Shown one piece after another: positions 1-64,000 of a DNA stretch of 64,000 bases (position 1 is the stretch's first letter; each line of letters starts with the position of its first letter). The stretch is from NCBI GenBank assembly GCA_021442155.1, contig JAKCPB010001392.1, forward strand, positions 1 to 64,000, written 5' to 3'. This DNA is from Cymbidium sinense. Lineage: Eukaryota; Streptophyta; Magnoliopsida; Asparagales; Orchidaceae. The notes beneath the pieces are model-generated. The model was not told the DNA's origin, made no database searches, and saw nothing but the letters and a program-made list of their open reading frames with translations. A program made the position numbers and the translations under genes.

Positions 1-2866
1 TGTGTACTTCGTTCAGTTACGTATTGTGCTGTTTAGGGTTTATTTAGTTTAGGGTTTAAGATTTAGGATTTAGTGTTTTGGGTTTTGCATTTTGGGATTT
101 TAATTTTTAATTAAGAAAATCGGTAGGTTTTGATTTATTTAGTTTATTTTTTATTTATTTTAGATTAGTTTTTTAGGTTTATTTTATATTTTTATTTAGT
201 TTAGTTTATTTATTTTAGGTATATTTATTTTAGTTTAGGTCTTTTATTTTAGTTTATTTTTTTGGTTTAGGTTTATGTTTATGTTTCTTTTAATTTAGTT
301 TTTTTTTTTAGGTTTAGGTTTATTTTTTTATTTTTTTAGGTGGTTTAGGTCTTTATTTTATTTTTTTTTTTTGATTTAGGTTTTAGGTCTTTATTATACT
401 TTAGGTTTAGGTTTAGCTTTTATTTGTTTTTGTTTAGTTTATTTTAGTTTAGCTCTAGGTTTATTTTATTTTGTTTATTTAAGCTTTAGGTTTTTTTTAG
501 GGTTTAGGTTTTGTTTTTTATTTATTTTCATATTTATTTTTTAGGTTTAGGTTTTTATTTTATTTTATTTTAAGTTTATTTTATTTTTATTTTACATTTA
601 GTTTTTATTTTATATATGTTTTTTTTTTTTAGGTTTATTTAATTTTTTAGGTTTAGTTTAAGTTTTTATTTATTTTATTTTAATTTAGTTTTATTTTTAT
701 TTTATCATGTTTTTTAGGTGTAGGTTTTGGTTTAGGTTTTAGTTTAGGTTTTATTTTATTTTATTTTATTTTATTTTATTTAGGTTTAAGTTTTATTTAT
801 TTATTTTATTTTTAGGTTATATTTAGTTTAGGTATAAGTTTTTAGGTTTTAGTGTTTAGGGTTTACAATTTTGGGTTTAGGGTTTAGGGTTTAGGGTTTA
901 AGGTTTAGGGTTTTGGGTTTAAGGTTTAGGGTTTAGGGTTTTAGGTTTTAGGGTTTAGGGTTTAGGGTTTAGGGTTTAGGGTTTGGGGTTTAGGGTTTAG
1001 GGTTTAGGGTTTAGGGTTTAGGGGGTTTAAGGTTTAGAGTTTAGGGTTTAGGGTTAGTTTTAGGGTTTAAGATTTAGGGTTAGGGTTTTATTTATTTATT
1101 TTTATTTATTTGTTAATTTTTTTAATTAAGTAAACTGGTAGGTTTAAGTTTATTTAGTTTATTTTTTATTTTAGTTTATTTTATTTTTTATTTTGATTTA
1201 ATATTATTTTAATTTTTTTTAGTTTAGTTTATTTATTTTTTTTATTTATTTTAGTTTAGGTTTTATTTTAGTTTTTTTTTTTTTAGTTTAGTTTTATTTT
1301 ATTTTATTTCTTAGGTTTTGGTTTTTTTTTTTTTAGGTTTAGGTTTAGGTTTTTTATTTATTTTTTTAGGTTTACATTTTAGGTTTTATTTTATTTTTAT
1401 TTTTAGAATTTTTAATTTATGTTTAGGTTTATTTTTAGCTTATTTTATTTAATTTTGTTTAGGTTTAGTTTATTTTAGGTTTATGTTTAGGTTTATTTAT
1501 TTTAGTTTAGTTTATTTTAGTTTAGGTTTAGGTTTATTTTATTTGTTTATTTTATTTTATTTTAGGTTTAGTTTTTATTTTTAGTTTAGGGTTTGGGTTT
1601 TATTATTTATTTATTTTTAAGTTTTATTTTTAGGTTTAATTTTTAGGTTTAGGTTTTTATTTAGTTTTTATTTTATTTTATTTTAGGTTTATTTTATTTT
1701 TATTTTATGTTTAGTTTTAATTTTATTTAGGTTTATTATTCTTAGGTTTATATTATTATTTTTTTTATTTTAAGTTTTTATTTATTTTATTTTAATTTAT
1801 TTTATTTTTATTTTATTTTATTTTTAGGTTTAGGTTTATATTTTAGTTTAGGTTTTATTTTATTTTATTTAGGTTTAGGTTTTATTATTTATTTTATTTT
1901 TTTAGGTTAGGTTTAGGTTTTAGTTTTAGGGTTTAGGGTTTTAGGTTTGGGTTTAGGGTTTAGTTTTAGGGTTTAGTTTAGGGTTTATGGTTTAAAATTT
2001 AGGTTTAGGGTTTAGGGTTTAGTTTAGGGTTTAGGTTTAGGGTTTAGGTTTTAGGTTTAGGGTTAGTTTATTTTAGTTTAAGGTTAGTTTAGGGTTTAGG
2101 TTTAAGGTTTAGGTTTAGGTTTAGTTTAGGGTTTATGGTTTTAGTTTAAGGTTTAAGGTTTAGGTTTAAATTTAGTTTAAGTTAGGGTTTAGTTTAGGGT
2201 TTAGTTAGTTTAGGTTTAGGTTTAGGGTTTAGGTTTATAGTTTATAGTTGAAGGTTTAGGTTAGTTTTATGGTTTAGTTTAGGATTTATTTTATTTAGGG
2301 TTTAGGGTTTATTTTTTTAAAAAATTAAGTAATAGGTTAGATTTATTTAGTTTATTTTTATTTATTTTAGTTTATTTTATTTTATTTTATTTTGGTTATT
2401 TATTATTTTTTATTTAATTTAGTTTATTTATTTTAGTTTAGGTTATTTAATTTTAGTTTATTTTTTAGGTTTATGTTTATTTTTTAGTTTAGTTTATTTT
2501 ATTTTATTTTTTAGGTTTAGGTTTATATTTTTTATTTTATGTTTATGTTTAGGTTTTATTTTATTTTTAAGTTTAGGTTTTAGGTTTTATTTTAGGTTTG
2601 TTTTTTTAGGTTTTTTATAGTTTAGGCTTAGGTTTATTTTAGTTTATTTTATTTTATTTAGTTTAGGGTTTAGGTTTAGTTTATTCTTGGTTTAGGTTTA
2701 GGTTTTATTTATTTTAGTTTAGTTTATTTTAGTTTAGGTTTATGTTTATTTTATTTTGTTTATTTTAGGTTTAGTTTTTTTTTAGTTTAGGGTTTAGGTT
2801 TTATTTTTATTTATTTTTTTGTTTATTTTTTAGGTTTAGGTTTTTGTTTAGTTTTATTTTATTTAG
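1..2866 (+). repeat. Degenerate telomere-like satellite array, left part
   Basis: The whole stretch is built from TTTAGGG and decayed relatives (TTTAGG, TTTATTTTAGG, TTTATTTAGTTTA), with almost no C on the + strand. Runs rich in true TTTAGGG lie at about 861-1090 and 1920-2320. Between them is T-rich TTTATTTTA-like DNA. A spacer related to AAATTAAGTAAACCRATAGG recurs near 110, 1118 and 2313, which suggests higher-order units of about 1.0-1.2 kb. No coding sequence is seen. The array stops abruptly at about 2866, where retrotransposon gag sequence begins. The repeat identity is direct observation; subtelomeric placement is inference. Confidence 0.93.
861..1090 (+). repeat. TTTAGGG-rich interstitial telomere block
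   Basis: This is one of the cleanest runs of the plant telomere heptamer in the left array. About ten nearly consecutive TTTAGGG copies lie at 950-1023, with occasional variants such as TTTGGGG and TTTAAGG. Internal decay and T-rich DNA on both sides show that it is not a functional chromosome end. Confidence 0.9.
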
Positions 2867-3740
2867 GGTTTTGTCGCCATCCTTCAAGATCTTTGATGGC
2901 ATGGGAACCATGATAACATTTCACACATTAGAGCCGGTATTGCAACACAGTGGCGAATGCACTCCTCTTCCGCCTTTTAGTTAGCGATCTACAGTGTTGC
3001 ATTTGATTGGTACACCGAACAGCCCAATGGTTCGATGAAGACTTTTGCTGAGTTGGAGCACCTCTTCATCAAGAGGTTTGTTGCAGCTCAGCAAAGAGTC
3101 ATTATAGGTGACCTCATTGAAACAAACTCAATGAGTCCTTTGTTGATCACATTCTCGGGTGGCACACTTTGTGCATGAAATGGAACCACACTATCCGAAT
3201 ACATGGCATTGAGATTCTTTCTCTTATACCATCAAAATTTGATTAATCATGATAGACAAGAAGAAGCCAAATAGTTGCCCTTTCGACTAATCATCTGGCC
3301 CAAGTGAAGAATGAGGATAGTTGTGATGGATAGGGGAGGAGGAGTTTGAGTATGAGAGACTCATTTTTGCCTCTTTCCATCATTGGCCACTTTGGCCACC
3401 ACAATGACCATTTCCACCACCTTAGTAGCCTACCTAATAGCGGTATTCATATTCATTGTCAGGTAGCTACTTTCCACCTACTCTTGTTGATAGATTGAAT
3501 AAGCCATAGAAAATTCTTTAAGAATCTCTTAAAGAAACCTGATTTTTTAGTTACGAGCCTAAGAGGAGAGGAACTAGAGCAATGATCCTAGCTATTGCCC
3601 CCATTGTATGTTAGGCCATGTCTTAGAATTGTATCACTTTTAAGGACTAGCTTGAGTGCAGCTATAAGTTGAGAGCCATAATTATCCCTAAAGAATATTA
3701 ATTAGAACAACCATCCAGTTCTGTTAGAGTAATCCTTGGG
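2867..3740 (+). pseudogene. gag: gag fragment of the host element (capsid to zinc knuckle)
   Basis: Broken frames read PSFKIFDG, then FDWYTEQPNGSMKTFAELE and HLFIKRFVAAQQRVIIGDL, which match the capsid-type region of the minus-strand gag at 29,377-30,018 (KKFDGSGNPRQHITHFRA, LPNGSIKIFVEFEKLFIKRF). Near 3595-3650 a decayed zinc-knuckle-like CPHCMLGHVLELYHF is readable. After that comes a stretch shared with 28,690-28,860 of the minus-strand copy (VILGDT, KTKE). Gag would package the element RNA in cytoplasmic particles. The first part of gag is missing because the element is cut at 2866. Several stops and shifts make it non-functional. Confidence 0.85.
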
Positions 3741-4400
3741 GATACTTGTGATCCTCTTAAGACCAAAGAAGGTTAGGATATCTCCCTATCACGATCCTCT
3801 AAGAAGATCATTTCTAAGATCAAGAAGCTTTCCTTGCAGGTGCATGAAGTAGCTCAAACCTTCAACACAAGGAAGGTTTGCTAGTTACAAGGACAACTTC
3901 GGGGTGGGTAACCACCACTCACCATACTTGCTAGGATAGTCAGTAGCACAACCATAGAGTACTCCCTCCACCATTGTACCACCTCTTCTTCTAGCTCTCT
4001 TCTACCAAAAGCATTGTATCTAATAAGAGCACTAATTCCCTTAATAACACTTTACTTTTATTTCTATCATGTACCTCCACCCAAAAGATTAATGAAGAAG
4101 AAAGGCTGATGCTCTTGATTTTATTCCTATTGAAAGCTCTCTGAGTCTAAATACAAATAATAGCTCTAGTAGTTGATCCTTTCCTTTCTGATTCAGAGTC
4201 GGACTATCCTTCTCTAAATCAATCAGGTTCACCTTGAGATTGACTTGAGTTAGCGACTATGAGAATCCCATAGAGAAGCTATAGGTATGCAGATGAGAAG
4301 GTAGAACTTTCCATAACCTCATCATTCCAAGAAGTCACTATATCACGTGGTGCAAAGTTCTACCTCCTAGGGTAGCACCTCAAGATAAGGTAAGCAAGTC
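3741..4400 (+). pseudogene. Degenerate gag-protease spacer of the host element
   Basis: There is no long open frame. The first 200 bp still align with 28,550-28,690 read on the minus strand (a segment ending in PRKVCK-like residues). The remainder is a low-conservation, serine-rich linker that I cannot assign to a domain. It sits between the gag zinc-knuckle region and the recognisable pre-protease segment and belongs to the same element. Confidence 0.6.
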
Positions 4401-4406
4401 ATTGGT

Positions 4407-4857
4407 TTGAGTGAGATAGCCCCTCCATGGGATGCTCCACCCATGGATATGCTTAGGGAGGACCAATTCAGAGTTGATTACAATGTATTTGCTCACCTTA
4501 CAAAGTTTCCAGCTAAGTTAAGCATATACGATGCCCTTATCTTATCCAAAAAGATGAGGGAATCTCAAATTAAGGCCTTACTTGATCTAGAGATATTAGC
4601 TCGGTGCTGCTACTAAAGAGGAGGCATGCCACTCAAGGACATCTTAGGAGTTACATTTGATGAAGACTTATTCTAAGATGATGGAGCACAATCGCCTCTT
4701 TACATTAATGGATGTTGGGTAAATACTATCGAGTTGGTTGACCGGTGTATCAATCAACATTATGAGTCTAAGAACCTTGCCTACTTGGATCAACATCTCC
4801 AAACTCTAAAAGAAAGGATGATGTTGAGAGGATTCAATGTACAAGGAGAGAGGGTCT
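4407..4857 (+). pseudogene. Pre-protease linker and protease N-terminus, host element
   Basis: The open stretch 4407-4616 contains FAHLTKFPAKLSIYDALIL and MRESQIKALL. This resembles the conserved linker just upstream of protease in plant Tat-type elements, and the minus-strand copy has the same motif at about 27,840-27,960 (IIYDALILSKEMRESLIKAL). Decayed protease follows, with SVSINIMSLRTL in place of the D-S/T-G active-site region and then MMLRGFNVQGER. The match stops at 4857, where the solo LTR begins. The rest of the domain resumes at 12,484. Aspartic protease would cleave the polyprotein; the catalytic Asp is not recognisable here. Confidence 0.82.
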
Positions 4858-6374
4858 TGTGGTGTTTATTTTGGATGTATAGGGGGGCGGGGGGCACCAC
4901 ACAGATCATAGGCAGGGGGATACTTTTGAGGTGATTAGGTACAATATTGAGGTATTATATACTATCTCGAAAGATAAATACATCACCCTACAATGGACCT
5001 AATCATGTAATAAGGACTCCTTAGGCATGATGGGTCTTCGAATGTACTAGAGATTTCTCCCCTACTTTACATGGATGAATAAAGTAGGGTTTATATTAAA
5101 CTAGGTTCTTAAGTTTCCTATGGAGGCAAGCCTCTATAGTTAATTACATCTTAGGAAATAAAATTTCTAAGAATACTCTCGATTAAAGTAGACAATTATC
5201 ATCTCTAAAGATTTCAAGGTTAGACTATCGAAAGATCAGTTGTATTTTGAAAATCAATTGGGAATGTTCAAGGAAGACTTATTTTTGGAATTAAATGAAA
5301 TAAGTAGGAAATGCTCATGATACTAGGAAGCTAATGAGCATTCTATCCTATGGTTGGGATTTATAATTTTGAAGTTAAGGAGATTTATATATTTTGAGTT
5401 GAAATTTAATTAGAGTACTAGGGCTTATAATCTACTAAAATAAGGTTGTGGGAATGCCTAAGAGGTGAGGATTTATGCTAGTAGCCTGAAGGAAATAGCT
5501 ACTTATGATCCTAAATCTAGGGAGCTTCAGTATGAGCTAAAGCATGACCTAAATCTAAGTGACAGGTGGACATAAAGGTTTACCTCCACAAGAGAGAATA
5601 AATTATCTAACTTCTGGACTTATAACCACCTAGAGTGGCTACTAACTTCTATGATTTTAAAACCATGTAGTATGGCATTATAAATTGCAAGATAGTTAGG
5701 GTAGTTATTTAATTAGAAAGAGACTAGAGCATGAGTGGTATGAGCATATGACTTAATCTATAGATGCAAAATATTTTCAAATTTTATTTCATTTTAGACA
5801 CATCATTTTGATAGAGGCTTTAGGATTTCTCATGCCTAAATGCATGATGAAATAGATTATAGGTTAAATCAGCTAGAAAAAGGTGTTCTCCACCACAAGG
5901 GATGCCTTCACAGGTCAAGCATTCCTTTATCATGCAAGGATGGAGATCCTTCATGTTCTAGAGAAAGAATATGCATGATGTGAAACATACAACCATGCAG
6001 CTAAGAGGTTGCTAAATCTTTTAATTATCTTATTTATATCTTAGGCTTTATGATGAGGTTATGAGTTGTTTAAAATTTAGTTATGAGTGATTGGTTGGGT
6101 AGAAAAGCTATTTTTATCCTAAGAGCTTAATCGTATCTAAGCCACACATTAAAGCATCAATCATTTAAGAAACTCTGATAAACATGCCATCTTAATGCAC
6201 AATGTAAACATAACATCAAACAATTATATAAACTATCATAAAAGAATAAAAGATTGGTGCGGTCGGGTACCTTCGTAAAACTCGAAGAGGGAAAATATGG
6301 GGAGTTGAGCTCTACCATTATACAACCTAGAATATGAATGAATAATTATAATTGTATTAAATGTTATTGGGGTC

Positions 6375-6425
6375 TTCTTTCTTCTTATCTCCATTTATGA
6401 TTTGGTTATTTCTTTTATTTTGATG
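6375..6425. repeat. Pyrimidine-rich tract in the solo LTR
   Basis: A TTCTTTCTTCTT-type tract corresponds to longer TTC/TTCTTT tracts at 14,285-14,350 and 35,595-35,660 in the other two LTR copies. In element orientation it is purine-rich (GAA repeats). It is a conserved position marker within the LTR; no function is shown. Confidence 0.7.
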
Positions 6426-7469
6426 GTGCTTGCTTCAAAGGCATCATAGGGCACTCCAGGACAAAGTGTTTTGGCCACTGCTCATCCTAATGCCCCATAG
6501 CACTAATCCTAATTTCTATTGAAAAAATTACATTTCTATAGGAAAGGTAAATCTAACTACACCTGCAAAATAGATGTTAGCTAAATATACATATATAATC
6601 CCAATATTGTATTTATAATTTGGACTTAGCACCCTACACATGGGTAACTAAGCCCACCTGTCCTAACTTGGATTATGCTTAAAGATTTAAGCAACTTGCA
6701 AAAAGACCATTCACATTTATTTTTAAGCATCCCTTAAGCATAATCCCCTATAGAAAACATGATTAGGCAAATATTGGCCTATCATCCAGTCTATGAAGCG
6801 TACACCTAACATCTAATCTAAAATAATACATCATAAAAAAATCATATATCACCTCATACACCATCCTAACTTAGAGCTAGAAGTGGTGAATTAATTCTAA
6901 TGTGTGTATTAAGGCTTCTGTGGTAAGTCTTGTTAGGCATTAGTGTTGTATTTTCTATGTGTAGAAGGATTCAATTTAACATGAAAGGTTGATTTCACTT
7001 GAAGTAGTTTAATTGATTTGAGAATTTTAATTTTTGTTTTCTTTTGTTTCATTTGATTACACTTAGTAACTAAGTGTTATAAAGAGAGGAAGAGTGGATT
7101 GTCGTCTTTTATTCCTATCTTAAGTCACTTTCTAAAGTATATTAATTTGATTTAGTTCTCTTTAGTGAATGGCTTATTAAATTATTTAATTAATTCTATA
7201 TTTTGGTTCACTTTAAATAATCATATTCAAAATGAAAGGCATATTAAGATTAATTTAATTGAATTACTACCATGACATATATTAAATCATTCCTTTCCAT
7301 CACACAAGCATATGATTTAATCTAAGAATGTCTATACATGCAACATATCACCTTAGATGATGAATGTATGTGTATGTTTAGAATTTATATTTATTTGTTT
7401 GAATTATTTAAACATTTAATTTAAAACTTTATCCAAATTATTATACAAAAGGACATAAGAATAAAATTA

Positions 7470-8070
7470 AATAGGCATGTGCCATTGTTAAACCAGATGT
7501 GAGGTAATCAAATGACCTCCTTAGCTATCTAAAGCCTCGTATTCTTGGGATGTCATATATACCCATTTGCATTCAAACATATGTAAATTTGTATACATGA
7601 ACATAGGAAATAAACTCCAAATCATATGGCTAATTAATTCAACCACTTAGTCAATTATGAATGCATGCAATTTTAATGTAAGATGGGATTTTCATTCACT
7701 AATCACATATACATATACATGTGCAAAGATATAGACAAGTATGTGTGTTGTTAAACCAAATTAAGAATCAAATGACCTCCTTGGGGCTAACTAAAGCCTC
7801 ATATTCTAGGATGTCCATATATACTTGCTTTTCTTGGACACACATGGATGTATACATAAATGTGGGAAAGAAAACCATTCAAAGATTGTATATTTTTTAT
7901 TGAATCATATATATATATATATATATATGAATTAAAGCTTTATCCAAATTCTAATGTTGAAATACATAAGAATGAAATCAAATGGGTCATTGTTAAACCT
8001 AGGGAAGTGAGGTAATCAAATGACCTCCTTGGGGCTAGCTAAAGCATGTTCTAGAATATCCAAAATATAT
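7470..8070. repeat. Three tandem subrepeats of about 250 bp in the solo LTR
   Basis: The core CATTGTTAAACC followed by AATCAAATGACCTCCTT and CTAAAGC recurs near 7482, 7745 and 7983. A single related copy lies at about 15,340 in the downstream LTR, so the expansion is specific to this copy or was lost in the other. The intervening parts are T/A-rich and less conserved. Confidence 0.85.
7907..7928. repeat. (AT)n microsatellite
   Basis: Eleven consecutive AT dinucleotides lie between two of the LTR subrepeats. It is a likely polymorphic simple repeat. Confidence 0.97.
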
Positions 8071-10639
8071 ACATTACCATTCAATCTTATATAAATCAAC
8101 ACATGAATAGAGGAAAGGGAACTTAAAATTCATATACTTAAGCTATAAGCACATGAATTTCTTTTGTATTTATAACTAGCATCATAACTCATATTATTAT
8201 TCATTTCTAAGCTTTTGAAAAATACCTTTGGATTTAATAATTATAATAGCCATGCATATATTAAATTAAATCAACACATATATTTAATAATGATAATAGC
8301 CATTTTATTTTACTTGATTTTGGAAAGATGGATGCATTAATTCAATTGACATACCAAATTTAACATGATTGTAAGGAGGATAGTCATATATAAGCAAGTG
8401 ATTTATTCAACCAAACTAGTTCTTAAGGACAATCAACTAAAATAAGATTATTTAAAGCAAACTGATGCTTCTTTATTAATTAAGTATTAGATTTGATTTG
8501 ATTTAAAGAGGAGAAGAGAAATCATCACATACTATTTTAAACCCATTCCCACATTTGTGATTTGATTTAATTTAAGAAATGTAATTAAGTTGATTTTATG
8601 GGTTAATAAAGTTGAACCCTTAATTAGATGAATTAATTACTCTTATCTATGTCACCTTAAAGTAATTAACTAAATAATTATGAGCCAACATGATATGCAT
8701 GGAAATAAACTTGAAATGATCCTTGGAAATAAAAAGGCCTGATGCAATTGGCTCATGATTAATATTTAATTAGATTAAGGGACTTAATTAATTACTCTTA
8801 TGGTTTTCTCACACATGTGGACTATCCATAATTTCACTAAATTCCTTTAGGTTATTAAACACCTAAAGATCTACCCCATGATTCAATTAATTAAGGTATG
8901 ATGTGATTATGATTTCAATTTGATTAAGTGATTTAATTATTAGTTAAATCTTAATTAATTTCAAAAAATGCTGAAATGAACTTAGGAAAGGGCCCTTATT
9001 CCTTAGTTCACTTAATGTTGAACAATGATTAATAAACTTAATTAACCAATTTATTATTGTTCATGGGATTAATTAATCATTAATTAACTTAAAAGAATAG
9101 TTAAGGTTAATTAGTTAATTTTCTTAATTAAGTGAGCAATAAATCCCAAGAAAATCATGGGAGGCAAAGGCGATCCCATTAAATTAACCCACAAAATTTG
9201 GGATTAATTTCTCAAGTAATTAAGGAGTAATTAAGCTAATTAATTTTGTAATTAAACCTTAATTACTATTCAAAATTAGTTAAGATCATTTTTAATTAAT
9301 TCTCCTCTAAAATACCTTTAAAAAAAGTATTTATTTGCATTTTTTATTTCTCTATGATTTTTTTATGATTTTTAGAAGTTTCACCCATTAAAAATGATTA
9401 ATTAAGCCTAATTAAAGCCTAACCTTGTTGGCACCACATGACACGCTAACGTGACGTGCTTTCCACATGGCATCGTAGGATTGGAAACTTAAAACTTATC
9501 CGACTCAGCAACTACATGATGACGGTGAATGCACTTTCTTATTCACCATCTGATTTATGATCAAGCCGCTATGATTAAGCCGGCTTAATAGGGTTAAATC
9601 ATTGATCCAGATCTAATCATCCATCGATTTTGATCATGAATGGATGATGTGATCTAACATTATGTGAGTGAGGAAAATGGAGTCGTCCATTCTTGACTTG
9701 ATCCAAGCTTACGGGCTGATCAACTCCAAAGGATCCCACACCTTCACGACATAGGTGGGAGGGATCAAGTCAAGATCATACGAGATGCAAGTTTTCTTAA
9801 AAAAGTTCCAACCCATTTTGCCTAAGGATTAGTTTTGGAAGCATAGCTCGCTATAGCTCAAGACTGGTGGCTTGAACGATTGAAGAAGCTTCATATATTA
9901 GAGATGAAGCTCTGTTGAGCAACAATTGGATCAATTCCTCAATGTTCACTTCGTAGGCCTTGAATTGATGATTTGTAGCTTGGCTTTGATCGAAGTCCCA
10001 CCTCTGGTGCTCATGAAGCTTAGGAGATGATTCGTTCTTGCTCAATGAGGCCTAGGGAAGGTGTGTATGAAGTTAATTTGAGTTTGATGGAGAAATGGGA
10101 AAGTTAGGTCAAAAATGGGATTGTCATATTTCAGGACGGACATGAATGGCATTTTTTGATAGAGGAATGAGCTTGGGAGCTTAGGGAATGGCTCTAGCAG
10201 ATCATCTTGGATAGCTAGGGCTCTGAGGAATGATTTTTGTGTGTGTTTGAGTGGAAATGAGGGGTGTATACCCCCTTCATCTTGATTGGATGGTGGGAAT
10301 GGGTTTGGCTTATAGTAGCGACCATCTTATAGTCATGGGTGGCGGAGGAGGTGAGTTGGCTCGGCTTGGTTGAAGGTGTGGAGGTGGCGCCAGGATGAAT
10401 CATTGGTGTCCTATGGGATTCAAATTCTCCAATGGGGAGGGTGAGGTGATTTCACCTCCCATGGTTCATGGTCGACCCAACCACTCCTTGGGTCAGGTTG
10501 GGCAATGTCTTATACGCATAGGTGGACCATTTGGAGAGTACCTAGTGGCCAAGGAATGAAAGTTACCACTTACATGGGTGAATTATCTCATGTGATGCCC
10601 TTGACCTAAGGGTAGAATGATTATTTGGCATTAGATATT

Positions 10640-11560
10640 ATTTGGGCAGATTTGAAATGAGCCAAAAATGGGTTAGCCAAAATTACAAGTCAATTGGAGT
10701 TGATTTGGTTAGGTTTGGCTCAATTTTACTAATTTAGGTCAAACTAGGTTAGGTTGGGTCAAGTTAACAAATTGGTCAAATTAGGTCAAACCAATGGTTG
10801 GGTCAAGTTCATATGATCATTTATGATGTTTTTTTCAATTGGTTTGGTTTAGTTTAGCTTAGATTTGATTTTGGCTCATTTAAATTCATTTGGGTCAAAT
10901 GGGTTAAGCTGATCAATTTGAACAAAAATTAAATTAGCTTGGGTTAGGTGTTGGTTTGGGTTTAGTTGACCAATTGAAGATGATTGTAGGCTTTAGTTTC
11001 AATTAATTTTGATTTTGGTTTTAATTTAGGCCAACTTGATCCTTTAGGGTTCTATCATGGCTTTGGTCCAATCATGGCTTGATCAAGTTCAACAATCAAT
11101 TTAGAATAAACTTTAGCCATTGGTTTACAATCAATTTGGTTTATATTTTGATTTGATCCAATTTGGTCTTTTAGGTCAATTTGGGTCAACTTGGGTTAAG
11201 AGCAAAGGTTTGGTTTGACTCAATTGAAGGTCAAGTCATATTCAAATATTGATTTTGATTTGGTATGAATCATTGGTTTCAAGGGATTTGGTTAAGGTTG
11301 TAATTTGGCTAGTTTGGGTTCATATGGGTAAAGGGGTTGACTTGGTCAAATGACTAAGTTGACCTAGTTTGACCTAATTTGTGACAATTGATCAACCTAG
11401 GGTGATCAATAATCATGATGGGAGGTTTTGATGGGCTTGGTTCAATCCAATTTGGGTAGGATTAGAACTTGGCTCAAATAGATCAAATTAGCCATTTTGG
11501 GTCAAGTGGACCAATTGGGTTTAGCTGGCTTGATTTTGGGTTGAGTTTGATTTAGTTGAG
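10640..11560. promoter_or_regulatory. GGTCAA/TTGACC-rich segment of the solo LTR
   Basis: GGTCAA and TTGACC hexamers, often as GGGTCAA or GGGTCAAG, recur at close spacing on both strands. TTGAC(C/T) is the core of the plant W-box bound by WRKY factors, so this could be a regulatory cluster. It could equally be a low-complexity satellite-like expansion. The same segment occurs in the other two LTRs (18,190-19,020 and 35,740-36,330). Motif density is observed; the regulatory role is inference. Confidence 0.5.
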
Positions 11561-11687
11561 TTTATATATGGATTTGGGATTAATATATAAATTTAATTGT
11601 CTTGGGTTCAAATGGGTTTTGGTTCATTTGAACATTTCAAATCAAAAGGTTAAGTTGGGTTTGACTTGGGTTGATTTTGGTTTGGCT

Positions 11688-12190
11688 TGATGATTGAAGA
11701 TTTCATTTATATTTGTGAATATAATTGAAGGTATGATTGATTCAGTATAAAATCAATTGAATTTGGGTTTTGGAATAAAAGAATTTGGCTAAGTCCATGG
11801 AGTTGAGTCATGTGGCTTAGGTTTGGATTTTGATTTTGTTTGATTTAGTTTTGATGATTTAAATGTATATTTCATTTAAATTTCTAAAGATGATTGAAAA
11901 TATGATTGATTTGTGAGAAAATCAATTGAGTTTGACTTGATTTTGATTAAGATTTGGCTAAGTCCATGGGATAGGTCATATGGCTTAGGAAGGGTTTTGA
12001 TTTAATTTGATTTAGTTTGATTTACTTTTGATCATTCAATGTAAATTTGATTTATATTTAGGAAGATGATTGAAGATATAAATTGATTATGAGAAAATCA
12101 ATTGATTTTGGATTGATTTGGATTAAGATTTGGCTAAGTCCATAGGATAGGTCATATGGCTTAGGAAGGGTTTCAAGTTTGGATTTGATC
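11688..12190. repeat. Three tandem subrepeats of about 170 bp in the solo LTR
   Basis: The core GAAAATCAATTGA, then TTTGGCTAAGTCCATGG and CATATGGCTTAGG, recurs with starts near 11,688, 11,853 and 12,032. The equivalent region of the other LTRs (19,150-20,000 and 36,460-37,250) carries about five related copies built round a shared GGTTAAATCCATTAA core. Confidence 0.85.
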
Positions 12191-12483
12191 ATGGGCTTTA
12201 ATCATTTGGGTTTTGGAATTTCGGTTTGGATTTAGATTTTGATGTTTGAATTGAACTTGAGGTTTGGTTTGAGAAGGTGAACATGGATTGGATTTGGGTT
12301 GTAGGGTAGGTGGACTATCTTAATCCCTAAGGCATAACCTAATCTATGGTTAACCCTTCTAAGTGTTTAGGCTTAGGTTAAGTGTTTTGTTAGAAGTGTC
12401 TTATGACTAGGGAAGTCTTGATGTCTAGAAGACTCCTAAGTCTAAGATGGGAAGATTGAATGTGCACTCCAAAAGTGAGGTCA

Positions 12484-12721
12484 AGCCTTAGGCTCCATAG
12501 TGTTGCCCTTAGAGATAGATGATTGGATGGAAGCCAAGTATCACATTATGACATGATACATCTTTCAACAATGCTTTGCTTGGGAGACCATGCATACCCG
12601 AGAACAACATAGTTCATCCTCTCTACATTAGTGTATGAAGTTCATGAGAGGTGGGATCATTTGTGTCAAAGAGATCTCAAGCCTTTACAGTTCATGAGGT
12701 TATATATGAGGATACTACCTC
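12484..12721 (+). pseudogene. Middle protease fragment of the host element, trapped between two insertions
   Basis: This 238 bp piece reads as the direct continuation of the protease broken at 4857. GGCTCCATAGTGTTGCC and GAAGCCAAGTATCACAT align with the reverse complement of 27,335-27,565 in the minus-strand element. Its right end (GAGGATACTACCTC) leads directly into the sequence that resumes at 37,643. It is the key evidence that the host was hit twice by separate insertions. It has no coding capacity of its own. It is too short for a domain call by itself, and the identification rests on collinearity. Confidence 0.85.
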
Positions 12722-15700
12722 CGTGGTTAAAATTTCTAAGGGGTCTCAGAGTCGCCTTTCAAATCTATTATGAGAAATGAAAGAGGACATGACCCTTATA
12801 GAAATTCATCTTTAGGATGCCACATGTTCTCTGAGATGTAATTACGTGATCGATGCGTCATCAAGGTATAGTGTACTATCTCAAAGCAAGTCACTACCCT
12901 TTAATGTACCTAATCACCTCAATAAGGACTCCTAAGGGATGGTGGTCTACATATGTATCAAAGATTCTTCCCTACTTTACATGGAAAAGTAAAGCAGGTT
13001 TATTTTAAATGGGTTCATTAAGTTCTCTAGGGCAAGCCCCCTAGTTAATTACATCCTAAAGGATGGGATCCTTAGAAAACTCTGATTAAGGTAAATGATC
13101 ATTGTCTCAAGATTTGAATAGGAAAGGACTACCAATCGATTGGTTTATGTTTGAAGATCAAATGGGATTGATCAAAAGAGGGAGTTATTATCAAAGCCAA
13201 AATGAGAGATAAGTAGGAGATGCCCACGATGCTAGGAAAACTAGCGAGCATCTCAAACTATCCTATAGTTGGGCTTTACATTTTAGAAATTGATTTAGTT
13301 TGTTTGAGTTACATTTTTCATTAGAATTTTAGGACTTAGGATTCCTTAACACAAGATTAAGGAAATGCCTAAGAGGTGAGGCTTATGGCCCACAAAGGGG
13401 AGGCAACCTCAAAACTAAATCTAAGGAGCTTCTGAGGGTGGAAGCACAACCTAAATCTAAGGCAAAAGTGGGTGATTGGTTTGCCTCCAGAGGACAAACC
13501 ACCCGATAGTTTGGACTTACAATCCTAGGGGTGGCCAATTAACTCCTCCTATGATTTTAAATACATGTAGGCAAGTCATTATGTTTATGCAAGATAGCTA
13601 TTATTATTTAGAAAGAGACTAAGTCTTTAAACTCACTCCCTAAAGAGACTAGATCATGTAAAGGGACATGCATCAAATGACCTAAATCTAATGCAATTTC
13701 AAATTTCATTTTATTTTCATTTTGGACAAATATTTTGACTCAGCTAATAGGATTTTATGACTAATGCATGAGAAAGAAGATTATTGGCCAAAATCATGAA
13801 GGGAGGAGGTGAGTTTCCACCATGGCTCAGGTCAAGGAGTTTCTCAGCAAGGTGGAAGCCCTCCAATCAAGGGTGAAATAAGATGCATTTGTGCATGATA
13901 TTACAAAAGAAATGCTCATCCACCTAAGGGTTGCTAATTCTTTTATCTTGATTTTAAACCTAAGCTTTAGGTGAGGTTATGAGTTGTTTAATTTTAATTT
14001 GAATTGTTAAGTTGGGTAAAGATTTATTTTTCTACTGAGCCTAATCCAATCCATCCAAGGCCATACATAAAGCAAGGAAGAAACTAGGAAAATCATGCCA
14101 CTTAATGCAAAAGCTAAATAAATCATCAATCAATTTATAAAGCTAATCAAAAAGAATAAATGCCATTATGGTGGCACCACCGCCAAACCAAAATATCAAA
14201 TATGGGTAGCGAGCTCTACCCTTATACAACCCAGATTACAAATGAATCAAATTACAATTTAAGCAAAGGAATTCATTATTAGGGGGTCTTCAAGCTTTAT
14301 TCTTCTTTCTTCCTTCTTCTTTCTTCTTTCTTCTTCTTCTTTTCTTTCTTTGGTTCCTTCTTTTAGATGATTGGAAGGTGGATGCTCCAAAGCTTCACAT
14401 CGTGCATAAGATAGGATCTTATGACCAATGCTTATCTAATCCCCATAACAATCATTCCAAAATCCTAATTATACAAATTTTTACATGAAAAGGAAAAGTG
14501 GAAATCTAACTAACACACAAAATAAGATTAGCTAAAACATACCACAAATCCAAGCATGTATATTGGACTTATCACCCACATGGGTGACTAAGTCCACTTG
14601 ACTATGGATTATGCTTAGGGGTATAAAGCACACTAGCAAAAAAGCATTTATATTTTTATTTATGATAGCCCTTAAGCACAATCCTGAAAGAATAGTTAGA
14701 CTAAGACATCCTACCATTCATTCTATGAGCATACACCCATCAATCTAAAACATATATCACAAAAAAAACATAACATCAAACCATGCTAAGGAGGGTGGTT
14801 TAGGCTAATGTGTGTTTTAAGTGTATTAAGGTTGATTTTTTATTTCATATTTCATTTTGTTTAAGTGGATCCTACAATTAATTACTAAGTTATGAAGAGA
14901 GGGAAAGAGAGAACTTCTCTTTCCTTCCCTAACCTAAGTAATTTCTAAAGTAGATTCACATTTTAGTTTCATTTAGGTTAATGTTTTGATTACATCTTTT
15001 GATTAATCCTAAGTTTAGATAATACTCTAAACAAACCTATTCAAAAAGAAAGGCATTTTTAGATTAAATAAAATGAATCAAATCTCAAATAAAACATATT
15101 ACTTCATTTCTTTCCCAACATATATAACATGCACATGGATGGAATCTAAGTATACCTATACATGCAAATGAAAGTATTTAACACACTTTATGATGCATGC
15201 TAAGTAATCAATTTAAGGAAAGTTAGTAGCTGAATATGCATGATTTTTTTTTATTAAGTAAAAGGTTTTCCTTATCCAAATTTTCACATACATACATGAA
15301 AGTAAGAAAGGCATAAGTGAGTACACGCCATTGTTAACCAGAGGTGTAAGGTACAAGACCTACTTAGGGCTACTTAAAACCTCATAACCTCGGGGTATAC
15401 CACTTTCCTTAAGTACAACCATGTATATAAAAGAAGTGAAATAGAAAAAGAAAATGCAAAAGTTGTTTGATGGTTTCATTTTATCTTATGCAATGTATAC
15501 ATGTAAATATAGGCAACCCTTCTTAGTTGATTGCATAGGAATGAATAGGGTATAGAATTAAGTAAGTGTTGGGTTCTTTTTAAATGAACCCTACATCTTA
15601 CCAACTCTATTCAAACTATGCTATAAGAAAAAAAAGGAAACCTATACTAAGCATGACTTTATAATCTATCACATGCAAACTTATAATTGCATAAGTAGCA

Positions 15701-16984
15701 CACTTTTTTAGATTTGGTATTTGACTTATGTATTTTGAAAATAATTTGGATTTAGTAGTGATAATAGCCACTCATATTTCTACTTTAGCCAACACATGCA
15801 AATTTGACATAAAGTAAACAATTTCATTTTAAAATTTGAATTTCAAAATTATGAATGCATGAAATCACATGGCATACAACTTAACATGTTGGGGAAAGAT
15901 TCAAAGTAATGAAAGCATGTAACAAACTCACTTCACTTAAATCCTAAAGACATTCTATAGAATAAGAAAATTTAGAATAAATCAAAGTGAATTTCAAAGT
16001 AATTTTTTGTTTAGTTTGAAATTTAATTTAATTTGAAAAGGTGAGATGAGTTTGCTGTTCCCAACCCATTCCCACATGTGTTTGATATTTTTGTTTAATT
16101 TTTAGGTGATTAGATCCATTTTATGTGTTGATTAGGTTAAGGTATGAATTAAGTAGCTTAATTAACACACCACCTTAGAAGAATTAACTAAATAATTATG
16201 AGTTAATGAGATGACTTAAAACCTACAAGGAATTTAAATTTGCAATGCACTTAATAATGAAAAGGCCTAATGCAATTTGGCTCCTAATTAAAAGTTAATT
16301 AATCTAAGAGGTTTAGCTTCAGTAATTTCAAAACACCATTTCACACATGTGAATTGGGTTTTGATTTCCTTAATTGAACTTAGGCTATTAACACCTAAGC
16401 AGCTACCCAAGGTAGATTAATTAAGTTCTTGAACTTTTTAGAATTTTAGAAATTGATTAAGGGATAATTAATGAATTAACCCTTAATTAAGAGGAGATTA
16501 AGAGAGAAGAGGGGTTTAGGAATAGCTTAGGAAATGCCCAAAATATTCCATAAACCTCCTACTCTGGATTGAATCAACTAATCATAGGTTAAAATCACTA
16601 ATCATACCCCAATTATGCTTAATTACATAGAAGGGTAATTAGGAAACCATATGCAATTAGTCTAATCAAGAATACAATAAATCCCAAGAAAATTATGAGA
16701 GGCAGAAGTCATCCCCTAAAACTTACCCAAGAAATTTGGGATTAATCAAAGGCCTAACTAAAAAATAATAAGAAAAATACACTTTCTAATAAAACCTAAA
16801 TTCCAAGAACATCATAATTTAAAACTCATCAAAATTAATTTAAAATGTTTTGGGTTTAATTATCTATCCATAGGATTTTACTTCATAATTTTTTAAATTT
16901 TCTAGCAAGAGTTATGAATTTTTGAAGTTCTCTAAGTGAATTAGGAATTAATTAATGCATTTTATTAATCCCTAACTAATCCCC

Positions 16985-17090
16985 TAGCTCACGCGTGTGG
17001 CGGCGGTGGATCAACTTTACACATGCGTGCTGAGGGTCCAATTAACTTGTAACCTCATGGATGGCACGTGGCCTGCGCTTTAATCTCGAT
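16985..17090. promoter_or_regulatory. GC-richer patch with a G-box in the LTR
   Basis: This is a local island of GC in an AT-rich LTR, with CACGCGTGTGGCGGCGG and a perfect G-box CACGTG at 17,065-17,070 (GGCACGTGGCC). The equivalent place in the solo LTR has ACGTGACGTG at 9449-9458 inside a similar patch, so ACGT-core elements are present in both copies. It could be part of the LTR promoter. I see no convincing TATA box that fixes a start. Confidence 0.4.
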
Positions 17091-18189
17091 CAAAGATCAT
17101 GGCTAGGATCCCCCATTTTAAAAACATAAATCTAAACATGTTAAATAATCTCAACCGTCCATCTAAAATGCACGGATGGATGGATGAGATCATCCAAGTT
17201 TTTCCCTTGATCAACAGAGACCATCCATGATCAAGGGGAATATCCAAGCTAGATATAGCATAGATTCAAACTAGATTAAACCCACACCATCTAAGGACAT
17301 AGAGTGGAAAATCCAACGGTCAAAAATCGATGTGGTGAAAATTTCTTTCACAAAGCTCCACACCAGACTGAGTTTAGTGATCAAAATCCCATACCTTGGA
17401 GGTGATCCGTGCTCGATTCCCTTGGAAGCTTCATCTAGTTAAGATAAGCCTTGTGAGAGTATGAGCACTTGAGGTTGGAGATCAATGTGGACCAACTCCA
17501 CTTTGCTTGAGCTTGACTTTAATCCAACTCCTTCCTTATTGTGGGAACCAAGAAGCTTGGTGTGCTTAGCTCTAGATGAAGTGTGCAAGAGAAATTGGAA
17601 GGAAATTGAGTGAGGAAGAAATTTTGCTAATGGATTGAGCTCCCCTATTTTTGCACTATGCAAAATTGAGAAATGGGTAATTCTAATCCTCTCTAAGAAG
17701 GGGCTCGATGATTGAGTTCCTTAGCTTCAATTGAGGGAGGAAAGATTGAATTAGGGAGTATATCTCCCCTTGAAGGATCAGGGCGATGAATTTCCATTTT
17801 GATCCAATTAATCATATTGGGAGGTATTTGATTGTATTTTGAGTGTGCACATGGTTGGTTTGATCCAAGGTGGATTGCCAACCTCCCATGTGAATTTAAA
17901 TTTGAGAGGAGTTTGAAATTTCAATTTTGAGCTAGGGGTTGAGTTTAGCCTAGGGACCAAATGGGCTGACCCAAACCTGTTGGGTTGGGTGCACCACTCA
18001 TCACTAAGTCCCATTGAGCTTTTAGGAAAGCCTCAAGTGAATGTGAAGAGGGTGTGACCAAATTACCCATGGGTTAGGCCAAAATTTGTTCTATGGCCTA
18101 GGATGGATTCATTTTATTTTTTCTAGTTTGGACATGTTGGTATGTGGAGAAACTAGGTTTGGCCAAGTTTCATTAGATTTGGAATCCAT

Positions 18190-19020
18190 TTGATAGGGTT
18201 TGATGCTCATGTTGACCCATTTAGGTCAAAATGGGTCAACTTGGGTCAAGTTGACCAATAGGTCAAAATTACCAAGGTTGGTCAAGTTCATATGACCATT
18301 TGAAATGTTTTGGTGGATTTGGTTTGATTTAATTTGGTATATATTTGATTTTTTCTCATATGACTTCATTTAGGTCAAATGGGTCAAGTTGACCTATTTG
18401 ACCCATTTGACCTATTTTGAGGTAAGGGTAGGTTTAGGTTAGTCATATGGAGTGGATTAGTATCTTTGTTTCCAATCAATTTGGGTTATTCAATTTTGGC
18501 TCAACATGACCCTTTAGGTCATGTTGGGTAGGTCCAATGGGTTGGTTTAGTTGGAGGCTTTGGTCAAGTTCCACAAGTGATTTGGAATGGACTTGACCCA
18601 TTGGTTTCAATTAATTTTTAGATCAAGTTTTGACACATTTTGACCCTTTAGGTCAAAATGGTTCAACTTAGGTCAAGTGAGCCAATTGGGATGGGTTGAG
18701 CTCAAATGTTGGCTTCAAGTTCAAACATAGGTCATGAGTGAACTTAGATCAATGGTTTCAATCATTTTGGCCTATGGTGGAATTTGGCTATGTAAGGTTT
18801 CATTTTGGGTTAAGTGTTGACTTGGTCAACCCTTAGGTTTGACTTGGTTTGACCCAATTTGATTGATTGATCATCCATGATGATTGTTGATCATGATGAG
18901 AGGCAAATGAGTTTGGTTCAATCCAATTTGTTAGGATCAAAATTTGGCTCATAAGTACTTTAGGTCACTTTGGGTCAAGTAAGCCTAAGTGGGTCAAATG
19001 GCTTGGTCAAAGCTTGATTT
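18190..19020. promoter_or_regulatory. Inverted GGTCAA/TTGACC (W-box-like) cluster in the 3' LTR
   Basis: I count about 20 TTGAC(C/T) or reverse-complement cores between 18,200 and 18,860. Some pair as perfect hairpins: 12 bp arms at 18,211-18,222 and 18,229-18,240, and 16 bp arms at 18,372-18,387 and 18,398-18,413. TTGACY is the WRKY-binding W-box core. The motif density and hairpins are observed; regulation is inferred. Confidence 0.5.
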
Positions 19021-19149
19021 GAAGTTGTTGATCTTGTATATGGACTCATGATTGAAATATAAATCCATTTACAAGTGGTTTGAAGTCAAATGGGTTTTGA
19101 TCCATTTAAAATTTCATATTCAAAGGAAGAATATGAAAGGGTTTTGGGT

Positions 19150-20000
19150 TTGATTTTTATTTGAGTTTTGATTGAAAGATTGAAGTTTGGATTTATATAT
19201 GAGCTGATTGTAGGATTGATTGAACCATGAGAGAAAATCAAGGGTTTTGATTTGAAAGTGATTTGGCTAAGTTCAAGATTTTGACTTGAAAGGCTTAGAT
19301 TGATTTTGAATGGATTTGAGTTTGATTTTGAAATTATTTTGATTGTTTGAATTTATATTTCATTTATATATGTGAATATGAGAATATAAATATCATGAGA
19401 AAATTTCAAGGATTTGAAGTGATTTAATCATGATTTAGGTTAAATCCTCTAATAGGAATTTAAAGGATTTAAGGAAATTTTTAAATTGAAATTTAATTTT
19501 TGAATTGGATTGGATTGATTTATATTTATATTTAATTTATATATGAGAGTACAAATAAGTTTTGAGAAAATCCCATGAGTTTGAAAAGGTTTGATCATGA
19601 TTTAGGTTAAATCCATTAAGGGAATTTAAAGGATTTAAGAGAATTTTAAGTCGAAATTTAATTTTTGGATTTGATTTGGTTGATTATATTTTTTATATTT
19701 ATATATATATAATATAAATGTGAATATAAATAAGTTTTGAAAATCATGAGTTTGAATAGGTTTGATCAAGATTTAGGTTAAATCCATTAAAGAGAATTTA
19801 AAGGATTTAAGGAAATTTCATGAATTGATTTTGAATTTTGAATTTGATTTGATGGGTTTGAATTTATATTTCATTTATATATGTGCATATGAATGAGAGT
19901 TTAAATGAGGTATGAGAAAATCTCAAAGGTTTGAAGAGGTTTGAATCATGATTTTGGTTAAGTCCTTTAGGAAAATTGGACTTAGCAAAATTTGGACTTA
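19150..20000. repeat. Five tandem subrepeats of about 170 bp in the 3' LTR
   Basis: Units begin with TTTATATATGTGAATATAA-like sequence and end with GGTTTGATCATGATTTAGG and TTAAATCCATTAAAGG, near 19,190, 19,360, 19,530, 19,690 and 19,860. A matching array lies in the 5' LTR at 36,460-37,250, so the expansion predates the insertion of this element. Confidence 0.85.
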
Positions 20001-20348
20001 AATTTTTATGGATTTTGATCATGGGTTTTAAATGTTTCAATCATGGATTTTTCATGGAATTTCAATCATGGAATTGATTTGAGTTTGGAGAAAATCAATT
20101 AGATTGATTTGGAGTTTGACTTGAGGAAGGAAGGTGAGGTTTAAGCTAAGGGTAGAAATTTTCCTAACACCCTAAGGCATGACCTATTCATATGGCTAAC
20201 TCTTCTAAGTCTCTAGGGCTGGGTTGGGTATCCACCTAATCACTAGATGTGTCTTAAGACTAAGGAACTCTTAAAGTCTAAAAGGAGTCGTATGTCTAAG
20301 ATGGAGGGGTTGAGAGCTCATTCTAAAAATGAGATCAACAAAGGCCGC

Positions 20349-20391
20349 CCAATAGGTGTGGTGTGATTGACGAGAACACCACACGTATTGG
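20349..20391. other. Hairpin next to the 3' LTR boundary
   Basis: Arms CCAATAGGTGTGGTGT (20,349-20,364) and ACACCACACGTATTGG (20,376-20,391) pair over 16 bp with one mismatch round an 11 nt loop. It lies 11 bp inside the element from the LTR edge at 20,337, where a polypurine tract would be expected. I see no good polypurine tract there. Confidence 0.8.
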
Positions 20392-20799
20392 TATTAACCA
20401 AAATGATCAACAAAACTAAGAGATCACAAGACCTAATAGAAACAATCTATTCTTAGGCCAAAGAATAGTAAGAATCTAGAGCTTAGTGCAATGTGGCTCT
20501 ACTGATGTCTAACACATAAGAGAGAGGGAAGAATCCACTAAGGGATAGAGTGTGAACCTTCCACTAGGAAAGCAAGTTCAAGTCATCCACAAGGGCATGA
20601 AAGGTTTGGTTTGATTTGAATCTCACTAAGGAGAAACATATTTGATTTGAATTCCACTGGGGAAGTGGGTTGAATTTGTTTCAAATTTTGTTAGGTTTGA
20701 ATTTTTAGATGAACCCTTTTTGGTTTTCAATAGAATTAGTAGGAGCCATGGAGGCTAAGACCTAACTCAATTTTACCAATCCAAAGGGGTGGTCTACTA

Positions 20800-22760
20800 A
20801 GCACATAGTAGGACTAACCAACCAAGGGATGCCTTTCAGTATGCAGCAACTGTACTAAGAAGAAAGCACAGTAGACTTATATCCTCCAAGTAAGGACCAT
20901 TTGCTGGGGTAATCTATTGGCAAGACAACAGATTGAACCCAACCTAGGGCTGACTATTGAGTGAATGCCACTGGGGGACTTAGATCAGCTCAAAGATAGT
21001 CAAGATTGATTTCATTTAGATTTGTTTATTTTGATTATGATGGATCCCATAGGTTTGATGAACTGCACTGAGTAGGGGCCATGGAAGCCAAGACCTAACT
21101 TAGATTTATCAATTCAAAGGGAGTAGTCTACAACCACAAGGTAGATTATCCAACCAAGGAAATGCCTTTTGGTACACAATGGTCAAGTCTTAAGAAGAAA
21201 GCATGGGGACTTACATCTTCTAGAAATAAGGAACCATTGGGGAGATCAGTTGCTTTGGGCACCAAATCAAACCGACCTAGACTATTGAGTGAATGCCATT
21301 GGGGGACTTAAATCAGCTCAAGAATAGTCAAGATTAATTTCATTTTTAATTTGTTTATTGAATTCCAGGTTTGCAATAGATCACCGAGAAGGAGCTTATA
21401 GAAGCCTAGATCTATCTCAAATTTACTGAACCAAAGGGAGTAGCTTCCCGACCGATGGGAGAACTATCCAATCAAAGAAGTGCCTTTCAGTTTGCAATGA
21501 TCAATTCAAGGTTTGAAAGCTCAGGGACTCACATCTTCTACTAGAAAAGATCACTGGGGTGATCAGTTGCTTTGGGAAATAAATTAAACCCGACTTAGGG
21601 CTGCTTGTTGATTTGTGACAATCATGCTAGAAAGAATGCATCATAGTATTACATCTTTCAAAATAAGATGATTGTTGGGGTAACCTATTTATGTAAAAAT
21701 AGATTGAACCCGGCCTAAGGGCGACTATGGAGTGAGTACCGTCCTAGGGATTTATCTCAACTCAGGTAGTCAGGCAATTCGTATAGGGAGTTCTGCTAAC
21801 ATTACCTTAAAAATAAGATGCCTTCTTAAGAGAAGGGGCGCTTTGGGGGCTTAAATTCCTAATCCACAAGTGAATTAATTTTTGTTTGTTTTAGTTTGTT
21901 CTAATATGGACCCTGTTAGTTTGTGAGGGATCAAACTAAGAAAGAGCTTATATCAGCCTAGACCTATCTTAGATTTGCTGAACCAAGGGTAAATTTATGC
22001 ATCCACTGAACAAATTCTCCAACCACAGGGGTGGCTACTAGGAAGGAACTATCAATCCAAAAGTAACAGTAGTGTCTAAATGGGGTCAAAGTTGATCCAA
22101 ATAGAGTGCCATGGGGATGGGTGGTAAAGGCTTAATCCAACACCAGAAATGACATGGTCATATATCCAATAGGTATTGGTGTCCAACTCAAGGAGCATGG
22201 ACTCATCCGAGTGGTGTACCAAGTGAGTCGCTATCAGTATAGTGAACATCAACCAGCCTAAGGTGCCTACCAATTTGCAACAATCATCCTAGGAAGAACG
22301 CTCAAGGACTCACATCCTCCTATAGCAGAATTGATTGTTGGGATTTGTCTTCTGCTCGATAGGTGTTATCCGACCTAGGGAAAATACCGAGTTAATGCCA
22401 CTGGGGAGTTATATCAACTCAAAAGAAGTCAAGAGGAAAGGAGCCTCTGGGGTACTTATCCTAAACCTCAAAATATACTAGACCTAATTAGAGCATGATA
22501 GTTAGTTCAAGAAGAAAGCACGAGGACTCACATATTTGTAAATGAAGTCAACATGAGGTAGCTTTCTTGGTGGGTGTGAAGAATACCATTAACAAGGCTC
22601 TTGGTTTTTTGCAATGATCAAGTTAGGAAGAAAGCTCAGGGACTCATATCCTCCAACAAATGACCACTGGGGTGACATACTTGCGAGGTAGCATGTAGAC
22701 CCGACCTAGAGCATCTAATGAGTGAGTGCCACAAAGGGTTTGCTCCCACATAAATTAGCT
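20800..22760 (-). repeat. Tandem repeat array in the 3' region of the minus-strand element
   Basis: About seven irregular copies share AGGAAGAAAGC, GGACTCACATCCTCC, TGGGGTGA, GACCTAGGGC, TGAGTGAATGCCACTGGGG and TTAGATCAACTCA. AAGAAAGC-type cores lie near 20,854, 21,190, 21,508, 21,625, 22,290, 22,508 and 22,627. The array lies between the end of integrase and the 3' LTR. The host element carries the same array in the opposite orientation at 42,030-43,690, so it is a family-level feature. Long 3' untranslated tandem arrays are known for Tat/Ogre elements. There is no coding potential. Confidence 0.88.
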
Positions 22761-23139
22761 TGAGAAAAAAGATTTATGTTTATTTTGTGCATATGTTAAA
22801 AGAAATAGGTTGCCTCCGAGGGACTCTTTTACCTTAAAACATCTTGGAATTATGAAATGATGCCAGATGGAAACAAGAATTCCCACCAAGAAAGGATGTC
22901 AGGTTCTCTCTAACTTAGTTAATTTAATGAAATAGGATGCCTCTCGTTATCTTACACCTATTCTAAAGAATGGAGATTGTGTTTATGTTGTGAAGAGGGA
23001 TAGGATGCCACCGGGGACTCTTACACCTACCTAAACACGCACATGGATTCCGAATAAGCAAACAACACTTGAAAGAAGAGAAGATTTGATGAATGGAATC
23101 AGATTTTGTTCTTTTATTAATGATATATTTTTAAATATT
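22761..23139 (-). other. Non-coding tail downstream of integrase
   Basis: This stretch holds more degenerate copies of the 3' array (GGTTGCCTCCGAGGGACTCTTT near 22,810, a similar copy near 22,930 and another at 22,990-23,030). An AT-rich segment follows, leading to the integrase stop region at about 23,140. No gene is seen. Confidence 0.6.
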
Positions 23140-24190
23140 TTATTTCATGGGTAATATTTCTTTAGATAGAGCCCATTAATTGAAGCAGTGTTCTCCTTTA
23201 CAATCAATAAGGCGATAAGATCCTCCTTGGTAGGCCTTCTCTCATACAGGGCCTTCCCAAGTGGGTTCAAACTTACATCCCATCTTTCGATGGGCAATAA
23301 TTAGTCTCCTTAGGACTAACACAAGTTCTCCTACTCAGAAAGGCTTGAGGCGGACAAGCTTGTTGTGAACTTGAATCATCTTGGCCTTGTACAACTTGAG
23401 GTTCTGACATGCTCGTAGATGACTCTCCTCCAAACCTTTGAGCTCTTCTAACCACAACTTTGCATTCTACTCTGTAGTGATCTTGTTACCCAGTGCTATC
23501 CTTAGTGATGGGAGTTGAACTTCTAAAGGAAGCTTGGACCCATACACTAAGGAAAATGGGGTAGGAGATGGATTTTGGAATGTGGGTGGTAGGCCACAAA
23601 GCTTCAACCAAGCCTTTCGTTCCACTATTTTGTTCTCATCAAGAGTCTTCTTGATTATCAGATGAGAGTTTTGTTGAATGCTTCTACTAAACCATTAGCT
23701 CTGGTAGTAGATGGTGGAGTATCTCCAATCTATATAATGTCTTCTAGCTAAACGATCTTCATGCTTTTGAATGCAGTACCATTATCAAATATAATTCATC
23801 GAGGCACCCCAAACCTATATATGATATGGTTCCTGAAAAATTGAAGCACATGCTGAGATGTGACCTCTATGAGTGGGATGGCTTCCTCCCACATGGAAAA
23901 GTAGTCGGTAGCAGTTAAGATGAACTGATGCCCCTTGGAGGAAGAAGGATCGATCAAAATTATAATGTCGGTACCCCAACACTCAAATGGCCATGAAGCC
24001 AAAGTAGGGTGTAGAATGTTGGGTGGTTGGTGGAGGACCACACCGTGTACCTGACATTGATGGCATCTCTTAGCTACATCCATGTAATCTGTGATCATAG
24101 AAGGCCCATAATATCCAATTCTTTTGATCTTCATCTTCATCTTTGGACCAAATTGATGGGCTCTATACAGACTTGAGTGTACCTCAGTTA
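23140..24190 (-). pseudogene. int: Integrase of the minus-strand element, broken
   Basis: Integrase inserts the cDNA into nuclear DNA. The segment 24,140-23,796 is open and shows MKMKIKRIGYYGPSM, then KRCHQCQ (the CxxC half of the HHCC zinc site), then WGTDIIILID with the first catalytic Asp at 23,967-23,969. After a stop, IIFDNGTAFKS gives the second Asp (23,784-23,786) and GLVEAFNKTL the catalytic Glu (23,682-23,684). The D-to-E spacing is 33 residues instead of 35, and a stop lies inside it. The C-terminal part (LKLYKAKMIQ, FRVGELVLVLRR, FEPTWEGPY) runs to about 23,200. All three catalytic residues survive, but stops and shifts make it inactive. Confidence 0.92.
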
Positions 24191-24559
24191 TAATGCCACA
24201 GGCTTCATGTTTATCCCAACAAGAGCATAGGAGAGAGCTCTCTATTTCACCTGATGAACTTATGACTTTTCTTGAAATAGTTTGCTAGTGTTCAAATAGT
24301 CTATAAACAATTGCCTCCAATCCAGCTCCTTGTCCATTTTAGCAATGACAACCTCCCCTTTAAGAGAAAGTCTCTCGATGATTTCAAAATTAATAAGGGA
24401 TATGCCTTATCTATTTTAGACCCTTATTAAAATGGACTCATCTTCCAGACATGCCAATTCTTTGGAAAGTTTGGCCAAGGCATCTCTATTATCTACTCGG
24501 GGAACCTTGTAGATGGTGACTTCAGGAATTTGGGCCAACAGCTTCATGGTATACTCATA

Positions 24560-24850
24560 GTAATGATGAAGCTTGTGTTTGAGGACCTAGTAGGACCTAG
24601 CAATCTGGTTGATGACCAACTGAGAATCCTCAAAGATGTTGATGCTCTTGACACTAATAGTGATGGCTAACTCTATATTGGTAATCAAAGCCTCATACTC
24701 AACTTTATTGTTGGTGCAGGGGTTGGAAAGATAGTATGAGAATCTCATCACATTGTAGTTTGGAGTTAGAAGAACTATTCTACCCCTACCTTTCTTGGGA
24801 TAATAGATCATGGTGCTTCACCTTTAATAAAAGAAGCAGCACCATCAAAA
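24560..24850 (-). pseudogene. Archaeal-type second RNase H (aRNH)
   Basis: The open stretch 24,811-24,587 contains LSNPCTNNKVEYEALITNIE and NIFEDSQLVINQI. These are the N-N-x-x-E-Y-E-A-L and D-S-Q-L-V motifs of the additional RNase H found between the ordinary RNase H and integrase in Tat/Ogre-type plant elements. This places the element in the Tat lineage rather than Athila or the chromoviruses. The domain would remove RNA from the RNA-DNA hybrid. The acidic residues of these motifs are still visible. Upstream parts of the domain are shifted out of frame. The host copy is at 40,160-40,440. Confidence 0.88.
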
Positions 24851-24879
24851 TACATCTCCCATCAGTGGTTAATGGCCTC

Positions 24880-25330
24880 CCCTAAGTTCATAATTTGTTC
24901 ATCAGGGAGATCGTCACTAAGCGGAGAATCAATAGGAAGTGGGTGTGCTGCTAAGAAATCTTCTAATGCCTATCCTTTTACCTCATGGAGGGGTACAAAT
25001 GTGATATAAAATTGTGAGAGTATCATGGACCAATGAGCCAAACATCTAAAATGCATTGGCTGTGTCATAAGGTATTACAGTGGATTGGTTTGAGAAATCA
25101 AGTTCACCTTATGAAAAAGCATATAGTGTCATAGCTTACGAGATGCGATCAAAGCTATATTCAATATTTCAATAGGTGGATAGTTTGCTTCAACAAGGAT
25201 TAACAATGGCGAGGTAGTAGAGAGCACTTTCCTTCCCATCATTGGCTTGGGCCAATGAGCACAGAAAGTCATCCAATCGTGAGTATAAAGGATCAATGGC
25301 TCGATAGGGATAAGGCGGCGGCTTCACCAA
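24880..25330 (-). pseudogene. Ribonuclease H domain (retroviral type), decayed
   Basis: It follows RT directly and carries the connection to the second RNase H. Readable remnants include LAQANDGKESALYYLA and, in other frames, AHWSMILSQFYITFVPLHEV and EDFLAAHPLPIDS, which match the tail of the ordinary RNase H and the ADFLADHP-type linker of Tat elements. Several stops and frameshifts break it and I cannot follow all catalytic residues. Confidence 0.75.
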
Positions 25331-26300
25331 GTACTCTTTGATGTCTTTGAATGTGTCGCACTTATCATCCCACTTAAACTTGGCATCCTTTTTGATAAGT
25401 GCTGAGAATGGTTGCATCTCCTCGATAGGTTTGAGATAAAGCATCTTAAATCTGTCAGTCATCCTTGAAAGGATCCGAGTTGAGTTAAAATTTTAGGAGG
25501 TGGAGTTTTTAAGATAGCTTTAATCTTTTTAGATCTATTTCTATTTCCCTGTCGAAATAAACCCAAGGAATTTCCGAGTGACTCGAATGCACAAAGGATT
25601 CATTTTGAGGTTATATTATCTTAATTTTGAAAACTACTCTCAAGTCAAAGAGGTGGTCTTCCTTTTCTATCTTGACTACTAGATCATCAACATAGCACTC
25701 AACGATGATGGATGAGTTCATTGAAGATCGATTCATGGCATGTTATGTAGCACCATTTTAAGGCTGAAAGGCATGACCCTATAATAGAGATTGATCGGGG
25801 TTGAAAGTAGTGTTTCTTTCATCTTCAAGAGACATCTTGATTTGGTTATAGCGGATGATCCATCCATGAAAAAAAAAATGAATGAGATGAGGCAATGTCC
25901 ACCATTAACTTTGGTATAGGAAGGAAACTCATCCTTAGGACATGCCTTATTTAAGTCCCTAAAATGATGCATATGTAATTTGGCCATTCTTCTTCTTAAC
26001 TGGGATGACACTAGCTAACCAAGTAGGATATTTTTCTTTCCTGATGAAACCAGGATCGATCAATTTCTTGGCTTTAGAAATGACCTGTTATTCAATTTCT
26101 AATCGCATGCGTCTAGGAGCTTGCTTAATAGCGGTAACATTAGGGTCTATTGCTAGCTTGTGGACTACTACGTTAGGAGATAATCCGACCATTTTTTCAT
26201 AACTCCATGTGAAGTAGTCTTTAAACTCGTTTAATAGAATAACTAAGTCATTGGTTTCTTCTACATTCAACAACAAACTGATGTATGTCGGGCGAGGATT
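25190..26300 (-). pseudogene. Reverse transcriptase of the minus-strand element, broken
   Basis: Reverse transcriptase copies the element RNA into cDNA. Reading downwards from 26,276: FTWSYEKMVGLSP, then KQAPRRMRLEIE, then a frame change to HFRDLNKACPKDEFP, FFMDGSSA (the FMDG motif with the first catalytic Asp), YYRVMPFSLKM, then ECYVDDLVVK with an intact YVDD box at 25,683-25,694. The thumb end, FSALIKKDAKFKWDDKCDTF, is in the open piece 25,462-25,190. The order and sequence are typical of Ty3/gypsy RT, and PRRMRPE with FRDLNKACPKD is characteristic of plant Tat elements. At least three frame breaks are present. The catalytic aspartates survive while the frame does not, which suggests random decay. 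Confidence 0.93.
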
Positions 26301-26321
26301 TTCTTCTTTGCTGAGATTGAT

Positions 26322-26690
26322 TTATTTAAGCTTGTCGATTATTGAATGAATCTCCTCCTCAAATTCTGGAAGTGCCTCTTTAACTTGAAGATCATCTGGA
26401 TCATCTAAAGTTTCTAAACACACATTCTCATAAGAGTTAGGGATGTGTGAGAAGAAACTATCAAACTCCAAATGGTTGGTAACAATGAGGCAATAATCTT
26501 CATCATCGACAGGACCCAATATACTGAATCCTAGTCCTACTCCAGATTGTGTTTTCCTGCCTATGTTGTTCCATAACTTTTCAAAGTATTCTGAACTATG
26601 CTTGGACCATGTGTGAGGAACTAAACCTTTATGTATAAGATTTTGAACACAAGGTGAGTAAAAGTCAAAAGGTAATTCCATTAATTCTTT
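26322..26690 (-). pseudogene. Protease-RT linker region
   Basis: A 119-codon open stretch (26,681-26,322) begins MELPFDFYSPCVQ and ends FEEEIHSIIDKLK. It includes HTWSKHSSEYFEKLW and GPVDDEDYCLIV. It sits between protease and RT of the same polyprotein, and a decayed counterpart in the host lies at 38,320-38,690 (TWSKHKSDYFERIW is readable there). No enzymatic motif is visible. I take it as the acidic linker of pol, and I do not recognise a separate function. Confidence 0.7.
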
Positions 26691-27480
26691 AAAGTATCTT
26701 CCTCAAGTCTACATCAAGCTCTGGACTTGAGGATGATGAAAAGAACCTCTTCTGCTTCATGTCACTGGAAGACATAGGGACTTCCTTAACTACAAAACCT
26801 TTAACTTTATGAGATGTAAGTGAGGTTAGAGCTAAGGTTCCTAACTTTCACTTAATAGTTCCACATAAACCAGATTTGAATACTTTACTTTGCTTGGAGG
26901 CCTGGTCTTCATTTCTGGTTGGATCAAATGTCACCTCCAATGGAACCTGCTAAGAGGGGTTGGCTAGTATACTAATAACATTAGACTCATCCACCGAGCT
27001 GGATTGCAAGTCTATATGAATAGTAGGGGTACTCATATGAACTGGAACACGACCTCAATTGGTGAAGGGTGTGGGGTCTCTCCCACGAACGCCTCTATTT
27101 CTCCTCTGCTTCTACTAGAGGTTGAGCCATCTACCCACATGTCCATATGATGGAATGAACTGTGGGTGGAATGTGATATCTTGGTCCACTTCTTCAATTC
27201 CCTTTCTTGCTCACTTGGACTTTTATTTTTCTTTTCATTTTCTTTTATCTTTTCTTTTGCTTCATTTTCTTTTGCTTTTATATTTTCATTTGAATTTTGT
27301 CCAAGTTCATGAGAAATGGTGTTTTGAGCAAGATAGTAGGTTGCATCCTCATAGATCTCAATCTCTAACTAAAATGGCTTTTCATCCCCATTGACATGGT
27401 ACTCAATTCTTTTTATGAACTTGATGCATGAAGGGAGGATGGAATGATCTTGTTCGATGTATCCAAGGCCTGCAAAGAAG
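26691..27480 (-). pseudogene. Distal pol linker (between protease and RT), decayed
   Basis: This contains a lysine-rich, A-rich stretch (GAAAAGAAAAG on minus, 27,215-27,290) and the conserved patch around HIPPTVHSIIWTCG-like residues near 27,130-27,180. It is collinear with 37,650-38,100 of the host. No domain is recognised. The window equivalent to 27,335-27,565 is where the two insertions entered the host copy. Confidence 0.65.
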
Positions 27481-27730
27481 TGAATGAAGTTTTGAATCAA
27501 TGATGTAGAACTTGGCTTCAGTGTTCTAGTCACTGATCTCCAATGGTAACACTATAGAACCTAAAGCTCGCTCACCTTGATCATTGAATCCTCTCAACAT
27601 CATCCTATCTCCTCAGAGTGTAGAGATGTCAATCTTCAAATAGGCAAGGGTCTTTAGACTCATAATGTTCACTGATGCACTAAAATCTATGAGAACCTTG
27701 GTGAGTTTGAACCTGTCCCTGTCGATTGTG
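27480..27730 (-). pseudogene. Aspartic protease, active site altered
   Basis: The minus strand reads TKVLIDFSASVNIMSLKTLA, then a stop, then DRMMLRGFNDQGERALG and SIVLPLEIS. In the family the active site is LID-S/G-G-A/S-S-V-N-I-L, so the D survives (codon near 27,690) while the following residues are F-S instead of a small residue and Gly. The retroviral-type protease would act as a dimer to mature Gag-Pol. The altered triad and the internal stop indicate a dead enzyme. The host copy is split over 4690-4857 and 12,484-12,721. Confidence 0.85.
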
Positions 27731-28560
27731 TTGTATAGAGGATGGTTGTGCTCCAAGTCCACCAGTAGAAGGTCTTCATCTATGAAGGTGATTCCTTGGG
27801 CTTCTTTTGCATAGTGTGCTTCCTCACCTATAGCGGTGAGCTAAGCATATTTTAGGATCAAGGCCTTTATTAGTGATTCCCTCATCTCTTTGGATAAGAT
27901 AAGGGCATCGTATATGATTAGCTTAGATGAAAACTTTCTTAGATGTGAAAGGATGTTGTAGTCCACCTTCGGCTGGTCTTCCACAAGCATATCAAAGGGT
28001 GGAATATCCTGTGAAAGGGCTTCTTGATCTTCAGTACCAATGACTTATTTCCCTCTATCTAGAGGTGTTGCCCTAGGAGGTAGAACCTTGCCACTATGGA
28101 GGTTGACTTCGGTAATCTCTTGAGGCAAGGTGGTGGAAGGTTCTACTTGCACTTAAGACTCACCTATAGCTTCTATAAGATTCTTGGAATCAGATGATTC
28201 CAAATCTATCTCAAGAGGTGAACCAGTATTGAGTTGGAAGATCCAACTCAATCGAAGAGGAAGATCAAATTATTATAGTTAATTAGACTTGAAGAGTTAT
28301 CATTAGGAATAGAAGAGACAACTCATAGAGACATATATAAAATTCAAAAGCTTTATTCTTCAATTTCTTGGAATTATTTGGAGGTACAAAGTAGAAGTCA
28401 AGTAGAGTGAGTGGAGTAAGGGATTTGATGCCCTTATCCTTTGATACAAGAGTTCTACTAGTAGAAGAAATAGAAGAACTGGAAGAAGTCACCGGTGTGG
28501 AAAACTGGAAGGCTATCTCGGGGCGACACATGCTACTACTCTTCTTGGTTCCCACCTTCC
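27731..28560 (-). pseudogene. Gag-protease linker of the minus-strand element
   Basis: The lower part (about 27,840-27,970) reads LSHLRKFSSKLIIYDALIL and MRESLIKAL, the conserved pre-protease segment of these elements. The upper part (28,555-28,283) is a serine-rich open stretch (PVTSSSSSISSTSRTLVS) with no recognised domain. It is collinear with 3860-4690 of the host. Confidence 0.75.
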
Positions 28561-28920
28561 TAGAGTTGCACTTGCAAACCTTCCTTGGTGTTGGAGGTTT
28601 AAGCTAACTCAAGCACGAAAGGTTCTTGATCTTCTGAATTATTTTCTTAGAGGTTTTATACAAAGAAATGTCCCAAACTTCTTTGGTTTTGGTAGGATCA
28701 CTTGTATCCCCAAGGATTACCCTAATGGAACTAAAAGGTTGTTCCACATGGTATTCATTTGGTATAACTACAACATCAGTCTTGAAACTATGTTCAAGCT
28801 AGTCCTTGAATGTGAAGCAATCCTCCAAATATGGCCCATAGGTGGTAGGGAAAAGTTTGGATCATGACTTTTGCCTACTTCCTCCGGTCTCCTAGGCTCG
28901 GGTAGCTAAAAATTAGGTTT
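28561..28920 (-). pseudogene. gag: gag zinc-knuckle region and C-terminus, decayed
   Basis: Readable pieces are TYGPYLEDCFTFKD, VIPNEYHVEQPFSSIRVILG and KTKEVWDISLYKTSKKIIQK, collinear with 3600-3830 of the host. The first piece corresponds to the second half of a CCHC knuckle (H...C); the CxxC half is not intact here. Stops interrupt the frame twice. It would have bound element RNA. Confidence 0.72.
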
Positions 28921-29166
28921 CTTTAAGAGATTCTTAAAGATTTTCCTAATTACCTTCTTGTTAAAAGGATAAGGTTTGTTTAACTTATCTAAAATAGTAG
29001 GTAGACCATAACTACTTGGTGAAAGCATGCTGCTCTTGGTGGTATGGCTAAGGTGGCGGTGTTGCATGGAGGGCTGGGGAGGCTGGTGTTGCCTCTGGTG
29101 GCAAAGGAGGTGGAGGCTGAGTGGTCTCTCAGACGATCTCTAGCTGGCCTTCCCTTATCAACTACA

Positions 29167-30018
29167 CTACTCATGGTTTCTTTCATAGACCTTTTGGGAC
29201 TTTTGCTTGGGCAACTGATCTGGAAAAGGCAACTGTTTAGCCTCTCCTTGTAGACTAGCCACCTTGTTTATTAGCTTCTCAAATGTCTTGATAGTGAAGC
29301 CCTTAAGCATGAAGGTGACCGGGCCATGAATATTCTTCAAGAGAATCTCAATGGTATTGTTACTATGGTTCACACTTCATACCAAATCGAGAATATAATC
29401 AATAAGTGACTCACCGGAGTGCTGTTGTGCTATAACAAGATCACCTATAGTAACCCTTTGTTGAGCTCCAGCAAATCTCTTGATGAAGAGTTTCTCAAAC
29501 TCAACAAATATCTTTATTGAACCATTGGGCAGTTCAACATGCCAATCAAAAGAAATACCCGCTAGGCTACTAACAAAGAGTCTAATGAGTAAAGCATCAC
29601 TGCCACCTGTGTTACAATAACTAGCCCTAAAGTGAGTTATATGCTGCCTAGGGTTCCCACTACCATCAAATTTCTTGAAGGAAGGAGGCACGAAACTATT
29701 GGTATATCGGATAGCATCAAATTCCTTTGGATAGGGTCTATCCTTTGGAACCAATGATCCTCCTCGGGCTTGAGCCAAAGCTTCCTTCACCTGCTTCTCA
29801 ACCATGGATTTTAGATCTTTTTCTTGTATGGAGGTACTATCCACTACCTTCCTATACAGGCTAGTGCTACCTTTCTCAATGGGAGGTAGAGTCTTAATTA
29901 GGTCTAATACATGCACTTGCTCAAGTGGACTGACATCAACTGTAATAGGATGAACTGAAGGGGCTTGTTTTTGAAGCACTGACACTATTGTTAACAAGTC
30001 TTGTAATTGATGTGCCAT
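29167..30018 (-). pseudogene. gag: gag core (capsid region) of the minus-strand element
   Basis: The longest open stretch in the window (30,018-29,377, 213 codons) begins MAHQLQDLLTIVSVLQ, continues through a K/E-rich segment (KDLKSMVEKQVKEALAQA) and then carries PPSFKKFDGSGNPRQHITHF, FVSSLAGISFDWHVELPNG, and EKLFIKRFAGAQQRVTIGDL. This is the retrotransposon gag domain that follows a P-x-F-x-x-F-D-G start. After a stop the next piece, 29,373-29,167, gives MARSP/IHGPVTFMLKGFTIKTFEK and SLQGEAKQLPFP, which continues the same domain. The match to the host at 2867-3180 is clear. The core is largely open, yet the protein as a whole is interrupted. Confidence 0.92.
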
Positions 30019-30019
30019 C

Positions 30020-31707
30020 CTATCAATCTTCTCATCCTTCTACCTTAATTAAAGTCAGGTGTTGGGCTGATTCTACGGTGTCCTCTTGATCAACCTCATC
30101 ACCTTCCATGGCTATTTCTCCCCAGAAGAGATCCTCTAGTATGTGCATACTCAGAATCTCCCATCAAGTCATCTTCATTGGGATTGAAGCTGACTCTCTC
30201 TTCATCAGACCAGGTATACCCTAAGATCTCCTTCTTCTCCATAAAATAATGTGCAACTATCTCATCTAAGGAATAATCTAACTCAGTAGGGTTAAATAGT
30301 TTAGGCTGACCAGTATGATCGCTATCATGAATTGAGAGGCACCAGACTTCTCCTATCACTGGGGAGTCAATCTTATGTGGACTTTACTCACTAGAAGAAT
30401 GATACTCTTGACTTCTACTAGTTGTAACAGGGGTAACAATCCTAGGATGATCCTCTACCACTATTGCAAATGAACTATCATCTAGAATATATGTGATAAT
30501 ATCATCATCTCTCCACATCCAGTGAGTTGGTGAAGGAACGATCGATGCTCGGGGTCGCCACTCCTTCACCACCTTGGGGTAGAAGGTCAAGCACCTACCA
30601 TAATGGGTGGTGTAGGAGTAGGATCCCTTGGTCATAGGATCATCAACGGGGTATGTTTATCCTCGGATGCAGTCTTCATGGCCTTAGATGGAATGGGAGA
30701 TGTTGTAACTGTGATGGCGGAAGGGGTAGAGCGTGGGGTGGAGACACCACGACTCTCTATATAACGCCCTATGGTGGCTGGTCCCAGAGAAGAATCTATC
30801 GGTATGGTAGATGGGTAGCACGCCGAGCTAGAACATCAACCAAAGTAGAAGCGGCTGACTGACGGCTAAACCTCCATTGCTCTCTGCTAGTAATGTGTGA
30901 TGAATGGGCCTCACGGGCCCTCTCTTGATGAATCTTCCTTCTACTATGTGGGGATAATGATCAAAGGTCAACCGACTCACATGTATGCTTTATGTACCTG
31001 GCATAGAATAATTCAGAGGCTGACATACGACCTCTTACTCCTGAAAACTGCTAGATATAAGTGCACCACTGGAGGAGGTGATGAACGATTCCTTTGGCAT
31101 CCTCTCTGTCTGATCCCTAGAGAGGATAAAACTAGTTTTCTATAACTAGTGGTGAACTGAAGATGGGAGACTCATCCATGGCTGATCGAGCTGCTTCCTT
31201 TAGCTCCCTAGCTATCCTAGTGTGGAATCGTTTGATCATATGGTTCTTGTTCCTACGCTAGGTGTGGGTAGGATGAGAGGAGTGCAAGCTAAACCAATAT
31301 TCAAATGTGGGGGAGGCAAGCCCTGAAAATAGAGGAGCCTTACCCTTGGAGGGTACATATGGTAGGGTGCTAGCCCGCACCTGGGCAACATGAGCAACTC
31401 TAGGATGAACGCAACGTCGATATGTGCTTGTTGTATGCTAAAGTCTATGGTATTTCCACAACTTTCCTCTTCAATGAGGAGACATCCAAATCTGAAGGTA
31501 AGTCTATCCTGATGACCAGCTTCTACCCGATCACCTTCATCCTACTGAATGTGGTTAGGGGAATGCCCTCACAAGTGATCTTGGCCCCCTCAAATATCGA
31601 TCAAAGTGAATCAAGTGGGTATGGTCTAGACTGGGGAAGTTAGTCTGATTTAAAGTTAGATCCATACCATGAGGGAAGGTGAAGACAAATTTTTGGGATC
31701 CAGCCAT
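30020..31707 (-). pseudogene. N-terminal gag or upstream ORF remnants
   Basis: The probable first Met is at 31,707, giving MAGSQKFVFTFPHGMDLTL and about 50 codons before a stop. Further open pieces follow: 31,370-31,140 (KGKAPLFSGLASPTFEYWF, MIKRFHTRIARELKEAA), 30,635-30,384 (MTKGSYSYTTHYGRCLTFYP) and 30,359-30,099 (acidic, DYSLDEIVAHYFMEKKEIL). Together they form about 1.7 kb of formerly coding DNA upstream of the capsid domain. Ogre-type elements have an extra ORF upstream of gag; this could be that ORF fused or adjacent to the gag N-terminus. I recognise no conserved domain in it. The host copy lacks this part. Confidence 0.6.
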
Positions 31708-31789
31708 ATTCAAACTGATTGAACTTTCTACCTTGCGAAAAAGAATCTACAATGAGCAATGAATTTGTATCAATTTTTTATCTCCATAG

Positions 31790-33700
31790 ATTTTGAATTT
31801 TGAATTTTGAAGATTTGAACCCACATCCAACAACTTGGAAGTGTTAAGTGGGGTTTAAATTTATTTAAGAAGATTGATTGAAAGAGGAATTTGAATATGA
31901 ATCCAAACTTCAACAAATTTAGGTATGTTGAAATATGGATTCAAAATTTTTGATAGGATGCTTCCATAGGTTCATTGATCTTTTGAATTTGAATTTTTGT
32001 GATTTTGAGGACCCTTTCCTTTAACAAATTTGGGTATGATAAAGTAAGGGTCAAATGATTTGGTTTTGTTAGATTGATTTTGAATTTCACTTACTTAGCA
32101 AATTTAGGTATGCTAAATGAAGTAAAAGTGATAGTTTCTTTTTGTGAATTTTGTTTTGATTTTGAAAATTTTGGAGTTCTTACTTAGCAAATTTAGGTAT
32201 GCTTAGTGAAGAATCCAAGTGTATATTGTTTAATTTTTGAAAATAGAATTCTTAGAAAATATAGGTATGCTAAGAAAATCCTAAGTGTTTCATTTGTTTG
32301 GAATATTTTGATTTTTGAAAAGGGTAGAACCCTTAGCAAATTTGGTATGCTAAGGGGATCCTAAGGTGATTCATTTTTTTATTGATGTGTTTTGAAAGTG
32401 GAAATCTAACTTTAGCAAATTTGGTATGCTAAAGGTGAAATCCCACTTTTTTTTGTGAAATGGAAATTTCACTTAGCAAATTTGAGTATGCTAATTGAAA
32501 TTCCAAATGGTGTGTTTAAAATTTTGATTTCATTTTTGGTTTTGAAAATGGAAACTTCTCCTTAGAAAATTTGGTATGCTAAGGGAAGAATATCCAATGG
32601 TGTTTGAGAAATTTTTGTTCTGACTTTGGAAACTTCACCTAATAAATGCTAGGTGAGGTTCCAAAATATGTTTTGAAAATGTTTGATTTTGATTTGAAAA
32701 CTTCACTTAGCAAATTGGAGTATGTTAAATGAAGTTCCAAATATTGTTTGAAAATTTTGAAATATGATTGTTGATTTTGATTTTAGATTTATAAAGTTCA
32801 CTTAACAAATTTGGGTATGTTAAGTGAAATTCCAAAATGTTGTTTGAATTTTTATTTTTTTTTGGATTTCGGATTTGTAAACTTTACTTAACAAATTTGG
32901 GTATGTTAAATGAAGTTCCAAATGTTGTTTGATAAATTTTGAAATATGATTGTTGATTTTTTTTATTTTTGGATTTACAAACTTCACATTAAATTTAGTA
33001 TGCTAAGTGAGGTTCCAAATGTATTTGAAATTTTTTGAAATATGATTGTTGGAATTTTAATTTTTGGGGACCTCCATTCAATAAATTTAGGTATTGTGGA
33101 ATGGAGATCAATTTTATTTTTGAAATATGAAATTTTTGTTTGTGATTGTTACTTTTGAAAGAGGTATTCCAACTTTAAAACATATGTGAGATATTTTTAA
33201 GTGGGATTTCCTAAAAGATATTTTATTTTTAGTTGGGAATGAAATCTACATTTAATAAACTTAAGTATATTAAATGAAGATGTTCATGTGTACTTTTTGA
33301 AAATTTTGATTTTGTTTACAAATGAACTTTCTATTCAATAAGGGTGAGTGTATTGAAATAGAAAAATTCATGTATGCTTTTGAAAATTTTTATGATTATG
33401 ATTGTGATTTTTGAAAAAGATGATTGCTCATTTATTTTGAAAATGAGGGTTTCATCAAAGTGAATTGAAGGAAGATGTTCATTTGTGGTTTTGAAAAAAA
33501 TATTATTAATTTTATTTTTGAAAATCTCTACATGTAACAATTATGGAAATTGTTAAATGAAGGTGACAAAATTTTGTGGAAAAAATTTTATTAAGTGCAT
33601 TTTTTGAAAAGGTGCTTTTGTAAAGGCAAAGTTATTTATTGTAGATTTATTATTTTAGGATGAACCTTTACTTATCATGAAAATGATAAGGAGGAAGTCT
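31790..33700 (-). repeat. Leader (5' UTR) array of about 18 hairpin-forming tandem repeats
   Basis: Units of roughly 70-110 bp each hold an inverted repeat round a short AATTTAGGTA-like loop. The usual form is ACTTAGCA-loop-TGCTAAGT. Arms differ between units but still pair: CCCTTAGCA with TGCTAAGGG (32,330-32,356), TTCACTTAACA with TGTTAAGTGAA (32,798-32,829), TGGAAATTTCA with TGAAATTCCA (32,461-32,505), CTCCATTC with GAATGGAG (33,072-33,106), CATTTAATA with TATTAAATG (33,245-33,280), and CTTATCAT with ATGATAAG (33,671-33,690). The array fills the space between the primer binding site and the first Met of the element, so it would be in the RNA leader. There is no coding potential. Confidence 0.88.
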
Positions 33701-33925
33701 TAAAGATGTTTCTTTTTATTTAGATCTTTTCATTTTACCCATTGGAGAAACAGTTTTAAGACAAAAAGAAATATCCTAAAATCTAAAGATGTTGGCTAAC
33801 TCAACCCAAGAATGATATGAGCTAAGTGCCAACGGAAAGAAGGATAGTCTCAAATTCATACCAAAGTATAAACTCACTATCAATACTTAAAGATAATGAT
33901 CGTTTACCAAAGATGGTGAGAGGAA
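33701..33925 (-). other. Leader between primer binding site and hairpin array
   Basis: No repeat or gene is seen. The sequence is mixed, moderately AT-rich, and contains no open frame of note. Its position between the presumed primer binding site and the repeat array makes it the start of the untranslated leader. Confidence 0.55.
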
Positions 33926-33946
33926 CCATCCCCAGTGGAGTTGCAA
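33926..33946 (-). promoter_or_regulatory. Primer binding site-like sequence
   Basis: On the minus strand this reads TTGCAACTCCACTGGGGATG, a few bases after the 5' LTR ends. It resembles the TGGCGACTCYRCTGGGGA type found after the LTR in Tat-group elements, with changes in the first bases. It would prime minus-strand DNA synthesis from a tRNA. The tRNA cannot be settled by eye. Confidence 0.55.
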
Positions 33947-35739
33947 TAAAAATCTATGGTTAAAAATTTCTATGGGGTCTCGGAGTTGCCTTTCAAATAT
34001 GTTGGTGAGAAATGAAAGAGGACATGACCCTTATAGCAATTCATCTTTTTAGGATGCCACGTAGATCCATAGATATACTTATTCAGGTGATCAAGAATGT
34101 CATCAAGGTATAGTGTATTATCTCAAAAGATAGAAGTCACTACCCTTTAATGGACCTAATCACCTCAGTAAGGACTCCTAAGGATAGTGGGTCTACATAT
34201 GTATCAGAGATTCTTTCCCTACTTTACATGGAAAAGTAAATTAGAATTTATTTTAAATTGGGGTCGCTAAGTTCCCAATAGGGGCAAGCCTCCATAGTTA
34301 ATTACATCCAAAGGGATGGGCTCCCTTAGGAAAACTCTCGATTAAGGTAAATGATCATTGTCTCTAAATATTTCAATAGGATAGGACTATTAATTAATTG
34401 GTTTATGTTTGAAGATCAAAATGGGACTGATCAAAATAGGGAGTTATTACCGAAGCCAAAATAAGAGATAAGTAGGATATTCCCACGATGCTAGGAAACC
34501 TAATGAGCATCTCAAACTATCCTATAGTTGGGCTTTACATTTTAGAAATTGATTTAGTTTATTTGAGTTACATTTTTCATTAGAATTTTAAGACTTAGGA
34601 TTCCTGAACACAACATTAAAGAAATGCCTAAGAGGTGAGGAATTATTCTTATGATCCACAGAAGTGAGAAGCAACCTTAGAACCTAAATCTAGGGAGCTT
34701 TGGCGAGGGCTGGAAGCACAACCTAAATCTAAGGTGAATAGTGGGTGATTGGTTTTCCTCCACATGAGAGGACAAACCACCCGATACTTTGGACATACAA
34801 CTACCTGGGGGTGGCCGCAAACTAACTCATAGAATTTTAAATACATGTAGGCAAGTCATTATACTTATGCATGATAGCTAGGCTGTTATTATTTAGAAAT
34901 AGGCTATGTCCTTAAACACACTCCCTAAAGAGACTAGATCATGTAAAGGGACATGGTTCAAATGACCTAAATTGAATGCAATTTCAAATTTCATTTTATT
35001 TTCATTTTTGGACAAATATTTTGACTTAGGCTAATAGGATTTTTTATGACTAATGCATGAGAAAAAAGATTATTGGCCAAAATCAATGAGAAGTGAGGAG
35101 GTGAGTTTCCACCACGGCTCTCAAAGGTTAAGCTGAGTTTCTCTAGAAAAGGAGGAAACCCTCCAATCAAGAGTGAAATAAGATGCATTTGTGCATGATA
35201 TTACAAATAAAATGCTCATTTAGCTAAGGGGTTGCTAATTCTTTTTCTTGATTTTAAACCTAAACTTTATGTGAGGTTATGAGTTGTTTAATTTGAATTT
35301 GAATTGTTAAGTTGGGTAAAAGATTAATTTTTCCCAAAAGAGCCTAATCCACATCCAAGCCATACATAAATCAAGGAAGAAATTAGAAAAATAATGCCAC
35401 TTAATGCAAAAGCTAAAAAAATCATTAATTAATTTATAAAGCTAATCAGAAAAAGAATAAATGACTATTATGGTCGGGCACCACTGCACAAACCCAAAAT
35501 ATCGAATATGGGTAGCCGAGCTCTACCCTTATACAACCTAGATTATAAATGAATCAAATTACAATTTAAGCAAAGGAATTTATTATTATGGAGGTCTTCA
35601 AGCTTTATTCTTCTTTCTTCCTTCTTCTTTCTTCTTTCTTATTCTTCTTTTCTTCCTTTGGTTCCTTCTTTTGGATGATTGGAAGGTGGATGCTCCAAGG
35701 TTTAGGTTTAGGTTAGGTTAGTCACATGGAGTGGATTGG

Positions 35740-36330
35740 TATCTTTATTTCCAATCAATTTGGGTTAAGTTCAATTTTTGCTCAACATGACCCCTTTAGG
35801 TCATGTTGGGTCTAAGGTCAATTGGGCAAGGTTGGGTCTAGTTGGCCAATTGAGGCATTCGTCAAGTTCCACAAGTGATTTGGAATTGACATGACCCATT
35901 AGTTCCAATTAATTTGGCTTAGATCAAGTTTTGACACATTTTGACCCTTTAGGTAAAAATGGGTCAACTTGGGTCAAGTGAGCCAATTGGGCTAGGTTAG
36001 GCTCAAATGTTGGCTTGGTCAAGTTTAAACATAGGTCATGAGTGAACTTAGATCAATGGTTTCAATCAATTTGGCCTATGGTGGAATCTGGCTATGTAAG
36101 GTTTCATTTTGGGTTAAGTGTTGACTTGGTCAACCCTTAGGTTTGACTTGGTTTGACCCAAATTTGATTGATTGATCATCCCATGATGATTGTTGATCAT
36201 GATGAGAGGAAATATGAGTTTGGTTCAATCCAATTTGGGTAGGATCAAAATTTGCCTCATAAGGGTACTTTAGGTCACTTTGGGTCAAGTGAGCCTAAGT
36301 GGATCAAATGGCTTGGTCAAAGCTTGATTT
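35740..36330. promoter_or_regulatory. Inverted GGTCAA/TTGACC cluster in the 5' LTR
   Basis: This is the same motif cluster as in the 3' LTR at 18,480-19,020; the first part of the cluster is missing because of the 4 kb deletion. TTTTGACCCTTTAGG and GGGTCAACTTGGGTCAAG are examples. W-box-like cores are observed; a regulatory role is inference. Confidence 0.45.
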
Positions 36331-36459
36331 GAAGTTCGTTGATCTTGTACATGGACTCACAATTGAAATATAAATCCATTTACAAGTGGTATGAATTCAA
36401 ATAGGTTTTGATCCATTTGAAAATTTCATATTCAAAGGAAGAATATGAAAGGGTTTTGG

Positions 36460-37250
36460 GTTTGATTTTTGATTTGGGTTTTGATTGAAAGATTGAAGAT
36501 TGGATTTATATATGAGCTTCTGATTGTAGGATTGACTGAACCATGAGAGAAAATCAAGGGTTTGGCTAGATTTGAAAGTCATTTGGCTAAGTTAAAGATT
36601 TTGACTTGAAAGGCTTATATTTGATTTTGAATGGATTTGAGTTTGATTTTTGGAATTGGTTTTGATTGTTTGAATTTATATTTCATTTATATATGTGAAT
36701 ATAAATGATAATATAAATGGATCATGAGAAAATTTCAAGGATTTGAAGTGATTTAATCATGATTTAGGTTAAATCCATTAAAGGGAATTTAAAGGATTTA
36801 AGGAAATTTTTAAATTGAAATTTAATTTTTGAATTGGATTGGATTGATTTATATTTATATTTCATTTATATATGGGAATATAAATGAGAATACAAATAAG
36901 TTTTAAGAAAATCCCATGAGTTTGAATAGGTTTGATCATGATTTAGGTTAAATCCATTAAAGGGAATTTAAAAGATTTAAGGGAGTTTTAAATTGGAATT
37001 TAATTTTTGGATTAGATTTTGTTGATTAATATTTATATTTCAATTATATATATGAATAAAAATGTGAATATAAATAAGTTTTGAGAAAATCCCATGAGTT
37101 TTAATAGGTTTTGATCAAGATTTAGGTTAAATCCATTAAAGGAATTTAAAGGATTTAAGGAAAATTTCGTGAATTGATTTTGAATTTTGAATTTGATTTG
37201 GTGGGTTTGAATTTATATTTTGAAATCACAATATAAATAATGTATGAAAA
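36460..37250. repeat. Five tandem subrepeats of about 170 bp in the 5' LTR
   Basis: Copies near 36,500, 36,670, 36,840, 37,025 and 37,200 share TTTATATTTCATTTATATATG, ATGAGAAAATYYCA and GATTTAGGTTAAATCCATTAA. They pair one-to-one with those at 19,150-20,000. Confidence 0.85.
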
Positions 37251-37642
37251 TATTAATGTTAAGGAAAAATTATGGACTGCTTAAGAAAATTTGGACTTAC
37301 GATATTTAGATGGATTTTGATCATGGGTTTCAATCATAGATTTCAATCATGGAGTTCAATCATGGAATTGATTTGAGTTTGGAGAAAATCAATTAAGATT
37401 GATTTGGAGTTTGACTTGGAGGAAGGAAGGTGAGGAAAGAATTAAGCTAAGGGTAGGGAAGTTTTCCCAACACCCCTAAGGCATGACCTATTCTTATGAC
37501 TAACTCTTCTAAGTCTCTAAGTCTAGGTTGGAGTATCCACCTAATCACTAGATGTGTCTTTAGACTAAGGAACTCTTAAAGTCTAAGAGGAGTCATATGC
37601 CAAAGATGGAGGGGTTGAAAGCTCATTCTAAAAATGAGGTCA

Positions 37643-38880
37643 ATACTCCCTCAAAATCAACAAGTCTATTCTCGTGAACTTGGCCAAAGTTTAAGAATAA
37701 AAGTAAAAGGAAAAGAAAAAGAAAGAGAAAAAGAAAAATAAAATAGAAGAGAAAATGAAAAAGAAATAAAAGGGAGTAGAAATAGACTTAGAAGAGGAAG
37801 TGGAGCCTTACATTAGATTCCACCCGCATTTTGTTACTCCATTCGAACATATGGGTAGGACGACCAGATCTCCACCAGGAAGATGAAGAGGGTAGTCAAG
37901 AGGCAATCCCAGGGGTGGAAAACCACCTTATTGGCCACCCAATAGAAGATATGTCCCATCTACCAAGAGTACACCTGTTATCCATATAGACATAGAATCT
38001 AGTTCACAGGATGAATCTTATATAGTTAGCACCAACCTCTTCTAGGTAGTTGGAATTCCTTTGGAGGTGACACTTGAGCAGATAGCGATGAAGATCGGGC
38101 TCCAAAGCAAAGCATAAGTGTATCCAAGTCTATATGTGAAACAGTTGGCATCAGTTGGGAATCTTAGCTCTAACCCAACTTTCCTCTCAAAAAGGTAAGT
38201 GGTTGGTAGTTAAGGAAGCCCCTAAGTCATCCACAGGTCTGAAGACTTAGAGGTTCTTTCTAGGAGCATCATCCTCAAGTCAAAAAGTTGATGTAGAACT
38301 TGAGGATGATTCATTTATAGATTTAATAGAATTACTTTTTTTTGGTACTTTCCTTATGTTCATAATTTAGCAAAGAAATGGTTAATCCCATATACTTGGT
38401 CAAAGCACAAGTCAGATTACTTTGAAAGAATATGGAAGAACAAATGCAAAAGCTCTCAATCAAGACTGGACTAGGATTGGTATAGTGAGTCGATCGATGA
38501 TGATGATTACATAGTCATCACCAATTATTTGGAATCGATAGGTTTTTCAAATCACACTAACTCATATGAGGAGCTATCTTATAAACTTTGATGATCCAGA
38601 TGATTTTGAAGTCAAAGATGCACGAGTTCAAGAAGAGATCAAGTCAACCATCGATGAGCTCAAGAAATCAACTTAGGAATTGAAGAAGATCCGCCCAACA
38701 TACATCAGTTCTTTGTTGAATGAAATTGAAAAACTATGACTTAGTTAGGCTATTGATGAGTTTAAGGACTCTTTATAGGAGTTATGAAGAGATGCAGATT
38801 GGCTCTCACATAGTGGTCCATAAACTAGAAATAGAGCCTACTAACCCTATCAAGCAAGCTCTAGATGCATGTGATTAGAC
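37643..38880 (+). pseudogene. Protease-RT linker of the host element (third piece)
   Basis: The host resumes here with CTCGTGAACTTGG and the A/G-rich AAAGAAAAAGAAAG tract, collinear with 27,310-27,200 read on minus. Then comes GATTCCACCCGCATTTTGTT, matching 27,180. From 38,340 to 38,690 pieces of the acidic linker are readable (TWSKHKSDYFERIW and, out of frame, DEYIVDDD-like residues). It is heavily interrupted by stops. No separate function is recognised. Confidence 0.75.
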
Positions 38881-39720
38881 ATAGAATAATAGGTCATTTA
38901 TGAAGTCAAAATTGATGATGTTGGCTTCATCCGAAGAAAAAAATACCTACGGGTTAGCCAACATCATCCCAATTAAGAAAAGAATGACCAAATTCACATA
39001 TGCATCAATTTTAGGGATTTAAATAAGGCATGTCTAAAGATGAATTTCCACCACCAATCTGAGAGGACATTGGGTCATCTCATGCAATTCTCTTTCATGG
39101 ATGGCTTATCTAGATATAATCAAATAAAGATGGCCCCTGAAGATGAATGAAACACTACTTTTAGAACCTCGATCAGAATCTATTGCTATAAGGTCATGCC
39201 TTTCAGCCTTAAAAATGATGGTGCTACATACCAGGGGGCTATGACTCGAATCTTCGATGAACTCATTAATCATCAAGTTGAGTGCTATGTCAATGATCTC
39301 ATGATCAAAAGTAAAGAAAGGAAGAACATCTCTTTGACTTAGAGTAGTTTTTGAATAGTTAAGATAATTTAACCTCAAAAGAACCACAAGTGTACATTGA
39401 GTAGCTTGAGAAATTCCTTGGGTTTATTATCCGACGAAACAAAATCAATCGGAGAATATCAATGTGATATTAGAAATACCACCCCCTAAAATTTAACTCC
39501 ACTTAGATCATTCCAAGGGTGGTTGGCGTATCTAAGATACTTTATATCCAACCTATCAGGAAGATGTCAACCATTCTCAACACTTATCAAAAAGGATGCC
39601 AAGTTTAAGTGGGATGACAAGTGTGAGCATGCCTTCAAATACATCAAGCATTACATGAAGACACTATTAGTTATTAGCCCCTATCTGGGGCACTCATACT
39701 TTACATTGCTATGTTAGATG
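38881..39720 (+). pseudogene. Reverse transcriptase of the host element, broken and mutated
   Basis: It is assembled from several frames: ICINFRDLNKACLKMNFH, FSFMDGLSRYNQIKMAPEDE (first catalytic Asp kept), FRTSIRIYCYKVMPFSLKN, then ECYVNDLMIKS at about 39,280-39,312. The YVDD box has become YVND (codon AAT at 39,292-39,294), so even a repaired frame would lose a catalytic aspartate. The open piece 39,523-39,717 gives MAYLRYFISNLSGRCQPFST and KKDAKFKWDDKCEHAFKYI, the RT thumb and connection. Order and motifs are the same as in the minus-strand copy at 25,190-26,300. Confidence 0.92.
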
Positions 39721-40150
39721 ACTCCCTTTTGCTTTGTTGGCCCAAGCTAATGATGAAGGGAAGGAAAATGCACTCTACTACCTTATCATCTAATCATGAG
39801 GCTAATTATCCACCCATTGAGAAGCATTGCCTAACTTTAATCTTTGCATCCCAAAAGCTACAACTACATGCTTCCTCATATGGAACTTAATCTCTAGGAT
39901 CAATCCACTATAGTATCTCATGAAATGGTCAATCTATCGGATGGTTGGCATGATGGTCCATGATCCTCTCTCTCACAATTTGACATTACCTGTACCCCTC
40001 CATGCGATGAAAGGATAAGCAAATTTCTTAGCAGCACACCCACTTCTTGTTGACTCTCCACTTAGTGATGATCTCCCCAATGAACAAATCATGAATATAG
40101 AGGATACTAGCATTCACTATTGGGAGATGTACTTTGATGGTATGGCTTTC
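39721..40150 (+). pseudogene. Ribonuclease H of the host element, decayed
   Basis: Multiple stops occur. Alignable pieces such as HEMVNLSDGWHDGP and ISKFLSSTPTS correspond to the RNase H-connection part at 24,900-25,190 of the minus-strand element. The HPLPVDSPLSDDLPNEQIMN-like linker near 40,045-40,095 is shared. No catalytic residue can be confirmed. Confidence 0.72.
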
Positions 40151-40159
40151 TCTAAAAGA

Positions 40160-40440
40160 GGAGAATAACCATAATCTAATATTCCAGGAAAGGCAGGGGT
40201 AGGAATAGTTCTCTTAACTCTGGACTACGATGTGATGAGATTCTCATATCATTTGTCCAATCCTTGCACCAACAACAAAGCTGAATATGAGGCTCTAATT
40301 GTCGAGTTAGCCATTACTCTAAGCATCTAGAACATCAACATCTTGAGGATTCTCAGAATTATCAACCAAATCATGGGTCTATAAGGTTATAAAGCCCAAG
40401 CTCCATCACCATAAGTACACCATGGAGTTGTTGGCCCAAA
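40160..40440 (+). pseudogene. Archaeal-type RNase H of the host element
   Basis: It reads LTLDYDVMRFSYHLSNPCTN and NKAEYEALIVELAITLSI, then a stop, then NINIL and IINQIMGL. The AEYEAL motif is intact. The DSQLV box is partly lost (only the INQI part is left). It is collinear with 24,590-24,850 and supports assignment of the host to the same Tat lineage. Confidence 0.85.
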
Positions 40441-40780
40441 TCTAGAGGTTACCATTTATAAAATTCCTCAGGAGAGAGTTGCAGCATATGCTTTAGCCGC
40501 TTGCCAAGGTTGACATGTCCAAAGGATGAGTCTATATCAATAAAGGTCCAAAATAGACAAGTCTTATCCTTATTGATATTGAACTCATCAAAAGTACTCT
40601 CTCTTGAAGGGGAGGTTGCCATTGCCAAGAAGGATGAGGAGTTGGGTGGAGGCAACCACTCATGGATTACCTAAATAAAGACAAACTACCTCAAAGAAAC
40701 TCAGATGAAGCAAAGAGCACTTTCACGCTCTTATGGATGGTGTCTTATACAATCTTTCGATCATATGTGGTTATGTTGTT
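40441..40780 (+). pseudogene. Linker between aRNH and integrase, host element
   Basis: This is a low-conservation linker of pol with stops in all frames. GGTTATAAAGCCCAAGCTCC lies at its start. From about 40,690 it leads into the integrase N-terminal region (SYLHSLMDGVLYNLSIICG-like residues at 40,725-40,765). No independent gene is seen. Confidence 0.55.
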
Positions 40781-41830
40781 TTAGACAAGCATGAAGCCCA
40801 TAAGATCGTGGGAGAACACTTAGGATTATGTGGAGCCAACCAATCGGTTTGAAGATGAAAGCTAAGATCAAGAGATTAGGATACTACTGGCCATCGATGA
40901 TCAAAGATTGCATGGATACAACTAAGCGATGCCACCAATGTCAAAATACGGTGTGGTCCCAACATTCTACATCTTACATTGGCCTCATGGCCATTCGAGT
41001 GTTGGGGTACCGACATAGTGGGTCTGATTGATCCTCCTTCTTCCAAGGGTCATCGGTTCATCTTAGCTGCTACTGACTACTTTTCCAATGGGCAAAGGTG
41101 ATTCTGCTCAGAGAGGTCACAGCTCAGCATGTGCTCCAATTTTTTAGGAACCATATTTTATATAGGTTCAGAGTGTCTCGATGAATTATGTCTAGTAATG
41201 GTACTACATTTAAGAGCATCGAGATCAACAACTTTGCTCGGTGACACAACATAAAATGTAGATATTCTACCATCAACTAATTGAGGGCAAATTACTTAGT
41301 ATAAAACTTCAACAAAACTCTCATCTGGCTAAAGAAGACACTCAACAATAATAAGCGATGGTGGCATGAGCAGTTAGTGAAGCCTTGTTCTACCCACATG
41401 ACTCAATCACTCATTTCTCCTTAGTGTGATGGGTGCAAAACCATTATACCATTAAACGTCCAACTCTCATCACTAAGGATAGTTGTGGGTAGCAAGATCA
41501 TAATAGAGTAGAATGCCAAGTTACAGTTAGAAGATCTCAAAGGTTTTGGAGGAGAGACACCTGTGAGCATGCCAAAACCTTGAGTTGTACAAAGCTAAAA
41601 TGATTCAAGCTAACAACAAGTTGGTCCATCCAAGTGCTTTTCAAATAAGAGAGCTTATTTTAGTTCTAAGGAGACTTATTATTGCCTATCATAAGATGGG
41701 AGGCAAGTTTGAACACACATAGGAAGGCCCTTTAGCCATATAGAAGGCCTACCAATGAGGATCTTATTATCTTTATAATCATAAGGGAGAGCACCATATT
41801 CTTCCAATCAATGAGCTCTACTAAAAGAAA
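40781..41830 (+). pseudogene. int: Integrase of the host element, active site damaged
   Basis: The open part 40,828-41,031 shows [20 protein letters not shown] and KRCHQCQ, the zinc half-site. The next frame gives [19 protein letters not shown], with the first catalytic Asp (GAC at 41,012-41,014). The second Asp region reads IMSSNGTTFKS, with Ser (AGT, 41,194-41,196) where the minus-strand copy has Asp. C-terminal pieces (LELYKAKMIQ, LVLRRLIIAYHKMGGKFE) continue to about 41,720. The enzyme could not work: an active-site residue is gone and the frame is broken repeatedly. Confidence 0.9.
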
Positions 41831-42029
41831 GATTATAAATCATGTTTGAAAATAATTATCATAAATGAAAATTTTATTTGAATTAAATCTCTTCAATGTC
41901 GAAAGTAATCTTTTTTGTGAATCTGCCATGATGTGTTTAGGGTAGGTGTAAGGAACCCGAGAAGCATCCTATCCTTCATTGACACAACACAAATATAAAC
42001 TACACTCAAACATATAAAACAAACACATA
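41831..42029 (+). other. Post-integrase non-coding stretch, host element
   Basis: AT-rich sequence leads from the integrase stop region to the 3' tandem array. It is similar in position to 22,770-23,139 of the minus-strand element. No gene is seen. Confidence 0.55.
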
Positions 42030-43690
42030 TCTTTTATCTCGGGCTACTCTGAGTTGAGATAATGCCCCCAACAGCACTCACTTTCATGGCTGCTCTTGGT
42101 GATGTCTACCTATGTCTGTCTGGTTTTCTTGCTTTGGGGGATGTAATTCTGCTATGCTTTCCTTCCTTACTTTGCCACAACAAACTAATGAGCACCTTGT
42201 TAGTTTGGTAGGCCTTATTGTGTGGTCAGTAAGCTACCTCATGTTGGCTTTGTTTAAGGGGATGTGAGTCTACTACACTTTCTTCTTGGATTAGCCTTCA
42301 TTCACTGACTGGGTCAATTATATTTGAGGTTTAAGATAAGTCCCCTAGTGGATCCTTCCCTCTTGAGTGCTTCAAGTCTAGGTCCAATCCTTCCTCGAGG
42401 CTCCCTACTTAGTAGTCACTCTAGGTCAGATAATATCTATCCTGTCGATGATAGACTATCTCGATGATCAGTTCCACTTGGAAAGTTGTTAGCTTACATG
42501 CTTTCTTTCTAGATTGATCATTGCATATCGACAGGAACCTTAGGTAGGTTGGTTGTCACTATACTGATTGATAAACCACTCATGCTAACAGATACACCTT
42601 AGGTTGGTTGGTTCTCGCACCTTAGGATACACCACTCATGGAAGATGTAAGTCTGCCACGCTTTCTCATTGAGTTTACCACCATACATAAATAGGCTTTC
42701 TTTTCTAGGGCTCAGGATAACGCCCCTAGTAGCACCTTCATTGTGGGAACTATATTTGGATCACATCCTTTATGACCCCATTTAGACACTACGCAGGTTA
42801 CTATCGGATTAGATAGTTACCCATTCATAGTATCTATCCCTGTGGTTGGAGAATCTATCATGTGGATGTGCAGATTCTCCCTTGGTCCAATAAATTTGAG
42901 AAAGGTCAAGGCCTACATAGCCCCTTCTCAGTGTGGTCCCTCGCACACCAATAGGGTACACACAAACATATAAATAAAATATATATTCACTTATGGATTA
43001 GGAGAACACTCCTAGTGGTACCTTTTCCTAAGCAGGCATCCTATCTTTAGGGCAGTGTTAGCAAAACTCCCTATAGGAATTGCTTGGCTACTCTTGAGTC
43101 AGTATAAGTCCCCAACAATATTCACTTAGTAGTTGCCCTTAAGTCGGGTCAATTTGTTGTGCTACCAATAGGTCACCTTAGTAGTTATTCCCTACTTTAG
43201 AAGATGTAAGTCGACTATGCTTTTTTTCAAGCACAGTAGTTGTACATTGAAAGGAAACCCCTTAGGTTTGCTAGCTCTACCCCACAGCCAGTAGACTATC
43301 CCAAGGGATTTATAAATCTGGGATAGGACAAGTTTAATATAGCCCCTTCTCAGTGGGCCCATCACACACTGATATCATTCATAAATTAAATCTATCAAAT
43401 TAGACTGAGCTCACATCACAACAGATATGCCCTCAATTCAAAAGCAAACTAAACCAAACAAACTATATCAAATCACATAAAATTAAGATAAAATTAATCT
43501 TGACAACCTTTGAGTTGACATAAGTCCCTAGTGGCATTCACTCAGTAGTCACCCTAGGTCAGGTTCAATTTGTTGTGCATCCGACAGGTCACCCCAACTA
43601 TTGTTCCTTACTTTGGAAGATGTAAGTCTGTTACGCTTTCTTCCTAGCACAGTCGTTGCACATCGAAAGGAAAAATTAAACCAACTTCTT
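42030..43690 (+). repeat. Tandem repeat array in the 3' region of the host element
   Basis: Six or so irregular copies are reverse complements of the 20,800-22,760 units. For example, CAGTAGTCACCCTAGGTCAG, GGAAGATGTAAGTCTG and GCTTTCTTCCTAGCACAG at 43,535-43,660 match 20,854-20,990. GATGTAAGTCTG-type cores lie near 42,270, 42,650, 43,205 and 43,620. It lies downstream of integrase, as in the other copy. Confidence 0.88.
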
Positions 43691-44200
43691 TAGTTGAGTC
43701 TAAATTAAAGAACTCCAACCAAACTCATATTCCCAGTGAATACATCCCCAAACAAATCTATGAAATCAAACTCAAATCTCAATCCCCAGTGGATAGCCTG
43801 AACCTGCTTCCCTAGTGGAAACTTCATATACCTGATCCCCAGTGGACTCAAGCCCATATCTCTAGCAAATATGCCTCCACATCAATTAAAACAAAATAAA
43901 TTAAAGTCAATTTGATCTTAATCCTTGGTGGATTGTAGATTCTTATCCCCAGTAGATCTTCATTCCATAAATCATATAATCAAATCAATTTCAAACCTTA
44001 TCCCTAATAGATTTTCTTCTTTTATGTCCTTGACATAGACTCCTCACATGTCATGTCCAATGCATGTGTGATCCCCTAGTTGATCTCCCTCCATTTCCTT
44101 GACAGGGAATTCTCATCAAATCTTATTTCTTCTCTTATGTACACCTTTAATACATCAACCAAAAGCCTAACAATGTATACATTCAAATTACATCATCTTA
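43691..44200 (+). other. Distal 3' region of the host element, LTR missing
   Basis: CCCCAGTGGA-type motifs recur (CAGTGAATAC, CCCCAGTGGATAGCC, CCTAGTGGAAACTTC, CCCCAGTGGACTC). They match the reverse complement of 20,500-20,700, just inside the 3' LTR of the other element. The similarity fades by about 44,200 and no LTR follows, so the host is truncated here. Confidence 0.68.
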
Positions 44201-44700
44201 ACATTGTAATCAACATTTTATGATTTGTGATGGTGCAAGCTCAAACTAAATGTACAATATGACGCTGAACATATTATAGTGTGAATTAACACACTATATT
44301 ATATTATAATATATGATGTTATATTATAATTTGCTATAATATAATATATTGTCTAACATTACACATCATTAGAATCACTTAAATGGAACAAATAACAAAT
44401 TTTTTTCAAAATATGAATAACATTCATTTTGGATGTAATATTGTATTTTTTTCTATTATAAATGGTACAAAATAGCATAATTTTGGTGTTGCTTCTTGGT
44501 GTGTGCCATGAATTTGGCCAAATTCTGCCATCTTAACAAATTTAATCATCTTATTTATTAAATCAATATTTTTATGATTTATATTAATATAGACTATCAA
44601 GCACAATACCATAATATATTAAAATATTTCAAAACAACTTATAACATCCAAAAAACCACCACTACATGCTCAAATATATGGTCATTATACTATAATATAT
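44201..44700. other. AT-rich unique stretch with palindromes
   Basis: This is neither telomere-like nor alignable to the retroelements. It is very A/T-rich with runs such as ATTATATTATAATATATG, and a perfect 9 bp inverted repeat TATAGTGTG-AATTAA-CACACTATA at 44,275-44,298. It could be the remnant of a small AT-rich transposon or pre-existing flanking DNA. I found no terminal repeats that settle this and no supported gene. Confidence 0.5.
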
Positions 44701-47700
44701 GGTAATATAATATGATTTAGGGTTAGGGTTTAGGGTATTCAAATCTCTAATAGTCAAAGGAAAGTCTCTTCAAGACATATTCTTTATCTATCATAACTAT
44801 GTTAGGATTAGGTCATTATATAGATCTACTCCTATTGACATCTTTATTCAAGGTTTAGGGTTTAGGGTTTAAGGTTTGGGTTTAGGGTTAGTTTAGGGTT
44901 TAAGGTTTAGGGTTAGTTTAGGCTTTATGGTTTAGGGTTTAGGGTTTAGGGTTTCGGGTTTAGGGTTTAGGGTTTAGGTTGTAGGTTTTATGGTTTAGGG
45001 TTTATGGTTTTAGGGTTTAGGGTTTAGGGTTTAGGGTTTAGGATTTATAAACCATTGAGTTTAGGTTTATTTAGTTTATTTAGTATATTTTTATTTATTT
45101 TAGTTTATTTTATTTTTAAATTATTTAGGTTTATTTTTTATTTTTATTTAGTTTAGTTTATTTATTTTAGGTTTATTTAGTTTAGTTTAGGTTTTTTATT
45201 TTAGTTTATTTTTTTAGGTTAAGGTTTAGGTTGAGGTTTATTTTTTTAGTTGAGTTTCATTTTTATTTTATTTTTTAGGTTTAGGTTTTATTTTTTATTT
45301 TTAAGTTTTGGTTTAGGTTTTTTTTTTATTTTTTTAGGTTTAGGTTTTAGGTTTCAATTTTTGGCTTAGTTTTAGGTTATATATTTTTAGTTTTGGTTTT
45401 AGTTTTTTTTTAGTTTATTTTATTATATTTAGTTGAGGTTAGGTTTAGGTTTAGTTTATTTTTGGTTTAGGTTAAATTTTTATTTATTTTAGTTTAGTTT
45501 ATTTTAGTTTAGGTTTCAATTTATTTTATTTTTCTCTTAGGTTTACTTTTTTTTTAGTTTAGGGATTATGTTTTATTTTTTATTTATTTTTAGGTTTATT
45601 TTTTTAGGTTTAGGTATTTATTTATTTTTATTTAATTTATTTTTATGTTTTTTATTTTTATTTTAGGTTTAGTTTTTATTTTATTTTGGTTTTTCTTTTT
45701 ACGTTTATTTTATTTTTTAAGTTTTGTTTAGGTTTTTATTTATTTTATTTTAATTTATTGTTATTTTTTATTTAATTTATTTTAGGTTTAGGTTTAGGTT
45801 TTAGTTAAGTTTTTATTTTATTTTATTTATTTTGTTTTTTTTAGGTATAGGTTTTTATTTTATTTTATTATTAAGTTTTATTTAGTTTAGGTTAAGGTTT
45901 TTTATGTTTTTAGGGATTAGGGATTAGGGTTTAGGGTTTAGGGTTTAGTTTTTAGGCTTTAGGATTTAGGGTTTTGAGGGTTTAGGGATTAGGGTTTAGG
46001 GTTTAGGGTTAGTTAAGGTTTAGGGTTAGTTTAGGGTTTAGGGTTTTTATGGTTTAGGGTTAGTGTTAGGGTTTAGGGTTTAGGGTTTAGGTTAGTTTAG
46101 GGTATAGGCTTTAGGGTTTAGGTTTAGGGTTGAAGGTTTAGGGTATAAGGTTTAGGGGTGGTTTTAAGGTTTAGTATTTAGGGCTTAAGATTTAGGGTTT
46201 TGGGTTTAGGGTTTAGGGTTTAGGTTTTTTTTTAAATTAAGTAAACCAATAGATTTAGGTTTATTTAGTTTATTTTTATTATTATTTCTTTTATTTAAGT
46301 TTATTTATTATTTTTGTTTAGTTTAGTTTATTTATTTTAAGTTTATTGATTTTGGTTTAGATTTTTATTTTAGTTTATTTTTTAGGTTTAGGTTTATACT
46401 TATTTTTAATTAAGTTTTATTTTCATTTTATTTTTTAAGTTTAAGTTTTATTTTTTGTTTTTAGGTGTATGTTTAGGTTTTTATTTTATTTATTTAGGTT
46501 TAGGTTTTAGGTTTTTATTTAAGGTTTATTTTTATATTTTATTTTTTTTAATTTAGGTTTAAGTTTATTTCTATATTAGTTTATTTTATTTAATTTTAAT
46601 TTAGGTTTAGACTTATTTTATTTTGTATATTTTAATTTTAAGTTTTTTTTTAGTTTTGGATTTTGGTTTTATTTTTTATTTATTTTTAGGTTTTATTTTT
46701 ATGATTAATTTTAGGTTTAGGTATTTAATTAGTTTTTATTTTAGGTTTATTTTATTTTTATTAAACATTTAGTTTTTATTTTATTTAGGTTTTTTATTTT
46801 TAGGATAATTTTTATTTTTATTTTTGTTTAGATTTCTATTTAATTTATTTTAATTTAGTTTTTATTTTTTTTACATTTAGGTTTAGGCTTAGGTTTAGGT
46901 TTTTGTTTATGTTTTAGTTTAGGTTTTTATTTTATTTTATTTTATTTAGGTTTAGGATTTTTTATTTATCTTATTTTTAGGTTTTATTTAGTTTAGGTTT
47001 TAATTTTTAGGTTTTTTTATTTTGGGGTTTAGGGTTTAGGGTTTATGGTTGTATGTTTTAGGGCATAGGGTTTAGGGTTGTAGGTTTATGGTTTAGGGTT
47101 TAGGGTTTTGGTTTAGGATTTTTATTTTTTATTTTACTTATTTTATCTTTTTTTAAATTAAGTAAACTCATAGGTTTATGTTTATTTTGTTTATTTTTTA
47201 TTTTATTATTTTAGTTTATTTTATTTATTTATTTAGTTTAGTTTATTTATTTTAATTTAGGTTTTTTATTTTAGTATATTTTTTAGAATTAAGTTTAGGT
47301 TTAGGTTTATTTTTTTAATTTAGTTTTCTTTTTATTTTATTTTTTAGGTTTAGGTTTTATGTTTTTTTTTAGGTTTAAGTTGAGATTTTTATTTTATTTT
47401 CTTAGGTTTAGGTTTTAGGTTTTTATTTTAGTTTATTTTTAGGTTTTATTTTTTAGTTTAGGTTTAGGTTTATTTTTAGTTTATTTTATTTTAGTTAGGA
47501 TTTAGGTTTAGGTTTAGGTTTATTTTATTTTATTTTAGGTTTAGGTTTTATTTATTTTAGTTTAGTTTATTTTATGTTTATTTTAGGTTTAGGGTTTCAT
47601 TTTTGGTTTAGGGTTTAGGTTTTATATTTATTTATTTTTAGATTTTATTTTTAAGTTTATTTTTTAGGTTTTCATTTTTTGTTTAGTTTTTATTTTAGGT

Positions 47701-48194
47701 TTATTTTATTTTTATTTTAGGTCTAGTTTTTATTATATTTAGGTTTCTTATTTTTTTAGTGTAGTTTAGGTTTTTATTTATAATATTTTAGTCTATTTTT
47801 TATTTTTATTTATTTTCTTTTTAGGTTTAGGTTTAGGTTTTTATTTAGGTATTTATTTTATTTTATTTTAGCTTAGGTTTTTTTTAGGTTTAATTTAGTT
47901 TAGATTTAAGGTTTTAGGTTTTTAGGGTTTAGGGTTTAGGGTTTAGAGTTTAGGGTTAGTTGAGGGTTTTAAGTTTATGGTTTAGGGTTTGGGGTTTAGG
48001 GTTTAAGGTTTAGGGTTTAGGGTTTAGGGTTTAGGTTTTAAGGTTTACGGTTTAGGGTTAAGGGTTTTAGGGTTTTGGGTTCAGGTTTAGGATTTTTATG
48101 GTTTAGAGTTTTTAAGGTTTAGGGTCTAGGGTTTAGAATTTAGGTATTAGGTCTGGGGTTCAGGTTTTCATTTAGGGTTTAGGGTTTTTGGTTT
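44701..48194 (+). repeat. Telomere-like higher-order satellite, segment 2
   Basis: It has the same composition as the left array. TTTAGGG-rich runs lie at about 44,840-45,046, 45,900-46,215, 47,025-47,115 and 47,915-48,190, separated by 0.6-0.9 kb of TTTATTTTAGG-like DNA. The AAATTAAGTAAACC spacer occurs near 46,230 and 47,150. A short non-repeat insert of about 110 bp (44,738-44,848) interrupts the beginning. No genes are seen. Confidence 0.92.
44840..45046 (+). repeat. TTTAGGG-rich block
   Basis: Many perfect heptamers occur with single-base variants. It is in the same orientation as the blocks left of the retrotransposons, which suggests that they interrupted one continuous array. Confidence 0.88.
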
Positions 48195-48690
48195 TTTCCT
48201 TTTAATAAAGAGAAAATTTAGATTCAATATTTCTTCTTTTCAATTTCATCAAACAAGTAACACAATAAGTTTTCTAGGACACAAGCGATGACATAGATAA
48301 AAAATGAGCACACATAGAATAAATAAAAAATCATAGATAATTAGAACCATCTCTATAAGAAAGACACAATTCTATAAGCATTAGATCGGATCGACCGTTC
48401 TTCAATTTATCCTGTTCCCATCAAAACCACCCCAGCCTCTCGTGTAGAGGGATCCACCATCATTTCCCTGATCTCTCCCTCTTCCACCACCATGGTTATA
48501 ACCTCTGTCGCTCTACCCACCTCCATAACCACCACTACTTCGACCAAAGCCTCCATATACACCATCACCTCTAGATCCCCCACCACCACTGTGATAACCG
48601 TCGCCTCCGCTTTCACCTCCACCTTCAAAACTAGACTGAGCCTGGTTGATGGTGATGTTCCTGCCATCAAGGTTCTGCCCATTCTTAGGG
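48195..48690 (-). pseudogene. Glycine-rich RNA-binding protein gene fragment, copy 1
   Basis: The minus strand begins KNGQNLDGRNITINQAQS, the very end of an RRM as in plant glycine-rich RNA-binding proteins (NGQ-x-L-D-G-R-x-I-T-V-N-x-A-Q-S). A glycine-rich tail follows: GGGESGGDGYHSGGGGS, SSGGYGGG, a stop, DRGYNHGGGRGRDQG and GWGGFDGN. It ends at about 48,402. Then 48,200-48,400 is non-coding DNA shared with the two other copies, probably the 3' UTR. The RRM front (RNP1 and RNP2) is absent, because the array starts at 48,690. An internal stop shows it is a pseudogene. The long valine-rich and threonine-rich frames overlapping it are shadows of the glycine codons. Confidence 0.82.
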
Positions 48691-49240
48691 TTTAGGTCTA
48701 TTAATTTTTAGGGTTTAAGTTTAATTTTTAATTTATTTATTTACTTTAAGTTTAGGCTTAGGGTTTGGGGTTTAGCACTATGATTTAAGGTTTAGGGTTT
48801 AGGGTTTAAGGTTTAGGGTTTTACGATTAATTATTCTAGGGTTTAGGGTTTTTAGTTTAGGGTTAGGTTTTAGGGTTTAAGGCTTTAGCAATTAGGGCTT
48901 TAGGGTTTAAGGTATTGGGTTAGGGTTAAGGGTTTATGATTTAGGGTTTAATGTTTAGGCTTTAGGGTTTAGGGTTTAGGGTTAGTTTAGGGTTTAAGGT
49001 TTAGGCTTTAGAGTTTAGGGTTTTTAGTGTTTAGGGTTTAGGGTTTAGGGTTTAAGGTTTGGGTTAAGGTTTAGGATTTAAGGTTTAGGGTTCAGGGTTT
49101 AGGGTTTAGGGTTAGTTTAGGGTTTAGGGTTTAAGATTTAAGGTTTAGGGTTTAGGGTTTAGGGTAGTAGGTTTAGGGTTAGTTTTAGGGTTTAGGGTTT
49201 AGGGTTTAGGGAGTATGATTTAGGGTTTAGGGTTTAAGGT
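48690..49240 (+). repeat. Longest TTTAGGG-rich block of segment 3
   Basis: About 550 bp of TTTAGGG, TTTAAGG and TTAGGG variants. The first 100 bp (GGTTTAGGTCTATTA, then TTTATTTACTTTAAG) are the shared flank of the gene fragment and recur at 56,130, 61,490 and 62,790. Confidence 0.85.
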
Positions 49241-52200
49241 TTGTTTTTTTTTAAATTTAGTAAACCAATAGGTTTACATTTATTTAGTTTAATTTTTATT
49301 TATTTTAGTTTAATTTGTTTATTTATTTCCATATAAGTCTATTTTCTATTTTTATTTAGTTTAGTTTATTTATTTTAATTTAGGTTTCTTATTTTTGTTT
49401 ATTTTTTAGGTTTAAGTTTAGGTATATGCTTACTTTTTAGTTTTGTTTTGTTTTTATTTTATTTTTATGTTTAGGTGTTATTTTTTATTTCTAGGTTTTG
49501 ATTTAGGTTTTTATTTTATTTTTTTAGGTTTTTATTTTAGGTTTATTTTTAGATTTTATTTGTTGTTTATTTTATTTTATTTAGTTTAGGTTTAAGTTTA
49601 TTTTTTTTAGTTTAGTTTATTTTAGTTTAGGATTAGGTTTATTTTATTTTACTTATTTTATTTTTATTTTAGGTTTATGTTTTTTTTAATTTAGGGATTA
49701 GAGTTTATTTTGTATTTATTTTTAGGTTTTCTTTTAGGTTTTTTTTAAGGTTTAGGTTTTATTTAGTTTTATTTTATTTTATTTTATTTTAGGTTTATTT
49801 TATTTTTATTTTATGTTTAGTTTTTATTTTTTTTAGGTTTTCATTCTTAGGTTTATTAATTTTCTTAATTTAGTTTATATTTTTATTTATTTTATTTTAG
49901 TTTATTTTTATTTTTATTTTATTTTATTTTAAAGTTTAGGTTTAAGATTTAGTTTAGGTTTTTATTTTTTTTATTTAGATTTATGTTTTATATTTAATTT
50001 ATTATTAGGTTTTATTTAATTTAGGTTTAGGTTTTGAGGTTTTTAAGTTTTTAGGGTTTAGGGTTTGTGGTTTATGGTTTAGGGTTTAGGGTTTTTGGGT
50101 TTAAGGTCTTAGGGTTTAGGGTTAAAGTTTATGATTTTGGGTTTAGGGTTAGCTTTAGGGTTAGGGTTGGTTGAGTGTTTAGGGCTTAGGCTTTGGGGTT
50201 TAGGGTTTTTGGGTTTAGGGTTAGTTTAGGGTTTTGGGTTTAGGGTTTAAGGTTTTAGGGTTTAAGGTTTAGGGTTTTGGGTTTTGAGTTTTGGGTTAGG
50301 GTTAGTTTTTAGGGTTTAGGGTTTAGGGTTTAGGGTTTAGGTTGATGGTTAGTTTAGGGCTTAGAATTTAGGGTTTAAGGTTTAGGGTTTAGGTTTACGG
50401 TTAGTTTAGGGCTTAGGGTTTAAGGTTTATGGTTTTTTAGGGTTTAAGGTATAGGGAATAAGCTTAGGTGTAGGGTTTAGGGTTGTTGGTTTAGGGTTAA
50501 TTTTAGGTTTTAGGGTTTAGGGTTTAGGGTTTAGGGTTTAGGGTTTTTTTTTTAAAAATTAAGTAAGCTAGTAGGTTTATGTTTTTTTAGTTTAGTTTTT
50601 ATTTATTTTAGTTTTTTTTTATTTAGGTTTTTTTAGGTAGTTTTATTTATTTATTTTAGGTTTATTTATTTTGTTTAGGTTTTTTATTTTCGTTTATTTT
50701 TTTAGATTTACCTTTAATTTTATGAATTTTTTAGTTTAGTTTTATTTTTATTTTATTTTTCAGGTTTAGGCTTAATTTTTTTTTAGGTTTAGGTTTAAGT
50801 TTTTATTTTATTTTATTTTGTTTATGTTTTAGGTTTTTATTTTTGGTTTATTTTTAGATTTATGTTTTAGGTTTTATAGTTTAGGTTTAGGTTTATTTTT
50901 AGTTTTTTTAATTTTATTTAGTTTAAGGTTTTGGTTTAGGTTTAGGTTTTATTTATTGTAGTTTAGTTTATTTTTGTTTAGGTTTAGGTTCATTTTATAT
51001 TATTTATTTTAGGTTTAGGTTTTTTTTTTAGTTTATGGTTTAGGTTTATTTTTTAGGTTTTATTTTTAGGTCTATTTTTTAGGTTTAGGTTTTTTTTAAT
51101 TTTATTTAGTTCTTATTTTGTTTTATTTTAGATTTATTTTATTTTATTTAGGTTTCTAATTCTTTGGTTTATTTTATTTTTTTAATTTAGTTTTTGTTTT
51201 TATTTATTTTATTTTAGTTTATTTTTTATTTTATTTTATTTTATTTTTACGTTTAGGTTTAGGTTTTAGTTATGGTTTTTATTATATTTAATTTTATTTA
51301 GGTTTAGTTTGATTTATTTATTTGATTATTAGGATTCATTTAGTTTAGGTTTGGGTATTTAGGTTTTTAGGGTTTAGGGTTTAGGGAATAGGGTTTCATG
51401 TTTATAGTTTTGGAGTTTATGATTTTAAGGTTTAGGGTGTAGGGTTAGGGTTTAGGGTTTAGGATTTAGAGTTTAGGAATTTTTTTTTAAAATTAAGTAA
51501 ATGGGTAGGTTTAGATTTATTTAGTTTATTTTTTATTTAATTTCATTTATTTTATTTTTTTTGTATAGGTTTATTTTATTTTTTATTAAGTTTAGTTTAT
51601 TTATTTTAGGTTTATTTATTTTAGTTTCTGTTTTTTATTATATTTTTATTTTTTAGGTTTAGGTTTAGGTTATACTTATTTTTTAGTTTAGTTTCATTTT
51701 TATATTATTTTTTAGGCTTAAGTTTTATTTTTTATTTTTAAGTTTAGGTATAAATGCTTAATTTATTTTTTTTAGGTTTAAGTTTTAGGTTTTTATTCTA
51801 GGTTTATTTTTAAATTTTATTTTTTAGTTTATGTTTAGGTTTATTTTTAGTTTATTTTATTTTATTTTATTTAGTTTAGGGTTTAGGTTTAGTTTATTTT
51901 AGGTTTAGGTTTAGTTTTAGTTTATTTTAGGTTTAGGTTTAGGTTTTATTTATTTTGGTTTAGTTTGTTTTAGTTTAAGTTTATGTTTAATTTACTTAAT
52001 TTATTTTAGGTTTAGGCATTTTTAGTTTAGGGTTTTAGTTTTATTTTTTATTTATTTTTAGGTTTTGGTTTTTATTTAGTTTTTTATATTATTTTATTTT
52101 AAGTTTATTTTACTTTTATTTTAGATCTAATTTTTATTTTATTTAGGTTTTTATTTTTAGGTTTATTTTATTTTAGAGTTTAGTTTATATTTTTATTTAT

Positions 52201-55200
52201 TTTATTTTATTTTACTTTTATGTTTAGGTTTAGTTTAGGTTTTATTTTTTATATTTTTTTATTTTATTTATTTTTTTATTTTATTTTAAGGTTTTATTTA
52301 ATTTAAGTTTAGGTTTTTAGGTTTTTAGCTTTTTAGGGTTTAGAGTTTAGGGTTTAGGGTCTGTTATTTAAGGTTTAAGGTTATAGGGTTTAGGGTTTAG
52401 GGTTTAGGGTTTAAGGTTTAGAGTTTAAGGTTTAGGGTTTTAAGGTTTAGAGTTAAGGGTTTAGGGTTGTATGTTTGGGGTTCAAGGTTTAAGGTTAGGG
52501 TTTTTTAGGGTTTAGGGTATAGGGTATAGGGTTTAGGGTTTAGGGTTGTAGGTTTAGGTTTTAGGGTTTAGGTTTTAGGGTTTAGGGTTTAGGGTTAGTT
52601 TTAGGTTTTATGGTTTATTGTTTAAGGTTTAGGGTTTTTTTTTTTAAAATTAAGTAAACCAATAGGTTTAGGTTTATTTAGTTTATTTTTTATTTATTTT
52701 AGTTTAATTTAATTTTTATTTATTTTAGTTTAATTTATTTTTTATTATTATTTATTTTAGTTTAGGATTTTTATTTAAGTTTATCTTTTAGGTTTAAGTT
52801 TATGTTTATGCAAATTTTTTAGTTTAGTTTTATTTTTAATTTATTTTTTGGATTAGGTTTTTATTTTATTTTTTAAGGTTTATGTTTTAGGTTTTTATTT
52901 TTGGTTTATTTTAAGTTTTGTTTTTTAGTTTATTTTATTTATTTAATTCTAGGTTTAGGTATAATTTATTTTAGATTTAGGTTTAGGTTTTATCTATTTT
53001 AGTTTAGGTTTAGCTTTATTTTCTTTTGTTTATTTTAGGTTTATGTTATATTTTTCATATATTTTTAGCTTTTATTTTTTGGTTTATTTTTTAGGCATTG
53101 GTTTTATTTAGTTTTTTTTATTATATTTTAGGTTTTTATTTTTATTTTACAATGAGTTTTATTTTATTTAAGTTTTATTCTTAAGTTTATTTGATTTTTT
53201 TTATTTAGTTTAAGTTTTATTTTAGGTTTATTTTATTTTAATTTTAGTTTATTTTATTTGTTTTTATTCTTAAGTTTATTTGATTTTTTGTTTAGTTTAA
53301 ATTTTATTTATTTTATTTTAGTTTATTTTTATTTTATTTTATTTTTAGGTTTAGGTTTAGGTTTCAGTTTAGGTTTTTATATTATCTTATTTTATTTAGG
53401 ATTATGTTTTTTTATTTATTTGATTATTAGGTTTTATTTAGTTTAGGTTTAGGATCTTAGGTTTTTAGGTTTTTAGGTTTTTAGGGTTTAGGGTTTAGGG
53501 TTTAGGGTTTAGGGTATGGTTTTAGGGTTTATGGTTTTAGGTTTAGGGTTTAGGGTTTAGTGTTTATGCTTTAGGGTTTTGGGTTTTTAGGTTTTAGGGT
53601 TTAGGTTTTTTTTTAATTAAGTAAACCGGTAGGTTTAGGTTTATTTAGTTCCTTTAGTTTATTTTTTATTTATTTTAGTTTATTTTATTATTTTATTTAT
53701 ATTTAAGTTTGTTTTATTTTTATTTATTTTAGGTTTATTTATTTTATTTTATTTTTTAGGTTTAGGTTTAGGTAAATGATTATTTTTAGTTTAGTTTTAT
53801 TTTGATTTTATTTTTTTAGGTTTAGGTTTTATCTTTTATTTTAAGTTTAGGTATAGGTGTTTATTTTATTTTTTTAGGTTTTGGTTTTAGTTGTTTATTT
53901 TAGGTTTATTTTTAGATTTTATTTTTTAATGTAGGTTTAAGTTTACTTTTTGGTTAATTTTATTATATTTAGTTTAGGATTTAGGTTTAGTTTATTTAAG
54001 GTTTAGGTTTAGCTTTGATTTATTTTTGTTTAGGTTTAGGTTTATTTTAATTTATTTTTAATAGGTTTGTGTTTTTTTTTAGTTTAGGGTTTAGGTTTTT
54101 ATTTATTTATTTTTACGTTTATTTTTTAGGTTTAGGTTTTTATTTAGTTTTTATATTATTTCATTTTAGGTTTATTTTATTATTATTTTACATCTAGTTT
54201 TTATTTTATTTATGTTTTTATTTATATTATTTTAGTTTAGTTTTTTCTTTATTTTATTTTATTTTTACATTTAGATTTAAGTTTAGGTTTAGGTTTAGGT
54301 TGAGGTTTCAGTTTAGGTTTTTATTTTATTATATTATTTATTTTATCTAGGTCTAGGTTTATTTATTTATTTTATTTTATTTTTAGGTTTTACTTAGTTT
54401 AGGTTTAGGGTTTTTGATTTTTAGGGTTTAGGGTTTAGGGTTTAGAGTTTAGGGTTTGGGGTTTAGGGTTTACGATTTAGTGTTGCTGGTTTTAGGGTTT
54501 AGGGTTTAGAGTTTGGGGCTTAAGGTTTGGGTTTTAGGGTTTAGGGTTTCGGGTTTAGGCTTTTATGGTTTAGGGCTTAGGGTTTTGGGTTGTAGGTTTA
54601 GGGTTCATGGTTTAGGGTTTAGGGTTAGAGGTTTTTTTACTTTTTTTAATTTATATTTTTTAAATTAGCAAACTTGTTGGTTTAGTCTAATTTAGTTTAT
54701 TTAGTTTATTTTTTATTTATTTTAGCTTATTTTATTTAGGTTTATTTTTATTTATATTTAGTTTAGTTTATTTATTTCAGGTTTATTTATTTTAGATTAG
54801 GTTTTTTTTAGTTTATTTTTTAGATCTAGGTTTAGGTTTAGGTTTATTTTTTAGTTTAGTTTTATTTTCATTTTATTTTATTTTTTATGTTTATCTTTTA
54901 TTTTTTATTTTTAGGTTTAGGTTTAGGTTTTTATTTTATTTTTTTTAGGTTTAGGTTTTAGGTTTTTAATTTAGGTTTATTTTTGGGTTTTATTTTTTAG
55001 TTTAGGGTTAAGGTTATTTTTAGTTTATTTTATTTTATTTAGGATTTACGTTTAGCTTTAGGATTAGATTATTTTAAGTTTATGTTTAGGTTTTGTTTAT
55101 TTTAGTTTAGTTTATTTAAGTTTAGGTTTAGGTTTTATTTTAGGTTTTATTTTTATGTTTAATTTTTAGGTTTAGCTTTTATTTAGTTTTATTTTATTTT

Positions 55201-55660
55201 ATTGTAAGTTTATTTTATTTTTATTTTAGGTTTAGCTTTTTTATTTAGGTTTTTATTTATTTCATTTTAGTTTAGTTTTTAGTTTTTTTTTATTTTATTT
55301 GTTTGGTTTAGGTTTAGGTTTAAGTTTTTAGTTTATTTTAATTATTTATTTTATTTTGGTTTAGGTTTTTTTATTTATTTTATTTTTAGGTTTTATTTAG
55401 TTTAGGTTTAGGTTTTTAGCTTTTTTGATTTGGGGTTTAGGATTAGTTGAGGGTTTAGGGTTTAAAGTTTATGGTTTGGGGCTTAGGGTTTGGTGTTTAG
55501 GGTTTAGGGTTTATGGTTTAGGGTATAGGGTTTAAGGTTTCGGGATTTGGGTTTTAGGGTTTAGGTTTAGGGTTTTGTGCTTAAGTTTTAAGGTTTTAAG
55601 GGTTTAGGGTTTATGGTTTAAGATTTAGGTCGTAGGTCTATGGTTCAAGTTTTCATTTTG
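48691..55660 (+). repeat. Telomere-like higher-order satellite, segment 3
   Basis: About six or seven higher-order units occur. TTTAGGG-rich blocks lie at 48,690-49,240, 50,040-50,550, 51,365-51,475, 52,325-52,645, 53,455-53,610, 54,415-54,630 and 55,425-55,640. Each is followed by a poly-T/A spacer close to TTTTAAAATTAAGTAAACC (near 49,250, 50,552, 51,488, 52,650, 53,615, 54,660), then GGTTTATTTAGTTTATTTTT and decayed TTTATTTTAGG DNA. Apart from the gene-fragment copies at its edges I see no unique sequence. Open frames here are low-complexity F/L/Y-rich artefacts. Confidence 0.93.
50040..50550 (+). repeat. TTTAGGG-rich block
   Basis: Another run of about 500 bp of heptamer variants, ending at the AAAATTAAGTAAGC spacer at 50,552. 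Confidence 0.85.
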
Positions 55661-56122
55661 GGTTAAAAGTTCTATTTTTTTTAACAGAGAACAAATTCAG
55701 ATTCAACATTTCTTCTTTCTGATTTCTTCAACCAAATAACACACCAAGTTTTCTAAGACACAAGGGACGACATAGATAAAAAAATGAGCACGCATATAGC
55801 AAATCAAAAACCCTAGATAATTAGAATTTTCTCTACTATAAAGATACAATTCCATATGTTGCGGATATCATTATTATTTCTCGGTTCCCCAGAACCATCA
55901 CGGTCTCGGTAGTGGGATCCACCATCATACCCTCGATTTCTCTTTCCGCCACCACCATGGTTGTAACCTCTAACGGTCCTCCCGCCTCCATGACCACTAC
56001 TGCTCCAACCACCACTATCCACCCTATAGATCCCCAACCACCACTGATAGCTGCCCTCATGCATTCCAGCAGATGTAGACTAAACACGCTTGGGTGATGT
56101 TCCTCAAGGTTCTATCCATTCT
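55661..56122 (-). pseudogene. Glycine-rich RNA-binding protein gene fragment, copy 2
   Basis: This copy is more decayed. The RRM end reads KNG, a stop, NLEEHHP after a small deletion in the region that encodes DGRNITINQ in copy 1. The glycine-rich tail is clear in another frame: VDSGGWSSSGHGGGR, RGYNHGGGGKRNRGYDGGSHY. From 55,860 down to about 55,670 it shares the 3' UTR-like sequence with copies 1 and 3 (TCTTCTTTCTGATTTCTTCAACC and GATGACATAGATAAAAAATGAG-type strings). Frameshifts make it a pseudogene. It has the same orientation and flanks as the other two copies. Confidence 0.82.
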
Positions 56123-57600
56123 TTTGGTTTAGGTTTATTAGGTTTTAAGGTTTAGGTTTATTTTTAATTTAATTAGTTACTTTTGGTTTAGGTTTAGGGT
56201 TTAAATTCTAGGATTAGGGTTAAGGGTTTAGGGTTTAGAGTTTATGGTTTTAGGGTTTATGCTTTTAGGGTTTAGGGTTTAGGGTTAGGGTTTAGGGTTT
56301 AGGGTTTTAAGGCTTAGGGTTTTAGGGTTTAGGGTTTAGGGTTAGGGTTTAGGATTTAGGGTTTAGTGTTTAGGCTTTAGGGTTTATGGTTTAAGGTAAG
56401 TTTTGGGTTTAATGTTTAGGCTTTAGGGTTTAGGATTTTAGGGTTTAGGGTTTCAGTTTACATTTAGTTTAAGGTTCATTTAAGGTTTAGGCTTTAAGGT
56501 TATGGTTAGGGTTTAGGGTTTAAGGTTTAGGGTTTAGTATTTAGGTTTTAGGTTTTAGGTTTTAGGGTTTAGGGTTTTTTAGGGTTTAGAGTTTAGGGTT
56601 TTATATTTTTGGGTTTTTTTGTAAAATTAATTAAACCGATAGGTTTAGGTTTATTTAGTTTATTTTTTATTTATTTTAGTTTATTTTTTATTTTTATTTA
56701 GTTTAGTTTATTTATTTTAGGTTTATTTATTCTAGTTTAGGTTTTTCTTTTTGTTAATTTTTTAGGTTTAGGTTTAGGTTAATGATTATTTCTTTTGTTT
56801 TGTTTTATTTTTATTTCATTTTTTTAAGTTTTATTTTTAATTTTTAGGTTTAGTTTAGGTTTTTATTTTATTTTTTTAGCTACAGGTTTAAAGTTTTTAT
56901 TTTATGTTTATTTTAAGATTTTATTTTTTTATTTTTTGTTTAGTTTTAGGTTTATTCTTAATTTATTTTATTTTATTTAGTTTAGAGTTTTGGTTTAGTT
57001 TATTTTAGGTTTTATTTATTTTAATTTAGTTTATTTTAGTTTCAGTTTAGGTTTATTTTAGGTTTATGATTTTTTTTAGTTTAGGGCTTATGTTTTATTT
57101 TTTATTTATTTTTAGGTTTATGTTTTTATTTAGTTTTTATTTTATTTTATTTTTATTTTACATTCCAATTTTACTTAATTTAGGTCTTTTATTTTTAAGT
57201 TTATTTTATTTTTTTAGTTTAGGTTTTTATTTATTTTATTTTTTGTTTAATTTTTAATTTTAATTTGTTTTATTTTTATTTAGATTTAGGTTTAGGTTTT
57301 AGTTTATGTTTTATTTTATTTTATTATTTATTTAGGTTTAGGTTTTTTTATTTATTTAGTTTTTAGGTTTTATTTTGTTTAGGTTTAGATTTTTAGTCTT
57401 TTAGGGTTTAAGGTTTAAGGTTTATGGTTTAGTGTTTAGGGTTGTAGGTTTTAGGGTTTAGTGTTTAGGGTTTAGGGTTTAGGTTTTAGGGTTTAGTGTT
57501 TAGGGTTTTAAGGGTTATGGTTTAGGGTTTAGGGTTGTTGGTTTAGGGTTGTTGGTAATTTTATTTTAAGTTTATCTTATTTTTATTTTAGGTTTAGTTT
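56123..57600 (+). repeat. Telomere-like higher-order satellite, segment 4
   Basis: A TTTAGGG-rich block (56,130-56,610) is followed by the spacer near 56,615 (AAAATTAATTAAACCGATAGG), a T-rich unit, and a second heptamer block at 57,395-57,555. The LINE interrupts the array just after it. No genes are seen. Confidence 0.92.
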
Positions 57601-57730
57601 TACAATTATTTATGTAAAACTTTAGTCATGACATTAATGTTCAAAATATTGTTAATTTAGGGCATTTAAGCGGCATATTTTATTTATTTAGGATTTTATA
57701 TGTTAGTGTTAAATACGTAATGGTTTTTGG

Positions 57731-58450
57731 ATGGATGCTACAAAGAAGTTAGTCCATGAAACTAGAATTAGGTTTGGAACTTGGAATATAGGTTCTCTTT
57801 GTAAACTAATGGAATAAATAAATATTATGGTTCATCGAAGATAAATATTTTATGTGTTCAAGAAACTAAATGGGTTGAAAGCCAAGGAGATAGATAGTTT
57901 ATGGTTTAAACTTTAGAATTCAGGTAGAAGTCGAATTAGAAATGGGGTAGGCGTGATTATAGATAAAAGTTTGAAGGATAATGTTATAAATATTAATAGA
58001 TGAGGAGGTAGAATTATAACTTTAAAATTATTATTGATTAAGATTATCAAAGTTATATGTGTTTATGCTCTTCAAGTAGGTTTGGATGTAGGCTTAAAGA
58101 AAAATTTTGGAATGAATTAGAGGATTAATACAAAATATACCTCTTGAAGAAAAAAATTTATTAGAGGAGATTTAAATGGACATGTTGGTAGATTGCTAGA
58201 AGATTTTAAAAGTAATCATATGGATTTGGAGTTATGAAAAGGTAGGTATATATTAGATTTTCTTTTTTTATGATTTTTAATTGCTAATAATTTATTTAAT
58301 AAAGAGATGAGCATTTATTACTCATAAAGTTGTTCTAGTAAAACACGATTGATTATTTTCTCATAAGAAAAATAGATAGTTTAGATTGTAAGATTGTAGG
58401 TCATTCCAAGTCAAAGTTTATATACCCAACATCGATTATTAGTCTTAGAT
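57731..58450 (+). pseudogene. LINE endonuclease domain (EEP type), broken
   Basis: It opens MDATKKLVHETRIRFGTWNI, with the T-W-N motif, then NILCVQETKWVESQGD carrying the Q-E-T-K catalytic Glu motif. A further frame gives RNGVGVIIDKSLKDNVI, typical of RTE endonucleases, and then VICVYALQVGLD. This enzyme nicks target DNA to prime reverse transcription. At least four interruptions are present, so it is not functional. The start at 57,731 is chosen as the first Met in frame with GTWNI; a second Met at 57,735 is in another frame. Confidence 0.85.
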
Positions 58451-59050
58451 TTTAAGATGAAAGATTGGAAGATGACAAATAAATCAAATTATTGTCATAT
58501 GATTAGATGGGGGCACTTAAAGAACACCAATAAAATTTTTTTGAAGAGCAAGCTACAAGAGCTTAGAATTTGGAATGTTCATAAGGAAGCTAATATTATG
58601 TGGGAAAATGTAGGAAGTGAAATTAAGAAAGTTGCTAAAAAATGCTTGGAGAATCAAAAAGAAAAACTTATTTTAATAAAAATAATTAGTGGTGGAGTCA
58701 GAATGTGCAAGAAAGAATAAATTAGAAGTGTTATTATAAAACTTCGGTTTAGATGTAAAGCTCGAAGGGAAAATATAAAGTTGCATGTAGAGATTCTAAG
58801 AAAGCATATATTATGCAAAAATTTAGCTTTTAGTGATTTAATACAATAGATTATACCAAAGAAGGTGAAAGATATATGTATAAGTTAGCTAAAGAGATAG
58901 GAGAAGTAAAGATCTAGCTCAATTGAGGTGTATTAAAGATGAAAATCATAAAGTGCTTTGCTTAGAAAAGGATATTGAAAATAGGTGGAAAATGTATTTT
59001 GATAAACTTTTCAATGAAGGATTTAAAAATACAATTGATTTTCGTAACCT
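58451..59050 (+). pseudogene. LINE linker between endonuclease and RT
   Basis: An open stretch at 58,457-58,720 includes IRWGHLKNTNKIFLKSKL, WNVHKEANIMWENVGSEIKK and VAKKCLENQKEK, typical of the region between the endonuclease and RT of plant RTE elements. Beyond 58,720 the frame is lost, though KIYVKYARREWKNKSCIN-like decayed residues continue to the RT. It has no separate enzymatic role. Confidence 0.78.
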
Positions 59051-59830
59051 TAATACCTTAAACAAAAATAGATAATTTTATTTTTTTTCATCGTATTAGT
59101 AAATCTGAAGTTAGAGAATCTTTAAAGAAAATGAAATGTGGAAAAATAGTAGAACCTGATGATATTCCAATAGAAGTGTGGAAATGTTTAGGACATCAAC
59201 GAATTTCTTGGCTTACAAATCTTTTTAATCTTATTTTAAAGACAAAAGATGCCAGATGAGTGGAGAAAGAGTTTGTTGATTCCTATATTTAAGAATAGAG
59301 GGGATGCACAATAGTGTAAAATTATAGAGGAATTAAGTTAATGTGTGTCACACATTAAAATTATAAGAGAGTAATTGAGCATAGGTTATGATGTGATACA
59401 AAAGTTTCTCACTGTCGGTGTGGTTTCATGCCAGATAGATCTACTATGGATGTTATACATTTCTTAAGTGGTTTGATGGAGAAGTATAGAGAAAGTAAAG
59501 AGGATCTACATATGATATTTATTGATTTAGAGAAAGCTTATGATAAAGTTTGAGGTGATGTTCTTTGGAGAGTTCTAGAAAATAAAGGAGTTAATATTTG
59601 TTATATTTAAGTCATTAAGGATATGTATACTAGAGTTGTTACTTATGTCCAAACATAAGGAGGATTGACAAAATATTTTCCTATTTGTTGGATTACATCA
59701 AGGATCTGCTTTAAGCTCTTATCTTTTTTTCTTTAGTTATGGATGTTCTTACTAGGAATTTATAGGAAGATGTACCTTGGTGTATAGTTTTTGCTGATGA
59801 CATTCTTCTTATTGATAAGACTAGAGAAGG
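59051..59830 (+). pseudogene. LINE reverse transcriptase, broken
   Basis: It reads RISKSEVRESLKKMKCGKIV, EPDDIPIEVWKCLG and WLTNLFNLILKTK, then, in shifted frames, KNYRGIKLMC-like residues, [29 protein letters not shown] (first catalytic Asp) and FADDILLIDKTREGVQEKL with an intact FADD box at 59,790-59,801. The order is that of non-LTR RT. Both catalytic motifs remain, while stops occur between nearly every motif. It would have synthesised cDNA on nicked target DNA. Confidence 0.9.
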
Positions 59831-60560
59831 AGTCCAAGAGAAACTTGAATTATAGAGGTTAATCTTAGAGTCTAAAAATTTTCATTTAAGTAGATCTAAA
59901 ATTGAATATATGGAGTGTAATTTTAGTTATAGAAGTTATAGTGGTAGTGTTTTGAAATTAAGTGAACAAGTCATTAAAAAGAGTGAGCGATTCAGATATT
60001 TAGGCTTTATTGTTCAAAATGATGGTGAAATACATGGAGATGTTATTAGTGGAATTCAAGTTGGATGGTTGAAGTGGAGGAATGCATTTGGCCTATAATG
60101 TGATAGAAATGTACCACCTAAACTTAAGGGAAAATTTTATAAGATGGCAGTAAGACCTTTATGGTGTAGAATGTAGGCCAATAAAAGTGAAGCATGAGAC
60201 TATGTTATGTGTTACAGAGATGAGAATGCTTAGGTGGATGAGTAGATGTACTCATAGAGATAAAATTCAAAATGAGTATGTTCAAGAAAAAGTTCGAGTA
60301 GCTCTAGTGGTAGATAAGATTAGAGATAGTCACCTTAGATGGTTTGGCCACATAAAGCTTTGGCTGTCCAATGACTCGGTTAGGAGATTAGATGCATTAG
60401 ATTTTCCTTATGTTAAGAAAGGTAGAGGTAGACCTAAAAAAGACATGGTTATGATGTATAAAATTTGATTTTAGTATACTTGAATTAAATGAGAATTTGA
60501 TATAATATGACACAATAGAGATAAAGGATTCATGTATGAGCCAAGTGGGATAAACTTGTT
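59831..60560 (+). pseudogene. LINE C-terminal region (RTE-specific)
   Basis: The open stretch 59,910-60,098 has MECNFSYRSYSGS, ERFRYLGFIVQNDGEIHGDV and GWLKWRNAFG. The second, 60,187-60,468, has TEMRMLRWMSRCTHRDKIQN, LRWFGHIKL and KGRGRPKKDM. These motifs (F-R-Y-L-G-x-x-I-Q-x-D-G-E and L-R-W-F-G-H) define the tail of plant RTE elements. They are separated by one stop and a shift. The function of this tail is not known to me. Confidence 0.88.
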
Positions 60561-60575
60561 GTTGTATGTTTTTTA

Positions 60576-60985
60576 TTTTTTAATTTAGTTTAGGTTTATA
60601 ATTATTTTATTTTAGTTTAGTTTATATTTTGGATTTTATTTATTTTTTAGGTTTAGGTTTAGGTTTTATTTTAGGTTTAGTTTTTAGTTTAGGTTTTTAT
60701 TCTATTTTATTTTTTAATTTATTTTGGTTTAAGTTTTTTATGTATTTTTTATATTTTATTTAGTTTAGGTTTAGGTTTTTAGCTTTTTAGGGTTTAGGGT
60801 TTATGGTTTAGAGTTTAGGGTTTAGGGTTTTGAGTTTAGGGTTTTGGTTTTAGGGTTTAAAGTTTAGGGTTTTGGGTTTAGGGTTTAGGGTTTTTAAGGT
60901 TTAGGGTTTAGGGTTTAGGGTTTAGGGTTTAGGGTTTAGGTTTTAAGTCAAAGGTTCAAGTTTCAGTTTAGGATTTAGTGTTTTT
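60576..60985 (+). repeat. Telomere-like satellite, segment 5
   Basis: T-rich TTTATTTTAGG DNA leads into a TTTAGGG-rich block (60,785-60,965), which ends at the third gene fragment. No genes are seen. Confidence 0.9.
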
Positions 60986-61482
60986 GGTTTTTTTAATAGA
61001 GAACAAATTCAGATTCAACATTTTTATTTTTCAATTTCATCAACCAAGTAACACACCAAGTTTTCTAAGGCATAAGTGATGACATAGATAAAAAATGAGC
61101 ATGCATAGAGAAATTTAAAAACCCTAGATAACTTGAATTATTTCTACTGTAAAGACATAGTTCCAAAAGTAGCAGATCCGATCGGCCATTCTTTAATTTC
61201 TTCAGTTCCCATCAGAAGCACCCCGATATCTCTAGTAGCATGATCCACCATTATATCCCCAGTCTCTCCCACCACCTCCACCATGGTTGTAACCTTCGTT
61301 GCTCCTCCCGCCTCCATAACCACCATTGCTGTGCCCACCACCTCCATATTCACCAGCTCCTCCAAATCCACCACCACCACTGCAATAACTACTGCCATCA
61401 CCTTCACCTCCACTGCCAGATATAGAATGAGCTTGGTTGATGGTGATGTTATTGTCGTCAAGTTTATGCCAATTCTTAGGGT
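60986..61482 (-). pseudogene. Glycine-rich RNA-binding protein gene fragment, copy 3
   Basis: This is the best preserved tail. The minus strand reads LDDNNITINQAHSISGSGGE, SSYCSGGGGFGGAGEYGGGG, HSNGGYGGGRSNEGYNHGGG and GGRDWGYNGGS, then a stop and RYRGASDGN, ending at about 61,202. The first part matches the C-terminal end of an RRM (D-G-R-N-I-T-x-N-x-A-Q-S). The following 210 bp to about 60,990 is the shared 3' UTR-like sequence. The RRM front is absent. Orientation, limits and flanks agree with copies 1 and 2, so all three came from one captured fragment. The longest open frame here (105 codons, valine-rich) is a shadow in the wrong frame. Confidence 0.84.
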
Positions 61483-64000
61483 TTAGGTTTATTAGGTTTT
61501 TGGGTTTAGGATTATTTTTTAATTTATTTAGTTACTTTAGGTTTATGTTTATGATTTGAAGTTTAGGGTTATGGTTTAGGGTTTAGGGTTTAGGGTTTAG
61601 GTTTTAGGGTTTTAGGGTTTATGCTTTTAGGGTTTAGGGTTTAAGGTTGGAGTTTAATGTTTATGGTCTAGGGTTAGGTTTAGGGTTTAGGGTTAGAGTT
61701 TAGGGTTTAGGGTTTAGTGTTTAAGCTTTAGGGTTTAGGGTTTTGAGGGTTTAGGGTTTAGGGTTAGTTTAGCATTTAGGGTTTAGTCTTTAAGGTTTTC
61801 AAGGTTTAGGGTTAGTTTAGGGTTTAGGGTTTAGGGTTTAGGGTTTAAGGTTTAGGGTTTAAGGTTAGTGTTAGGGTTTATGGTTTAAGGTTTAGGGTTT
61901 AGGGTTTTTTAAAAGAAATTAAGTTAACTTGTATGTTTAGGTTTATTTAGTTTATTTTTATTTATTATAGTTTCTTTTATTTTTATTTTATTTAAGTTTA
62001 TTTTATATTTTCTTTAGTTTAGTTTATTTATTTTAGTTTAGGTTTTTTATTTTAGTTTATTTTTTAGGTTTAAGTTTAGGTTTAGTTTATTTTTTAGTTT
62101 TTTTTTTTTTATTTTATTGTTTAGGTTTCAATTTTATTTTTTATTTTTATTTTTAGGTTTAAGTTTTTATTTTATTTATTAGGTTTAGGTTTTAGGTTTT
62201 ATTTTTTAGTTTAGGTTTAGGTTTATTTTTAGTTTATTTTATTTTATTTAGTTTAGGTTTAGGTTTAGGTTTAGTATATTTTAAGTTTAGTTTTAAGTTT
62301 TATTTATTTTAGTTTAGATTTAGGTTTATTTTATTTTTATTTTAGGTTTAGGTTCTTTTTTTAGTTTAGGGTTTAGGTTTTATTTTTTATTTATTTTTAG
62401 GTTTCACTTTTAGGAATATTTTTTTAGGTTTAGGTTTTTATATAGCTTTTATTTTTTTTATTTTAGATTTATGTTATTTTTATTTTAGGTTATGTTTTTA
62501 TTTTATTTTAGTTTTTTCTTTTTCTTAGTTTATTTTAGGTTTTTAGGGTTAGTTTAGGGTTTAGGGTTTAAGGTTTAATGTTTTAAGGTTTAGGGTTGTA
62601 GATTTAGGGTTAGTTTTAGGGTTTAAGGTTTAGGGTTTAGGGTTTAGGATTTAGGGTTTAGGGCTTAGGGTTTAGGGTTTAGGGTTTTAAAAAATTAAGT
62701 AAATCAATAGGTTTATGTTTACTTAGTTTATTTTTTATTATTTTAATTTATTTTATTTGCATTTTTATTTAGGATTATTTTTTATGTTTTAGGGTTTAGG
62801 TTTATTTTTTAATTTATTTAGTTACTTTAGGTTTAGGTTTAGGGTTCAATGTTTAGGGCTTAAGGTTTAGAGTTAGGGTTTAGGGTACAGGGTTTAGGGT
62901 TTAGGGTTTAGGGTTTAAGGTTTTAGGGTTTATGCTTTTAGGGTTTAGGGTTTAGGGTTAGGGTTTATGGTTTTTTAGGGTTTAGGGTTTAGGGTTATAG
63001 GTTTTAGTTAGGGTTTATGGCTTTGCATTTTCTTTTTTATAAGTAATCGATAGGTTTTTTTGTTTATTTAGTTTATTTTTTTTATGTATTTTAATTTATT
63101 ATATTATTTATTTTTAACTATTATTTAGTTTAGTTTATGTTTTTTTTAGTTTTTATTTAGCTTTTATTTTATTTTATTTTATATTTATTTTATTTTATTT
63201 AGGTTTTTTAATCTTAGGTTTATTTTATTTTTTATTTTAATTTTGGTTTTTATTTATTTTATTTTAGTTTAATTTTTATTTTAATTTATTTTTAGGTTTA
63301 AGTTTAGGTTTTAGTTTAGGTTTTTATTTTATTTTATTTTATTTAAGTTTAGGTTCTTTTATTTATTTGATTATTAGGTTTTATTTAGTTTAGGTTTGTG
63401 TATTTAGGTTTTAGTTTATGGTTTAGGGTTTGGGTTTGGTTTAGGGTTTTAGGGTTTTGATTTTTTAGGTTTAGGGTTTAGGGTTAAGGTTTAGTTGGGT
63501 TTAGAGTTTAGGATTTTTTTAAAATTAAATAGGTAGGTTTAGATTTATTTAGTTTATTTTTTATTTTTGGTTTAATTTATTTTTTTATTTGTTTATTTTT
63601 ATTTTTATTGTTTAGTTTCTTTTTTTTAGGTTTATTTATTTTAGTTTATTTTAGGTTTAGGTTTAGGTTTATACTTATTTTTTAGTTTAGTTTATTTTTA
63701 TTTTTTCAAGTTTAGGTTTTATTTTTTAATTTTAGGTTTAGCAATAAATGTTTATTTTATTTTTTTTATGTTTAAGTTTTACGTTTTTATTTTAAGTTTA
63801 TTTTTAAGCTTTATTTTTTCATTTAGGTTTAGGTTTAATTTTAGTTTATTTTATTTTATTTAGTTTAGGGTTTAGGTTTAGTTTTTTTTAGGTTTAGGTT
63901 TAGGTTTTATTTATTTTTGTTTAGTTTATTTTAGTTTAGGATTATGTTTAATTTATTTTATTTATTTTATGTTTAGGTTTTTTTTAGTTTAATGTTTAGG
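61483..64000 (+). repeat. Telomere-like higher-order satellite, segment 6
   Basis: Heptamer-rich blocks lie at 61,483-61,910, 62,535-62,690, 62,785-63,020 and 63,415-63,515. Spacers follow near 61,912, 62,690, 63,040 and 63,520. Units are shorter here (about 0.4-0.9 kb). At 62,784-62,850 the flank of the gene fragment (GGTTTATTTTTTAATTTATT, TAGTTACTTTAGG) recurs without the fragment itself. The array runs off the window. No genes are seen. Confidence 0.92.

Follow-up and report, generated by a model that had tools for sequence, protein, structure and literature searches.

Retroviral leaders carry a few distinct stem-loops for packaging and dimerisation. The means by which plant LTR retrotransposons label their RNA for particles, dimers or translation appear to have been little explored. 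Large plant elements are known to have repeats of another kind in their non-coding parts: for Tat/Ogre/Retand elements, Macas and colleagues are said to have described, in 2009, tandem repeats within the 3' untranslated region. Excerpts of three papers place the tandem arrays of these elements in non-coding parts between pol and the 3' LTR (PMC7004042, PMC11963269, PMC6317226). Among orchids, the Phalaenopsis element Gypsy_Pa_2799 is presented, in the part of its description used here, as a giant Ogre-like Tat element of 25.5 kb with very long LTRs and a 2-ODD domain (PMC9289625). Here we analyse a 64-kb stretch of DNA from the orchid Cymbidium sinense (the window) in which an array precedes gag instead and is built of covarying stem-loops.

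A probable Tat/Ogre-like host element

The array lies in a minus-strand LTR retrotransposon, probably of Ty3/gypsy type, that spans 12724-37645, about 24.9 kb including an insert of ~4 kb which sits inside the 3' LTR (Table 1). The LTR pair is 87% identical with gaps counted and differs by 240 substitutions in 3505 sites (6.8%; K2P 0.072), while the pentamers CTCCG (12719-12723) and CTCCC (37646-37650), which share four of five letters, form an apparent 5-bp target-site duplication. The gypsy order is gag, protease, RT, RNase H and, last, integrase; of these, the Pfam scans recovered on the minus strand gag, then RVT_3, then integrase, with the gag piece below its cut-off. Tat-clade elements carry a second RNase H, and Ogre a primer binding site antisense to tRNA-Arg. 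Here the RNase H-like signal is a single piece beside the integrase, for which RVT_3 is the best model, and no Pfam match to RT, protease, a separate first RNase H or a 2-ODD domain was found in the element pieces scanned; nor did the open frame with the candidate first Met match Pfam. Given the RVT_3 piece and the size of the element, we regard it as probably a Tat/Ogre-like giant Ty3/gypsy retrotransposon. The closest named relatives of both gag and integrase are orchid proteins. The sole homologue of the gag fragment among 241 candidates comes from Dendrobium nobile (62% identical, with 63% of the query covered), and the 57 integrase homologues include named ones in Dendrobium and Phalaenopsis, the closest, as well as in Ananas and Amborella. 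No relative of the element was found in the viral contig collections scanned, and a genome contig scan returned a single 22-mer match (Idiomarina), near chance expectation.

The window holds several other repeats. The nested elements are flanked by very long degenerate arrays (114-2864 and 44844-64000) whose repeats are of TTTAGGG/TTTAGG/TTTTA type, and the second array shows kilobase-scale internal similarity (44844-50212 versus 52364-57555, 74%). An older plus-strand relative of the element (2877-4850 and 37669-43670, with an integrase piece at 40804-41028) has apparently been split by later insertions, including that of the element studied here; its leader is absent from the window, and its 5' side consists of telomere-like repeats. 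A short G-rich tract, GGGGGGCGGGGGG, occupies 4880-4900, right before an LTR-like stretch starting near 4920. The LTRs contain tandem repeats of ~170-180 bp (36449-37220, 19137-19977 and 11650-12173) that include inverted repeats as well, the arms of which show, by eye, no covariation between units. Between the integrase and the 3' LTR, a position in which tandem repeats are frequent in Tat-type elements (20738-21598 here), self-BLAST detected a direct repeat offset by ~333 bp (20738-21280 versus 21071-21598, 71%); a tandem array at 20400-23700 was not among the TRF matches listed.

The sense RNA of the element is the minus strand, on which the array (31897-33369) falls between the inner end of the 5' LTR at 33957 and the candidate gag Met. 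A sequence-only reading had assigned it to a giant retrotransposon's leader, ahead of the first Met, and our coordinates agree. From the LTR to the candidate Met the leader measures ~2.25 kb, and 23 ATGs precede that Met; given these ATGs, translation of gag would need splicing or ribosome bypass. The sense leader (31700-33956) is 9% G and 40% A, whereas G makes up 19% of the remaining internal region. A coding origin of 31700-33960 was rejected, as the three sense frames contain 40, 43 and 45 stops and the longest open run is 69 codons. A scan of 31600-34000 against Rfam 15 found nothing at E below 0.5 and ruled out a known RNA family as the identity of the array in that interval; the chance-level matches were to TtnuHACA14 (23.8 bits, gathering 100) and SmY (18.3 bits, gathering 39). 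A tRNA identity was likewise dismissed, a tRNA search having found none.

Eighteen homologous hairpins in the leader

We defined 21 inverted repeats as candidate units (U1-U21). All six inverted repeats quoted in the sequence-only reading are present, 0-4 bases from where it had put them. A covariance model trained on 14 units, with U5, U10, U14 and U16 held out, was searched against both strands of the 64 kb and recovered 18 minus-strand sites, U1-U18, with nothing outside 31897-33369 on either strand up to E = 10 (of the 28 rows returned, 10 were opposite-strand shadows inside the array). U19-U21 are unmatched; therefore the earlier count of about 18 units is right, and the homologous array stops near 33370 rather than at 33700, as had been proposed. 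Loop-to-loop spacing in U1-U18 is 61-111, against the unit size of 70-110 bp given earlier. We also trained a second pair of models on 7 units, one with and one without structure. The structure model scored higher in bits in all nine held-out units that both models matched and was better by E-value in six of the nine; U16 and U18 were matched by neither. Elsewhere in the window, none of the 7 matches to the structure model was better than E 0.23, and the sequence-only model gave a single match, at 16595-16614 (E 0.009).

Table 1. Coordinates of the hairpin units and of the host element's recognisable parts in the window
Feature	Position	Strand	Basis
3' LTR	12724-20340	(-)	Aligned to 33957-37645; broken up by insert at ~14391-18428
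Integrase fragment	23799-24284	(-)	PF17921, E 6e-6, above cut-off
RNase H-like fragment (RVT_3), adjoins integrase	24590-24817	(-)	PF13456, E 3e-5, 24.4 bits, cut-off 21.6
Gag fragment (Retrotrans_gag)	29380-30039	(-)	PF03732, E 4e-4, 21 bits, below cut-off of 24.1
Open frame with candidate first gag Met (ATG 31705-31707)	31558-31746	(-)	Start assigned by position
Homologous hairpin array U1-U18	31897-33369	(-)	Covariance model, permutations, tree-aware null
Hairpin U1	31897-31944	(-)	53.4 bits, training unit
Hairpin U2	32008-32055	(-)	54.7 bits, training unit
Hairpin U3	32082-32129	(-)	43.2 bits, training unit
Hairpin U4	32171-32218	(-)	53.2 bits, training unit
Hairpin U5	32239-32286	(-)	Held out, E 1.7e-4
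Hairpin U6	32320-32366	(-)	42.5 bits, training unit
Hairpin U7	32399-32445	(-)	51 bits, training unit
Hairpin U8	32460-32507	(-)	58.4 bits, training unit
Hairpin U9	32549-32595	(-)	46.4 bits, training unit
Hairpin U10, shorter loop, stem retained	32626-32665	(-)	Held out, E 0.02; fold
Hairpin U11	32694-32741	(-)	53.8 bits, training unit
Hairpin U12	32789-32836	(-)	56.2 bits, training unit
Hairpin U13	32875-32922	(-)	59.7 bits, training unit
Unit U14, broken inner stem, apparent base loss in one arm	32975-33019	(-)	Held out, E 0.06; poorest pairing
Hairpin U15	33065-33112	(-)	43.5 bits, training unit
Unit U16, divergent loop	33162-33212	(-)	Held out, E 0.4 (weak)
Hairpin U17	33239-33286	(-)	51 bits, training unit
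Hairpin U18, diverged loop	33322-33369	(-)	37 bits, training unit
Inverted repeats U19-U21, membership unproven	33437-33690	(-)	Without match to covariance model
5' LTR	33957-37645	(-)	Alignment to 3' LTR; ends read by eye

Most units have a stem of ~8-18 bp with mismatches, and the linkers between them are A-rich and G-poor. In sense RNA the loop reads UACCYAAAUU, is 9-10 nt long and is nearly constant. It is the most conserved part of the unit: over 14 units the mean pairwise identity is 0.86 in the loop, 0.73/0.68 in the two arms of the inner stem, 0.52/0.60 in those of the outer stem and 0.62/0.59 in the flanks, against 0.48-0.50 in random stretches of the region. The outer stem thus remains mostly paired although its letters are near-random, while the loop is the most constant part, a pattern expected of hairpins whose shape and loop matter. 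Ten exact copies of the motif TACCYAAATT are present in the window, always on the minus strand, seven in the array and three outside it (11449, 36232 and 48137); the reverse orientation does not occur within the array. Pairing of the loop with another part of the element was considered and set aside, as no exact complement, with mismatches disallowed, exists in sense orientation.

Folding energy, which the sequence-only reading had proposed as a check, points the same way, with a mean z over 21 single-unit folds of -3.65 in sense and -1.93 in antisense. When the whole leader was folded, 14 of 21 stems had a mean pair probability above 0.77 in the sense RNA and 10 of 21 in the antisense, the low values including units with bulged stems, whose pairs escape an ungapped count. 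The linkers had an unpaired probability of 0.59 in sense versus 0.36 in antisense, so that in the sense fold many stems stand as islands between mostly unpaired linkers. These differences between the strands are partly due to base composition. The most stable single-unit sense fold is that of U1 (-20.4 kcal/mol), ~190 nt ahead of the candidate Met.

Unit-specific pairing of the arms

The sequence-only reading had claimed that the arms vary between units and yet pair within each unit, and permutation of the arms upholds this. No permutation paired as well as the units' own arms, either in 20,000 trials with the 21 units scored by duplex energy or in 100,000 with U1-U18 scored by Watson-Crick stems. 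The same result (0/100,000) was obtained for 14 sites picked by loop motif alone, a choice in which the arms had no part and which includes one site (31762), with a score of 0, that does not belong to the units. When all possible partners were ranked by Watson-Crick stem score, a unit's own right arm came first in 15 of 18 cases; ranking by duplex energy put the own arm first in only 9 of 21 units in sense and 10 of 21 in antisense. When arms were exchanged with those of the most closely related unit, the stem score fell in 15 of 18 units and tied in two, with the opposite outcome in U14, a unit that is mostly unpaired.

Descent of the units from one another was taken into account with a tree-aware null, in which alignment columns evolved independently on the units' tree with an equal number of changes (3000 runs). 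The alignment comprised 18 of the 21 units (U16, U19 and U21 dropped), with hand gaps placed with pairing in view, which favours pairing. Watson-Crick pairs fill 84% of cells versus 48±5% under this null, doubly changed cells number 51 versus 8.4±3.3, and not one of the 3000 runs reached the observed value on any of four measures. Free decay of tandem copies, which the sequence-only reading had already judged inadequate, does not account for such pairing. Compensatory changes on the same branch number ~14, compared with a mean of 0.7 and a maximum of 2 when partner columns were shifted (13 shifts). Alignment with MAFFT, without hand gaps, gave a signal in the same direction at lower strength: 48 doubly changed cells versus 20.9±4.5 in shuffled alignments for 21 units (A1) and 37 versus 16.5±3.5 for 14 units (A2). 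Pairing in both peaked at zero slide when partners were slid. For A1, in which outliers are misaligned, RNAalifold returned no consensus structure; for A2 it predicted a stem of 8 bp that includes 5 doubly changed pairs. The measure of further pair types in A2 was unremarkable (85/500 shuffles). The 18 units are homologous, and their unit-specific pairing exceeds the tree-aware null, all of this covariation being drawn from paralogous units of one decayed element copy. The covariation check named in the sequence-only reading thus comes out in favour of pairing beyond phylogeny and composition.

The LTR divergence indicates how old this pairing is. Had the stems been perfect at insertion, it predicts ~7% mismatched pairs, whereas we observed 13.7% (46/336 ungapped cells, plus 20 gap cells), a share lowered by the choice of stem extents for best pairing, and 16% (38/238) in the 14-pair set. 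As mismatches are about twice the decay prediction, most of the pairing is older than the insertion of this copy and was maintained by the lineage during its activity; at insertion, perhaps ~90-93% of stem positions were paired. Repair after insertion is not needed, since the observed mismatches exceed the decay prediction. Among the 46 mismatched cells, sense RNA would have G-U in 12 and antisense RNA in 8 (p 0.25), a weak test because about half of the 46 are expected from post-insertion decay. The transition share of the stem mismatches is no different from that of the LTR changes (p 0.24).

Candidate explanations for the array

We think it likely that selection on the element lineage kept an RNA hairpin structure, and we infer RNA rather than DNA as the target. 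The fuller reading, a string of ~18 selected leader stem-loops with loops as docking sites and Gag as first choice of partner, seems to us evenly balanced. On that reading, the 5' leader of the genomic RNA would carry ~18 stem-loops whose stems drift yet stay paired while the loop stays nearly constant; selection on the lineage would have kept the hairpin shape and the loop letters, and the present copy would have decayed afterwards. The loops would most likely be repeated docking sites for one RNA-binding partner, and the first candidate would be the element's own Gag, for packaging or pairing (dimerisation) of the genomic RNA. A multivalent RNA assembly signal, in which ~18 copies of one loop-recognised hairpin would act as a modular packaging/assembly code, is possible, and we put it forward tentatively. 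Taken by itself, a role of the hairpins in Gag binding and packaging is rather doubtful.

The main rival to selected docking sites is mutational upkeep, in which one arm would be copied onto the other by hairpin-templated correction, through quasipalindrome template switching either in the host or at the reverse transcription step, without functional selection. The mismatches show no sense-wobble excess, as such copying would give. However, upkeep does not predict a loop more conserved than stems and flanks, nor a single loop orientation, and it leaves the G-poor sense strand unexplained; we consider it unlikely. That the loop is conserved in one orientation speaks for selection, since arm copying gives no reason for it. 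Improbable in our view is a translation element, a chain of hairpins that would let ribosomes skip the leader to reach gag by shunt or internal entry. Plain scanning should fail in a leader so long and with 23 ATGs, and U1, the most stable sense fold, stands close before the Met, but the number of ATGs is near the expectation from base composition (estimated at ~28), the leader might be spliced out, and 18 like units exceed what a shunt needs. The ribosome shunt of caulimoviruses requires fewer hairpins than this. The sequence-only reading had also raised a source of small RNAs, which is unlikely on anatomy: usual Dicer substrates are longer than these short, mismatched stems.

The two remaining explanations do without a selected RNA hairpin. 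The array could be a structural by-product, the tolerated tandem growth of a functionless hairpin that itself promotes slippage of reverse transcriptase. Tandem repeats are known from the non-coding parts of Tat-clade elements, as far as the excerpts of PMC6317226 and PMC7004042 go, and the LTRs here also combine ~170-180 bp tandem repeats with inverted repeats. Independent drift, however, predicts ~48% Watson-Crick pairing where 84% is observed, and unit exchange at the conserved loop should leave mismatched chimeras, of which U14 and U15 are at most the examples. The covariation refutes this explanation unless the upkeep is mutational, and we rate it as very unlikely. Inverted repeats are palindromic in DNA too, and those of the LTRs could be cited alongside them in favour of binding sites for dimeric proteins in regulation or heterochromatin. 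Such sequence-specific binding does not require arm letters that vary while symmetry is kept, and the most conserved part of the unit is an asymmetric loop; palindromes acting at the DNA level are thus the explanation to which we give hardly any weight.

Comparison with known systems

If selected docking sites are the right reading, the ~18 natural variants in one locus amount to a ready mutational series, in which stems are free as long as they pair and the loop is not, and the array supplies a short RNA usable for testing Gag binding. A multivalent assembly signal, if true, would be a modular code that the papers listed in our literature search do not describe for plant LTR retrotransposons, as judged by titles and abstract openings. 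Further, RNA covariation could be read here from the paralogous units of a single decayed element without multi-copy alignments, an approach that offers a way to seek cis elements in transposons.

The retroviral leader resembles this one in having a series of hairpins between the 5' LTR and gag in which loop letters matter and stems may vary. It differs in that its hairpins are few and distinct whereas those here are ~18 and homologous. With Tat/Ogre/Retand elements the locus shares tandem arrays in the non-coding parts of a large, here probably Ty3/gypsy, element. The excerpts of PMC7004042, PMC11963269 and PMC6317226 used here mention no covarying leader hairpins, and the word "hairpin" is absent from the main text of the two papers on Tat-clade tandem repeats PMC7004042 and PMC11963269. 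The likeness to Gypsy_Pa_2799 lies in an orchid host, probable membership of the Tat family, giant size and very long LTRs, and the gag and integrase of the present element are closest to orchid proteins. The part of PMC9289625 used here describes no leader hairpins, the main text lacks the word "hairpin", and the 2-ODD domain of Gypsy_Pa_2799 has no counterpart in our Pfam scans of the element pieces. Among the matches listed in our literature search, the titles and abstract openings do not mention such an array of leader hairpins for any plant LTR retrotransposon. What is new, and was not found reported in the literature searched, is therefore the combination of two familiar features, the tandem array of Tat-type elements and the stem-loops of retroelement leaders.
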